From: a virus
DNA: 46,474 bases
Strand: one strand, 5' to 3'
Virus record (IMG/VR): IMGVR_UViG_3300009034_000069
Location: 1 to 46,474 of that record
Part shown: positions 1 through 46,474 of the stretch, one piece after another
How the letters are laid out: the number at the start of each line of letters is the position of its first letter
Numbering within the stretch: the stretch's first letter is position 1
Translations under genes and position numbers: made by a program
The notes under the pieces: model-generated
Database searches by the model: none
The model's input: only the letters and a program-made list of their open reading frames with translations
What the model was told of the DNA's origin: nothing

Positions 1-119
1 ATATAAGAAACTTTGGACTTTTTCTACTCTTAATTTCCCCTTATATCCGCTCATTTTTTCACTCCTTCACAAGACAACCTCCTCTTTAATATGAGGTCGT
101 CGGGATATTTCGTGCATTA
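1..119. repeat. Terminal direct repeat, left copy (circle-closure overlap)
   Basis: Bases 1-119 are identical to 46356-46474. I aligned them by eye from ATATAAGAAACTTTGG through CGTGCATTA with no mismatch. The repeat covers the start of one leftward gene (46409 = position 54) and the end of the next (67-357). An exact overlap of this length is what an assembler leaves when a graph closes into a circle. It could also be a true short terminal repeat, as in T7-like genomes, but its position inside coding sequence argues for the artefact. Confidence 0.97.
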
Positions 120-357
120 CTAATCCGATGTGAGATAAATCACTGCGAACCTTGTTAAAATGTTCCTCCGTCCATATACATTCTACTCGATATTTATATA
201 AGTCAAAGACCTCAAAAATTGTAGAAGGAAAATTCCATTTCCCATCCGGCCAAAGCGTAAAGCCATATTCGTAAGTGTTAGGCTCAATCCCCGCCAATTC
301 ATTAATTGCTTCTTTTTGGCCTTTTGGAGTTAGGTCAATATCTGACAATTTTCCCAT
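67..357 (-). CDS. Hypothetical protein, 96 aa
   Basis: I do not recognise this protein. It is soluble and mixed charge, with no membrane segment or cysteine motif. The start at 357 is supported by AAGGAG nine bases upstream in the leader TTAAGGAGTGAAAAA. The same leader precedes the next gene across the circle junction (46095-46409), so these two genes are neighbours in one leftward operon. The C-terminal end lies inside the terminal repeat. Confidence 0.75.
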   Translation of the reverse strand: MGKLSDIDLTPKGQKEAINELAGIEPNTYEYGFTLWPDGKWNFPSTIFEVFDLYKYRVECIWTEEHFNKVRSDLSHIGLVMHEISRRPHIKEEVVL

Positions 358-402
358 TTTTTCACTCCTTAACAGCCCTGCTTGGCTGGCAGGCAGGATT
401 CT

Positions 403-663
403 TCATAACCACTCCATACCATTGGGCTTATGGCTTGTGTTATACATCAAAAACTGCTTAAGCTTGCCGAAGGCTGCTGCCAGCCGCAGGGCATATTGAA
501 AGGGCCATTTAGTTTCTTCTTTTTCAAGTTCTTCTTCTGTTTTCCCACACATATAACAGCGATAGTCGCCCGTGCAGGGCGTTTTGCCTGTCCAGCGGAA
601 ATGATGGGGAAAACAATCTTTTTTTCTTTCACTCGGAATTAAAGCATAAATCTTTTTTGCCAT
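403..663 (-). CDS. Hypothetical protein with CxxC motif, 86 aa
   Basis: This small basic protein has an N-terminal half rich in aromatic residues and a cysteine cluster CTGDYRCYMCG near residues 30-40. That cluster, possibly with the earlier HH pair, could bind zinc; this is inference. A charged helix (EEELEKEE) follows. GGAAGGGA precedes the start at 663. The stop is followed by a short hairpin (373-393) before the next gene of the leftward operon. Function unknown. Confidence 0.7.
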   Translation of the reverse strand: MAKKIYALIPSERKKDCFPHHFRWTGKTPCTGDYRCYMCGKTEEELEKEETKWPFQYALRLAAAFGKLKQFLMYNTSHKPNGMEWL

Positions 664-765
664 TTCTATTCCCTTCCAATAAATTTAACATTTCTCATAA
701 ACCCCCGCCTTGCCTTGAAGCTACGGCCACGCCGAGCGAGGGCGAAATAGGGTAAAGCACTAAAA

Positions 766-1245
766 TTAACTTTCGATTTCTTTTATTTTTTGCCAAAGCT
801 GTTTATCATAAAGTTTGTCCCATTTCATTTTAGGGTCAAAGCTGCGTCCGCCGCCTATGCACTCAAAAACAGGGTAATCATTTTCATTTAATTCTGGCTC
901 TGCTTCTCGAATTAAGCCCCAATACTCATAGCCACTCAAATCAAAAACAGCCTCGTCACCATCAACGGCTAAAACTTCTTCAACAAATTCTTTTAGGCTT
1001 TGCGTTGTGTTGCCTGCCTTTACTGACTCTCTCCAAATTTCCTCAAAGTAATCAACGGCAATTTCGCTTTCGGGGTCTGTTCGTTCTGTGTAATGGTCTG
1101 ACGAGACAGGACATAATACAGTAGCCGTTGCGCCCTTAAAACCATCAGAGTGCTTAAATAAATAGTCACAGATATAATAGTCATTACCAATACGGCCTAC
1201 AAGTTTTTTGATGTCTGTTTGTTTTTTGGTTTCTGTTACCATCAT
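766..1245 (-). CDS. Hypothetical protein, 159 aa
   Basis: This is the largest gene of the 5' part of the leftward cluster. The product is acidic and soluble, with no motif I can assign. A glycine-rich turn CIGGGRSF near residue 130 precedes a basic C-terminal helix. GGGAGG lies seven bases before the first of two adjacent ATG codons (1245), which decides the start. The gene is flanked by a 12-bp inverted repeat (746-757 and 1266-1277), part of which resembles the GGGTAAAG ribosome-binding leader used elsewhere in this operon. Confidence 0.75.
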   Translation of the reverse strand: MMVTETKKQTDIKKLVGRIGNDYYICDYLFKHSDGFKGATATVLCPVSSDHYTERTDPESEIAVDYFEEIWRESVKAGNTTQSLKEFVEEVLAVDGDEAVFDLSGYEYWGLIREAEPELNENDYPVFECIGGGRSFDPKMKWDKLYDKQLWQKIKEIES

Positions 1246-1304
1246 AATAAACCTCCCTTCTATGCCTTTACCCTATTATTTACTTGTTAAAGAACCCTAA
1301 AGCC

Positions 1305-1364
1305 CACAGCCGGAAAACGTCAGCTATTGCACCAGCTCAGGGCTGTGCTGACTTGCGGACTGTT
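1305..1364 (-). promoter_or_regulatory. Intercistronic structured element with pseudoknot-like pairing
   Basis: Between two leftward genes, CACAGCC (1305-1311) can pair with GGCTGTG (1341-1347), and GTCAGC (1319-1324) with GCTGAC (1347-1352). The second pairing crosses the first, which gives an H-type pseudoknot topology or two competing hairpins. CTTGCGG-A-CTGTT (1352-1364) recurs at 1598-1610 with one mismatch, so two intergenic elements of this operon share a module. A role in mRNA processing or translation is inference. Confidence 0.45.
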
Positions 1365-1540
1365 TAGCTTAAGTCTTTTGTGTCGGCTACTTTGTGGACT
1401 AATGCCTCTAAAGCTTTAATGTGCTTAAAAACTTCCGTAGATAAGCTTTCGTCCTTACAAGACCCTAAAGCATAGAGAACGTGAATATGCTCAAACCATC
1501 TTTCGACATATTCTCTTTTGTCTGTTGTTACATTTGCCAT
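1364..1540 (-). CDS. Hypothetical protein, 58 aa
   Basis: A short ORF starting MANVTTDKREYVERWF and ending in KDLS. It is mostly helical and soluble. It is supported by the leader ATTGAAAGGGTAAAAGA directly before ATG at 1540, the same Shine-Dalgarno leader used by the two genes upstream (1609-1863 and 1886-2080). Structured intergenic elements lie on both sides. No family recognised. Confidence 0.65.
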   Translation of the reverse strand: MANVTTDKREYVERWFEHIHVLYALGSCKDESLSTEVFKHIKALEALVHKVADTKDLS

Positions 1541-1559
1541 TCTTTTACCCTTTCAATTA

Positions 1560-1610
1560 AACAGCCAATAAGCCCTCACGGGTCTGGCCTGTAAGGGCTT
1601 GCGGGCTGTT
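1560..1610 (-). promoter_or_regulatory. Two-tier intercistronic hairpin
   Basis: AACAGCC (1560-1566) pairs with GGCTGTT (1604-1610). Nested inside, AAGCCCT (1570-1576) pairs with AGGGCTT (1594-1600). The two 7-bp stems are separated by a symmetric 3x3 internal loop and capped by a 17-nt loop. The element begins at the stop codon of the upstream gene and ends just before the next gene's ribosome-binding site. It has no U-tract, so RNA processing or stabilisation is likelier than simple termination. Confidence 0.6.
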
Positions 1611-1863
1611 ATTGTAGGGCTTTTGCCTCTTGCCAATCCCTGATAATGCCAATAGCAAATGCCCGGGTGTTATGCCCTAAATTGAACTCACCCAATTCTT
1701 GTTCTTGTTCAAGCAAGTGATGTATTGCCCTATGTAAATCATACAAGTTTTCTTGCTCAACAATGGCAACCTCGAGCCAGCGGTCTGGCTCAACCTCGAT
1801 AAATCTATGGTCTCTGCCAGTATCATCGATGCACTTTGCTATTCTTGCCCTGTGTTGTTTCAT
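1609..1863 (-). CDS. Hypothetical protein, 84 aa
   Basis: The product begins MKQHRARIAKCIDD, has an acidic middle (EQEQELGEF) and ends in DWQEAKALQ. I recognise no domain. The ORF stays open further upstream, but ATG at 1863 is chosen because GAAAGGGG lies eight bases before it in the repeated leader of this operon. The stop overlaps the base of the hairpin at 1560-1610. Confidence 0.7.
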   Translation of the reverse strand: MKQHRARIAKCIDDTGRDHRFIEVEPDRWLEVAIVEQENLYDLHRAIHHLLEQEQELGEFNLGHNTRAFAIGIIRDWQEAKALQ

Positions 1864-1885
1864 TTTCTTTACCCCTTTCAATTGT

Positions 1886-2080
1886 TTATCTCTTATCATC
1901 TATTTTGCATTTGTGGTCAACTAACTCCCTGCACGGTATACCGACCAGCTTGCTTAACAGGTGAAGGTCAACGGCAGAGTGCTTGTTATATTCGTATAGA
2001 TTGTCTTTGCCAAGCTCTTTATCAAGGTGAGGCGAATAATAAACCTGCTTCCCGCATTTTAGACATTTTGTTCTTTTCGT
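1886..2080 (-). CDS. Small Zn-ribbon-like protein, apparent ACG start, 64 aa
   Basis: An open frame of 65 codons encodes KRTKCLKCGKQVYYSPHLD and ends in HKCKIDDKR. The two CxxC-type cysteines and later Cys/His residues suggest a zinc ribbon. There is no ATG, GTG or TTG in frame at the 5' end, and an in-frame TGA lies just upstream. The operon's standard leader ATTGAAAGGG is present, and at the exact spacing where its neighbours have ATG this gene has ACG (2080-2078). It is either a rare ACG start, a start-codon mutation that silences the gene, or an assembly error. Confidence 0.5.
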   Translation of the reverse strand, partial: TKRTKCLKCGKQVYYSPHLDKELGKDNLYEYNKHSAVDLHLLSKLVGIPCRELVDHKCKIDDKR

Positions 2081-2122
2081 TGTATTACCCTTTCAATAAT
2101 TTGCTCTTATCATCTATCGACC

Positions 2123-2151
2123 AAACTAACACCGTGACTTTAATTTGTCAA
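2123..2151 (-). promoter_or_regulatory. Candidate leftward sigma70 promoter
   Basis: On the minus strand there is a perfect TTGACA (plus 2146-2151), a 17-bp spacer and TAGTTT (plus 2123-2128; a weak -10 with 3 of 6 matches). It lies upstream of the leftward small-gene cluster and faces away from the rightward promoter at 2219. The position is right for driving 2080 back across the circle junction. Confidence 0.5.
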
Positions 2152-2159
2152 ACATAAAA

Positions 2160-2175
2160 TTTGCAAATTTGCAAA
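2160..2175. promoter_or_regulatory. Tandem 8-bp palindromes TTTGCAAA (candidate operator)
   Basis: TTTGCAAA occurs twice head to tail (2160-2167, 2168-2175). A third site with the same TTGCAA core lies at 2270-2283. They sit between and beside two divergent promoter candidates, where operators would be expected. AT-rich DNA throws up such words easily, so function is inferred from placement and repetition. Confidence 0.4.
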
Positions 2176-2218
2176 AAACATAAGATTTTATTTTCCTAAA
2201 ATAATTTTCAGAATTTAC

Positions 2219-2246
2219 TTGACATACAACAAACTTTCAGTAAAGT
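2219..2246 (+). promoter_or_regulatory. Candidate rightward sigma70 promoter
   Basis: TTGACA at 2219-2224 is followed after 16 bp by TAAAGT (2241-2246, 4 of 6 matches to TATAAT). It lies about 70 bp before the first gene of the rightward packaging and structural block. The AT-rich surroundings and the divergent partner at 2123-2151 support a real control region. Confidence 0.5.
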
Positions 2247-2269
2247 TAGATATATAGCAAACAGGGTGT

Positions 2270-2283
2270 AAAATTGCAATTTT
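2270..2283. promoter_or_regulatory. 14-bp perfect palindrome AAAATTGCAATTTT
   Basis: A perfect palindrome just downstream of the rightward promoter candidate, sharing the TTGCAA core with the tandem sites at 2160-2175. It would lie in the early transcribed leader, a typical operator position. No matching regulator gene was identified. Confidence 0.4.
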
Positions 2284-2316
2284 GGGTAATAGCAATACAG
2301 TGTGGGAAGCTATTAA

Positions 2317-2499
2317 ATGGATAGTATTGACTATTTTGTAAAAAGCATAGCTCAAAAACTCACTAACCTTAGAGACAACAAGCGTTTACGCAACAGCGAC
2401 CGCGAAATGGTGGACGAAATCCTCGATACTGACATACCGACCATCCAATCTTTATTAAGAGCTAAAAACAGTACAAACAAATCTGAAAATGAACGATAA
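2317..2499 (+). CDS. Small hypothetical protein ahead of terminase small subunit, 60 aa
   Basis: A mostly helical, charged 60-residue protein. GGGAAG lies eight bases before ATG, the first Shine-Dalgarno after the rightward promoter. Its 3' end overlaps the start of the terminase small subunit gene by 11 bases, so the two are probably translationally coupled. Function unknown. Confidence 0.65.
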   Translation: MDSIDYFVKSIAQKLTNLRDNKRLRNSDREMVDEILDTDIPTIQSLLRAKNSTNKSENER

Positions 2500-2983
2500 A
2501 CTGCGAAAACTGCGCTCCAAATGCACAGCCAAACAGGCCAAGTTTGTGGAGCTGCACAAATCAGGCCAAGAACGTGGTGAAGCATATCAAAATGCGTATC
2601 CGAAGGCCAAAAATCTTTTACGCGCCCAACAGGAGGCTTCACGGCTGCTTACAAAAAATGTCAAAGTAATTGCATATTTTGAGGCCCTAAAGGCTAACGA
2701 TGACAGAAATACGAACATATCGCGCTCAATGCAGTTAGTAAAACTGAACAAAGCATTTATACTTGCGGAAATTCAAAAGAATGTTGCCGGCATGGTATCA
2801 ACTATTCGTGAACAAAACGAAATGCTTGGCTTTCACCGCGATACTGCGCCAAACTTGGAGCGTGAACAAGCGCGGCGTGACATTATTGAAAAAGAATTGA
2901 AGGAGTTAGAGCGGCTGGCCAAAGCCCGGACGGCTGAGCTGTCAGAGCCGCAGACAAAACCCAAGATAGTCAAAGTAGGATAA
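2489..2983 (+). CDS. terS: Terminase small subunit (DNA recognition), 164 aa
   Basis: The N-terminal half (residues 10-60) follows the phage small-terminase pattern: TAKQAKFVELHKSGQERGEA, then AYPKA and an SRLLTKNVKV-like segment. This resembles the helix-turn-helix part of Terminase_2-type proteins, which bind the packaging site and load the large subunit. The C-terminal part is a charged helix (residues 110-145) typical of oligomerisation. It lies about 1.7 kb before the large terminase. The assignment rests on this pattern and the context. Confidence 0.75.
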   Translation: MNDKLRKLRSKCTAKQAKFVELHKSGQERGEAYQNAYPKAKNLLRAQQEASRLLTKNVKVIAYFEALKANDDRNTNISRSMQLVKLNKAFILAEIQKNVAGMVSTIREQNEMLGFHRDTAPNLEREQARRDIIEKELKELERLAKARTAELSEPQTKPKIVKVG

Positions 2984-3209
2984 AGTCTTAACAAAGACCA
3001 ACACCTACATAGGAGCTGCTCTTATTTAGTATGTCACTGCAAATAGTAATGAGAACGAAGTAGTAAATGATACGACATAGGATTGAAAAAGAATTCTTTT
3101 TATATGCACGAGGCCACCATCGGACAGGCCGGGTGGGTGTGATTGTTTTAGTACCTACTCAAATTAAAAATTTCCTGAATTTTCAGTAAGGAGACATAGG
3201 TGATAGATT
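2984..3209. other. Intergenic stretch without a clear gene
   Basis: No convincing ORF or promoter was found. ACATAGG occurs at 3007-3013, 3075-3081 and again at 3194-3200 in the leader of the next tiny ORF. A GC-richer patch (3107-3142) contains CCACC and GGTGG that can pair. It follows the small terminase gene, so it could hold the packaging (pac/cos) recognition site or a processed RNA; this is inference. Confidence 0.4.
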
Positions 3210-3311
3210 ATGACAGGATATATAGGCCCAAACTTGTTTGAATGGTTATGGTATCTGGTGACATCACCCTATAGGTGGATTAAAAGAGTTCTTCGACATA
3301 TTTTCTGGTGA
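3210..3311 (+). CDS. Possible 33-aa amphipathic/membrane peptide
   Basis: An ATG-started ORF reads MTGYIGPNLFEWLWYLVTSP then a basic tail ending in RHIFW. The Trp-rich hydrophobic stretch followed by Arg/Lys looks like a membrane-associated peptide. AAGGAG lies 17 bases upstream, farther than ideal, so the start is uncertain. No family known. Confidence 0.3.
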   Translation: MTGYIGPNLFEWLWYLVTSPYRWIKRVLRHIFW

Positions 3312-3314
3312 AAA

Positions 3315-3407
3315 ATGAATAGTGGCTTTTGGATAGTCTGGTGGATTTTGCATTGCTATTATAAAGCTAAAAAGCTGTTATGGGAGGTCATAAGATGGGT
3401 AATGTAA
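3315..3407 (+). CDS. Possible 30-aa hydrophobic peptide
   Basis: This begins MNSGFWIVWWILHCYY and ends within the start of the next gene. It is Trp-rich and hydrophobic like the ORF just before it, so the pair could be a duplicated micro-membrane-protein unit. The ribosome-binding site is weak. It could be chance. Confidence 0.25.
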   Translation: MNSGFWIVWWILHCYYKAKKLLWEVIRWVM

Positions 3408-3661
3408 GACGACTAAAGAAACAGTTGAGTCAGCCTCTCGCTTTGGCCGACTCGAAGATAGCTTTTAACCACTGTAAGGTCTTTTTGGCTAACCCCGACC
3501 CGATAAAGGCCAAGAAAGCAGCCGGGCAGTTTGCCAAATTTATGGCTTTCCTGAATGACCGAGCGCAGGTTGTCAACATCAGAGACCTTTACACGGCACA
3601 TTTTCAGGTTTTGAAGAAAATTGAAGCCGGAGAGCCGCTGATTGAGGAAGACCTGAACTGA
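3395..3661 (+). CDS. Hypothetical protein, 88 aa
   Basis: A helical, basic N-terminal region (NVRRLKKQLSQPLALADSKI) leads into an acidic C-terminus (EAGEPLIEEDLN). ATG at 3395 is preferred over the in-frame ATG at 3380 because GGGAGG (3382-3387) lies seven bases before it. It is the first well-supported gene after the intergenic gap and probably belongs with the terminase-region accessory genes. Function unknown. Confidence 0.65.
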   Translation: MGNVRRLKKQLSQPLALADSKIAFNHCKVFLANPDPIKAKKAAGQFAKFMAFLNDRAQVVNIRDLYTAHFQVLKKIEAGEPLIEEDLN

Positions 3662-3664
3662 CCA

Positions 3665-3841
3665 ATGCTTAAATACTTGTTAATATTGATAGTTTTGTTG
3701 TTTGTAGGCTGCGGCCTGCCACGAAGACGTGCAGAGAGGTTTGAAGGCGGACCTGTTATAACCAAGACGCTCAAGCCAAATCCCAATATGGTGAAGTTTA
3801 TGCTTTGGTATGCAGAGAATAGAGAATGGAATATGCAGTAA
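3665..3841 (+). CDS. Small predicted lipoprotein, 58 aa
   Basis: The N-terminus MLKYLLILIVLLFVGCGLPR is a short hydrophobic signal ending in FVGC, a lipobox with an atypical Phe at -3. A basic RRR and a 40-residue soluble tail follow. This predicts a lipid-anchored envelope protein, as in some phage exclusion lipoproteins or Rz1-like proteins. A better o-spanin candidate is at 27187-27444. Its 3' end overlaps the next ORF by 16 bases. Confidence 0.6.
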   Translation: MLKYLLILIVLLFVGCGLPRRRAERFEGGPVITKTLKPNPNMVKFMLWYAENREWNMQ

Positions 3842-3987
3842 CTTGCCCACGTTGCAAAGAGGAAATATCATTGTGGGAGATAATACTACACTTGGAAGAG
3901 TGCCAGAAGAGAGCTGAAGATGGCCAAGAAGAAGAAAAAGAGGAAGTGGAAAAGACGAGTCGACAACAAGATGCACGACTACGGTGA
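3826..3987 (+). CDS. Small zinc-finger-like protein, 53 aa
   Basis: MEYAVTCPRCKEEISLWEII then H-x3-C gives a compact CxxC...HxxxC zinc knuckle in residues 7-26, followed by a Glu/Lys-rich tail. The ORF overlaps the lipoprotein gene at its 5' end and the metallopeptidase-like gene at its 3' end, each in another frame. The ribosome-binding site is poor, but the intact CCHC pattern argues that it is real. Confidence 0.5.
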   Translation: MEYAVTCPRCKEEISLWEIILHLEECQKRAEDGQEEEKEEVEKTSRQQDARLR

Positions 3988-4228
3988 AATCGACTATGGT
4001 AAAAAAACTATTCGTATAAATAAAAAGAGGTCAAAGAAGTGGGGCAGGAAACGAAAAAAAGCCGGTATCTTGGATACAATAGTCCACGAAGAGACTCACC
4101 TCAGGCATCCCAAGATGGGTGAGAGAAGAGTTGTTAAAAGGACGAAGAGAAAGATTAAGCGAATGACCAAGAAGCAAAAAGCAAGACATTACTCAAAATA
4201 TAGTATTCTTAAAGGAAGAAAGAGATGA
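3920..4228 (+). CDS. Small basic protein with HExxH metallopeptidase motif, 102 aa
   Basis: An extremely Lys/Arg-rich N-terminus (MAKKKKKRKWKRR) is followed by EIDYGKKTIRINKK and then ILDTIVHEETHLRHPKMGER around residues 50-70. HEETH matches HExxH, and the Glu in GER is a possible third ligand. The beta-strand plus HExxH layout resembles small phage SprT/WLM-like metallopeptidase proteins in which DTLIHEL(L/T)H is typical. The tail is again very basic, suggesting nucleic-acid binding. Catalysis is unproven. Confidence 0.6.
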   Translation: MAKKKKKRKWKRRVDNKMHDYGEIDYGKKTIRINKKRSKKWGRKRKKAGILDTIVHEETHLRHPKMGERRVVKRTKRKIKRMTKKQKARHYSKYSILKGRKR

Positions 4229-4473
4229 ATATAGAAAATATGATTAAAGGCATAGATGCTGTAATTGCAGATGAGCAATTATGGTCAGCTGGCAAAAGAA
4301 TCTTAAAGAGAATCAGGAATGGATTGCAGGACTACATTTCAATATGGTCTACAAAGGAATATAAATGTACAAAATGCGGGCTTGAGATAATTGTTGCAAA
4401 ACTGAAATCTCACAAACTACCAAAAGCCGAGTGTCAAGATTGTGGTACAATGACAATGAAGCCAAAAAACTGA
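4225..4473 (+). CDS. Zinc-ribbon protein, 82 aa
   Basis: The N-terminal 45 residues are helical (MIKGIDAVIADEQLWSAGKR). The C-terminus has CTKCG and CQDCG separated by about 20 residues, a four-cysteine zinc ribbon. The start overlaps the previous stop (ATGA), indicating translational coupling. Several neighbours here also carry zinc-binding patterns. Specific function unknown. Confidence 0.65.
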   Translation: MNIENMIKGIDAVIADEQLWSAGKRILKRIRNGLQDYISIWSTKEYKCTKCGLEIIVAKLKSHKLPKAECQDCGTMTMKPKN

Positions 4474-4486
4474 AGGGAAAATCAAA

Positions 4487-4657
4487 ATGACTGTCAGAAG
4501 AATAAGTAAAAGAGAGTTGCAGAAAGCCCAAAGAGTTATTGAAAGCGCTGCTGCAGTTCCGGTAGCTGAAGTGGCCGCCGCACCTGAACCTATGCCGGAA
4601 CCTGTAGAAGCTCCAAAGAAAAAGACCAAGAAGGCCAAAAAGAAAAAATCCAAATAA
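4487..4657 (+). CDS. Ala/Pro/Lys-rich small protein, 56 aa
   Basis: It starts MTVRRISKRELQKAQRVIES, continues with an Ala/Pro/Glu-rich linker (EVAAAPEPMPEPVEAP) and ends in a poly-lysine tail KKKTKKAKKKKSK. It is low complexity and probably disordered and DNA-binding or packaging-associated; that is inference from composition and from lying directly before the large terminase. No strong Shine-Dalgarno (AAGGGAAAA). Confidence 0.55.
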   Translation: MTVRRISKRELQKAQRVIESAAAVPVAEVAAAPEPMPEPVEAPKKKTKKAKKKKSK

Positions 4658-4668
4658 GTCTACTCACT

Positions 4669-6315
4669 ATGGAGAATGAACAGCAAAAAGTTGAGGATAT
4701 GACCTTGGCTGACGCTCCCTACTGGATGCACGTCAATGGTATCCGTATTGATGGCCAGCCCTTTGACCTTGAAGGCCGCAAGTATCAACAGGAGCTGATG
4801 CGTCCTTATACATCTGATGGACGGTTCAAGCACAACGAGGTCATCAGAAAAGGAACTCAAATAGGCATTACCATTAGTAAAGTTATTGAAGCCACTCACG
4901 GAGCGCTTCACGGCAAATATCCGCAAGGCATTATATTCTACTTTCCTTCTCAGAAAGCTGTAGAGATGTTCAGCAAGTCCCGCTTCAAGCCTTTCATTGA
5001 TGACAACCCGGAAACAGTCGGCAAATATATGGGCAAAACGGACAGTGTATACATTCGCAAGATTGGCCCGACCAATGTTTACTTCTTCGGCGGCAGCGCA
5101 ACCTCTATGGTAGGTGGTGAGAAGAAGGATTCCACATCTGTCCGCTCCACTCCGGCTGACTGGATACTTCTCGATGAAAGAGACTTGTTTGATGATGATA
5201 TGGCGAAACAGGTAAATCAGCGCTTGGGCAACTCAAAGATTTGGCGCAGAACAGATATGGGAACGCCGACTATACCGGACTTGGGCGTAGACCTATTGTA
5301 TAAGAAGTCAAACCAGAGCAGATGGCAGATAAAGTGTCAATCGTGTAAGAAACATACCTGTCTTGAGACTGAGTTCCCATCTTGTATTAAGCTGTCCGAT
5401 GAAGGTAATTATTTCGTATGTATTCACTGCGGTGACAGAATCAACCCTATTTATGGTGAGTGGGTTCCTGACCATCCAAAGCGGGACACTGTCGGCTACT
5501 GGGTATCACAGCTTCTCAACCCAAACTGTAACTTATCACTGATACTCAAGCAGTATGCTGACCCGGAAACCTATGATATGGACGAGGCGGAGTTTCAGAG
5601 AACTGTAATGGGACTTCCATTTGTATCTGCCGAAGATGAGCTGACCGAATCCGATGTTTATGCCTGCTGCGGTTCAGATGGTATGCTTCACGCTTCAGAA
5701 CTTCCCTGTGCAATGGGCGTGGATATTGGCGCTACTATCTATGCAGTTATAGGTTATCGTAAAGACAGAGGACGTTACAAAGTAATCAAAGCCGCCCAAG
5801 TCTCCAACTGGGGTGAGCTGCACGACTTGGCCAACAGGTTCAATGTCAAGTCAGCTGTGATAGACGCTCAACCTGAATATCACCGAGTCCGTGAATTTCA
5901 GACTGCTGAACCTTACGCAGTGTATATATGTTACTATTCCGAGCATTTGAAAACTTTTGATTCTTGGTCAAGCAGTCCTGATAATATTGTTAAAGTCAAC
6001 AGAACCGAAATCTTCGATGCTACACACGCTATGGTTCGTGATGCAGGAGTGCTTATTCTGCCGAGAGTCAATGAAGAGATGAAAGTCTTCGCTCACCAGA
6101 TGACCCGCTCGGTGCGAGTGCAGGAGACCGACCAGAGAACAGGAACTAAAATCTATCGCTACAGGACGAGAGGGGACAAACAAGACCACTATCGTAATGC
6201 CTTAAACTACTTTCTGTTGGCGTGCAGGAAAGTCGGCGTCCCTCCTGCATCCAGAACTTTGAAAAAAAGACCATTAACCCAAGATATGTCTTACACTTTA
6301 GGAGCTACAAAATGA
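4669..6315 (+). CDS. terL: Terminase large subunit, 548 aa
   Basis: This is the ATP-driven DNA-packaging motor and nuclease. The fold and order match the GpA-like large-terminase superfamily. They are: a K-G-T-Q-I-G phosphate loop near residues 59-64, the strand WILLDERDL (Walker B, residues 165-173), a four-cysteine zinc motif CQSCKK...CIHCG (224-257) and a C-terminal RNase H-like nuclease. The nuclease begins at GVDIGATIYAV (about 350), with later acidic residues in VIDAQPE and GDKQDHYRNAL. The length is normal for the family. Start at 4669 or at ATG 4699 is not settled; neither has a strong Shine-Dalgarno. It overlaps the next gene by ATGA. Confidence 0.9.
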   Translation: MENEQQKVEDMTLADAPYWMHVNGIRIDGQPFDLEGRKYQQELMRPYTSDGRFKHNEVIRKGTQIGITISKVIEATHGALHGKYPQGIIFYFPSQKAVEMFSKSRFKPFIDDNPETVGKYMGKTDSVYIRKIGPTNVYFFGGSATSMVGGEKKDSTSVRSTPADWILLDERDLFDDDMAKQVNQRLGNSKIWRRTDMGTPTIPDLGVDLLYKKSNQSRWQIKCQSCKKHTCLETEFPSCIKLSDEGNYFVCIHCGDRINPIYGEWVPDHPKRDTVGYWVSQLLNPNCNLSLILKQYADPETYDMDEAEFQRTVMGLPFVSAEDELTESDVYACCGSDGMLHASELPCAMGVDIGATIYAVIGYRKDRGRYKVIKAAQVSNWGELHDLANRFNVKSAVIDAQPEYHRVREFQTAEPYAVYICYYSEHLKTFDSWSSSPDNIVKVNRTEIFDATHAMVRDAGVLILPRVNEEMKVFAHQMTRSVRVQETDQRTGTKIYRYRTRGDKQDHYRNALNYFLLACRKVGVPPASRTLKKRPLTQDMSYTLGATK

Positions 6316-6512
6316 GTGGAATATTTGGCTCGAAAAAACCACGCATACCAACCCCACCACCTGAACCATCTCCAGCCCCTATGCCTCTTACACTTGAAGA
6401 AACCGAAGAGGCCAAAAGAAGGGCAGGAGGGACACGGCGCAGAGGACGGGCTTCGACAATTCTGGCCGGTCGCTTGATGAGTAAACAGGGCAAGACGTTG
6501 CTTGGTGAATGA
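6312..6512 (+). CDS. Small conserved podovirus virion/assembly protein, 66 aa
   Basis: The layout MSGIFGSKKPRIPTPPPEP, proline-rich middle, then RRRGRASTILAG...KTLLGE matches a short protein commonly found beside terminase or portal genes in T7-like podoviruses, sometimes compared with T7 gp7.3-type tail assembly proteins. The GRASTI and TLLG ends are the recognisable parts. It overlaps the large terminase stop by ATGA. The exact role is uncertain. Confidence 0.65.
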   Translation: MSGIFGSKKPRIPTPPPEPSPAPMPLTLEETEEAKRRAGGTRRRGRASTILAGRLMSKQGKTLLGE

Positions 6513-6545
6513 AATAATAAACTTTAGATATTGGAAGGATAAATT

Positions 6546-7097
6546 ATGAGACAACAATTTACACAATCTTGGATTGAGCATACGCTCTGGTATAAGGATG
6601 GCGACATCATTGACGAAGCGCCTTACAACCATACTGCTTACGATGGTAGTATTACGACACAGTGTGGTGCGACAGACTATGATGGCACTCTTGGTATGGC
6701 TGATGCTACAGTGGAGGCGCTTGCCGATGCAAAGAAGATTATTATTGAGCCAAGACCGGGCGCTCCAGCATTAGCACTTCGATTCAGAACTGATGGTAGT
6801 GCGAATGACGACAACATAATACAGTTGTATACCACTGCTGGTATAGACCACTATCAGCACTTTGCTCAGCTGACCGTCACTCAGGGGACACAACTTTACT
6901 CTACTGGTATCTACTTCTGTGATAAAATCACTCCTGCGAATGAAAATTGGTATTCAACTATGACCGAACTGGATGCAAGCGGTATTAACTTTATTGGTGG
7001 TTTTGTGTTTAATCTTCACGGCTGTAGCAAAATTCTTATTCTTTGCAACGACCTTGATACCACAACACAGTATGTCGACTGGCGAGTAATCCCATAA
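6546..7097 (+). CDS. Putative virion appendage protein, 183 aa
   Basis: The composition is typical of beta-rich phage surface proteins: many Thr, Asp, Tyr and Gly, few Lys. It begins MRQQFTQSWIEHTLWYKDGD and ends YVDWRVIP. No domain recognised. GGAAGG precedes the ATG by about nine bases. It opens a four-gene appendage block between terminase and portal, so a fibre, capsid-decoration or adaptor role is inferred from composition and position. Confidence 0.65.
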   Translation: MRQQFTQSWIEHTLWYKDGDIIDEAPYNHTAYDGSITTQCGATDYDGTLGMADATVEALADAKKIIIEPRPGAPALALRFRTDGSANDDNIIQLYTTAGIDHYQHFAQLTVTQGTQLYSTGIYFCDKITPANENWYSTMTELDASGINFIGGFVFNLHGCSKILILCNDLDTTTQYVDWRVIP

Positions 7098-7112
7098 GAA
7101 GAAAGGTGTGAG

Positions 7113-8492
7113 ATGATTAGAAAGTTTTTGATTACTCTTGTGCTGCTTGTATTGTATCCACTTGCTGCTTCGGCGGTGGTAATTCCGCTCTACGACCCTT
7201 ATGCGATACATCAGGACGGCTCGGACGCTCTGACGGCGAATTGGGACGCCGGAGCTTACGAGATAGAGAGTGATAGCTTTACAGACGGCACAGCCACATT
7301 AACAGGCGGTGACCTTACAGGATTGACCTCGATAACAATGAGTACCAGTGGAAACTTCTACCCATCTTCCATTGATAGCTATACTTATTTTGATTATTCT
7401 GTAAGTTTAGACGCATTTCGTTTTTATGGTAAAAACGCAGCCGGTGATGGTTCAGACCTTCTTTTGGCTCTTAATCGTGATAAAGCGGATTTTCAAGCAA
7501 TAGATATTGAAACAACAGGAGACGTTTCCAGCGAGACACATACCTTTACCGGAGCTTCGAGTCAGGACTGGAAATTCTTGGATGTTGGAACACAATCATT
7601 AGGTTTGCAAAGCCAAACAGCCGCAACGAGCGGTAGCTTTAAGCTCTTTACCTATGACGGTGATGCTACCGACCCTCTTACGTTTCAATTATATGGCAAA
7701 GGGACTCCAAGCCAGTTGACGGATACAGAAACAATATATATGGGCTGGTCATCGGCTGACTCTGCCTTTGTTATTAGGTCACTCAAAGCTGGAAGTGGAG
7801 ATGCTCAACAGATAATCCTTTACACAGAATCCAACACCAACCAGCTTTACTTGGACACGGACGGACAAGTAGGAATAGGAAAAGTCCCCACAGCAGCTCT
7901 TGATGTAACAGGCGCTATAACATCCGATGGGACAATCACAGGCGTAACTCTCACAGATGACACGGCTTCTATAACCGGCGGGGCTATCACCGGCGTAACT
8001 ACCCTTGATGCTGATGAAGTTTATAACAGCGCTGGCAACTTAAAGATAGAACCTGATGTGCAGGGTGAAGTAATCTTATTTGGTGATACAGATATAGGTG
8101 ATACTACTGATGGCAAGAGCTTATATGTTTATAGAATGGCCGCCGAGGGCGATGCTTTCTTTAGAGTCTATGTTGACCAATACAGAAGAGTGCTTCTCTA
8201 TAGCTCAAGAGATTGTATATTCTTCTCCTCGAACACAACTGACATAAGCTTTTATTCCACAAGCAACGTAAGAGCGCATTTGGGAGACGCTGCGGGTGCT
8301 AAAGAGTTTTACGTTGAAGATAGTGCAAACGCTAAACAGTTTTCGGTTGATAGTGATGGAAATACGGACGCTGTGGGAGATTTTACAGCAGGGACAATTC
8401 AGGCAGATAATGGTTTTACTGGCAGTTGGGTAAATGCCGAAGGAGATACTGTTACTGTCGTAGGCGGAGTTATTACAGGAGTTGCACCATAA
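7113..8492 (+). CDS. Tail-fibre-like protein with N-terminal signal peptide, 459 aa
   Basis: Residues 1-20 (MIRKFLITLVLLVLYPLAAS) form a textbook Sec signal peptide, with probable cleavage after ASA. The rest is Gly/Thr/Asp-rich beta repeats such as TATLTGGDLTGLTSITMSTS and DGTITGVTLTDDTASITGG, characteristic of fibre or spike shafts and common in metagenomic phage tail proteins. AAAGGTGT before ATG supports the start. The stop and the next start overlap (TAATG). A signal peptide is unusual for a virion protein, which normally assembles in the cytoplasm. Receptor-binding is inference. Confidence 0.75.
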   Translation: MIRKFLITLVLLVLYPLAASAVVIPLYDPYAIHQDGSDALTANWDAGAYEIESDSFTDGTATLTGGDLTGLTSITMSTSGNFYPSSIDSYTYFDYSVSLDAFRFYGKNAAGDGSDLLLALNRDKADFQAIDIETTGDVSSETHTFTGASSQDWKFLDVGTQSLGLQSQTAATSGSFKLFTYDGDATDPLTFQLYGKGTPSQLTDTETIYMGWSSADSAFVIRSLKAGSGDAQQIILYTESNTNQLYLDTDGQVGIGKVPTAALDVTGAITSDGTITGVTLTDDTASITGGAITGVTTLDADEVYNSAGNLKIEPDVQGEVILFGDTDIGDTTDGKSLYVYRMAAEGDAFFRVYVDQYRRVLLYSSRDCIFFSSNTTDISFYSTSNVRAHLGDAAGAKEFYVEDSANAKQFSVDSDGNTDAVGDFTAGTIQADNGFTGSWVNAEGDTVTVVGGVITGVAP

Positions 8493-8752
8493 TGGCGAAT
8501 GAAATAAAAGTAATCTATCTGACAGGTAAGTCTCTTACTTGCAAAGTTTACTATGACAACAGCGGAGTAATGACTTTAAGAGATAATGTTGGAGCTTTAA
8601 CTGAAGAGCCTGTGGCGAGCCTGCTTTACAAAGGTACTTCTCGTTTTATTCAAGCCGGTGATATTGTCGTTGTTCTCGAAGGAACTACCTTAATCGGCGG
8701 TAGTGAGTATAGACCGTATCAAACTATAAAATTTATTAAGGATGGAGTATAA
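8492..8752 (+). CDS. Small appendage-associated protein, 86 aa
   Basis: A beta-rich 86-residue protein (MANEIKVIYLTGKSLTCKVY) with a Gly-rich C-terminal segment. It is coupled to the fibre-like gene by a TAATG overlap and followed immediately by the collagen-like gene. The start of the protein (conversion of a string such as YLTGKSLTC into a beta-domain) resembles small baseplate/tip or chaperone-like proteins in metagenomic phages, but I cannot name a family. Confidence 0.6.
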   Translation: MANEIKVIYLTGKSLTCKVYYDNSGVMTLRDNVGALTEEPVASLLYKGTSRFIQAGDIVVVLEGTTLIGGSEYRPYQTIKFIKDGV

Positions 8753-8753
8753 A

Positions 8754-9371
8754 ATGGGTAATTTTGGTCAAAAAATTGATAAAGCGTTGGCAAAAGAGAT
8801 TGCCCAAGAGCTTATAAAAGGTATCGTCTTCAGAAAAGATGGCATGTTCCTTGCCGGGAAACAGATAAAGGTTGTGTCCCAAGGTGACTCCGGCCCAAGA
8901 GGTTCTGATGGCAAAGATGGTAAAGACGGTTATACACCGATAAAAGGCAAAGACTACTTTGATGGAGAAGACGGCAAAGATGGTGCGCCCGGTGTAGATG
9001 GAGTCAACGGTGCAGATGGTGAGGACGGTATAGGTGGTAGAAATGGGACAAATGGAGAGAAAGGTGAGAAGGGAGACAAAGGAGATAATGGCCGAGATGG
9101 TATAGATGGTCAGGATGGTATAGATGGCCATACTCCTGTCAAGGGTATAGATTACTTTGACGGCAAAGATGGTATAGATGGTAAGAAAGGAGACAAAGGT
9201 GATACCGGACAGCCCGGCCAAGATGGTAAAGACGGCCAGAGTATTCAGGGCTATCCCGGACAAAAAGGAGACAAGGGCGACCCCGGAGTTCCTCCTCACG
9301 AATTGGGCTATATTATGAGTAAGCTGGCAGAATATGAAGACAGACTTAAAAAACTTGAAGGTATAAGCTGA
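8754..9371 (+). CDS. Collagen-like (Gly-X-Y) repeat protein, 205 aa
   Basis: After a 40-residue N-terminal helix (IDKALAKEIAQELIKG), residues 45-180 are Gly-X-Y triplets such as GKDGKDG, GEKGEKGDKGD and GQPGQDGKDG. A unit TPIKGKDYFDG / TPVKGIDYFDG occurs twice. The C-terminus is a coiled-coil-like helix (LAEYEDRLKKLE). Such phage collagen-like proteins form triple-helical fibre stalks. ATG at 8754 is chosen over 8742 because GGAG lies seven bases before it. It overlaps the portal start (TGATG). Confidence 0.85.
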   Translation: MGNFGQKIDKALAKEIAQELIKGIVFRKDGMFLAGKQIKVVSQGDSGPRGSDGKDGKDGYTPIKGKDYFDGEDGKDGAPGVDGVNGADGEDGIGGRNGTNGEKGEKGDKGDNGRDGIDGQDGIDGHTPVKGIDYFDGKDGIDGKKGDKGDTGQPGQDGKDGQSIQGYPGQKGDKGDPGVPPHELGYIMSKLAEYEDRLKKLEGIS

Positions 9372-10996
9372 TGCCAACAGCAGAAGAAATAATTGCGAGA
9401 CAAGAGCGATTTGAGGCCGACAGAAGCAATTTTGATACTTTATATCAGGATTGTGCAGACTGGGCTTTACCGGGCGATAATCAAATTCTCCGCAGGGAAG
9501 CCGAGGGGACTAAAAAGACTGATACTTTCCAATCTTTAGGAGAGGACTGTATAATCCAACTTGCTGCCGGTCTTTACTCATATATGTTTCCAACGGACAG
9601 TAAAGCTTACGTTCTTAGAATAGACGATGAGGAGCTTGCTGAAAATGATGATGTGAAAAACTGGCTTGATAAAGTCACTATCCTATCACACAAACATCTC
9701 GTTCAAAGCAACTTCAGACAGGGGTTTTTTGAATATCTGAAACAGCTTGCTGCCTTTGGAACAGGTTGCCAGTATGAAGAGAAAGGCAAAAAACAACCTC
9801 TCAACTTTGTTTGTTATCATATAGCGGGTATCTATATATCTCTTGACTCTGACAGAAACGTGGATACTGTCTACCGAGCTTGTGAATTTACAGCACGACA
9901 AGCTGTTCAAGAATTTGGCAAAAATAAACTCCACGAAGACATCTTAAATGCTTATAATAGCCCGAAGAATAAAGAGAAAAGATTCAAATTTATACATGCT
10001 GTTTTCCCGCGAGAAGAGGTTGAGGACAAGAGTGACCCCCTGACGATGCCTGTCGCCAGCATATATGTAGACAGAGTACATAAAGTAATTGTTTCCGAGG
10101 GTGGCTATCCTGAAATGCCTTACCAAGTATCTTTCTTCGATAGGGATGCCTTAGAAACTTACGGTCGTAGTCCTACGATGAAAAAGCTACCAGATATTAA
10201 AATGCTTGGCACGATGAAAAAAACTCGTATAAAAGGCTGGGAAAAGATGTGTGACCCGCCTGTAGTTCTGCCTGATGACGGCTCTATCTGGCCTCTGGCA
10301 ACCCAGCCGGGTGGTGTTCTTTATAAAAGAGCTGGTGGTGAAGACCCAACTTGGTTCGAGTTCAAAGGCAACCTCCAAGGTATGCAGGAGGCTATAGCAG
10401 AGACGATAGCTGATATTCGTGCTGGCTACTTTCTTGACCTCTTTGATGCTTTGATAGATAGACAAAATATGACTGCTACTGAAGTGATGGCCAGAGTGGA
10501 GCAGAAGATGAGACTTCTAACACCTATCGTTGGTCGTCTACAGTCGAGTTATTTTAATCCTATGATACACAGGATAATTGGCATATTAGGCCGAGCCGGT
10601 AAGTTACCGCCTATTCCTGAACAACTTGCAGGCAAAGAATACCGGATTGAGTATCTTGGTCGTCTTGCTCTTGCTCTCAAAACTTTAGAAACTGAAGGTT
10701 TTGTTAAGACGATGGCTGAAATAGCTCCACTAATCGAAGCCGGTAGAATGGATTTGTTAGATAACTATGAGCTTGATATTGCTTGTCGTGATATAAGCAG
10801 GAACAACGGTGCGCCAGCTACTTGGCTTAAAGATATTGAAAAACGTGATGCAGAAAGACAGCAAAGAGCGCAGCAAGCTCAAGCTGCTGCTATCGCAGAA
10901 CGGCTGCCTGATGTATCGAAAGCAGTAAAGAACGTGTCGCAGAAACCAGAAGCAGGTTCAATAGCTGAAAGGGTATTAAGTGAAACAGCCGCTTAA
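9371..10996 (+). CDS. Portal / head-to-tail connector protein, gp8-like, 541 aa
   Basis: It begins PTAEEIIARQERFEADRSNF and includes DCADWALPGD. The middle has the MKKLPDIKMLGTMKKT region, followed by GDYF-like FLDLF...MTATEVMARVEQKM, and it ends in an Ala/Gln-rich helical tail. This is the Bacteriophage head-to-tail connecting protein family typical of T7-like phages. The length is normal. It would form the dodecameric vertex through which DNA enters and leaves. It is followed by the usual scaffold and capsid genes. Confidence 0.92.
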   Translation: MPTAEEIIARQERFEADRSNFDTLYQDCADWALPGDNQILRREAEGTKKTDTFQSLGEDCIIQLAAGLYSYMFPTDSKAYVLRIDDEELAENDDVKNWLDKVTILSHKHLVQSNFRQGFFEYLKQLAAFGTGCQYEEKGKKQPLNFVCYHIAGIYISLDSDRNVDTVYRACEFTARQAVQEFGKNKLHEDILNAYNSPKNKEKRFKFIHAVFPREEVEDKSDPLTMPVASIYVDRVHKVIVSEGGYPEMPYQVSFFDRDALETYGRSPTMKKLPDIKMLGTMKKTRIKGWEKMCDPPVVLPDDGSIWPLATQPGGVLYKRAGGEDPTWFEFKGNLQGMQEAIAETIADIRAGYFLDLFDALIDRQNMTATEVMARVEQKMRLLTPIVGRLQSSYFNPMIHRIIGILGRAGKLPPIPEQLAGKEYRIEYLGRLALALKTLETEGFVKTMAEIAPLIEAGRMDLLDNYELDIACRDISRNNGAPATWLKDIEKRDAERQQRAQQAQAAAIAERLPDVSKAVKNVSQKPEAGSIAERVLSETAA

Positions 10997-11240
10997 TGAA
11001 GAACAGAAAGAAGAAGTATCGCGCAGGATTACGAGGTCTGCTACTTTTCAGAGAGTTTTTAGGGGCTTGGATGGTGAATTTGTCCTTGCTGAACTGGAGA
11101 AACAGCTTCGAGGCTTTGACCCTGACCCTTATGTTAATGCTTATAACTGCGGTGTAAGGGATATTCTTAATTTTATTACTACTGTGCTTGAAGCTGATGT
11201 AGAAAAAGCAAGAGAGGTGTTAGATGCCAAGACCCCGTAA
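10980..11240 (+). CDS. Bbp19-like small phage protein, 86 aa
   Basis: The pattern RSATFQRVFRGLDGEFVLAELEK then DPYVNAYNCGVRDILNFI matches small Bbp19-like proteins encoded next to podovirus connectors. The start is GTG at 10980, supported by GAAAGGG six bases upstream. The portal gene overlaps it by 17 bases. Function in the family is unknown; position suggests a head-completion or assembly role. Confidence 0.7.
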   Translation: MKQPLNEEQKEEVSRRITRSATFQRVFRGLDGEFVLAELEKQLRGFDPDPYVNAYNCGVRDILNFITTVLEADVEKAREVLDAKTP

Positions 11241-11367
11241 AGAAGAAAAGCAGAGTAGTTATGTCTCTCGATGTATAAGCCAGTCAAGACACGAAGGATA
11301 TAGTCAAAAAGCAGCTGTAGGACGCTGCTACGGTATGTATCGTTACTATAAGAAAAAAGGAAAATAA
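11224..11367 (+). CDS. Small conserved phage protein (VSRCI...GYSQKAA motif), 47 aa
   Basis: A 47-residue basic protein: MPRPRKEEKQSSYVSRCISQ, then EGYSQKAAVGRCYGMYR. The VSRCI-x7-EGY-x-QKAA-x3-C-Y layout matches a short motif found in many phages, alone or at the ends of portal/head proteins, near the scaffold gene. It overlaps the previous gene by 17 bases. Two conserved cysteines could bind metal. Function unknown. Confidence 0.65.
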   Translation: MPRPRKEEKQSSYVSRCISQSRHEGYSQKAAVGRCYGMYRYYKKKGK

Positions 11368-11393
11368 AGTTTATTTAGTGAAAGGAAAGTAAA

Positions 11394-12278
11394 ATGGCTG
11401 AACCCGGAAACCCTGAAAATGGCTCGGATAACTCAGACCAAGGTAATGTAGGTGTTGTAAATGCTGATGGCAGTTTTGTTGAAAACTGGGCAGAAAAGTA
11501 TTCTGAAGAAGACCGTGCTACACTATCAAGATTCAAAAAATTTGATGATTTTGTGACTTCCCACATGAGTCTGAGACGCAAGTTCAACAAAGACCCGGAC
11601 ACCCTTGTCGAACTGCCTTCTGAGACTTCGTCAGACGAGGTCAAAGCGGAGTTCCATCGCAGAAGAGGTGTGCCTGAGAAGGCTGAAGAGTATAAGTATG
11701 AGCGAAGCAAAGAGCTATCGGACAACATCGAAATGGATGATGAAAAGATAGCTGCCTTCTCTCAGATAGCCAAGAAGCACAACTTTACTCAGGCGCAGTT
11801 TAATGGTGTTGTGAATGACTACCTTGCTCTTGTGGATAAGGACATTACCAATTTTGATGTTATACAAGAGGAAAAAAATGAACAAGAGCGTGAGAAAGGT
11901 GTTGCCGTTCTCAAAAAAGTGCTTGGCAATGCTCTTGAAGAGCGAACTCTGAGAGCGGAAGCAGTAATGAGGAAATATGGCGATATAGTAGTTAAAGATG
12001 CCAAAGGAAACGAGTTTAATGTCTTGGAGCAGTTACACGAAGAGTTGCCCAACATTAAAAATTCACCTTGGATAAGACTTCTGCTTGACAACATCGCTGA
12101 AGATATGAGTGAGGACAGGATAAAAGGACTTACAGCTGTAACTACTCCTACACCGAGTGATGTAATCAAGAAGATTGCTGAACTGAAGGCACATCCAGCA
12201 TTTATGGATAGAACTCATCCGCAGCACGCAGAAGTTGTTGATGAATTAAGCGAACTGTATAAAAAGAAGTCAGCATAA
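11394..12278 (+). CDS. Scaffolding protein, gp9-like, 294 aa
   Basis: It is located between the connector and major capsid genes and is highly acidic and helical. The N-terminus is disordered (NPENGSDNSDQGNVGVVNAD) and is followed by WAEKYSEEDRATLSRFKKFD, which resembles the start of many podovirus scaffold proteins. It ends in a charged helix with PSDVIKKIAELKAHPAFMDR, a capsid-binding type C-terminus. The protein would guide procapsid assembly and leave before or during packaging. GAAAGGAAAG precedes ATG. Confidence 0.82.
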   Translation: MAEPGNPENGSDNSDQGNVGVVNADGSFVENWAEKYSEEDRATLSRFKKFDDFVTSHMSLRRKFNKDPDTLVELPSETSSDEVKAEFHRRRGVPEKAEEYKYERSKELSDNIEMDDEKIAAFSQIAKKHNFTQAQFNGVVNDYLALVDKDITNFDVIQEEKNEQEREKGVAVLKKVLGNALEERTLRAEAVMRKYGDIVVKDAKGNEFNVLEQLHEELPNIKNSPWIRLLLDNIAEDMSEDRIKGLTAVTTPTPSDVIKKIAELKAHPAFMDRTHPQHAEVVDELSELYKKKSA

Positions 12279-12282
12279 CCTC

Positions 12283-12416
12283 TTAATAGAGTCGCTGTGC
12301 TAACCTGAAAGGCGGGTCGTCAGACCAGACGATAAACAGGAAGGAAAGCTCCGAAAGGTTAACCTTTCCGAAGTGAGTAACAGAACTTTACTAACTTTAT
12401 TGGAAAGGAAACTATT
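12283..12416 (+). promoter_or_regulatory. Structured leader of the major capsid gene
   Basis: This 138-bp gap holds TCGTC-AGACCA-GACGA (12317-12332), a small hairpin, and the 16-bp perfect palindrome GAAAGGTTAACCTTTC (12353-12368). A strong GGAAAGGAAA ribosome-binding site follows before ATG 12417. No U-tract follows, so I favour an mRNA processing/stability or promoter element. The palindrome alone could also be a protein-binding site. Confidence 0.45.
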
Positions 12417-13379
12417 ATGAGTATAACTTTAACAGGAGGCATACCAACGTGGTTTGTCGACCAATTTTCTGAAACCTTGTATCATGTGTGTCAGCAGAAA
12501 GAGTCCAAGTTTGCTCAAGCTGTGAGAGTTGAAGCCGTTCTTAGTGCTGAAGACAAGTCCTTCGATATGATGGATGAGTTTACTCTGACTGAAAAGGCAG
12601 AGCGAAACCCTGACACTCCAACCATTGACCCCTCTACTCAGAGACGTTGGGTTGAAACTACGCCATATCACAACGCAGTTCTCTACGACCAAGACGATGA
12701 CCTGTCAATGATTATCGACCCCACCAGTGACTTTGTTACTGCGTTCCGCAGAGCGGTCAATCGTCAAAAGGATGACATCATCTATGCCGCTTTTGAGGCA
12801 GCCACAACCAGCGGTCGCAGGGCTGGTAGCTCAATTACTTGGGCATCTCAAAATGGTAACGTCAAGTATACTGGAGCAGATACTGGAAGAACTATCGCTC
12901 ACGACACCTCTTCAGGTAATGCTTCTGCGACTGACACTGGTATGACAGTTGAGAAAATCCAGCTTGCTCTTGAATACTTTGCCCACAATGACGTAGATGA
13001 GGACATTCCCAGATGGTGTGCAATTTCACCTCGTCAGGCAACCAACATGTTCGGTCAAGAGGAGTATATCAACATTGATTACAACACGCAGAAGCCTCAC
13101 GCTGTTGGACGCATCATTCGGGATTGGTTTGGCATGAACTGGATTGTTAGCAATGATGTTGTTGTCGGTTCAAACAATGACGTTGATGGTGATACTGCTG
13201 TCTTTGAGTGCTGGTGTTGGGCGCAGGATGCTATCATCCTCGGTGTCCAAGATGCCGTGAGCGTCAAGATTTCAGACAGGGCTGACAAATCCCACGCTCA
13301 GCAAGTCTATGTTCACATGAACATGGGTGCAATGAGAATGGACGAAGACAAGGTTGTAAAAATTGAGTGTCAGGCGTAA
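12417..13379 (+). CDS. Major capsid protein, 320 aa
   Basis: It starts SITLTGGIPTWFVDQFSETL and VCQQKESKFAQAV. Later segments such as RRWVETTPYHNAVLYDQDDD, TAFRRAVNRQKDDIIYAAFE and CAISPRQATNMF match the Phage_capsid_2-type HK97-fold capsid proteins of podoviruses without gp10 similarity. The position directly after the scaffold gene and the strong Shine-Dalgarno support it. Length is normal. Structured RNA elements lie before and after the gene, consistent with high and separate expression. Confidence 0.9.
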   Translation: MSITLTGGIPTWFVDQFSETLYHVCQQKESKFAQAVRVEAVLSAEDKSFDMMDEFTLTEKAERNPDTPTIDPSTQRRWVETTPYHNAVLYDQDDDLSMIIDPTSDFVTAFRRAVNRQKDDIIYAAFEAATTSGRRAGSSITWASQNGNVKYTGADTGRTIAHDTSSGNASATDTGMTVEKIQLALEYFAHNDVDEDIPRWCAISPRQATNMFGQEEYINIDYNTQKPHAVGRIIRDWFGMNWIVSNDVVVGSNNDVDGDTAVFECWCWAQDAIILGVQDAVSVKISDRADKSHAQQVYVHMNMGAMRMDEDKVVKIECQA

Positions 13380-13401
13380 GTCTGATGAAACTTGAAATGT
13401 T

Positions 13402-13440
13402 AATGCCCAGCGGTTAATCCGTTTGCCGGTTAAGGGCATT
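13402..13440 (+). promoter_or_regulatory. Hairpin after the major capsid gene
   Basis: AATGCCC (13402-13408) pairs with GGGCATT (13434-13440), enclosing a second small stem (CGG/CCG). No U-run follows, so it may act as a 3' stability element for capsid mRNA or a weak terminator instead of a full terminator. It ends 34 bp before the next gene. Confidence 0.5.
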
Positions 13441-13474
13441 GTAGTGAAAGCTACGAATTTCTTAGGAGAATAAG

Positions 13475-14266
13475 ATGAGTTATTCAAATTATGACCACAC
13501 ATATCGTAGAAACAGAATTGTCGAGCCATCACAGCTTCTGGCTGCTGAGGACATTTTCCATCCACACGCTACTCAGAAGTATATGCTTGGTGCTATTCTC
13601 GACTTGAACGATGGCCGCAGGTTTCGCTATTGTGAAGAAGATGGCACTGGTCTGGCTTTTGGCTATATGACTCAGGCAGTTGCAGGAACGGCAAACTGGC
13701 AGCTTCAAGCGCAGACAAATGGCCGTATCTGGTCAGTAGGAGATGAGTCCATTGTAGTAACTCTCGCTGCTACAGTGGCAGCCCACGACCTTCGTAATGG
13801 TTATCTTCTTACTGAGGACGGAACTGGTGAAGGTCAGTTGTATATGATTAAGGACAACGATGTTGGCACTTCCAATGCTACATCTGGTTATGATGTCAGA
13901 TTGTACCTTGCTGATGCAGGAGGTATTCGTGTACTAACAGCTACGTCTCTCGAAGTTACAGTTGTCAAAAACAAATACAAAGACGTTTGCCTCTTCAAAA
14001 CAAACCAGACAGGTGTTGCAACTGGTGTTGCTCTTGCTACAGTTACTGCCAACTACTTCTTCTGGGCGCAGACAAGAGGCCCTTGTCCGATGGTGCAAGA
14101 TGACACAGACCAGCCCGTTGTTGGCGATTATGCTTGTCAGTCAGACAGCGCCGCAGGAACAGCTGCCGTACCAGCGGCTATTGCTGATGATATAATCTTT
14201 GGCACTGTTCTGCATGCTGCTGCAACTGCTGGTGACTACTGCATTGTTGATTTAGCTATCGAGTAA
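13475..14266 (+). CDS. Putative capsid decoration / head protein, 263 aa
   Basis: It follows the major capsid gene and is beta-rich. It starts YSNYDHTYRRNRIVEPSQLL and contains MLGAILDLNDGRRFRYCEED and GYMTQAVAGTANWQLQAQ, a layout seen in capsid-adjacent proteins of uncultured podoviruses. It ends in an Ala-rich stretch and DYCIVDLAIE. AGGAG precedes ATG. A capsid decoration or minor head role is inferred from position. A terminator-like hairpin follows. Confidence 0.65.
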   Translation: MSYSNYDHTYRRNRIVEPSQLLAAEDIFHPHATQKYMLGAILDLNDGRRFRYCEEDGTGLAFGYMTQAVAGTANWQLQAQTNGRIWSVGDESIVVTLAATVAAHDLRNGYLLTEDGTGEGQLYMIKDNDVGTSNATSGYDVRLYLADAGGIRVLTATSLEVTVVKNKYKDVCLFKTNQTGVATGVALATVTANYFFWAQTRGPCPMVQDDTDQPVVGDYACQSDSAAGTAAVPAAIADDIIFGTVLHAAATAGDYCIVDLAIE

Positions 14267-14288
14267 AATTCTGCCATAGTTGAGTTCG

Positions 14289-14330
14289 GGGAGGCTGTAA
14301 CGGGCAGCCTCCCACTTTTGAAACTTTTTT
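14289..14330 (+). terminator. Intrinsic terminator-like hairpin after decoration gene
   Basis: GGGAGGCTG (14289-14297) pairs perfectly with CAGCCTCCC (14305-14313), leaving a 7-nt loop. ACTTTTGAAACTTTTTT follows, so the 3' tract is U-rich but interrupted. This is a likely partial terminator, letting some transcription continue into the downstream genes. Confidence 0.75.
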
Positions 14331-14345
14331 AGAAAGGTGAAAGAA

Positions 14346-15839
14346 ATGAAAAAAATACTTATTCCATTATTAGCCTTGTTGCTGCTACTTTGTATACCCA
14401 TGCCTTCACACGCAAGGAAGGTAACAGGTCTGTACCAAGAGCGCATAGGTAACTTTACTGGCCCTATTACAGGCTCTGCTCAAGATGACAACATCAAGGC
14501 ATCCCTTGACTTGGCTCATACCGACCTTGATGCATTGATAGTCACTGTGGATGACACTCTTTCTTGTCTCAAGGTTGCCAACAGTGTATGGTATGTTGAC
14601 AGCGGTGTTGCCGGTTCTGCCGGAACTACTTGGGCGACAGCAGTAGCTACCATTGATGATGCAGTAAATCTTGCCACTGCCGATGTTGGAGACATTATTT
14701 TTGTCGCTCCGGGCCACGCAGAGAACTTAGGCACGACCGACCCCGATGTTGACAAAGCAGGTCTTACAATCATTGGCCTTGGTGTTGGTGAACAGCGTGC
14801 GGTTCTCAGCTCTGATACAAGCACGGACATCTTTACGATTGATGCTGATGATGTTGCCGTCTACAACTTGGTGTTTCTCGCTCATACTCCCGATGTTGCC
14901 AAAGGTATTGACATTACAGCCGGTTCGGAAAATGCGATAATTCAGGACTGCTTGTTCACTGTGCATACCGAGGCAACAGATGAGTTTCTAATTTGTATCA
15001 ACATCGGCGCAGCCTCCGACAACCCTCTTATTAAGAACAACGAGTTCTTTATGGGTGGTGGTAATGCTACAGAAGCTATCTTGCAGGATGGCACACTTGA
15101 GTATGCTGAAATCGTTGGCAATAAGATTTATGGTGATTACAGTACAGCGTGCATTTATGGTGATAGCACAGGTGCGGGTGAGATGCTTACAATTAGAGAT
15201 AATATCCTCTACAACGGTGACATTACGATTGGCCTGAACACCGAACCGTGTATTGAATTGAAGTCTGATACTACAGGGTTTATTGTCAACAATCAGATTG
15301 CCTGTAATGTAGCTGAACCATCGGACTCCATAGTTGCTGCTGACTGCTATCTCTGGGGTAACAAGTATACCGAAACCGAAGGCATTGCCGGAAACTTGGA
15401 CATTGGCTTGGAAATGGGCAAAACTTATGCTCAGGTAATGACTGGTGCATCGGTCGCGGCCAGCGCTGACGATTTGTTTATTGTAGCTGGCGGGCCTATC
15501 CTGATTACGGACTTCTTTGGAATATGTACTACTGCTATGTCTGGTAATCCGGGTGACATGAAGATTTGGTGTGATGCCACCACAGCCGACCAAGACAGGG
15601 ATTTCAGCACTACTGTCACGATTGATACATTGGCAGTAGGTGATAGCGTAAGATTCACTAACGCTATTGATGAAGGTGTTCTTGATTTCACTGCCAATAT
15701 GGGTGCAGGCCAGCGTTTAAGTTGGATATGTCCTATTGGTACGATTGAGCAATCTGTTACATCTACCGGTACAGGTGTAGTGTCTTGGTATATGGTATTT
15801 ATACCACTGGGGCCTAACGTCACAGTAGCATCACAGTAA
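14346..15839 (+). CDS. Beta-helix (pectate-lyase-like) protein with signal peptide, 497 aa
   Basis: The N-terminus MKKILIPLLALLLLLCIPMP then SHA is a strong Sec signal peptide. Residues 80-330 have the alternating strand pattern of right-handed parallel beta-helices (VWYVDSGVAGSAGTTWATA, then GLTIIGLG, IIQDCLF, NPLIKNNEFF, YAEIVGNKIY, MLTIRDNILYN). The C-terminal third is a separate beta domain. ATG 14346 is chosen over an upstream GTG because AAAGGTG lies six bases before it. It sits in the capsid-tail block, so it is probably a surface spike or decoration protein; enzymatic activity is unproven. Confidence 0.75.
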   Translation: MKKILIPLLALLLLLCIPMPSHARKVTGLYQERIGNFTGPITGSAQDDNIKASLDLAHTDLDALIVTVDDTLSCLKVANSVWYVDSGVAGSAGTTWATAVATIDDAVNLATADVGDIIFVAPGHAENLGTTDPDVDKAGLTIIGLGVGEQRAVLSSDTSTDIFTIDADDVAVYNLVFLAHTPDVAKGIDITAGSENAIIQDCLFTVHTEATDEFLICINIGAASDNPLIKNNEFFMGGGNATEAILQDGTLEYAEIVGNKIYGDYSTACIYGDSTGAGEMLTIRDNILYNGDITIGLNTEPCIELKSDTTGFIVNNQIACNVAEPSDSIVAADCYLWGNKYTETEGIAGNLDIGLEMGKTYAQVMTGASVAASADDLFIVAGGPILITDFFGICTTAMSGNPGDMKIWCDATTADQDRDFSTTVTIDTLAVGDSVRFTNAIDEGVLDFTANMGAGQRLSWICPIGTIEQSVTSTGTGVVSWYMVFIPLGPNVTVASQ

Positions 15840-15846
15840 GACTAAT

Positions 15847-15880
15847 GGGGTGGTCGCATTTTGCGGCTACCCCTTACTTT
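15847..15880 (+). terminator. Terminator-like hairpin before tail tubular A
   Basis: GGGGTGGTCGCA (15847-15858) pairs with TGCGGCTACCCC (15862-15873) over 12 bp with two G-U pairs and a TTT loop; TTACTTTT follows. The next gene's ribosome-binding site (AAGGAAGG) begins right after it, so it may be an attenuator separating abundant head proteins from tail proteins. Confidence 0.7.
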
Positions 15881-15895
15881 TAAGGAAGGCATATT

Positions 15896-16651
15896 ATGTC
15901 AATGACCGAAAATGCGGCTAATATTGCCCTATGCAATCAAGCTCTTGGCTTGCTTGGAGCGGAAGCAATAGTATTAAGTGGCTCGTCTACGAACCATACT
16001 TACTGTACAACCTTTTTTGATGATTGTAGAGACGAGATACTTGAGGGCCATCCTTGGAACTGGGGTAGGAAACGTGCCTATGCCATTCAGACTACAGACC
16101 CGCTCTTTGGTTATGACAATGCTTTCACTGTTCCATCCGATTGTCTTCGCATCTTGAAAGTGGCTGATGACCCTGCTGCTGAGTGGCGCAGAGAAGGTGA
16201 TTTGATAATTACAGATGAAGGTGAAGACCCGCCTGATTGGGTGACTGCTACAGATTACTTAGCTGGTCAGTACATCTCTTCTGACGACTCAGGTAGCGAC
16301 TTAACCTACTTGGTTGATACGGCCTTCACCTCAAGTACCGAGACAACTGACCTATCTTCGTACTGCACTTCACAGGGAGACGACTACGAAACTCTTGAAG
16401 TAGAATATATCTATCAAGTTACTGATGTGTCTACATATCCAAAATATCTACGGTGGTGTGTGGTACTCAATCTGGCTTCTAAATTGGCCTCACCAATCAA
16501 ACAGGACACTAAGGCAATGTTGAATTTTCAAACTGCACTTTATGGTAGTCGGGAAGTAATAGGATATATGTCTTTGGCTCGGTCGTATGATGCACAGGAA
16601 AGCGGCGGTGTGAAAATCAAGACCGAGACGTGGATTGATGCAAGAGACTAA
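15896..16651 (+). CDS. Tail tubular protein A (gp11-like adaptor), 251 aa
   Basis: It begins with ANIALCNQALGLLGAEAIV and continues CRDEILEGHPWNWGRKRA, the standard opening of T7 gp11-type tail tubular A proteins (LN.AL..IG...I followed by ALR..PWNFA). The rest, including YIYQVTDVSTYPKYLRWCVV, fits. These proteins form the 12-subunit ring joining portal to nozzle. It is longer than T7 gp11 by roughly 50 residues. The Shine-Dalgarno is AAGGAAGG. Confidence 0.88.
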   Translation: MSMTENAANIALCNQALGLLGAEAIVLSGSSTNHTYCTTFFDDCRDEILEGHPWNWGRKRAYAIQTTDPLFGYDNAFTVPSDCLRILKVADDPAAEWRREGDLIITDEGEDPPDWVTATDYLAGQYISSDDSGSDLTYLVDTAFTSSTETTDLSSYCTSQGDDYETLEVEYIYQVTDVSTYPKYLRWCVVLNLASKLASPIKQDTKAMLNFQTALYGSREVIGYMSLARSYDAQESGGVKIKTETWIDARD

Positions 16652-16652
16652 A

Positions 16653-19600
16653 ATGAGAAAAGCTATTATACTTATTCTATTATTGTTGTGTTCATTAGCA
16701 TTGGCACAGCAGGAGAAACCCTACAGGATACTTAACTCCTTTAGTGCAGGGGAGTTAAGCGAACTTCTGTTGGCTCGTGAAGACCTCTCCAAATATCATT
16801 CCGGTTGTTCTGTAATGGAGAATATGATACCTCTGCCTCAAGGCGGAGCGCAGAAGAGGCCGGGGACTGTCTACGTTGCAGAGTCCAAGAACAACACCAA
16901 AATACGCCTGCTTCCTTTCGAGTACTCTACTGAGCAATCATATATCATTGAGCTTGGTAATCAGTATGCTCGTTTTTACACCAATAATGCTGTAATATAT
17001 GAGACCTACGGTACAGAGGATTTATCAGGTATTGGTAGTATTGTTGCTCATTGGAAGTGTGACGATAATGCAGCGACCACAGCGGTTGTTGACGATGATG
17101 GTGCAACACATAACGGCGTAGCAAACGCCAATACAAATACATTTACAACTACCAATGCCGAAGGCACAGCCAACTCAGCCTTCGATTTGGGCGGCACTGC
17201 GATTGTTTCAATAGCCGACCACGCGGACTTCACTTTCGGTGATGGCTCAAACGACAGTCCCTTTAGTTTGATGGCTTGGGTCTACGTCACAGCAACAGCG
17301 AGCAAGCAGGGCATTATCAACAAGTGGGGAGGTGATGAAAAAGAGTGGGCCTTGGCCTTGACAAGTACGGAGACGATTGAGTTTAGGGTATATGACGAGA
17401 GCGCGAACAAAGAAGCTAAAACAACAACTAACAACTCCTTCTCGGCAGGATGGCATTTCGTGGTGACAACATATAACGGTTTGGGTGGCGCTTCTGCTGC
17501 AGATGGAATGAAGATTTATGTAGACTGGGTGGAAGAAGAGACCACAAAAACTAACGATGCCAGTTATGTTGCGATGGAGGACAAGGGTAGTCCTTCTTAT
17601 ATAGGTGCTGATGAGGGTGGAAGTTACAAATGGCAGGACAAAATAGATAATGTAGCTGTTTTTAACAAAGAGCTTACGGCAGTTGAGGTTGCTTCTCTGA
17701 CAGGCGCTGCCTCTACAACTGTTTATGAAATTGCAACACCATATCTTACTGCTGACCTGTTTGAATTAAAGTTTGAACAATCTGCTGATGTTTTATATGT
17801 AGTGCATCCTGATTACGAAACGAGAAAGCTGTCCCGGTTGGCTAATGCCATATGGTCTTTAGAAGCTTACGCTACAGAGACAGGCCCGTTCAGAGACCAG
17901 AATACGGATACTAATGCCAAAATAGCCGCATCAGCAACAACAGGCTCAGTAACTCTTACTGCTACCGGATGCGCGCCTTTTGTATCCGGCACTACAGCAG
18001 GCCATTTACCGAGCGGTTCTGCAACAACTTCTAAAAGTCAAACGGGTGCTTTATTTAGATTAGTACATCCTCTTACCAATTTGGAGCATACCACCGAATT
18101 GGATGACAACTACACAAATGACCCGACTGAGAATGTAAGCTGGCTTGACTGTGCAACGCTCTACAAAGGAGATACATGGTATCTTACAACATTAGGAACA
18201 TGGACAGGCGTACTTGAATTGCAAAGGAATTATACTGTCGGAGCTGCTCACAATGCCTCTGGTTGGGAAAAGGTTTTTGCTTTTGCCAGCACAGACGACA
18301 GAAATGTTGATACAAGTGGTACTGAAACTTTAGCCGATGCCTCTTATCGAGCTATCCTCACTCAATCAGGTGATGCAGCAGAACAATGTAAGGTATATTT
18401 TAGAAGCAATGCTACAGACCATATTGGTATTGTTGAGATTACGGCGGTTGCAAGCACAACCTCTGCTACTGCAACTGTATTAACTACACTTGGCTCAACA
18501 GATGCTACACATAAATGGTCTGAAGGCTCTTGGTCTAACTACCGAGGCTGGCCTCGCACAGTTACCTTCTTTGAAGACCGCCTGACTTTTGGAGGAAATG
18601 CCGGACAGCCTGACACCATCTGGGCTTCTGTAACTGCTGACTATGAAAATATGTTGGCAGGTGCAGAAGACGATGATGCCTTGAACTTTACTCTCTCCTC
18701 AAGGCAGGTCAATGTCATCGAGTGGCTAATCGGAAAAGATAAAATCTTAATTGGCACTTCTGGTGCTGAATGGACTTTAGGCGGTTCAGCTGATGAACCT
18801 CTTACACCATCGAATGTAAAAGCTGAACAGCACTCTACTTATGGCAGTGCAGGCCTGCAAGCTACATTAGCGAGTGAGAGTGTCTTGTTCTTCCAGCGAG
18901 GCGCTAAGAAGATGAGAGAGCTGGCTTATAACTGGGAGCTTGATTCTTATGTTGCTCCTGATATGACAATTCTCGTTCCCGAAGTCACCGGAGACGGCAT
19001 TACAGATACTGCCTTTCAGAAAACACCAAACTCAATTCTCTGGTGTATTAAAGACAATGGTGATATAGCAATATTTGTCTACGAGCGCAAAGAACAGATT
19101 ACTTCTTGGTCACGGCTTATCACAGATGATGACTTTGAATCTGTCGCGGTTATCACTGGAGACCCGGAAGATGAAGTCTGGGTATCGGTCAAGAGAACTA
19201 TTGGCGGTGCTGACCAAAGATATATTGAATACTTTTCAGACAGAGACTTCGGCACAGATGTAACTGATGCCTTCTATGTTGACTCCGGCATTACTGACAC
19301 TGGAGGCTCTACCACTGTTTCAGGTCTTGACCACTTGGAAGGTGAAGATGTAATCGTTCTCGGTGATGGAGTAGTGCAGACAGAAGCTACTGCAGGTGAC
19401 TTTACGGTATCAGGCGGAGATATTACGGTAGCGTCAGGACTTACTACCGTACAAGCCGGTTTGCCTTACACTGTCCAGATGAAGACGATGCCGTTAAGCT
19501 GGGTGGCAGCTGGTATGACGATTCAGGGCCGTATCAAAAGAATAAACGAAGTCATAGCTCAATATTATGACAGTGGTGACTTCGATATAGGTAAAGACAC

Positions 19601-19760
19601 AACTGACAAGAAAACTTTAAGTGTTTCCGGTATGGCAACTGATAGTGGAAGGATGACTTTTCCAGCGGGTTATGACAGGCCGGGCTACGTCTTTATCTAT
19701 CAGCAGTCACCTGAGCCTTTAACTTTAATAGCTTTAATGATAGAGTTTATGGTGTATTGA
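16653..19760 (+). CDS. Tail tubular protein B (gp12-like nozzle) with signal peptide and LamG-like insertion, 1035 aa
   Basis: The core matches tail tubular B: RILNSFSAGELSELLLARED then KYHSGC and PLPQGGAQKRPG at the N-terminus; FELKFEQSADVLYVVHPDYE after the insert; later WPRTVTFFEDRLTFGG and SSRQVNVIEWLIG. Two oddities stand out. First, residues 1-19 (MRKAIILILLLLCSLALAQ) are a signal peptide placed directly before the conserved start. Second, about residues 123-355 form a LamG/concanavalin-like domain (IVAHWKCDDN, FSLMAWVYVT, WHFVVTTYNG, DNVAVFNKELTAVEVASL) inserted between NNAVIYE and VYEIATPY. No strong Shine-Dalgarno was seen before ATG 16653. Confidence 0.88.
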   Translation: MRKAIILILLLLCSLALAQQEKPYRILNSFSAGELSELLLAREDLSKYHSGCSVMENMIPLPQGGAQKRPGTVYVAESKNNTKIRLLPFEYSTEQSYIIELGNQYARFYTNNAVIYETYGTEDLSGIGSIVAHWKCDDNAATTAVVDDDGATHNGVANANTNTFTTTNAEGTANSAFDLGGTAIVSIADHADFTFGDGSNDSPFSLMAWVYVTATASKQGIINKWGGDEKEWALALTSTETIEFRVYDESANKEAKTTTNNSFSAGWHFVVTTYNGLGGASAADGMKIYVDWVEEETTKTNDASYVAMEDKGSPSYIGADEGGSYKWQDKIDNVAVFNKELTAVEVASLTGAASTTVYEIATPYLTADLFELKFEQSADVLYVVHPDYETRKLSRLANAIWSLEAYATETGPFRDQNTDTNAKIAASATTGSVTLTATGCAPFVSGTTAGHLPSGSATTSKSQTGALFRLVHPLTNLEHTTELDDNYTNDPTENVSWLDCATLYKGDTWYLTTLGTWTGVLELQRNYTVGAAHNASGWEKVFAFASTDDRNVDTSGTETLADASYRAILTQSGDAAEQCKVYFRSNATDHIGIVEITAVASTTSATATVLTTLGSTDATHKWSEGSWSNYRGWPRTVTFFEDRLTFGGNAGQPDTIWASVTADYENMLAGAEDDDALNFTLSSRQVNVIEWLIGKDKILIGTSGAEWTLGGSADEPLTPSNVKAEQHSTYGSAGLQATLASESVLFFQRGAKKMRELAYNWELDSYVAPDMTILVPEVTGDGITDTAFQKTPNSILWCIKDNGDIAIFVYERKEQITSWSRLITDDDFESVAVITGDPEDEVWVSVKRTIGGADQRYIEYFSDRDFGTDVTDAFYVDSGITDTGGSTTVSGLDHLEGEDVIVLGDGVVQTEATAGDFTVSGGDITVASGLTTVQAGLPYTVQMKTMPLSWVAAGMTIQGRIKRINEVIAQYYDSGDFDIGKDTTDKKTLSVSGMATDSGRMTFPAGYDRPGYVFIYQQSPEPLTLIALMIEFMVY

Positions 19761-19762
19761 AG

Positions 19763-20197
19763 ATGGCTGTCTACATTAGACCGTTTGAAAAGAGTGATTT
19801 AGATGCCTTTGTGCCTATAGAGCCAATGGCTCAAGATAGAGAGTTCGACTCCGAATTGGCACAGGCAGTAGAGGACTCCGGCCTTTCTGTCACTGGCATC
19901 AGAAATGGTGAGATAGTAGGCTGTGGCGGTGTCCACCCTCTAAATGACCTTCAGGGCGAGCTTTGGCTGCGACTGAGTACAAATTGTCTTCAGCATAAGA
20001 TGGATACCTTGAGATGGATAAAGGAAGGCTTGGCAATTATAGAAGAAATTTATCCTTTTAAGCAGCTAAATGCAGTAATAAGATGTGACTTCAAGAAAGG
20101 CATAAAGCTGGTTAAGTTCTTGGGCTTCCACGAGACTGAAACCAAGACTCACGAAGGCAAAAAGTGGTCTATATTCTCTAAGAGAGTGAAAGAATGA
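19763..20197 (+). CDS. Internal virion protein A / GNAT-fold protein (gp13-like), 144 aa
   Basis: A GNAT acetyltransferase-like fold: YIRPFEKSDLDAFVPIE at the N-terminus, GEIVGCGGVHPL as the strand pair and LVKFLGFHETE at the C-terminus. In T7-like phages such proteins occupy the gp13 position just before the internal core proteins and may have lost catalysis. ATG at 19763 lies right after the tail gene's stop. It overlaps the next gene by ATGA. Confidence 0.75.
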   Translation: MAVYIRPFEKSDLDAFVPIEPMAQDREFDSELAQAVEDSGLSVTGIRNGEIVGCGGVHPLNDLQGELWLRLSTNCLQHKMDTLRWIKEGLAIIEEIYPFKQLNAVIRCDFKKGIKLVKFLGFHETETKTHEGKKWSIFSKRVKE

Positions 20198-20712
20198 CAG
20201 GAGCAGAAATAGCACTTATAGCTATGGCCGTAGGTACTGGTGTACAAGCTTACGCACAATATCAGGCTGGCAAGTCTGCAGCAGCACAGGCCAAGGCTGA
20301 AGCAGCTTGGCACGCCTATAATGCAAAAGTATCTCTGAGAGAGGCTGAAGCAGAACGCCAAGCCGCTGCCTTTGAAGCCCAGCAGCAAAAAAGAAAAGGC
20401 AAACAGATACAAGCACGTCTTAGAGCTGCAGTCGGAAAAGCCGGTGTTACTATGGAAGGCTCACCTCTTCTGGTTGCTGAAGATACAGCTGCTGAATTGG
20501 CTCTTGAAAACGCTATGATTAGAATGACCGGAGCAAGAAGAGTTGCCAGATGGAAGTCTCAGTCCATTCTTGACATCTCTAAGGCTTCTATGGCAAAGAC
20601 CAGAGCTGAAAGCGCTGAACGAGCTGGCATATTAGGTGCTGGAACTTCTCTGCTGACCGGAGCAGCTCAAACAGGATATATGGGTTATGAAATGGGTGTG
20701 TGGGGCAAATGA
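20194..20712 (+). CDS. Internal virion protein B (gp14-like), 172 aa
   Basis: It starts with a hydrophobic helix (TGAEIALIAMAVGTGVQAYA) followed by YQAGKSAAAQAKAEAAWHAY and a long Ala/Gln/Arg helix, then GVTMEGSPLLVAEDTAAELA. This arrangement is characteristic of gp14-type ejection proteins, which insert into the host outer membrane to form the genome-delivery channel. The position between gp13-like and gp15-like genes agrees. Both ends overlap neighbours by ATGA. Confidence 0.82.
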   Translation: MTGAEIALIAMAVGTGVQAYAQYQAGKSAAAQAKAEAAWHAYNAKVSLREAEAERQAAAFEAQQQKRKGKQIQARLRAAVGKAGVTMEGSPLLVAEDTAAELALENAMIRMTGARRVARWKSQSILDISKASMAKTRAESAERAGILGAGTSLLTGAAQTGYMGYEMGVWGK

Positions 20713-22289
20713 AATTACCAAGATATACAGCTAAAGTAGGACCGCCGAGATTTGCCGGAGCTGCAAGAGCCACCGATATAGGCGCTCTTACCAGAACAGG
20801 TGAGGTTGAAGTCTGGAGAGGTGTCAGCCAACTCGGTGGAGGTATGAAAGACGTGTCAAACCTGATGTTTCGTGTTCAGCAAGACCGCCAAGCTATAGAT
20901 GCTCGTCTTCAACATAATCGTGTCAGTAGTAGTATGGCTGAATACGCAAACGAACTTGACAGGTCTTTGGAGGAGCAGGTAGTTACGAGCAAAAAACACC
21001 GTGATGACTTACAACAGGCTAATATGGCTTTATATGATAAGGAGTTCCAGAACCAGCTCAAGACAGTTGACAACCATAAGGCTCTGCAGGCTTTGAAGAT
21101 AAGCCAGTATGAAAGTAAGGCAAGAGCTTCCACTCAGATATATAATAAACTGACTGCTAACTATGACAGGTATCAGGTTAATGCAGGTCTTGAGGAGGTC
21201 AACAAACAGATTGCTGCTGGCAATGCCGAGGAAGCTATAGAGCAAATTGAGTTTATGGTTGCGCACAAGCAGCTTACGCCAATTCAGGGAGATTCACGCA
21301 TAAAGGCCGTGCCTAAACTGATAAGGATAGCAAGAAGAGATGCTGCTGAAGAAATGGCAAAAGCAATTCTTGTAAAAGATGGTTTACCTGCCGCACAGGC
21401 GTTTGTAGCTTCTCTTCCTACAGATATAGTTCCGATAGATGACCAAGCGAAAATTATCACTGGTCTTGAAAGCATAGCCAAGGTTATGAGGAGACAGATA
21501 GGTCTGGAGGTGGAAGCCAACAACAAAGCCGCTGTCATAGACCTGTTTGGAAGACTTGGTGATTTTACCGCTTGGCCAACTGAGAAGGAAATAAGAGACA
21601 GTACAGCTCTTCTTGAAAAGGAGTCTTGGAGGGAAATAGTCGTTGGCTTAGGAAATGAAGAAGAGCCTGAAACCGACTATAAAGATTTTATAGATTTCGA
21701 GACGAAGCTCTTCGACCGTTGGAGAGGTCTGGACAGGTCTGTAGACAGAACAGGAAAAGAACCAGTAGAGTCAGAAGTTCTGCTTGAAACCGAGATAGCC
21801 TCTTTCCGTCACACGGAGAGAAAAATAAACGACCAAGATATGAAAGAGCTTACACGCCGTCTTGGTCTTAGTCTTGGAAGATATACAGATGATGTTGAAA
21901 GCGCTTTTGAAGAAATCAGGAAGATGGGTAAAGTCAGCCCCGGAATCATAGGTGTAACACTGGGAGCTTTATATTTGAGTCAATCTGAAGCTAAGAATAT
22001 TGCTACAGCTCGCAAGAATCTGCTCGATTGGGTAATAGAACAATCTGCCAAAGGCGTGGATATAAAATCAAGCAAAATAACTGAGATGGCGCGAGAGTTT
22101 ATTGTAAGTACCAGAAGTGCTAAACCTGCCATAGAAGTTCCTAAAGAAGTTCCTGAAGAAGCTCCAGCAGAACCTCCTACTATACTTCGGAGTTACCTCC
22201 ATCCTGTTATAACAGATGAAGATTATGAGAAAGTGCCTTCTGGAGCATTTTACAGAGACCCGGAAGGAGTTCTTAGGAAGAAACGATAA
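20709..22289 (+). CDS. Internal core protein (gp15-like ejection protein), 526 aa
   Basis: It begins MKLPRYTAKVGPPRFAGAAR, then GALTRTGE, an opening shared by gp15-type proteins of T7-like metagenomic phages. Nearly all the rest is predicted helix with long charged segments. It would form the periplasmic part of the ejection conduit. ATG at 20709 overlaps the gp14-like stop (ATGA); an earlier in-frame start is unlikely. The C-terminus has a Pro/Glu-rich linker (EVPKEVPEEAPAEPPT). Confidence 0.78.
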   Translation: MKLPRYTAKVGPPRFAGAARATDIGALTRTGEVEVWRGVSQLGGGMKDVSNLMFRVQQDRQAIDARLQHNRVSSSMAEYANELDRSLEEQVVTSKKHRDDLQQANMALYDKEFQNQLKTVDNHKALQALKISQYESKARASTQIYNKLTANYDRYQVNAGLEEVNKQIAAGNAEEAIEQIEFMVAHKQLTPIQGDSRIKAVPKLIRIARRDAAEEMAKAILVKDGLPAAQAFVASLPTDIVPIDDQAKIITGLESIAKVMRRQIGLEVEANNKAAVIDLFGRLGDFTAWPTEKEIRDSTALLEKESWREIVVGLGNEEEPETDYKDFIDFETKLFDRWRGLDRSVDRTGKEPVESEVLLETEIASFRHTERKINDQDMKELTRRLGLSLGRYTDDVESAFEEIRKMGKVSPGIIGVTLGALYLSQSEAKNIATARKNLLDWVIEQSAKGVDIKSSKITEMAREFIVSTRSAKPAIEVPKEVPEEAPAEPPTILRSYLHPVITDEDYEKVPSGAFYRDPEGVLRKKR

Positions 22290-25200
22290 TGGCTAAACTA
22301 CCAAAATGGAAAGATGACCCTGTTGTAAAAGAGCCTCCTTGGACAAATGACCCTATTGTTGAAATAGGTCTGCTTGAAGAAAAGCCTACGCCTCCAGCCA
22401 AGTCCATTGAGGAGCAGGTTAAGCAGGAGTATTCTACAGCAGCTCAGCAGGGAATATCTTTAGACGAAGCCAGAGCAACTGTTGATTTTGGTGCTAAGGA
22501 AGAGCCTATAGGCTTCTGGGAGGCTGCTCGCCAAGACTGGGCAACCAAACTGCCATTCAGTCCTATAGGAGCTATGGATACAATGCGGGTCTTTATGGCA
22601 ATGAAGAGGCTTGATGAAGAGAACTACGAACTATACTCAGCTCGTGAAGCTCAGTATGTCAGCCCCTTTGGTTACACAAGATATATAACACCTGAAAACC
22701 TTCGTGATGAAGATAGTAAGATACTCACTCAGTATATTGAAAAGATTACTGAACGTGAAAGACGCGGTTACTCTGGTTGGGGCTGGGCAGGCGCAGTTGG
22801 GTCTCAAATGCCTGCTTGGATGATTGAGTTCTTCCTGACTGGGGGACTTAAAAAAGTAGGTTCTGAACCGGCTAAAGCTTTCATTCGCAAGCACCTTAAA
22901 TCTCGGATGGCTGCCGGAATTGCTGGTTGGGTTTCTGGAGCGACAGTCAGAACCACTCTCGGTATGCCACATAGAACTGTTGAAGCTGTTCTCAGAAGAC
23001 GATTAACTGATGACCCTGAGAACTGGGCAACTTCAATTTCGTTAGGTTGGGGTGAAGTGTTTATTGAAGCTTTATCTGAGGAAGCTGGTGCAACAATGGT
23101 CAAGGGAGCTAAGGCTGCCGGAGCTGGTATTATCTCTAAGCTTCCATTTGGTAAAAAATTCCTCGGTGCTTTGCAGGCTTCTTGGATGAGCCTGTCACCT
23201 GATAATACTGCCGCTAACTTTGTAAAACGAATCTTCGGCACTAAGGGGATATTCAGCCCTGCAGGATTTGATGGTGTTGTCGGTGAAGTTGGAGAAGAAC
23301 GTTTAGCTACTCTACTTCATGGCCTTGTAGGAACTGAAGACTTTGGTGCTGGTAAAGAAGCCGGGCCTCTTGCTCGTATTATAGCTGGTTTCAAACAAGA
23401 CTGGGAAAACAAATATGTAGAGCTTGGTGTTTTTGGAACTATTGGTGGGGGTCAGGCTGCTCTCCAGCAACTAATGACTGCTCCTGAAGCTCCTGAGCCT
23501 GCTCCTGCTGCGATAACTCCGACCGAGCCGACCCCAATTGTTCCAGAAGCCAAGCCAGCCCCCAAAGCAGAAGTAGGGAAGATTAGAATAACAGACAGAA
23601 TAGATAGGATTGAGGGCGTAGAAAAAACATTTTGGAAAAAGGGTGAATTGACAGTTTATTACGATGAAAGTGTGCCAAAGGATGCAATAAATGTTCGAGT
23701 CCAAAAAGAGTTGGCTGATAGAGGGCTGAGAGATTCTATTAAGACAATTAAATTGTTATCTACGGAAAAAGGAACTTTTGAACCTACCTCCACCCCCCCA
23801 GTTACCAAGCCTGCAGTAGCCCCAGAAGCCAAACCTGAAGGTCTAATGGAGCGTCCTCTCTATGAACTCGCTGAAGGTGAAGAGGTAATTAGTAAAGAAA
23901 CCAGAGAAGCTTTGAAAGATAGAGGGTATACAGTAGAAGAGATAGTAAGGTTATCGCCAGAAGAGGCGAGGTCTTTTGCTGAAGGAGTTGTGCCAGAAGG
24001 CAGGCCAGCTCCAACAAAAATAATGTCCTTCAAAGAATGGCAGAAATATAAAAATCCATTCTTCTATGGTGCGACCAACGCAGAAGAATATGGCACATTA
24101 GAAAATCAGAGGAGAAATTATCGATGGTATGTTGAGGAAACTGAAAGGTTAGAAGGCAAGCCAGCCCTGACAGTAGAAGTTCCGCCTGCTCCACTTGCAG
24201 AACCCGCCGGAGAGGTTGCAGACTATGAAGAAACTCGTAAGACTCTTTTAGGTGAGCTGAAGACAGTCAAGAAGATAAGACGTGCTGAAAGAGAACCTGC
24301 TGTAGCCCGCCTCCGAAAAAGACAGGTAGCTAAAGCTACAGCTATGAAGAAAAGGCTCATCAAACAAGGTGTTCCTATCGAGGAGGCTACCCGCCGTTCC
24401 AAAGCAGGATTTAAGGATGTTGCTGAAGTTCCTGAATATGCTCCTCCAGACTTATCTGTTGAACAATGGAGAGCTTTAAGCACTAAGGCATCTGAAGTCT
24501 ACCCTGACCCAACTCATGCCTTTGAGAACAGACAAGCTCAGGACGCTCTGGACAAGCTGCAAAGGGGAGAGATTATAACTGATGCTGAGATACTACTGCT
24601 TAGAGAAATAGTTGGGGAGGAAGTTGCTGACCAGCTTGCGGATGTAATGAGAAGAATCCGAACTACTGAAGCACAAAAAGCCCAGCGAAAGTGGGACATT
24701 GTAAGAGACATTATACAATTCTTAAAAACTCCGGCCAACTATGACGTTCAGTTTGCTCGCCAAGCTTTCAGCTTTATGCTTATGTCTCCGGTTAAGTATG
24801 TAAGAGGTGTCGGACGTAATGTTGCAGGTTATCTATCAAAGGACTATGGAGAAGGTCTTATTCGCGCCGTCAAGGAAAATCCTAACCACCGAGATGCTCG
24901 CGCTCACGGAGTGCCTTTCAGGGATGTCGGTATGGGAGTGGAGAAAACAGCCCGTCTTGAACAGTTTAGAGGAGACCTGCCTTACCGGATGGCCAAATGG
25001 GGCAAGTATAGAGGACCAGTTCTCTATCGTCTCACCCAGCCTTTCAGAGCTTGGGGACGAGTTCTTTTAGCCTCTGAACGAGGAGCTGTTGCAGCCATCA
25101 ATGCCGACCTTCAAGAAAGATGGAATAAAAGGATTAAGAAAAGATGGTCACGAATGGCGGAGGAAGCTCAAAAGCTATCCGGGGATGAAAAAGCTGACCT

Positions 25201-26512
25201 CATCGACTGGATAGAGAAAGAGAAAGTCCATTTTGCTCGTACAGTCGCTGCGGCTATGAAAATCTTGGTAGCGAGAAGCTCTACTGGAAAACAGCTTCAG
25301 GCAGCAGCCAACCATCTGCTCTGGTCTCCTTCCTTTACTGGTTCAAGATACGTTCGCCCGTATCGTGTACTTGTCAGCAGCGGTAGCCGTGCTTATGCGG
25401 CTTCTATTATCGCTTCCAATATAGGGGCAACTTTTTTAGTTGGGTCACTGATGGCTCTTGTCTGCAACCTGTTCAGAGATGAGGACGACCAAGTTAAGGT
25501 TGAACTCGACCCACGCTCATCCAGCTGGAACAGGTTCAAAGTTGGTGACACTTGGTTTGACATAGGAATGGGTGAATCACAACACTACAGGTTTTTAGCT
25601 CAGTTTATCACTGGGGAGGTTAAAAAACAATCAGGTAGAAAGGTGGAAGTACCTCGATGGAGTACAATAAAGCGCCTTGTAGAGAATAAAGAGACTGCCT
25701 TAATTGGTGTTATACACGAAATTGCTACCGGCTATGACCTCTTTGGCGACCCTGCCTTCGAGCTGCCTGAACTGGAAAAGCTAAGAGATGAGGGAACAGT
25801 TACGGCTGAAGCTTACGCTGACCTGATACAAAAATCGAAAGAGTATCCGGCAGCTGAGAAAAGCCTTATTACAGCCAGATATATCAGTGAGCATATTCTT
25901 CCGTTCTTTGTCGAGTCCTTTACTGAAGCCGCTATTATGGACGGCTGGCCTCAGGCTACGGCTGCTGGTGCTGTTGAAGTTTTTGCAGCACAGGCTTCAA
26001 GCTACAAAACTCGTGCAAAGACCGAGCTTGAAGTGATGCAGGATGAGCTTGCACGAACTCGACACGGTAGAGATTGGATGGAGATTAGCCTGCCTCAGAA
26101 GATAAACATAACCGAGGATGTACATGGCTTGAAGGAAAAGATGGTACAAGTACGCAAAGAGCGTCTTGCCGGAGAACCTTATATACAGCAGTTTCCTACA
26201 AAGAAACAGGCTGAAGTCCGTGAAAGGATGCAAAAGGCAATGCCTCCTGCGATAAAAAGAAAGCTCAAAGACCTTGGGATAGAAGTTGGCGGTGTTGGCA
26301 GAAGGATTCTTGACTTTTATCTTAATGAAAAAGAATTTGAGCAATATATCAGCGAGGCCGAAAAGCAAATAAAGACTGACCTGAGAGAACATTTTGCCTC
26401 GCCCGGATACAGAGCAGAGAGCAAGTTTGAAAGGAGAGAAGATACTATTAAAGTAATAGACAACGCCAAGAAAACGGTCTTGGAAAGACTAAAAAGTGAG
26501 TGGGGTGTTTAG
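22289..26512 (+). CDS. Very large internal virion protein (gp16-position), 1407 aa
   Basis: It sits where T7 has gp16 and is similar in size. The N-terminus is PKWKDDPVVKEPPWTNDPIV. Three Pro/Ala-rich linkers (about residues 398-428, 499-519, 626-640) separate helical blocks and a small alpha/beta domain (430-497). A hydrophobic stretch SIIASNIGATFLVGSLMALV lies near 1036-1055, and the C-terminal 350 residues are helical. Parts resemble large polyvalent-protein-associated domains. I see no clear lytic transglycosylase motif. The likely role is genome ejection; this is inferred from position and layout. Confidence 0.7.
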   Translation: MAKLPKWKDDPVVKEPPWTNDPIVEIGLLEEKPTPPAKSIEEQVKQEYSTAAQQGISLDEARATVDFGAKEEPIGFWEAARQDWATKLPFSPIGAMDTMRVFMAMKRLDEENYELYSAREAQYVSPFGYTRYITPENLRDEDSKILTQYIEKITERERRGYSGWGWAGAVGSQMPAWMIEFFLTGGLKKVGSEPAKAFIRKHLKSRMAAGIAGWVSGATVRTTLGMPHRTVEAVLRRRLTDDPENWATSISLGWGEVFIEALSEEAGATMVKGAKAAGAGIISKLPFGKKFLGALQASWMSLSPDNTAANFVKRIFGTKGIFSPAGFDGVVGEVGEERLATLLHGLVGTEDFGAGKEAGPLARIIAGFKQDWENKYVELGVFGTIGGGQAALQQLMTAPEAPEPAPAAITPTEPTPIVPEAKPAPKAEVGKIRITDRIDRIEGVEKTFWKKGELTVYYDESVPKDAINVRVQKELADRGLRDSIKTIKLLSTEKGTFEPTSTPPVTKPAVAPEAKPEGLMERPLYELAEGEEVISKETREALKDRGYTVEEIVRLSPEEARSFAEGVVPEGRPAPTKIMSFKEWQKYKNPFFYGATNAEEYGTLENQRRNYRWYVEETERLEGKPALTVEVPPAPLAEPAGEVADYEETRKTLLGELKTVKKIRRAEREPAVARLRKRQVAKATAMKKRLIKQGVPIEEATRRSKAGFKDVAEVPEYAPPDLSVEQWRALSTKASEVYPDPTHAFENRQAQDALDKLQRGEIITDAEILLLREIVGEEVADQLADVMRRIRTTEAQKAQRKWDIVRDIIQFLKTPANYDVQFARQAFSFMLMSPVKYVRGVGRNVAGYLSKDYGEGLIRAVKENPNHRDARAHGVPFRDVGMGVEKTARLEQFRGDLPYRMAKWGKYRGPVLYRLTQPFRAWGRVLLASERGAVAAINADLQERWNKRIKKRWSRMAEEAQKLSGDEKADLIDWIEKEKVHFARTVAAAMKILVARSSTGKQLQAAANHLLWSPSFTGSRYVRPYRVLVSSGSRAYAASIIASNIGATFLVGSLMALVCNLFRDEDDQVKVELDPRSSSWNRFKVGDTWFDIGMGESQHYRFLAQFITGEVKKQSGRKVEVPRWSTIKRLVENKETALIGVIHEIATGYDLFGDPAFELPELEKLRDEGTVTAEAYADLIQKSKEYPAAEKSLITARYISEHILPFFVESFTEAAIMDGWPQATAAGAVEVFAAQASSYKTRAKTELEVMQDELARTRHGRDWMEISLPQKINITEDVHGLKEKMVQVRKERLAGEPYIQQFPTKKQAEVRERMQKAMPPAIKRKLKDLGIEVGGVGRRILDFYLNEKEFEQYISEAEKQIKTDLREHFASPGYRAESKFERREDTIKVIDNAKKTVLERLKSEWGV

Positions 26513-26514
26513 TT

Positions 26515-26835
26515 ATGAATGACCAAGAAAGAGACAAAATCCTTGAAAAAATAGATAGCAACGTCAGTGAGCTAATGATATGGAAATCGGCCTTGGACGT
26601 GCGGTGCAAGGTTCATCGAGATGCCACAAACAGCCTGCAAAAAGAGATTTATGGCAATCCTTATGGTGTTAAGCACCTTGTTTCAGAAAACGCCAAACAA
26701 ATTGAAAAGTTAGTTAATTGCAAAACAAACATCCGCCGATGGAGAGATTTTTTTATTATTATCTTGCGTTACTTGGTCATTGCTGGTATAATGGGCTTCG
26801 CCGCTTGGGTAATTAAAGTATTCAAACTCTTATAA
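26515..26835 (+). CDS. XhlA-like membrane protein (holin-associated), 106 aa
   Basis: The N-terminal 75 residues are a soluble coiled-coil-like helix (ERDKILEKIDSNVSELMIW). A single C-terminal membrane segment follows (FFIIILRYLVIAGIMGFAAW) with a short basic tail. This is the layout of hemolysin XhlA-type and class III holin-like proteins found in lysis cassettes. ATG 26515 is preferred over an upstream GTG because GGGGTG lies just before it. It is followed by a second holin-like gene. Confidence 0.65.
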   Translation: MNDQERDKILEKIDSNVSELMIWKSALDVRCKVHRDATNSLQKEIYGNPYGVKHLVSENAKQIEKLVNCKTNIRRWRDFFIIILRYLVIAGIMGFAAWVIKVFKLL

Positions 26836-26847
26836 AAGGAGGTTAAA

Positions 26848-27060
26848 ATGGAAACTAAATCTTGGTGGCAGAGTAAAACAATTCTTGCCGGAATTGTTGT
26901 AGCAGTATGCAGTTTGCTTGGTCTCTTTGGTGTGGGCGAAGCAGAAAATATTGCCAGTGAAGCTGCGCCGATTGCAGAAACAATTATTGAGATTATAGCT
27001 TTAATCGGCGGGATTGTAGCCATTGTCGGTCGTATTGTGGCTGAAAAGAAAGTTGTCTAA
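26848..27060 (+). CDS. Putative holin, 70 aa
   Basis: A short protein with two hydrophobic segments: residues 9-27 (KTILAGIVVAVCSLLGLFG) and 44-62 (IIEIIALIGGIVAIVGRIV), with a basic end. The opening SWWQSKT is common in small phage holins. AAAGGAGG lies seven bases before ATG. The next gene, an i-spanin, overlaps its stop. It would form the membrane lesion that times lysis; the topology is inferred. Confidence 0.7.
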   Translation: METKSWWQSKTILAGIVVAVCSLLGLFGVGEAENIASEAAPIAETIIEIIALIGGIVAIVGRIVAEKKVV

Positions 27061-27344
27061 TGAATACTACCATAGCTGTTGTAGTTGCTCTTGGTTCTAT
27101 AGCTGCTCTTGCTCTATGGCTGTTCAAACGCTTCTATGGCAGCAAGGCAGACTTGAAAAAATTAGTCAAGTTACAGGAGAGAGTAGATGAAATTACAAAA
27201 GAGATGGCTGATATGCTTGCTCGTAAGCGCACTTATAGTTACAAGCGCTATGATAAGCTTAACTCTGAGCGGATGCAACTCAACCGAAGAATCAAACGCC
27301 TCAAAGATATACTGGGGTCTAAACGAAATCCCTTTGGACTGTAA
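27060..27344 (+). CDS. i-spanin (Rz-like), 94 aa
   Basis: The N-terminal membrane anchor TIAVVVALGSIAALALWLF (residues 3-21) is followed by a basic coiled-coil periplasmic domain (LQERVDEITKEMADMLA, LNSERMQLNRRIKRLK). This is the inner-membrane spanin layout. The o-spanin gene (27187-27444) begins inside it in the +1 frame. Together they would fuse inner and outer membranes at the last step of lysis. Location after the holin and before the cassette terminator agrees. Confidence 0.78.
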   Translation: MNTTIAVVVALGSIAALALWLFKRFYGSKADLKKLVKLQERVDEITKEMADMLARKRTYSYKRYDKLNSERMQLNRRIKRLKDILGSKRNPFGL

Positions 27345-27444
27345 CGATGTTGCTCCGTTTCCGGGTGTGCTTATGTATATTTGGAGATATGAGTATCTTT
27401 TAAGATGTGAAAACTATGTTCTTCAAGCAGGAGTTGAGCCATAA
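27187..27444 (+). CDS. o-spanin (Rz1-like lipoprotein), nested in another frame, 85 aa
   Basis: A lipoprotein signal KLQKRWLICLLVSALIVTSA ends in the lipobox LSGC (Cys at residue 30). The mature part is a 55-residue periplasmic segment. ACAGGAGAG provides an ideal Shine-Dalgarno six to eight bases before ATG 27187, within the i-spanin gene. The first 158 nt overlap the i-spanin reading frame at +1; the rest extends beyond it. This is the classic Rz/Rz1 overlapped arrangement and implies a host with an outer membrane. Confidence 0.82.
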   Translation: MKLQKRWLICLLVSALIVTSAMISLTLSGCNSTEESNASKIYWGLNEIPLDCNDVAPFPGVLMYIWRYEYLLRCENYVLQAGVEP

Positions 27445-27476
27445 TACATTTTTCTTACCCTCCTCCTCCTCCGAAA

Positions 27477-27513
27477 CCCGCCAGTGACCTACCCTTGCTG
27501 GCGGGATTTTTTT
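27477..27513 (+). terminator. Strong intrinsic terminator after lysis genes
   Basis: CCCGCCAG (27477-27484) pairs perfectly with CTGGCGGG (27498-27505) across a 13-nt loop, followed by ATTTTTTTG. It closes the late transcript and separates it from the replication genes. It is the clearest terminator in the window. Confidence 0.93.
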
Positions 27514-27633
27514 GAGAGTTTGATATATTTTTTCAGTTATAAGTTCTTAATAATTAAAGACTTATGACAACCGATGAAAAATTTTCAGATTTTTCTCTTG
27601 ATTTATCAAACTATAGTCGATAATATCAAAGTA

Positions 27634-27831
27634 ATGGGTAGAACGAATTATTTCAATTTAGCTGAACAAATTTACAAGGCAGACCCAAATCTTACTGATG
27701 ATGAATTTGGGCATATCTTTAGCGAAATTGTAACTGTTAAGAATCAACCGACATCACAAACTATTTCAACTTGGAAATCAAAACTCCGAAAGAAAGGTAT
27801 ACCAATTCCTGATGAGAGGAGAAGGAAATGA
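27634..27831 (+). CDS. Small basic protein, possible DNA-binding, 65 aa
   Basis: MGRTNYFNLAEQIYKADPNL, then TISTWKSKLRKKGIPIPDER: a helical, basic-ended protein that looks like a short winged-helix or HTH fragment. An in-frame ATG at 27574 would add 20 hydrophobic residues. I prefer 27634 because the added part is AT-rich and unlike the rest, although neither start has a good Shine-Dalgarno. It is the first gene after the late terminator. Confidence 0.5.
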   Translation: MGRTNYFNLAEQIYKADPNLTDDEFGHIFSEIVTVKNQPTSQTISTWKSKLRKKGIPIPDERRRK

Positions 27832-28256
27832 AAAAGGAGAACTGGGTATGGATGCCGCATCCAGCTCACTTTATTTGTTCTTACGACTGTAGATTTTTTC
27901 TAAGCACTTATATTGGCAGCTTCATAGTATCTACAGTTGGTGAATTATGGCCTGAGAGAAGTTCAAGAGAAATCCACGCAAAAGTTCACAATCCTAAATG
28001 GCTGGCAGAAAACAGACATCTGCTTGGAGATACCTTTGATGTTGCCTATATGAAAAAGTTTGGTTATCAGGATATAGGCTGCGATAGAAAGTATGAGACG
28101 ATGGTTTTCAAAGCTGTAAAAATGCCTAAAGGTAGATGTTCTGCTTGCCTATATACAATAAGCAGCGGTGATGAGGTTGACTTCTTAGGATATAATGATG
28201 CTGCATCTGCATACAAAGGACATCTCAAGCTATGTAAAAAATGGAGTAAAAAATGA
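27828..28256 (+). CDS. Hypothetical protein with cysteine motif, 142 aa
   Basis: It begins KENWVWMPHPAHFICSYDCR and includes GRCSACLYTISSGDEVDF, with scattered Cys/His pairs that may bind zinc (CSYDC, CSAC). It ends in a basic tail. GGAGAAGGAA precedes ATG. It overlaps the UDG gene by ATGA, so it is translated with the replication operon. No family recognised. Confidence 0.65.
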   Translation: MKKENWVWMPHPAHFICSYDCRFFLSTYIGSFIVSTVGELWPERSSREIHAKVHNPKWLAENRHLLGDTFDVAYMKKFGYQDIGCDRKYETMVFKAVKMPKGRCSACLYTISSGDEVDFLGYNDAASAYKGHLKLCKKWSKK

Positions 28257-28897
28257 CCAGTCGTAAGGATAAACTTGTTGCTCTTAAACAGTTTGCAGAC
28301 TTGGAGACGGGCAAGATATACATAGACCAGTTCGACTATGAAAGGACTCTGTATGAGAAAGCTATCAAAATGAAGTCTCTTGCCGCCAAGATTAAGAAGT
28401 GTAAGAAATGTCCCGGTCTCAATGTCAAACGCTTTACCGAGAACTGTCCCGGCTGGGGCAATCTCAACAGCCTTATCTTCTTCATAGGCCAGTCGCTTCA
28501 CGAGCCGGGTGTATCTTCAGGTATTCCTTTTACACTTGGCTCTGGCTACTGTATAGATGCAGCCTTGAGATTGTCTGGCCTGCTCCGCAAAGACGTTTTT
28601 ATGTCCAACGTGGTTCATTGTCATCCTGAAAGGAACAGAGCTTCTATGACAGAGGAAAAAAAGAATTGTTTTAAGTTTCTTTGGAATGAGATACAAATAG
28701 TTCAGCCTTCCCTTGTTGTTGCTCTTGGCAACGATGCCAAGGAAACTGTTAATGATTTACTAATGTCATATTCTTATAACCCTCCACCAAAGGTTATTAG
28801 AATTAAACATCCAGCCAGCTTTGCGTACTCCGCGCCGGAAGAAAGAATAGACTGGATAGTTAAGCTAAGTTTGGAGATGGATAAATGCTTAAAATAG
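28253..28897 (+). CDS. Uracil-DNA glycosylase family protein (family 4-like), 214 aa
   Basis: CKKCPGL (about residues 45-51) then a further Cys, ENCPGWGNL, LIFFIGQSLHEPG and near the C-terminus IRIKHPAS are the family 4/5 UDG signatures: Fe-S cysteines, the GE-APG-type motif I and the H-P-[SA] motif II. Motif I lacks the canonical Glu (IGQSLHEPG), so substrate preference may differ. It would remove uracil from phage or host DNA. It is in the replication operon with the polymerase. Confidence 0.75.
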   Translation: MTSRKDKLVALKQFADLETGKIYIDQFDYERTLYEKAIKMKSLAAKIKKCKKCPGLNVKRFTENCPGWGNLNSLIFFIGQSLHEPGVSSGIPFTLGSGYCIDAALRLSGLLRKDVFMSNVVHCHPERNRASMTEEKKNCFKFLWNEIQIVQPSLVVALGNDAKETVNDLLMSYSYNPPPKVIRIKHPASFAYSAPEERIDWIVKLSLEMDKCLK

Positions 28898-29001
28898 TTT
28901 CTATAGTAAGTCTTGCAATCATTCTGAGTTTGCTGTTTATAGTAGCATCTCTCTTTCTCTTGATAATAACAAAAGATTTATGGAAAGATTTATGGAGATA
29001 G
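28885..29001 (+). CDS. Small single-pass membrane protein, 38 aa
   Basis: MLKIVSIVSLAIILSLLFIV, then ASLFLLIITKDLWKDLWR: one long hydrophobic segment and a charged end. It starts inside the UDG gene and overlaps it by 13 bases. It is too short for standard callers. Similar short membrane proteins occur at 31499 and 44478. Function unknown. Confidence 0.5.
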   Translation: MLKIVSIVSLAIILSLLFIVASLFLLIITKDLWKDLWR

Positions 29002-29011
29002 ATAAAGTATT

Positions 29012-29569
29012 ATGAGTAACTTTATTATTACATACACAGGAAAGAAAGTAAATCCTTTAGATATGAGACCGGAAGACATTTGCTTCGAGGACATTGCTCA
29101 CGCATTAGCTAACAAGTGTCGCTATACTGGACACGCCAGATATTTCTACAGTGTTGCTGAACACTCTATTCTTGTAGCACGAGAACTGGCAAAAAGAGGA
29201 GAAGGCAGTCTTGTCTTGTATGGTTTCCTTCACGATGCTGGCGAAGCCTACCTTCCTGATATAGATACCAGTTTGAAACATAACTTTCCTATTCTTAAAC
29301 AAGCAGAGAAAAATATATTGGACTGTGTATCAGCAAAATATGGGCTTGCATCAGGAAAATATAAGGAAATAAAAGAGATTGACAGAGAGATAGCTTGGTC
29401 TGAAGTCCAGCAATTATTTGCTAACTATGAAGAAGCAGCAGATTGGAGACCCGAAAAAAGAGGAGAGTTGGTTGAGGTTCGCTGCTGGTCTCCAGCTATG
29501 GCGAAGCAGGTCTTCAAAGAGTTTGGCAAGAAGTTCTTGGTTATAAGTAATGAGTATGCTAACTTATGA
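29012..29569 (+). CDS. HD-domain phosphohydrolase (YfbR/YfdR-like nucleotidase), 185 aa
   Basis: The metal-binding pattern is clear: H in GHARYFYSVAEHS (residues 38-50), HD in GFLHDAGEAYLPDI (about 72-85) and a later acidic residue (ITREIDREIAW-like region). SVAEH and LHDAGEA match 5'-deoxynucleotidase/YfdR-type HD proteins. It would dephosphorylate deoxynucleotides during phage replication. It precedes and overlaps the DNA polymerase gene (ATGA). Confidence 0.78.
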   Translation: MSNFIITYTGKKVNPLDMRPEDICFEDIAHALANKCRYTGHARYFYSVAEHSILVARELAKRGEGSLVLYGFLHDAGEAYLPDIDTSLKHNFPILKQAEKNILDCVSAKYGLASGKYKEIKEIDREIAWSEVQQLFANYEEAADWRPEKRGELVEVRCWSPAMAKQVFKEFGKKFLVISNEYANL

Positions 29570-31494
29570 CAATACTTGAAAAATATAATTCAGCCAAAAA
29601 GTTCACCAAAGTTTGCCCAAAGCAAAAGGCAATCTTCAAATGGTGGAAGACTATAAAAGTGAAGCCTCCCCTCGGTTGTGATACCGAGACAACGGGGCTT
29701 CGCTTTGGACTGCCTACCTATCTCGGAATACAATCAGCGAAAAAAGGAGACCCAATAATTGTTCAGGAAAAACAAGATGTAGTTGTATTCGGTATCTCTT
29801 TGGCCGTTGAGAAAAATGGTATTGTCAACCTTTTCTGGGGCAGAGTGGGCAGTCCTTTGTATCGTGATATACTGAAGTTGTTGAAGGTCAAAGGCACTAA
29901 AGCCTTTCACAACGCCCGGTATGACATCAGAGCTTGTGAAGTCTCCGGCATCAAGCTGGCTGGTGAACTCGAATGTACATATACTATGTCTCGTATCTAT
30001 TGGGACAGGCGAAAGAAACACAGCTTGCAGAAACTCGGTGAGATACTTTGTCCTGAGCTGTCCGACTGGGAACTTCCTATACAGGATGAGCTAAAGCGTC
30101 TGCAAAGAGAATATAAAAAGGAAGGTTATGACAAAGATTATGTGAACTTCTCCTTCATAGATGATAAGATGATGTCCGAGTATGCTATGACAGATGCTTT
30201 TATGGCTTTAATGCTTTACCAGTATCTACATCCTACGATAGACAACGACTTCCACGAACTGTACGAGCGCGAGAAGCAGGTTCTTCACATTATTAACAAG
30301 GTGGAAAAGAGAGGCCTTGCTTTTGATATTCCGAAAGCGAAAGTTAAACTACGAACTCTTGAAGCCAAAATGAGAGGTTGTGAAAAAAGGATATGTAGTC
30401 TGGTTGGTGAACATAATCTAAATAGTCCTATACAAGTGTTAACCAGTCTTATTGCTTCTGGTGTCCCTCGAAAGATGCTAATACTAAAAGGTAAGCTAAC
30501 TACCGGAGCAGATGTTCTTCGCAGAGCTTTGCATCAACTTCCAGCCAAAAAGAAAACTCCTAAAAAATATATAGAAAATCTTCTGTTATATAGAAGTTAT
30601 GCTAAGACAGTAGGCACATATCTCAAGCCGCTCATCGAGAGAGCTTCTCTCCGAGACGGCATAATATACTGTTCTATAAACCCGGCTGACAGCAGGACGG
30701 GCAGGATGGCCTCACGTGACCCTAATTTACAAAATATACCCGAACCCGTAAAGCGTCAGACAGGACAGTCCAATCCTGTCCGTTCCTGTTTTATTGTCCG
30801 CCCCGGATATGTCAACTATTACTTTGACTACTCCCAGTTCGAGATGGTCATATTCGGCCTCTACGCACAGGAGGAACTTATCCTCGATTCTTACAATAGA
30901 GGTGAGGACATTCACGGCAATATGGCTGCTTATATCTATGGCAAGAAGTACAACAAACAACAGAGAGATTTGGTCAAGAACTTGAGCTATGGCAAAATCT
31001 ATGGTCTCGGTGTCAGGACAATGGCCTTAATGTATAATATGTCGGAAGCGGAAGCAAAAGACTATCTGAAGCAATACGACCGAGAGTTTCCGGCTATCCG
31101 AGAATTTCAATACTTGTGTAAAGAAGAGCTTCAACAGTATGGTTATGTTATAGACTGGTTCGGCAAGAGGTATCACGTTCCTGTCCCACAAGCATATAAG
31201 GCCGTGAACTGTCTGGTTCAGGGTAGCTGTGCGAGTATATTTAAGATAGCTCTTGTGAATATTGATGAAGTTTTGGATAGAGAAGATGAACATATTTTAC
31301 TGCCTGTTCACGATGAATTTCAGATTGAAGGCCATCCATATAGCAGGCAAGATGAGCGGCTTTTTATAGATTCAGTTGTTGGCTGCATGATAGGTGTTCC
31401 AGAAGTTGTTGATAAGGACTTAACCTTGAAAGTAGATGTTTCTAAATCAACTACAAATTGGGCTGAGAAAGAGAGAGTAAAGAACAGAAAGTAA
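29566..31494 (+). CDS. DNA polymerase I family (family A), 642 aa
   Basis: The replicative polymerase. N-terminal 3'-5' exonuclease: CDTETTGL (about residues 38-44, both acids present), FHNARYD and YAMTDAF. Polymerase: ADSRTGRMASRDPNLQNIP (about 375-393), motif A YFDYSQFE, motif B RDLVKNLSYGKIYG and motif C PVHDEF (HDE at 582). All catalytic acids are present. In motif B the residue equivalent to E. coli Phe762 is Tyr, as in T7. No 5' nuclease domain. Start overlaps the HD gene. Confidence 0.95.
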   Translation: MTILEKYNSAKKFTKVCPKQKAIFKWWKTIKVKPPLGCDTETTGLRFGLPTYLGIQSAKKGDPIIVQEKQDVVVFGISLAVEKNGIVNLFWGRVGSPLYRDILKLLKVKGTKAFHNARYDIRACEVSGIKLAGELECTYTMSRIYWDRRKKHSLQKLGEILCPELSDWELPIQDELKRLQREYKKEGYDKDYVNFSFIDDKMMSEYAMTDAFMALMLYQYLHPTIDNDFHELYEREKQVLHIINKVEKRGLAFDIPKAKVKLRTLEAKMRGCEKRICSLVGEHNLNSPIQVLTSLIASGVPRKMLILKGKLTTGADVLRRALHQLPAKKKTPKKYIENLLLYRSYAKTVGTYLKPLIERASLRDGIIYCSINPADSRTGRMASRDPNLQNIPEPVKRQTGQSNPVRSCFIVRPGYVNYYFDYSQFEMVIFGLYAQEELILDSYNRGEDIHGNMAAYIYGKKYNKQQRDLVKNLSYGKIYGLGVRTMALMYNMSEAEAKDYLKQYDREFPAIREFQYLCKEELQQYGYVIDWFGKRYHVPVPQAYKAVNCLVQGSCASIFKIALVNIDEVLDREDEHILLPVHDEFQIEGHPYSRQDERLFIDSVVGCMIGVPEVVDKDLTLKVDVSKSTTNWAEKERVKNRK

Positions 31495-31498
31495 AATT

Positions 31499-31624
31499 AT
31501 GAAAATAGACTGGAGAATGATGACTTCTGCAGAACTGATTCTTTTTGTTCCTTTAATGGTGTGTAGCATGGTACTGCTTTACTTTGCTATCAGAGGCATT
31601 ATTGCTGTAATTATAGGAAAATAG
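31499..31624 (+). CDS. Small single-pass membrane protein, 41 aa
   Basis: A short N-terminal soluble part (MKIDWRMMTSAEL) and a hydrophobic segment (ILFVPLMVCSMVLLYFAIRG) then IIAVIIGK. It starts four bases after the polymerase stop. Weak Shine-Dalgarno. Predicted inner-membrane peptide of unknown role. Confidence 0.5.
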   Translation: MKIDWRMMTSAELILFVPLMVCSMVLLYFAIRGIIAVIIGK

Positions 31625-31633
31625 AGGTATAAT

Positions 31634-31825
31634 ATGGCTTACACACAGCTTCAAAAATTCGTCCGCCGCTTGAGCTGGCCTCGTGAAAAAAGACGCAGGT
31701 TCTACAACCGCTACTGCACTTGGAACGTCAGGCAGATAAGCCGAGGCAATTTTGGCCGACAAATTCCTCTGACAGAGCTTCGTGACAGCCAATTAGCTAT
31801 TAACAAATTTAATAAAGGAGAGTAA
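31634..31825 (+). CDS. Small basic protein, 63 aa
   Basis: Strongly basic N-terminal two thirds (QKFVRRLSWPREKRRRFYNR) then a more acidic end. GAGGT lies upstream of ATG 31634. It may bind nucleic acid; inferred from charge and location within the replication operon. No family recognised. Confidence 0.6.
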   Translation: MAYTQLQKFVRRLSWPREKRRRFYNRYCTWNVRQISRGNFGRQIPLTELRDSQLAINKFNKGE

Positions 31826-31826
31826 G

Positions 31827-32423
31827 ATGGTTATTAAAGTAAAAGTAAAACCTGTTTCACATACAGAAATCGTAAAGATTCAAAACCAAAACAAACCTGT
31901 CATATCCAAAGCTGAAGCTCTTGTCATTAAAGTCAGTGATGATGAATCAGCAGCTTATAAGATTCTTCAAGCCATCAAAGAGAGAATGAAACTTGTTGAG
32001 GACAAAAGGACTTCCATCACCAAGCCGATGAACAAGTCGCTCAAGGAAGTCAATGCCCTGTTCAAGACTTTGTCTGAACCGCTCAAGACGGCTGATAAAA
32101 TCATCCGGGACAAAATTCTTGCCTTCCGCACCAAGCGTGAAGAGCAAGCTGCCAAGCGCCAAGAGAAGTTGATAGCTCGGGCAGAGGAAGAAGAAGACGA
32201 AAACATAGCTGAGGCGCTGGCAGACAAGGCTGCTGCTGTACAGGCCAATGTTGGCGAGTCACAAACAATGAAACGCTGGACGTTCAAAGTTATAGACATC
32301 AAGAAAGTCCCTCGCCAGTACCTCGTGTTAGACAGCGTTGCCGTCAGAGACGCTATCAGGGATGGTGAGAGACAAATTCCGGGTATTGACATTTATTTAG
32401 AATCAAGTGTGAGGGTAGTATGA
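31827..32423 (+). CDS. Coiled-coil phage replication/recombination-region protein, 198 aa
   Basis: Helical coiled coil in residues 40-130 (KTLSEPLKTADKIIRDKILA, then EEQAAKRQEKLIARAEEEED), ending in TMKRWTFKVIDIKKVPRQYL and IPGIDIYLESSVRVV. That C-terminal W-x-F-x-V-x-D...VPR-YL pattern is found in a widespread phage family near recombination genes; its function is unclear. AAAGGAG lies before ATG. It overlaps the YopX gene by ATGA. Confidence 0.65.
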   Translation: MVIKVKVKPVSHTEIVKIQNQNKPVISKAEALVIKVSDDESAAYKILQAIKERMKLVEDKRTSITKPMNKSLKEVNALFKTLSEPLKTADKIIRDKILAFRTKREEQAAKRQEKLIARAEEEEDENIAEALADKAAAVQANVGESQTMKRWTFKVIDIKKVPRQYLVLDSVAVRDAIRDGERQIPGIDIYLESSVRVV

Positions 32424-32887
32424 GAGAGATAAAGTTTAGGGCGTGGGATAAATACTATAAGGCTATGTGCGAAGTTGATGTCTGGACAATTAAAGGCGCA
32501 CATCTTATAGGGCTTCCCGTTGAGGAAAAAACGGAATTGCAGTCTGACCAAAAGACTTATGTAACAATTCCTGCTGGTCAGAGATTCCGAAAACATAAAC
32601 AAATTATCCTTATGCAATTCACCGGCCTGCACGACAAGAATGGCAAAGAGATATATGAGGGGGATATAGTACGGAACAGACAGGGCGGAGTCTATAAAGT
32701 TATCTCATCGTTAGATATTCCAAAAAACCAAAATTGGCCTAATTATCACGGATGGATAATGAGAAGCGCAAATTTCAAAGGTAGAAATTACGGCGTTAAT
32801 GAATTGTTTGATTGGAGCAAGCCAGAAAGAGTTGAAGTCATCGGCAACATATACGAGAACCCCGAACTTATTGGAGAAACAAAATGA
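32420..32887 (+). CDS. YopX family protein, 155 aa
   Basis: REIKFRAWDKYYKAMCEVDV at the N-terminus and LMQFTGLHDKNGKEIYEGDI plus VIGNIYENPELI are the conserved YopX-domain blocks (beta-strands, D-x-NG-x-IYEGDIV). YopX proteins are common in phages and of unknown molecular function. Translationally coupled on both sides. Confidence 0.9.
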   Translation: MREIKFRAWDKYYKAMCEVDVWTIKGAHLIGLPVEEKTELQSDQKTYVTIPAGQRFRKHKQIILMQFTGLHDKNGKEIYEGDIVRNRQGGVYKVISSLDIPKNQNWPNYHGWIMRSANFKGRNYGVNELFDWSKPERVEVIGNIYENPELIGETK

Positions 32888-33117
32888 GCAAGCTTCCAAA
32901 GTGGAAAACTAAAAAATATGTTGTCACAGGCTGGGTCAGTTTCGCTACCTTCTTGGCTGTCTGGGCAGTGGACGGCATCTTAATCTGGACTGGCTATCCG
33001 AGCATCTCGAAGTATGTTACTGCCAGAGCTGAAGACCAGCCTGTATTTATGTGGATTGTTCTTGGCTTCCTGCTCTGGCTGGCTTGGCACTGGTTCTGGA
33101 GAGTGATAAGAAAGTAA
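32884..33117 (+). CDS. Small two-pass membrane protein, 77 aa
   Basis: Two hydrophobic segments: VTGWVSFATFLAVWAVDGIL and FMWIVLGFLLWLAWHWFWRV, separated by a polar loop (SKYVTARAEDQ). The termini are basic. Shine-Dalgarno GGAG. Predicted inner-membrane protein in the replication operon; candidate host-membrane modulator or second holin-like protein. No family recognised. Confidence 0.6.
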   Translation: MSKLPKWKTKKYVVTGWVSFATFLAVWAVDGILIWTGYPSISKYVTARAEDQPVFMWIVLGFLLWLAWHWFWRVIRK

Positions 33118-33126
33118 GATTAGAAA

Positions 33127-33303
33127 ATGGATAAAGAAGAAGAAATAAGACAATCTATTTTTGAATTGTTTTGTCTAAAAATTTTCTTGGGTCATATTAG
33201 AAATATGTACCGAGAACAACATGAACCAGCATCAGGATTTATTCTTACTATAGATAATATAATTAAAAGGCTGTATGAGATACAAAAAGAAACCAAAACC
33301 TAA
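33127..33303 (+). CDS. Small hypothetical protein, 58 aa
   Basis: MDKEEEIRQSIFELFCLKIF, then a basic helical C-terminus. The 3' end overlaps the ERCC4-nuclease gene by 29 bases in another frame. No motif beyond helix propensity. Confidence 0.45.
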   Translation: MDKEEEIRQSIFELFCLKIFLGHIRNMYREQHEPASGFILTIDNIIKRLYEIQKETKT

Positions 33304-33769
33304 GCCTGACAACATCACAATCGTCTATGACGACCGTGAGAACAAACCTTGGCTGTTCTTGGCGAAGAGATGGCTGATGAAACGAAAGCGCCTAAAAGTA
33401 GGAGACTATACCATTGCCGGTTACGAAGACAAGATAGCTATTGAGAAAAAGTCCGGTGTCCAAGAACTCTTTGCAGACTTGACAGGAAAGGAACGAGCAA
33501 GATATGAACGCTTCCTGCAGAAACTCTCCAAATATCCGGTTAAAGCTATAGTGGTTGAAGACCCTTTCATCAAAAACCACATATACAGCTTGGCAAAACG
33601 CCTCCAGTGTCAAAGCCCGACCCGCCTGTCGGCTTCAACAATCTTCTACTGGACAGCCAAGACAATCGCCAAGTATGGTATACCTATAATCTTTATAGAC
33701 AGGGCTTCTCGTGAGGAGCTTGTAGTTACTTTAATTGAACAATGTAGAGAGAAAGTGGAGAACTTATAA
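33275..33769 (+). CDS. ERCC4-type nuclease, 164 aa
   Basis: ITIVYDDRENKPW supplies the leading acidic DDRE. LKVGDYTIAGYEDKIAIEKK is the G-D-Y...ExKK core of ERCC4/XPF-type nucleases, and ERARYERFLQKLSKY the conserved basic helix. Catalysis would be metal-dependent cutting of branched DNA. It is a single-domain phage form lacking the HhH2 tail. The start overlaps the previous ORF. Neighbours are DNA-processing enzymes. Confidence 0.88.
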   Translation: MRYKKKPKPKPDNITIVYDDRENKPWLFLAKRWLMKRKRLKVGDYTIAGYEDKIAIEKKSGVQELFADLTGKERARYERFLQKLSKYPVKAIVVEDPFIKNHIYSLAKRLQCQSPTRLSASTIFYWTAKTIAKYGIPIIFIDRASREELVVTLIEQCREKVENL

Positions 33770-34953
33770 TGGGCGTAGAAAAATATGACTACACAAAAGT
33801 ATTGGATTATGTAAAAAGCTGTATCGAGTCTGGTCATTCAAAAAGTATTTCTGACATAGCCAGAAGGTTTAACATTCCCCGCACAACCATTCGCAGTCTT
33901 TTGGAGCGCTCTGGTTTGGCTAATAATTTTAAGAAATCTCAACAAAAGCTCGAAGTTGTAATTCAACAAGAAAAAGAATTTGATGAAAAACGAGAAAGCA
34001 AAAAACAATATAGAAGAGCGATTAGCCAAATTCGAGACTTAGAAACTGAGCTACGGATAGCTAAAGACCTCTCTAAGCTGACCAATGTTATCACCCCCTC
34101 CGATATTGTTATAAAAGAAGAGAAAGATAAAAAAGAAGCTGTTGCTGTGGCTCTGGCTTCTGACTGGCATTATGAAGAAGAGGTTAAACCAAGAGCGGTT
34201 AACAATGTGAACAGCTTCAACCTTACTGTTGCCAAGAGAAGAACTGGAGTATTCTTCGAGCGTACGCTGCGGCTTCTTGAGATGTGTCGTACAGCATCTA
34301 ACATTAAGCAAATGGTTGTAGCTGCTTTAGGTGATTTCATAACTTCTTGGATACATCCAGACCTTGTTTCTGAAACTACTCCACCAGAAGCTCTTCTTCT
34401 TGTTCTTGAACAATGGATAACTGGTCTTGATTTCTGGCTTAAAGAAAGTAATTTAGATGAGATTATCTTCGTTGGTGTGTGTGGTAATCATACAAGAATA
34501 ACCGCAAAAACACATTATAAAAAAACCGCAGAGAAAAACTATGAATGGCTTTTGTATCATTTCTTAGCTAAATGGTTTTCTGACAAGAAGTATAAAACAA
34601 AAATAAAGTTTCTTTTGCCTACAGGCTATTTCAACTGGCTGGAAGTGTACGGCAGGGTGCTTCGCTTTCATCACGGAGATGGTATACGCTATTGGGGCGG
34701 TGTTGGTGGTTTACATATACCCTTGAGAAAGGCAATAGCCCAATGGAATCAGGCGAAACATGCTGACTTGGATATTCTTGGCCACTGGCATACTCGTAAG
34801 ATTGAGCGAAACTATGTAGTTAATGGCTCTCTTATAGGTTACAACGAGTTTGCTCAAGCAATCAAAGCAGACTATGAACCAGCAAGCCAAAGCTTCTTTA
34901 TACTGCACCCGAAATATGAAAAGACGGCGGAGTTTAATATTATGTTAGATTAA
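33769..34953 (+). CDS. HTH-fused calcineurin-like metallophosphoesterase, 394 aa
   Basis: The N-terminus has a helix-turn-helix (SKSISDIARRFNIPRTTIRS, about residues 24-43) followed by a coiled linker. From about residue 125 come the full set of metallophosphoesterase motifs: ASDWHYEE (D-x-H), ALGDFI (GD), VCGNHTR (GNH), RFHHGDGI (HGD) and LGHWHTRK (GHxH). The fusion suggests a DNA-recruited phosphodiesterase or nuclease, distantly like Mre11/SbcD. Overlaps the ERCC4 gene stop. Confidence 0.85.
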   Translation: MGVEKYDYTKVLDYVKSCIESGHSKSISDIARRFNIPRTTIRSLLERSGLANNFKKSQQKLEVVIQQEKEFDEKRESKKQYRRAISQIRDLETELRIAKDLSKLTNVITPSDIVIKEEKDKKEAVAVALASDWHYEEEVKPRAVNNVNSFNLTVAKRRTGVFFERTLRLLEMCRTASNIKQMVVAALGDFITSWIHPDLVSETTPPEALLLVLEQWITGLDFWLKESNLDEIIFVGVCGNHTRITAKTHYKKTAEKNYEWLLYHFLAKWFSDKKYKTKIKFLLPTGYFNWLEVYGRVLRFHHGDGIRYWGGVGGLHIPLRKAIAQWNQAKHADLDILGHWHTRKIERNYVVNGSLIGYNEFAQAIKADYEPASQSFFILHPKYEKTAEFNIMLD

Positions 34954-34996
34954 GGTCAGAGTTGAGACAATATCCTATATTGTAAGGAGAATTGAA

Positions 34997-35245
34997 ATGA
35001 AGGCGACTGTTCATGTTTACTTGAGAAACGCTGGAGGAGCTAAGTACAGCTATGACATAGAAGAGGAAACAAAAGAAGCTTTAACAGTTAAGGCAAGAGA
35101 ACATATTGGACAAATACAGATGGGTGGATATAGACATTGTAGTAACAATGGAGTTTTAGAATGGTTTCCTCCCCATTGGATAGACAAGGTGAAAGTTGTA
35201 GGTCATATAATTACAAGCTATCCCGATAGAATGTCAGGGACATAA
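34997..35245 (+). CDS. Small hypothetical protein, 82 aa
   Basis: An alpha/beta protein (MKATVHVYLRNAGGAKYSYD, with GVLEWFPPHWIDKVKVVG later) resembling small phage proteins with an N-terminal beta-hairpin and a C-terminal strand. AAGGAG precedes ATG. It stands just before the Cas4-like nuclease. No family assigned. Confidence 0.65.
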   Translation: MKATVHVYLRNAGGAKYSYDIEEETKEALTVKAREHIGQIQMGGYRHCSNNGVLEWFPPHWIDKVKVVGHIITSYPDRMSGT

Positions 35246-35246
35246 T

Positions 35247-36218
35247 ATGAATGATATAATTCCTTCGACAAAACTGAAAGTCCTAACAGTCCACAAACTC
35301 TGGTCAACATCCTGCTGGCGTAAGTATTTCTGGAACTGGGTCTTGAACCTCGAACCCCGAAAGATGAACCTGAACTTCTACTACGGCGGTGTCTTCCACA
35401 CCGGCTTTGAGACTCTTTTGTTGAAAGGTCTCAAGCCAGCTATAGCTGCTATGAAGAAAGAAAGCCGTAAGAGAACATCACGACATACTCTCAGCAATGA
35501 AGACCGAGATGAAATTGCCATACAGTTCCGCGTCATCGAAGCCATCATAACAGCGGCTTCCAGACAAAGATTTATGAAGTCACTCAAGCTCAACTGGGCA
35601 GAGAAGGTCTTTAAGTTTAAGCTCAAACCATCCGGCCTGACATTTTGCTGTAGAGCTGATGGCGGTGGAAGCTATAGGAAAGATAATGTATTGGTCGAAA
35701 TCAAGACTGCCCGGACAGTCAACAACAACTACTTCACAGCCCTTGAGTTTGACAAACAAGTCTATGGTGAGGTCTGTGCTATGAAAGCATCCGGCTTAAA
35801 GTATCCGACCAAGTGTGCTTACTGTGTCTTCCGCAAGCCGTCCAAGTATATCAAGAAGGGTCAAAGTGTTGATGGCTTTATCAAGGAAATCAAACAAGAC
35901 TTAATTACTCGTCCTGACTGGTACTTCGTGGTAGATGCTCAATCGAAGAAGTTTCCATATATCCTGACTTTGGGCAGAAATACTTTGAGACAAACTAAAG
36001 AAGATTTGAACTCATTTGCTGCTTTGCTCCAAGAGCGATATGATGGTGGAATACTTGACCCCTCTTACTGGCCTCCGAACACTCGCCAGTGTCTCAGCTA
36101 CGGTGTATGCCCCTACCTAATGTTGTGCAGGAACTTGGCTAAATATAAACTTTATCTGAAACTGTATCAGCAAAGAGAAATTATGTATGAAGAAGAACAA
36201 AAAGAATTGCAAAGATAA
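35247..36218 (+). CDS. Cas4/AddB-like PD-(D/E)XK nuclease, predicted 4Fe-4S, 323 aa
   Basis: An exonuclease-type fold: YGGVFHTGFE (conserved His motif I), FCCRADGGG (motif II Asp) and NVLVEIKTAR (ExK motif III), then a Gln-containing helix (FDKQVYGEV). One Cys near the N-terminus (TSCWRKYFW) and three near the C-terminus (RQCLSYGVCPYLMLC) form the Fe-S ligand pattern of Cas4, AddB and Dna2. It probably processes DNA ends for recombination, beside the Sak4-like ATPase. Confidence 0.88.
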   Translation: MNDIIPSTKLKVLTVHKLWSTSCWRKYFWNWVLNLEPRKMNLNFYYGGVFHTGFETLLLKGLKPAIAAMKKESRKRTSRHTLSNEDRDEIAIQFRVIEAIITAASRQRFMKSLKLNWAEKVFKFKLKPSGLTFCCRADGGGSYRKDNVLVEIKTARTVNNNYFTALEFDKQVYGEVCAMKASGLKYPTKCAYCVFRKPSKYIKKGQSVDGFIKEIKQDLITRPDWYFVVDAQSKKFPYILTLGRNTLRQTKEDLNSFAALLQERYDGGILDPSYWPPNTRQCLSYGVCPYLMLCRNLAKYKLYLKLYQQREIMYEEEQKELQR

Positions 36219-36354
36219 AAGCATATTTGTTTTTATGTTAGAAGGTAGAGTTATTGAAGACATAGATACTTTAATAATGTTCATAAGATTGGGCTATAAA
36301 CCGAAATTAGTCGAGTTAACTTATGAAGAAGAACGAAAAGAACTCAAAACTTGA
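36187..36354 (+). CDS. Small overlapping protein 1, 55 aa
   Basis: It starts MKKNKKNCKDKSIFVFMLEG and ends YEEERKELKT. The start lies inside the last codons of the Cas4-like gene in the +1 frame. Its own end shows the same DNA motif (YEEExKEL) within which the next ORF starts. Unknown function; a real gene is supported by this repeated junction. Confidence 0.5.
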   Translation: MKKNKKNCKDKSIFVFMLEGRVIEDIDTLIMFIRLGYKPKLVELTYEEERKELKT

Positions 36355-36493
36355 TAGACTAACAAATCCAAGGCTGGTTGCTCTTTGGATGTTAAGAAGC
36401 ACAAAGGAAAATCCCTGTCCTCGACTTGTACGGAATTTGGATTCTGTTATGCCAAGTGATTTAGTTAAAAGAAAGGAGTTAAAAGATGGATAA
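36323..36493 (+). CDS. Small overlapping protein 2, 56 aa
   Basis: MKKNEKNSKLDRLTNPRLVA, then PSDLVKRKELKDG. It starts inside the end of the preceding ORF through the same sequence junction (36322-36345, 21 of 24 bases equal to 36186-36209). It overlaps the next ORF by 8 bases. Basic and soluble; no family. Confidence 0.5.
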   Translation: MKKNEKNSKLDRLTNPRLVALWMLRSTKENPCPRLVRNLDSVMPSDLVKRKELKDG

Positions 36494-36647
36494 AGAAGAA
36501 CTTTATAAACTGCTTAAACAAGTCAAAAAAGACTATGAAGTTGTTATAACTTGGCTTGATGAAAACCATATTAGGTGCAGCTCAATCAAACAAGTCAAGG
36601 TGAACTTAACAATGAGAAGAGTTGAATTTTTCATAAGTGATTATTAA
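36486..36647 (+). CDS. Small overlapping protein 3, 53 aa
   Basis: MDKEELYKLLKQVKKDYEVV then a basic beta-rich end RRVEFFISDY. GGAG lies before the ATG. It begins inside the preceding ORF and ends just before the Sak4-like gene. Unknown. Confidence 0.5.
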   Translation: MDKEELYKLLKQVKKDYEVVITWLDENHIRCSSIKQVKVNLTMRRVEFFISDY

Positions 36648-36657
36648 GGAGATTATG

Positions 36658-37446
36658 ATGGCTAAATATAAAAGGTCTTCGAGTTCTGACCAAGCTGCAG
36701 CCGAAGCCTACAAAGTGAAACCGGACGAAATTATTTTTGAGCAGAAAGCCTCTCGAAAAGGCGGCAGATTCCAAGAACATTTTATCACGCTTTACGGGGC
36801 GCCAAAAATTGGAAAGTCGACATTCTGTATGAACTTTCCCAACATCTATATGCTGCCGACCGAACCCGGCTATCGCTGGCTCAAATGCCGCAAGACATAC
36901 ATACCCAACTGGGCTACATTTCGTCACTTCGTCCAGAAGGTAGAGGACAAGCCAAAATTCCTGAGAGGTGTAGACCTGTGGTCAATAGATACCACAACAA
37001 ATCTCTCCAAGTTCTGTATGCAGTGGGTCTGTGGCCGGGAAGGCATAGCTCACCCGACCGACCAAGAGTGGGGCAAGGGCTGGGAAGCTTACGGTGATGA
37101 GTTTATGTATTGGATTTTGAGACTTGCCGCTCTCGGAAAAGGTATTATCTTCGTAGCTCACGAGAAAGAGAAGGAAATTATCTCCCGCAGGATTAGACTT
37201 ACAAAACTTTCTCCCAATCTGCCATCCACAACGGGCAAGTTCATCAATGCAATATCGAATATCATACTTCACATTGGTTATGTTGAGCAATCTCGCGATG
37301 CGGATGAGCTTGGTGTCTTGAGAGCTATCTATACCAAACCATCGGAGACACGAGACGCTGGAGACCAGACAGGTATGCTCCCTGATGTCATCAAGTTCAG
37401 GACTGAGAAACAAGCGGTTAGAAAAATATTAAGGTGTTTTGAATGA
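36658..37446 (+). CDS. Sak4-like RecA-fold ATPase (AAA_24 type), 262 aa
   Basis: GAPKIGKST is a Walker A loop (about residues 47-55), and DLWSIDTTTNL a Walker B-like strand ending in acidic/hydroxyl residues. GIIFVAHEKEKEI contains the conserved post-Walker histidine-type sensor found in phage AAA_24/Sak4 proteins. Sak4-type enzymes promote single-strand annealing with a partner SSB. The nearby DUF669-like protein is the probable SSB. ATG 36658 is preferred because AAGGAG is six bases upstream. Confidence 0.85.
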   Translation: MAKYKRSSSSDQAAAEAYKVKPDEIIFEQKASRKGGRFQEHFITLYGAPKIGKSTFCMNFPNIYMLPTEPGYRWLKCRKTYIPNWATFRHFVQKVEDKPKFLRGVDLWSIDTTTNLSKFCMQWVCGREGIAHPTDQEWGKGWEAYGDEFMYWILRLAALGKGIIFVAHEKEKEIISRRIRLTKLSPNLPSTTGKFINAISNIILHIGYVEQSRDADELGVLRAIYTKPSETRDAGDQTGMLPDVIKFRTEKQAVRKILRCFE

Positions 37447-37461
37447 GAAAGAAAGGGATTT

Positions 37462-37623
37462 ATGGAAGGTGATTTGATTACAGACCCGTTTTGTTCGGTA
37501 TTTGTAGCAGTTAAATTTGCTCTTGGTTTAAGTCCAAGTGACTCCTTGCCGGAGTCTAATGAAGAGCTAAGTCGAGAAGAGTGGAGCGAAGCCGTAAAGA
37601 AGTTATTGAGCTGTTTTGAATAG
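37462..37623 (+). CDS. Small acidic protein, 53 aa
   Basis: [20 protein letters not shown], then [21 protein letters not shown] weak GGGA Shine-Dalgarno. It lies between the Sak4-like gene and csrA and ends just before csrA. No family. Confidence 0.45.
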
Positions 37624-37636
37624 AAAGGAGTCAGTT

Positions 37637-37900
37637 ATGTTGGTTTTAAGCAGAAATCTCAACGAACAAGTAATGATAGGCGATGACATAGTAGTAGAAG
37701 TGGTGGACATTCGGGGCAGCAAGGTCAGACTCGGCATAACCGCTCCGAAAGACATCTCTGTTCACAGAAAAGAAGTTTACGAAGCTATACAGAAAGAGAA
37801 AGAAATAACAGTTAAAAACATTGCAAAGTTGGAACAGAGGATAGTTGAACCCCCACCGCTACAAAAAGGGAAAGGAGGTACAGTAAATGGCTCGTCATGA
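37637..37900 (+). CDS. csrA: CsrA-like post-transcriptional regulator, 87 aa
   Basis: The core [40 protein letters not shown] and KEVYEAIQ matches CsrA along its full RNA-binding length, with Leu4 and the RNA-contacting Arg of VHR kept. An unmatched 28-residue tail rich in Lys, Pro and Gly follows. AAAGGAG precedes ATG 37637 (an upstream in-frame ATG is less likely). Dimeric CsrA binds GGA loops over ribosome-binding sites. In a phage it could rewire host carbon metabolism or silence mRNAs. Confidence 0.93.
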
Positions 37901-38168
37901 AGTAATTATATTGCTAAGCGTTTTACTTTTTAGTTTGGTTGGCTGCCGAGAAGAAACCTATGTAGTTGCCAAAGATGTAAGTGCAAATGATGTTACTCTT
38001 GAGTTTGATACTATTAGTAATTGGGTAGCGGATACTATTGACTTAGATACGAACTACCTCGCTGACCCTTTCACTCTCGTTATGGACAGCACGAAAAGGC
38101 AATTCACTCATGAAGAGTTCAAGAGGCGGTTAGGATTTATTGAAGAAGAAAGGAGGTATAGCAAATGA
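37887..38168 (+). CDS. Predicted lipoprotein, 93 aa
   Basis: The signal [20 protein letters not shown] contains the canonical lipobox LVGC. The mature part is 73 residues and acidic. AAAGGAGG is seven or eight bases before ATG and lies inside the end of csrA. A surface lipoprotein made with early genes suggests superinfection exclusion; that is inference, as is envelope location beyond the signal. Confidence 0.7.
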
Positions 38169-38229
38169 TGTAAAGTAACTTAGCTGTCGTTTAACTTTAT
38201 TAACATTCAATATGGAGAACTCAATTATT

Positions 38230-38853
38230 ATGGCAAAAAGAGCAAAGAAAAAACTAAAGAAGACAGCAAGAAGAGCGTCTGGTGGAGTATCCGGTCGTCT
38301 CGGCGAATCACAAGATGACTGGGAAGGTGCTGAACCTCGTTCCTTTGGCGCTCCGTTGCCTGATGGTCAATACGAAGGCATCATCGAAAATGCTATCATT
38401 GAAGAGTCTCGTAATGGCCGTCTTCAAGCTCGGTGGGACTTGCTTGTAACTGAAGGCGATTGTGAAGGCCGCCAAATCAGAAAATACAACGGTCTTGAGA
38501 CAAAGGACAACTTAGCTTGGTTCAAAGGAGACCTCGAAACTCTCGACCTCACCGTCCCTGATGACTTTACTGACATCGGCGATACTCTTGAGGAAGCTTG
38601 CGGTATGGGCATCCGCTTTCAGGTTCGCAGCCGGGATGAGTTTACAAACATTGACTTCATTGAACCCTTGGAGACAACATCTAAGAAGGACAAGAAAAAA
38701 GAGGAAGAGCCTGAAGAGCCTTCCTACACCAAGGCACAGGTCAAGAAGATGGATGAAGACGAACTCACTGCAGCTGCCAAGGAATTCGGCCTTGACCCGG
38801 ACGACTATGACGAGTGGGACGACCTCGCAGATGCCATCATTGACGAACTGTAA
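38230..38853 (+). CDS. DUF669/SSB-like single-strand-binding protein, 207 aa
   Basis: After a Lys/Arg-rich leader (AKRAKKKLKKTARRASGG) the central part (LPDGQYEGIIENAIIEESRN, RNGRLQARWDLLV, CEGRQIRKYNGLE) resembles DUF669-type phage proteins that act as single-strand-binding partners of annealing ATPases. The tail is strongly acidic (DEDELTAAAKEFGLDPDDYD), like the partner-binding tails of SSBs. ATG at 38230 is favoured over 38212 by a GGAG upstream. Confidence 0.75.
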   Translation: MAKRAKKKLKKTARRASGGVSGRLGESQDDWEGAEPRSFGAPLPDGQYEGIIENAIIEESRNGRLQARWDLLVTEGDCEGRQIRKYNGLETKDNLAWFKGDLETLDLTVPDDFTDIGDTLEEACGMGIRFQVRSRDEFTNIDFIEPLETTSKKDKKKEEEPEEPSYTKAQVKKMDEDELTAAAKEFGLDPDDYDEWDDLADAIIDEL

Positions 38854-38933
38854 ACCGAAGCACCTCGCTTTCGTAAATGGAGAGCCAGCCTCTGATTATT
38901 TCAAGCTGGCTTTCCTTTCTTAAAAGGTATATT

Positions 38934-40253
38934 ATGATAGCTAATAGAATTATATGTGGTGATGCAAGAGAGGTTCTTAGGCGCTTTCCTGCTGAAAGTA
39001 TAGACTGTGTTGTTACGTCTCCTCCTTATTGGGGCTTGCGAAAAAATTTAGAGAAAGGCCAAATTTGGGGAGGTCGTAGAGGATGTCAGCATAAATGGCA
39101 AAATCATATAGTTGGACTTCAGTCTGAAAACCGACAAGGGTTATCAACAGGTATAATAAAAAGCCATAAAGAACTGCACGGAAAGAAAGAGCATAAAGCA
39201 CAGCTGTGCTTACGTTGCGGCGCTTGGTTTGGTGAATTAGGACTTGAGCCGACACCAGAGCTGTATGTCAAACACATCGTTCAGATATTCAGACAAGTCT
39301 GGAGAGTTCTGAAACCTTCCGGGACGGTTTGGGTTGTTCTTGGTGATAGCTATGCCGGAACAAAGAAAGGTAATACTGAGATTTATAAAAATCCTAATGT
39401 TGTAACAAACTCTTTCATAAAAATACAGCCTAAAAACCTTAAACAAAAAGACTTAGTTGGTATACCTTGGCGCATCGCCTTCGCTCTCCAAGCTGACGGC
39501 TGGTGGTTACGCCAAGACATCATCTGGGCAAAGCCAAACCCGATGCCGGAGTCCGTCCGAGACAGGTGTACCAAGAGTCACGAGTACATCTTTCTACTTA
39601 CCAAGTCTAAAAAGTATTATTATGACAATGAAGCTATTAAGGAGCCTTGTAGCAAAGCTAATGTTGAAGACTTTCAACGTAGGAAAACTCTTAATAACAA
39701 AGGTAAAGGCAAAGGAACTTATGAAGATGTCAGACCAGACCTATGTAGAAGCCGAACTGATTATATGCCAGCCAACCTTATGAAGAACAAACGAGATGTC
39801 TGGTGGGTCACTGTAAAAACCTCCGGCGGTAAAAGCGGTCATTTCTCAAGCTATCCACCCGACTTGATTGAACCCTGTATCCTTGCAGGTTGTCCTCGAT
39901 GGGTATGTAGGAAGTGTGGTAAGCCAAGAGAAAGACTTCTTAAGAAAAAATATAAAAAACATGAGAAATGGTATGGAGAGGCACAAAAATTGAGACATAG
40001 TAGAGGCGCGGCGGGTGACTCTTACAATGAGTTAATAGGAAGCAAGACAACAGGTTGGTCTACCTGCAACTGCAAAGCGGGCTTTACCAAAGGCGTAGTC
40101 CTCGACCCTTTCATCGGCTCCGGCACTACCGCTCTCGTAGCTCTCAAAAACAAGAGAAAATACATAGGTATTGAAATAAATCTCAAATATGTAAAGATTG
40201 CTGAGAAGCGCATCACTCAGTATAGGAAAACTAAGTTGAAGAATGATGAATAA
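38934..40253 (+). CDS. Beta-class site-specific DNA methyltransferase, 439 aa
   Basis: Motif IV VTSPPYWGL (about residues 26-34) and the C-terminal AdoMet loop LDPFIGSGTTALVALK (about 390-405) give the beta-class order IV...I. SPPY suggests N4-cytosine, though N6-adenine is possible. Between them is a target-recognition region with zinc-type cysteines (CPRWVCRKCG, TCNCK). The final helix is EINLKYVKIAEKRITQYRK. The gene has a duplicate-like 3' end remnant about 500 bp downstream (40741-40818), with an HNH gene between. Likely protects phage DNA. Confidence 0.88.
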   Translation: MIANRIICGDAREVLRRFPAESIDCVVTSPPYWGLRKNLEKGQIWGGRRGCQHKWQNHIVGLQSENRQGLSTGIIKSHKELHGKKEHKAQLCLRCGAWFGELGLEPTPELYVKHIVQIFRQVWRVLKPSGTVWVVLGDSYAGTKKGNTEIYKNPNVVTNSFIKIQPKNLKQKDLVGIPWRIAFALQADGWWLRQDIIWAKPNPMPESVRDRCTKSHEYIFLLTKSKKYYYDNEAIKEPCSKANVEDFQRRKTLNNKGKGKGTYEDVRPDLCRSRTDYMPANLMKNKRDVWWVTVKTSGGKSGHFSSYPPDLIEPCILAGCPRWVCRKCGKPRERLLKKKYKKHEKWYGEAQKLRHSRGAAGDSYNELIGSKTTGWSTCNCKAGFTKGVVLDPFIGSGTTALVALKNKRKYIGIEINLKYVKIAEKRITQYRKTKLKNDE

Positions 40254-40674
40254 TACGATGACAATTAGCACAAACAAGCTGAAGCCGGTCACGTTCTTTC
40301 CAATATTTTATCCAACGGCCTTGGTTACGTTTCCACTTTTTCTCTTTGCCCTTTGGATGATGAATATCAAGTGCTACAGGATTATTAAAACCACAAAAAA
40401 AGCATTTATTTCCGAGATATTCAAACAGTTCCTTTTTTTCATCTTTATAATAATCCGCCCTTTTAAGTCGTCCTCGATGAGCCGAATTTCGGTTAGCTTG
40501 TTTTTGACATTTTTTACTACAGTATCGAAGTCTTTTCGACTTATTGGGTTTTTTACAAATAAGACATATGGAAGATGCCCAGCGATTGTTAAGGTAACAT
40601 CTTCTGCTACAAAATTTAGTCTTTCTATAAGGATAAGGCTCAAATTGATTATTACACTCTTGACATTTCTTCAT
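40231..40674 (-). CDS. HNH homing endonuclease, 147 aa
   Basis: The HNH core is LDIHHPKGKEKKWKRNQGRW then LVCANCHRIIHH, with the zinc-binding CFFCG before it. The N-terminal half has repeated C-x2-C...C-x3-C zinc fingers (CQECNNQ, FCSRRC, CLICKK, YCSKKC) typical of free-standing phage HNH enzymes that bind DNA. It is antisense to all surrounding genes and has its own promoter (40710-40738). The stop overlaps the methyltransferase stop by 23 bases in convergent orientation. Confidence 0.88.
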   Translation of the reverse strand: MKKCQECNNQFEPYPYRKTKFCSRRCYLNNRWASSICLICKKPNKSKRLRYCSKKCQKQANRNSAHRGRLKRADYYKDEKKELFEYLGNKCFFCGFNNPVALDIHHPKGKEKKWKRNQGRWIKYWKERDRLQLVCANCHRIIHHSST

Positions 40675-40709
40675 TTTTGGCCTAATCAGTTCCTTTATTT
40701 AATAAGATT

Positions 40710-40738
40710 ACTATATCATACAACAATACATTTGTCAA
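40710..40738 (-). promoter_or_regulatory. Near-consensus sigma70 promoter for the HNH gene
   Basis: On the minus strand: TTGACA (plus 40733-40738), a 17-bp spacer and TATAGT (plus 40710-40715). It lies 36 bp before the HNH ATG, with AAAGGA between. This is the best sigma70 match I found in the window and lets the HNH gene be transcribed independently of its host genes. Confidence 0.8.
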
Positions 40739-40740
40739 GT

Positions 40741-40818
40741 AAAAATGAAAAATATTGTAGAATAGCTGAAAGGCGAATCGCCAAATGGGAAAAGGCTCAA
40801 AAAGAAGACCGTGTTTAG
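40741..40818 (+). pseudogene. Remnant 3' end of a DNA methyltransferase
   Basis: In the plus frame, KNEKYCRIAERRIAKWEKAQ then KEDRV and TAG align with the terminal helix of beta-class methyltransferases (compare the intact gene's NLKYVKIAEKRI). The match stops where the HNH gene's upstream DNA begins. The tiny ORF at 40785 starts inside the remnant, as would a gene coupled to the original methyltransferase. It is not itself a functional gene. Confidence 0.7.
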
Positions 40819-40937
40819 TCTCCAAAGAGGAAGAAAAGCTCAGGTGGGACTACCTTCAGGGCAAATTGAACATCTCTTCTGAAGAGATGCAGAGACGAGT
40901 GAAAGAAGTAAGGAAAAGAAAAGGTCTGAAGAGATGA
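40785..40937 (+). CDS. Small basic protein, 50 aa
   Basis: MGKGSKRRPCLVSKEEEKLR, then a helical basic end EEMQRRVKEVRKRKGLKR. This resembles small phage proteins starting MGKGSxRRP. It starts within the methyltransferase remnant and overlaps the next ORF by ATGA. Function unknown; charge suggests nucleic-acid binding. Confidence 0.6.
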   Translation: MGKGSKRRPCLVSKEEEKLRWDYLQGKLNISSEEMQRRVKEVRKRKGLKR

Positions 40938-41110
40938 CCACAGAAAAATGGTGGGAAATAGCAGACTTTGAGACAAACTGCCTTTATTCAGTAAAAGAAG
41001 GTAAGTGTAGCAAACAATCACCTATTCCTTATATTTTTTTTGATGACTGGCTAAAAGATAAAATTGAATCCGGCGAAGTAAAGATAATTTGTATTAGAAG
41101 AGAAAGATGA
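40934..41110 (+). CDS. Small hypothetical protein, 58 aa
   Basis: MTTEKWWEIADFETNCLYSV, then FDDWLKDKIESGEVKIICIR. Start and stop overlap both neighbours by ATGA, so it is in a coupled chain 40785-42243. No motif recognised. Confidence 0.55.
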   Translation: MTTEKWWEIADFETNCLYSVKEGKCSKQSPIPYIFFDDWLKDKIESGEVKIICIRRER

Positions 41111-42243
41111 ACGCTTTAGACAAGTTTAAGAAGGTTGCTTTGAAACATCTTATAATGTCTGACACGAGTTATCTGGATGTCATCTTCGGCACTATCATAG
41201 CAAACAAGCTGGACAGCAAACCAGTCTGGCTCTACCTCGTGGGCGCTCCCTCTTCCGGCAAAACAGAAATCCTGCAAGCCCTCACTGGAGACAAAATCTT
41301 CCAGCTTGACAAGCTAACAAACAAAGCCCTCATCTCAGGATGGGAAGAATCCGGCGGCCAGAAGAAGGAAAACTCTCTCCTGCCTTTTTTAGACGGCAAA
41401 GTTATGATAATTAAGGACTTTACAGCTATGATACATGAGCGAAGGGAGAACCTTCTTGATGTTGTCGGCCAGCTCAGAGCTGCCTACGATGGCTACTTCT
41501 GCAAAGTCTTCGCTACCGGACAAAGGAAGGGCTTTTACAGCAAATTTGGCATTATAGCCGGAGTGACTAATGTTATAGACAAACATCGTGGGCTTCTGGC
41601 AGAGCTTGGTGAACGTTTTCTGACCTACCGCTGCCCTGAGGTATCTGAAGAAGAAAGCACACAGCGCTGTTGGAAAGTCTCGAATGGCACAAGTACCACT
41701 CAACAAGAAACAGAACTCCGCAAAGCAGCTTCAGCCGTCATTGACCTGCCGCTCCACAAAGTCATCCTGTCAGACTCATTTCGTAAAAAGATAATAGAAC
41801 TCGCTCAATATGTTGCAATCGCTCGCTGTGAAGTCTCACGTGACCAATTCAGCAAAGAGCCTGAAATACCTATGCCCGAGATAGCCACCCGTCTGACCCG
41901 GCAGCTCTGTGACTTGGCCGTTGGCGTTGCCGTAGTAAGAGGTCAAAGATACGTCACTAAAGACATTCAAAGGCTTATCCAGAAAACTGCGCTCGACAGC
42001 CTAACACTAAAGAGATTATTACTCTTGAAAATCCTCTATAACGTCTTCCCAGCCGGGCTTTCTTCAAAGCAGATAGCAATAAAAATGCGCTACAGCGAAG
42101 GCATAATCAGAAGATGGTGCGAAGACCTCCATATCTTAGACTTGATTATACGAGAGACTATCTCCAACGGTAAAACACCTATCGGAGACAAGCTAATTTG
42201 GAAGATTCGCTACAAAACCATCTTGAAGCGAATTTGGGGCTAA
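41107..42243 (+). CDS. AAA+ ATPase, putative replication helicase/loader, 378 aa
   Basis: YLVGAPSSGKTEIL is a Walker A loop (about residues 44-57). VMIIKDFTAM is in the Walker B position, with a single Asp instead of the usual DE pair. AELGERFLTYRCPE contains a likely sensor/arginine-finger Arg. Residues 300-378 look like winged-helix DNA-binding (IAIKMRYSEGIIRRWCEDLH). Last gene of the rightward replication operon. It could be a helicase, helicase loader or initiator; no other helicase is evident. Confidence 0.75.
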   Translation: MNALDKFKKVALKHLIMSDTSYLDVIFGTIIANKLDSKPVWLYLVGAPSSGKTEILQALTGDKIFQLDKLTNKALISGWEESGGQKKENSLLPFLDGKVMIIKDFTAMIHERRENLLDVVGQLRAAYDGYFCKVFATGQRKGFYSKFGIIAGVTNVIDKHRGLLAELGERFLTYRCPEVSEEESTQRCWKVSNGTSTTQQETELRKAASAVIDLPLHKVILSDSFRKKIIELAQYVAIARCEVSRDQFSKEPEIPMPEIATRLTRQLCDLAVGVAVVRGQRYVTKDIQRLIQKTALDSLTLKRLLLLKILYNVFPAGLSSKQIAIKMRYSEGIIRRWCEDLHILDLIIRETISNGKTPIGDKLIWKIRYKTILKRIWG

Positions 42244-42444
42244 ATGCGAAAAATTTGATGTCACCGTCCATTTTTGACCCTTTCAGCCGTACGCACTTTT
42301 TACCCAGTAGGGCATACGCCAAGATATACATTAATATCTTATTTATGAATGTTCTTTAAGGTAGAAAAAGTATACACGGTTGAAATAGCTAAAAATGTTG
42401 TTTGGGCTTGAAATTTTAGCACAGAAGTGGTTATTTCTCCTTTC
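42244..42444. other. Convergent intergenic region
   Basis: About 200 bp separates the rightward AAA+ gene from the leftward cluster. I see no ORF. AAGATAT (42321-42327) and ATATCTT (42334-42340) can form an AT-rich hairpin of seven pairs followed by ATTTA, a weak terminator candidate for the rightward transcript. No GC-rich terminator was found. Confidence 0.5.
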
Positions 42445-42612
42445 TCAATTTATACCCTTCAGGGCTTTCATTTTATATTTATACCAGCTTGTAACTTCTC
42501 GTTCTTCGTAATACTCACAATTTTCACACTCCATTTCGTGCGGACAAGTTCTCAAACGAAGAAAAACAAAACTCAACCATCGCCTGCTGTTCCAACAAAA
42601 ACCAGATTTCAT
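42445..42612 (-). CDS. Small cysteine-rich protein, 55 aa
   Basis: MKSGFCWNSRRWLSFVFLRL, then CPHEMECENCEYYEER and WYKYKMKALKGIN. CPHEMECENC is a compact Cys/His cluster that may bind zinc. GGAGAAGAA precedes ATG 42612. The gene ends in, and is preceded by, two related stretches (see findings), so it may sit in a duplicated segment. Last gene of the leftward cluster. Confidence 0.55.
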   Translation of the reverse strand: MKSGFCWNSRRWLSFVFLRLRTCPHEMECENCEYYEEREVTSWYKYKMKALKGIN

Positions 42613-42657
42613 TTCTTCTCCAATCTATACCCTTCAATCCCAAAGCCTGTGCCGAGG

Positions 42658-42987
42658 CTATATGTTGCCTGCTTGAAATAACTCTTTGTCCATTCTGTTT
42701 TTTATCTGCTGTAATGCCTTTATTAACTCTGGAAGCATTGTATAAGATATAACCGCTCCACTATCAGTTTGTTTGCCCTCGAATGTATGAAACAAATGTA
42801 TATGTGCAAAGTGGCGTTTTTCTGGTTCTGTCCAGCTACTTGATAATTCCCAATTTACTTCTATGCTTATTGGACACAAATAACCATCGGGGTCAGCAAC
42901 TTTAATCTCAACAAGCGGTCGTTCAAGAACAGGTTTGGGATATTCTTTAGTGCCGGGAATACACAATTTGTAATATTCTTCTTTCAT
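42658..42987 (-). CDS. Hypothetical protein, 109 aa
   Basis: MKEEYYKLCIPGTKEYPKPV then beta-rich segments VEIKVADPDGYLCPISIEVN and HFAHIHLFHTFE, with a helical C-terminus. It looks like a soluble alpha/beta protein. AAAAGGAG precedes ATG. No family recognised. Confidence 0.7.
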   Translation of the reverse strand: MKEEYYKLCIPGTKEYPKPVLERPLVEIKVADPDGYLCPISIEVNWELSSSWTEPEKRHFAHIHLFHTFEGKQTDSGAVISYTMLPELIKALQQIKNRMDKELFQAGNI

Positions 42988-43035
42988 TATTCTCCTTTTA
43001 ATTTTGCCTTTGGGTCTAAGCCAAGTCGGGGCAAG

Positions 43036-43227
43036 CTATGTCCTTTCATCATCTGCCAAAATCGTTAAAGTTAGCGTGGTTTCTCCAATGTTGGTTATTC
43101 GGAAACGGCTATCCTTTACTTGGACGACCTCGTCTAATTCAAAAATTTTCCCTTTCAAAGATTTTTTTCTGCAAAGCTGTGCCATCTTGTCACTAATAGG
43201 AGTTAAATTTCCTAATCCTGTATCCAT
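43036..43227 (-). CDS. Small hypothetical protein, 63 aa
   Basis: MDTGLGNLTPISDKMAQLCR, then a beta-rich end VQVKDSRFRITNIGETTLTL. ATG 43227 (preceded by AAAGGAG at nine bases) is preferred over the earlier ATG that would overlap the upstream ORF. The C-terminal half looks like a small beta-barrel/KOW-like fold; this is a weak inference. Confidence 0.6.
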   Translation of the reverse strand: MDTGLGNLTPISDKMAQLCRKKSLKGKIFELDEVVQVKDSRFRITNIGETTLTLTILADDERT

Positions 43228-43228
43228 T

Positions 43229-43399
43229 TCAACATCTCCTTTCATAAATTCTATAAATAGTTTGTATTTGTTTTAGTGTAAAGTCGCCCTCCCAATTTGT
43301 CATATCTTCAATAAAATTCACTTCCCAACTTGTCAAGCCATCTTCAATATCAAGCAAATCACTTAAATGCTCTTTCGCCATTTTCTGTTCTTCATTCAT
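43229..43399 (-). CDS. Small acidic protein, 56 aa
   Basis: MNEEQKMAKEHLSDLLDIED then an acidic stretch and a basic end YRIYERRC. The start overlaps the upstream ORF's end; the stop lies two bases ahead of the next ORF's start. Supported by continuous coupling in the leftward cluster. Function unknown. Confidence 0.55.
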   Translation of the reverse strand: MNEEQKMAKEHLSDLLDIEDGLTSWEVNFIEDMTNWEGDFTLKQIQTIYRIYERRC

Positions 43400-43769
43400 T
43401 TAACTTTCCCCCACACCGCTTGCATTTCAATTTGTCGAGCTTGGCTTGGAGTTCTCTGCTTTTATTAACCGCACCTGCAAATTTTTTGCTAAAATAATGA
43501 GCATCTTCTACAAAAGACTTGTTTTCCTTCTCAAGCCCCTCAATTCTTTGCGTGAGTTGCTTCTCTGCACCAACAAGTCGATGATATTCCTGTGAATGTT
43601 TTTGGTGCTTATCCTGTAGTGCTTCTACAAGCTCCTCAATCCTCTTGTTTGATTTATCAAGCTGGGCTTGGAGTTCAGTGTTTGTTTTTCTCAATTTGTA
43701 TATTTTGGCACTGAGTTTTTTAATCTGTTCATTCTTAAACTCAATATTCTCTGCTTCTATAAGGCTCAT
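43392..43769 (-). CDS. Coiled-coil protein with C-terminal CxxC, 125 aa
   Basis: Nearly the whole length is heptad-rich coiled coil (LSAKIYKLRKTNTELQAQLD, RIEGLEKENKSFVEDAHYF) ending KLKCKRCGGKLNE, a zinc-binding knuckle. It overlaps the neighbouring coiled-coil gene by ATGA. A scaffold-like adapter role is possible; function unknown. Confidence 0.7.
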   Translation of the reverse strand: MSLIEAENIEFKNEQIKKLSAKIYKLRKTNTELQAQLDKSNKRIEELVEALQDKHQKHSQEYHRLVGAEKQLTQRIEGLEKENKSFVEDAHYFSKKFAGAVNKSRELQAKLDKLKCKRCGGKLNE

Positions 43770-44452
43770 TTTCCTAACTCCTTCTCAAGCTCCTCAATCC
43801 TCTTGGCTTGCTCATTTTTCCATTCTTGGTGAAAACAGTTAGCGCATCCGCCGGGGTCTGTGTTGGGGTCAATCATATGTTCCCATCTTTCAAATATGCC
43901 ATTTAATCGTTTGAGTTCGTTGGCTTGGCTGTCGAGAAGGTCGGCTGCCTTTTCTAACTCATAAGCGTCTGTTCTTAACATAAAAGTCGGGTCGATTTCT
44001 CTTGCTTGTCTTGCACATCTTCGCAAATGGTCTGCGTGCTTTGTTGCCTCTGGCTTCGGCTTGGTAATTTCTTTCTTGCTTATCTTCAATGCTTGGTCAA
44101 GGTTGTGTTGGGTTTCTATGCGAGCTTCGTTACGTGCTTGCTCTTCTGCTTCTTTTACAGATAGACCCTCCAACACAAGCTCCGTAAAGCGATACCGAGC
44201 TTTTAGCTCTGGCCTCATAGTCATTGGGATATAACCACCAACATAAATGGCTGCTCCGCTGTTTAATCGCTTCAACGCTTCTTCTAACCGCTCATTCGAT
44301 GGCTTCGGGGCAGAGAGGAGAGAAAGAACCTTGCGTAGGGCTTCGGCAATATCCCATCTGGCACTCATTAGTGCTTCGGGTTTTTGATGATGATGTATGC
44401 GCATTGTGTCCTTATGTGCCTTTTCCAACAACTCTTTAATTTCTTTGCTCAT
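43766..44452 (-). CDS. Long coiled-coil protein, 228 aa
   Basis: Mostly helical; His-rich near the N-terminus (RIHHHQKPE), a glycine-rich loop (GAAIYVGGYIPM), and a C-terminal helix with PGGCANCFHQEWKNEQAKRI. CANCFH may bind zinc. It ends EELEKELGK. It overlaps the next gene by ATGA. It resembles phage early proteins of unknown function. Confidence 0.7.
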   Translation of the reverse strand: MSKEIKELLEKAHKDTMRIHHHQKPEALMSARWDIAEALRKVLSLLSAPKPSNERLEEALKRLNSGAAIYVGGYIPMTMRPELKARYRFTELVLEGLSVKEAEEQARNEARIETQHNLDQALKISKKEITKPKPEATKHADHLRRCARQAREIDPTFMLRTDAYELEKAADLLDSQANELKRLNGIFERWEHMIDPNTDPGGCANCFHQEWKNEQAKRIEELEKELGK

Positions 44453-44477
44453 TCTTCACCTATCCTTTCTTCAGGAC

Positions 44478-44576
44478 TTACAAAGATTTCATTATATCAA
44501 TTAGAATCCAACCAAATATAAATACGCCAGAACAACACACTCCAAAAAGTGATGCATAAAATATTAAATTCCACAT
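44478..44576 (-). CDS. Small single-pass membrane protein, 32 aa
   Basis: MWNLIFYASLFGVCCSGVFI, then FGWILIDIMKSL: one hydrophobic segment. AAAGGAG lies six bases before ATG, a good Shine-Dalgarno. Too short for standard callers. Similar peptides occur elsewhere in this genome (28885, 31499). Confidence 0.55.
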   Translation of the reverse strand: MWNLIFYASLFGVCCSGVFIFGWILIDIMKSL

Positions 44577-44577
44577 C

Positions 44578-44763
44578 TCATTCTCCTTTCTTCTTCCTAA
44601 TTTTTCTTTCTCTATATCTTTTGATTATCCTGTCAGCAACCATGCAGTTAACTTTCATCGGGTCTTTCTTCATTCTCTTCAATATCCTCTCCTCTGCTCT
44701 TATTCTTCTCAAGGTGTATTCAAACAGCTCTGGCGGCACATAGCTAACCTCTTGCCTTCTCAT
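44578..44763 (-). CDS. Basic small protein, 61 aa
   Basis: MRRQEVSYVPPELFEYTLRR, then a very basic helix RIIKRYRERKIRKKKGE. Probably nucleic-acid-binding by charge. It lies directly before the small membrane gene. No family. Confidence 0.6.
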   Translation of the reverse strand: MRRQEVSYVPPELFEYTLRRIRAEERILKRMKKDPMKVNCMVADRIIKRYRERKIRKKKGE

Positions 44764-44800
44764 TCTTTTTCTTCTTCTCTTGCTCCATCAAGCTATACGG

Positions 44801-45283
44801 CTAACAGTCTTTTTGCTGTCTTTCTGCTGTTGCTGCAACTCGGAGGATTGCTTTTGCGTATTCTTTGGCCTTGCCTAACTCGTAGGGTTGAATGTCAAAG
44901 GAGGTTATGTGAACGCCGTCATTAAGCGTTATGTGAACACTGCCATAATCGTCTGCTCCTTCGATTGTGACGTCTGTCAAATCTGTTTGTAAGGCTTTAA
45001 GGTCATCGAAGATGTTGCCTGAATGAATGGGGTCTTTGATTGTAGGCCACCTATCGTATGAGCCTTCGAATAATCCGCCTTCTTGGCATAGGTGTATTGT
45101 TTTTCTATCGAAACCTTTAAGAAAAAGCTGGATGCTCATCTTTGATTTTGCACGATAATCCCCGTGCCTGATTTCTGGCTTCTTTTCTTCTTTGCCGAAA
45201 TCACAATGTTTTTTAAGGGCTTCAATGATGGTGGTCTCCGATACTTTCTTACCTTCAATTTCAATCATTCTGTCCGTTCCCAT
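44801..45283 (-). CDS. Hypothetical protein, 160 aa
   Basis: MGTDRMIEIEGKKVSETTII, an acidic alpha/beta protein with two beta-rich segments (VTIEGADDYGSVHITLNDGV, SFDIQPYELGKAKEYAKAIL). GAAAGGAG precedes ATG 45283. No domain recognised. In the leftward early cluster. Confidence 0.7.
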   Translation of the reverse strand: MGTDRMIEIEGKKVSETTIIEALKKHCDFGKEEKKPEIRHGDYRAKSKMSIQLFLKGFDRKTIHLCQEGGLFEGSYDRWPTIKDPIHSGNIFDDLKALQTDLTDVTIEGADDYGSVHITLNDGVHITSFDIQPYELGKAKEYAKAILRVAATAERQQKDC

Positions 45284-45298
45284 TTTTTTACTCCTTTC

Positions 45299-45460
45299 TC
45301 AATTTTTCTTACCTTGTTTCATCAATTTATACAATTTAGCTTTTACTGCCCGGGCAGCTGACTGATGCTCGTCTTTGTCACCAAGCAGCCACCGTATCAG
45401 AACAGCGTCTTTCTTCATATTAAGAAGTATACGGAAGTACTCATAATCCTTAATCTTCAT
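45299..45460 (-). CDS. Small hypothetical protein, 53 aa
   Basis: MKIKDYEYFRILLNMKKDAV then a basic end LYKLMKQGKKN. GGAGG lies about 11 bases before ATG 45460, which overlaps the end of the next upstream gene by 11 bases. Function unknown. Confidence 0.55.
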   Translation of the reverse strand: MKIKDYEYFRILLNMKKDAVLIRWLLGDKDEHQSAARAVKAKLYKLMKQGKKN

Positions 45461-45749
45461 TATAATTAATACCTCCGGCCAGCCCAACATTCCTCACCGC
45501 GTCCCGGTCGTTAAGATACTTCTCATGAGCGGCTTTAGTCCCTCTGCCATAGTCACAATCTATCTCACCCTCATAATAGCCTAACTCTTTCAGCCGGGTC
45601 TGTATCGTGCGGACAGACTGTATATACTCCATCTTGGATAGCTCGAGCTTTAGCCGCACGTTTTCGTAGAAAAGATGGGCAGCAACAATCATAAAGATAG
45701 CGGCTCCAATAGCCAAAGCTAAATGTAGGCCGTCACTTTGTTTCTTCAT
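45450..45749 (-). CDS. Membrane-anchored peptidoglycan-binding-like protein, 99 aa
   Basis: Residues 9-26 (LALAIGAAIFMIVAAHLF) form an N-terminal membrane anchor. After a short coiled linker comes VRTIQTRLKELGYYEGEIDC then DYGRGTKAA, matching PG_binding_1 repeats (Q-x2-L-x2-LGYY-x-G-x-ID-x2-G-x2-T). No catalytic domain follows. The layout suggests a periplasmic, cell-wall-binding protein. A role in lysis, superinfection control or cell-wall anchoring is inference. Confidence 0.65.
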   Translation of the reverse strand: MKKQSDGLHLALAIGAAIFMIVAAHLFYENVRLKLELSKMEYIQSVRTIQTRLKELGYYEGEIDCDYGRGTKAAHEKYLNDRDAVRNVGLAGGINYNED

Positions 45750-45961
45750 TATATCACCTCACTTTCAGCTGGGTCTGTCGCCGGAGGGTAGTAGAAGGCA
45801 TTGACACCTATATATATTGGACTGTCATCAATAAAACACTCTGTTTTCTTGACCCCTCTTGTTGACGCGACAAGTAGTGTCTTCCCAGACTTTGATGCTA
45901 CTGTTGGCTTAAAGCACGGCAGGGTAATTACAAGATTTCCATTTTCAATTTTCACGTCCAT
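45749..45961 (-). CDS. Small beta-rich protein, 70 aa
   Basis: MDVKIENGNLVITLPCFKPT, then KTLLVASTRGVKKTECFIDD. Beta-rich, with two cysteines. GAGGT is six bases before ATG. It overlaps the peptidoglycan-binding gene's start by one base (TAATG type). No family. Confidence 0.6.
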   Translation of the reverse strand: MDVKIENGNLVITLPCFKPTVASKSGKTLLVASTRGVKKTECFIDDSPIYIGVNAFYYPPATDPAESEVI

Positions 45962-46094
45962 TTTTTACCTCACTTTCTTTTTTAACTCAAAAAACCACTT
46001 TGTTAATTTGGGTAAAATATTTTTTCACCCCAGAATACATCAGGTTGTGATAATTCGACCCGGCCTATACCAAACTACCTTCTTTTTTAACTTG

Positions 46095-46409
46095 TCAAAT
46101 GTCACTGTCTTTTTCGGCTTCGGCAAGGGCTTTATGATATTTTTCTTTTGCACTTACAATTGTCAATCCAACACCAACGCCTATTTGTGTTTCTCCGCCA
46201 GCTTCTAATGCTGTTTGAAGTGCAAGGTATAAATCTTTCAATGCCTCAACCAGCTTATCGTGGCAATTCCACCGCCGGACAAGCTCTTTGGCGTTGGCAT
46301 CGTTGCGCTCGTCTAATCTCTTGCCTGTTTCGTCAACGATGTTGTTAAAATCGCCATATAAGAAACTTTGGACTTTTTCTACTCTTAATTTCCCCTTATA
46401 TCCGCTCAT
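46095..46409 (-). CDS. Hypothetical protein, 104 aa, spanning toward the circle junction
   Basis: MSGYKGKLRVEKVQSFLYGD, then a helical C-terminus rich in Ala and Leu (KLVEALKDLYLALQTALEAG). The start at 46409 equals position 54 in the left terminal repeat, so on the circle it directly follows gene 67-357. The leader AAGGAGTGAAAAA is the same. Function unknown. Confidence 0.7.
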   Translation of the reverse strand: MSGYKGKLRVEKVQSFLYGDFNNIVDETGKRLDERNDANAKELVRRWNCHDKLVEALKDLYLALQTALEAGGETQIGVGVGLTIVSAKEKYHKALAEAEKDSDI

Positions 46410-46474
46410 TTTTTCACTCCTTCACAAGACAACCTCCTCTTTAATATGAGGTCGTCGGGATATTTCGTGCATTA
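46356..46474. repeat. Terminal direct repeat, right copy
   Basis: Identical to 1-119. It includes the start of the gene at 46409 and part of the gene at 67-357. Remove one copy to obtain the 46,355-bp circle. Confidence 0.97.

Follow-up and report, generated by a model that had tools for sequence, protein, structure and literature searches.

Predicted Sec signal peptides on the tail nozzle, spike and fibre-like proteins of an epsilon15/Carin1-type podovirus and their distribution among its relatives

The stretch of DNA analysed here, called the window, is one IMG/VR virus contig of about 46,475 bases, and the virus is a podovirus of the epsilon15/Carin1 type. No near DNA match to it was found. 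The podovirus structural block occupies the left half of the window, from the terminase through three large internal virion genes (Table 1), in the order terminase, fibre-like genes, portal, scaffold-region, major capsid protein (MCP), cement-slot, beta-helix, tail A, nozzle, GNAT-like and internal genes. Both epsilon15 and Carin1 have this order, and in the Carin1 record the cement, head-spike base, connector and nozzle genes, arranged as in the window, are marked as structurally validated. Gene order is alike throughout the epsilon15/BPP-1/Carin1-type podoviruses (nozzle phrog_376, portal PF12236, MCP PF19821), the part in common with the epsilon15/Carin1 type being portal-scaffold-MCP-cement-(spike)-adaptor-nozzle-GNAT-ejection proteins, with a homologous nozzle.

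Table 1 Features of the window that bear on the predicted signal peptides (SP)
Feature	Position	Strand	Remarks
Predicted Sec SP of fibre-like protein (21 aa, ASA/V)	7113..7175	+	
Mature fibre-like protein, 438 aa	7176..8492	+	No PHROG/Pfam match
Collagen-like protein, without SP	8742..9371	+	
Portal, without SP	9371..10996	+	PF12236
Scaffold/protease-region protein, without SP	11394..12278	+	phrog_3742
Major capsid protein, without SP	12417..13379	+	PF19821
Cement-slot protein, without SP	13475..14266	+	
Predicted Sec SP of spike (23 aa, SHA/R)	14346..14414	+	
Mature spike	14415..15839	+	Slot of the Carin1 head-spike base protein
Tail A adaptor/connector, without SP	15896..16651	+	phrog_394
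Predicted Sec SP of tail nozzle (18 aa, ALA/Q)	16653..16706	+	ATG one base past tail A stop
Mature tail nozzle	16707..19760	+	phrog_376 from residue 26; homologous to 8ck1, 9efk
GNAT-like protein, epsilon15 gp13 slot, without SP	19757..20197	+	
Three internal (ejection-type) virion genes, without SP	20194..26512	+	Starts 20194, 20700, 22289
Holin-like protein, 70 aa, two membrane segments	26848..27060	+	Sequence inspection
Rz-like inner-membrane spanin	27060..27344	+	Weak match to phrog_739
Lipoprotein (LSGC), Rz1-like outer-membrane spanin, nested out of frame in Rz-like gene	27187..27444	+	Sequence inspection

Judged by sequence, the proteins encoded at 7113, 14346 and 16653 begin with textbook signal peptides of the Sec/signal peptidase I (SPase I) type. 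An earlier note had pointed them out, with starts and N-termini that proved correct to the residue. Up to the predicted cleavage sites the N-termini read MIRKFLITLVLLVLYPLAASA (followed by VV), MKKILIPLLALLLLLCIPMPSHA (followed by RK) and MRKAIILILLLLCSLALA (followed by QQ), respectively. In all three the n-region is +2, with K or R among the first four residues, the core is uncharged and hydrophobic, and A/S-x-A stands at -3/-1 (ASA, SHA and ALA); none of them has a lipobox (Cys at +1, SPase II). In-frame alternative starts lie upstream of two of the genes (GTG 14337, TTG 16635, ATG 16638), and since they merely lengthen the n-region, the result is independent of the choice of start.

Signals were scored with a rule-based detector that looks for a positive n-region, an uncharged 10-residue core and small residues at -3/-1. 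Applied to two stretches of E. coli K-12, each of 50 kb, the detector was positive for 11 of 15 known exported proteins, chosen by name, and for 0 of 49 cytosolic proteins. The mean Kyte-Doolittle value over the 10 core residues was 3.4-3.7 for the window proteins, compared to 2.3-3.1 for the E. coli examples. Among genes of at least 150 aa, 54 of 243 (22 %) were signal-bearing in related contigs with the feature, compared to 6 of 463 (1.3 %) in nozzle relatives without it. The signal-coding DNA was equally alike within and between genomes (0.42 in both cases). Recent copying of one signal module between genes was thereby ruled out.

The protein encoded at 16653 is a tail nozzle. It belongs to PHROG 376 and is a homologue of the Carin1 nozzle, the structure of which is solved. 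It matches the phrog_376 profile with an E value of 4.9e-182 (residues 26-1033 on profile positions 7-708) and the 8ck1 Tail Nozzle with an E value of 1.5e-94, and its gene, which has a weak Shine-Dalgarno site, directly adjoins that of the tail A adaptor. It is the only nozzle gene in the window, with no signal-free copy, and as the nozzle must join the particle, the signal-bearing protein is a virion protein. A LamG-like (PF13385) lectin domain is inserted in it at about 17250-17693; the nozzles of some relatives (L005 and L008, and also the signal-free L003 and L004) seem to have longer, repeated inserts.

In the nozzles of epsilon15, pelagiphage HTVC010P, vir555 and others, Met and about seven residues precede the FxxGE motif, whereas in the same alignment the window nozzle and that of L002 have an extra hydrophobic stretch before this region. 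The nozzles of epsilon15, Carin1 and the pelagiphage are without a signal peptide, as are the Carin1 slot genes, in contrast to the window nozzle; for BPP-1 the comparison is limited to a match starting at residue 25 of the protein from the window. The distant nozzles start without the hydrophobic segment because it is absent altogether, which indicates that the nozzle signal is an N-terminal extension gained ahead of the normal start of the family.

Further nozzles were collected by a scan with four signal-bearing nozzles (A3), an initial alignment (A1) being too heterogeneous for this purpose. The scan yielded 80 loci in viruses and 2 in genomes. The genome scan returned only distant, signal-free relatives, in an Elusimicrobia MAG and a beta-proteobacterium MAG. 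Among the close relatives (about 30 contigs) every nozzle has a hydrophobic SPase I-type N-terminus; when rare starts are allowed, this holds for all clade nozzles with a readable N-terminus. Counted as distinct sequences, 25 of 25 clade nozzles carry the signal, compared to 1 of 32 more distant ones (L086). According to the earlier note, homologues that start after the hydrophobic segment would speak against a signal; in the clade the segment is in frame in all 25.

Over these 25 nozzles sequence identity is 71 % in the mature region but drops to 43 % in that of the signal peptide. Nevertheless, only 1 of 180 core positions is charged, all 25 proteins have K or R within the first four residues, and nearly all have a small residue at -3 and Ala or Gly at -1. 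The sequence has diverged and the properties of a signal have been kept, which means that there is selection for a signal. The cleavage picker reported Ala at -1 every time, and the sites of L052, L068 and L070 were set by inspection, the probable ones being A-L-G (L052, L068) and L-Y-G (L070); the site of L062 (AYPQ) is doubtful. The Cys of the frequent LLCS has Leu at -1 and does not make a lipobox. A nozzle tree, which rests on about 95 residues, has the 25 clade nozzles on one side and L086 apart, so that by this tree at least two gains of the signal, or one gain with losses, would be needed. The position of L093 in it is meaningless (wrong-frame sequence); the true nozzle start of L093 has no signal.

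Five clade nozzles (L002, at about 851, L058, L060, L083 and L100) lack ATG, GTG or TTG at the signal peptide. L002, L058, L083 and L100 have in common GGAGGGG(T/A)TATTATTCGTAAA, which suggests that a strong Shine-Dalgarno site precedes an ATT start conserved among them. In L060 the corresponding triplet is ATA, and L052 may start at ATA too.

The mature spike encoded at 14346 has an anchor-like motif at its N-terminus (IGNFTGPITGSAQDDNIKASLDLAHTDLD), followed by a parallel beta-helix (about 14652-15380) and a C-terminal beta-sandwich (about 15426-15836). The beta-helix and the beta-sandwich after it are those of the AlphaFold2 model, with pLDDT mostly 76-93 at residues 101-340, and its best solved structural matches are phage tailspikes, with a low global TM of 0.39 or less. 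The protein is thus modelled as a tailspike-like beta-helix, a statement at the level of fold class. The domain arrangement resembles that of the tailspike depolymerases Kp32gp38, K2-2 TSP and phi297 gp61; however, the superposition is weak, the window protein is signal-bearing and encoded in the head block, and a depolymerase activity is only putative. The R-K directly after its cleavage site is less than ideal for Sec.

No close relatives of the spike, or of its split domain, were found in the phage isolate collection. Among the relatives found, those of L005, L006, L007-L009, L012 and L013 have a signal, and those of L010, L011 and L014 do not; in L010 and L014 it is absent from the nozzle as well. 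The motif IGxFTGPxxGxAQDDNIKASLD is common to all of them. It directly follows the signal or, in proteins without one, the start Met; only in L012 is it located deeper inside the protein. The spike of L008 is divided between two genes, one for the N-terminal and one for the C-terminal part, and each gene has its own signal. L012 is not a podovirus of the window type, and its signal-bearing spike relative lies 3' of a putative capsid gene. On the minus strand of the same contig (L012:560-4243) lies an ORF of 1227 aa, terminase-like, which looks interrupted by inteins or similar inserts.

The fibre-like protein encoded at 7113 is the weakest of the three cases. Neither a family match (PHROG, Pfam) nor a signal-bearing homologue was found for it. 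Its phage relatives, which are signal-less, resemble it over short segments only, and a short NWDAGAYE module occurs both in it and in signal-less phage proteins. The signal reported in the earlier note is present, while the name fibre and the conservation are less secure, the support being one gene of L005, which occupies the same slot before the collagen-like and portal genes and is unrelated, yet signal-bearing.

In the clade as a whole the signals are restricted to outer parts of the virion. None of 127 BLAST-assigned core genes carries one (terminase 0/5, portal 0/14, scaffold 0/20, MCP 0/22, cement 0/22, adaptor 0/26, internal 0/18), and neither does any of the 18 GNAT and collagen-like genes, compared to 31 of 36 spike-type genes. 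When the nozzle has a signal, a second signal-bearing gene is present upstream of it, at a distance of up to 4.5 kb, in all 22 of 22 contigs, compared to 3 of 26 contigs in which the nozzle has none; the nominal p of 8e-11 is too small, since the contigs are related. Several other lineages independently put predicted signals on spikes or fibres. In L086 they are present on the nozzle, on two slot proteins, on a tail fibre of the phrog_1640 type and on a fibre-like protein of 831 aa. L104 has a signal-free nozzle, but its fibre and one slot protein carry signals. The set is not all-or-none, as the L003 contig has a beta-helix protein with a signal and a nozzle without. In L026 (vir555, listed host Methanomicrobiales), a slot protein between cement and adaptor (6884-7396) has a signal-like N-terminus.

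A spanin-type lysis cassette follows the structural block. The nested Rz/Rz1-like pair after the holin-like gene makes a host with an outer membrane most likely, and in such a host exported parts would stay in the periplasm. The lysis block (window 26500-27444) also encodes a 111-aa protein with a C-terminal membrane segment; no endolysin was recognised near it. Further on (window 37616-38168) lies a CsrA-like regulator, followed by a small predicted lipoprotein (LVGC, 37887-38168).

According to the textbook view, tailed phages are completed in the cytoplasm. The earlier note considered the signals hard to square with assembly that is wholly cytoplasmic, and this stands; the signals are real and on separate virion genes. 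The signals are on the parts that are added last and from outside, and none are on the parts that build or fill the head, from which we infer periplasmic staging. The nozzle and the spikes of head or tail, joined in some genomes by fibres, would pass through the Sec translocon of an outer-membrane host. Once signal peptidase I had cut off their signals, the mature proteins would remain in the periplasm. Meanwhile heads with portal, adaptor and ejection proteins would be built and filled with DNA in the cytoplasm, and when the holin opens the inner membrane, the exported parts would join the heads, either ahead of the rupture of the outer membrane by the spanins or while it takes place. We give this reading, i.e. 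export, cleavage, periplasmic staging and addition to filled heads when the inner membrane opens at lysis, a probability of about 50 %. It is put forward rather more tentatively as a two-compartment line, in which the cytoplasm would supply filled heads and the periplasm the matured nozzle, spikes and fibres. The particle would be closed only as the inner membrane opens, and lysis would be the last step of assembly.

The maintained SPase I site and the short core point to export and cleavage rather than anchoring. The cores of the clade nozzles, like those of the window, are more hydrophobic than the E. coli control set. Very hydrophobic cores are expected for SRP-routed co-translational export, and the cores fit this as expected. 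Cysteine content and parity did not differ clearly between nozzles with and without a signal; disulphide formation in the periplasm is not supported as the reason for export, since the exported proteins show neither a clear enrichment of Cys nor a clear preference for even numbers of it. In P22 neck mutants, filled heads leak DNA. By analogy, filled heads without a nozzle may leak, and something else would have to hold the genome; this is the main physical objection to late addition.

Among the other explanations, it is conceivable, although unlikely, that the proteins have two fates, an exported fraction acting outside (receptor or glycan blocking, depolymerase, superinfection exclusion) and a cytoplasmic fraction being built into virions in the ordinary way. 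The modelled tailspike/depolymerase-like fold of the spike and the lectin-like LamG insert of the nozzle would suit this, and a non-ATG start after a Shine-Dalgarno site in several clade nozzles could mean leaky initiation. However, a nozzle signal in every clade member is left unexplained, and an internal ATG start is not conserved, Met being present between signal and FxxGE core in 1 of 25 nozzles. Surface display of fibres, suggested in the earlier note, likewise offers no explanation for the nozzle signal, and its lipid-associated stage found no support. The best fit among its proposals is assembly in or at the envelope, if this is taken to mean that outer parts are exported and added late.

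A further explanation, to which we give still less weight, is that signals with slow or partial cleavage bring nozzle and spikes to the inner membrane, where heads dock and particles are finished, instead of after lysis. The signal-bearing parts would face the envelope side of a docked particle and the cores are very hydrophobic, but an N-in signal carries the mature part across to the periplasmic side, where the head is not, and the cores are too short for stable anchors and keep the SPase I site. It is improbable that the segments stay uncleaved and that virions use them for membrane insertion, an idea of the earlier note, or as fusion peptides, at the nozzle or the spike base. Podovirus tails must act at membranes during ejection and the segments are strongly hydrophobic; however, the cores are short (signal peptides of 14-19 aa), nearly all nozzles keep a small residue at -3 and Ala or Gly at -1, and like segments are also found on spikes whose genes lie among those of the head. 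An origin by chance or from wrong gene starts can practically be dismissed, as the earlier note had held for chance: although a short hydrophobic N-terminus can arise randomly and the window nozzle has a weak Shine-Dalgarno site, the signal is present in 25 of 25 nozzles, recurs on spikes and in other lineages, and occurs at a rate of 22 % compared to 1.3 %.

To our knowledge, export of virion proteins is known from filamentous phages and not from tailed phages. The coat proteins pIII and pVIII of the filamentous phages M13/fd have cleavable Sec signals and join the particle outside the cytoplasm. The window virus would resemble them in having virion proteins with cleavable Sec signals, its export being deduced from sequence; in contrast, M13 has coat proteins anchored in the membrane and leaves the cell by extrusion of the particle, whereas the proteins of the window clade are soluble parts of a tailed dsDNA virion. 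Signal peptides of phages are discussed for lysis proteins in two articles (PMC8951688, PMC9144972). Such proteins (Sec endolysins, SAR endolysins, Rz1 lipoproteins) have the use of host Sec in common with the window clade, but they are not virion proteins, while the clade has SPase I signals on nozzle, spikes and fibres. No earlier report of signals on the nozzle or the spike set was found in open-access text, which does not prove that there is none.

If the proposed reading is true, signals on the outermost, last-added parts mean that these phages have an assembly stage outside the cytoplasm, possibly timed by lysis, and the clade would allow the place and time of tail completion to be tested in a simple way. 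The finding also calls for caution, as signal peptides in phage genes mark more than lysis proteins or cargo genes.
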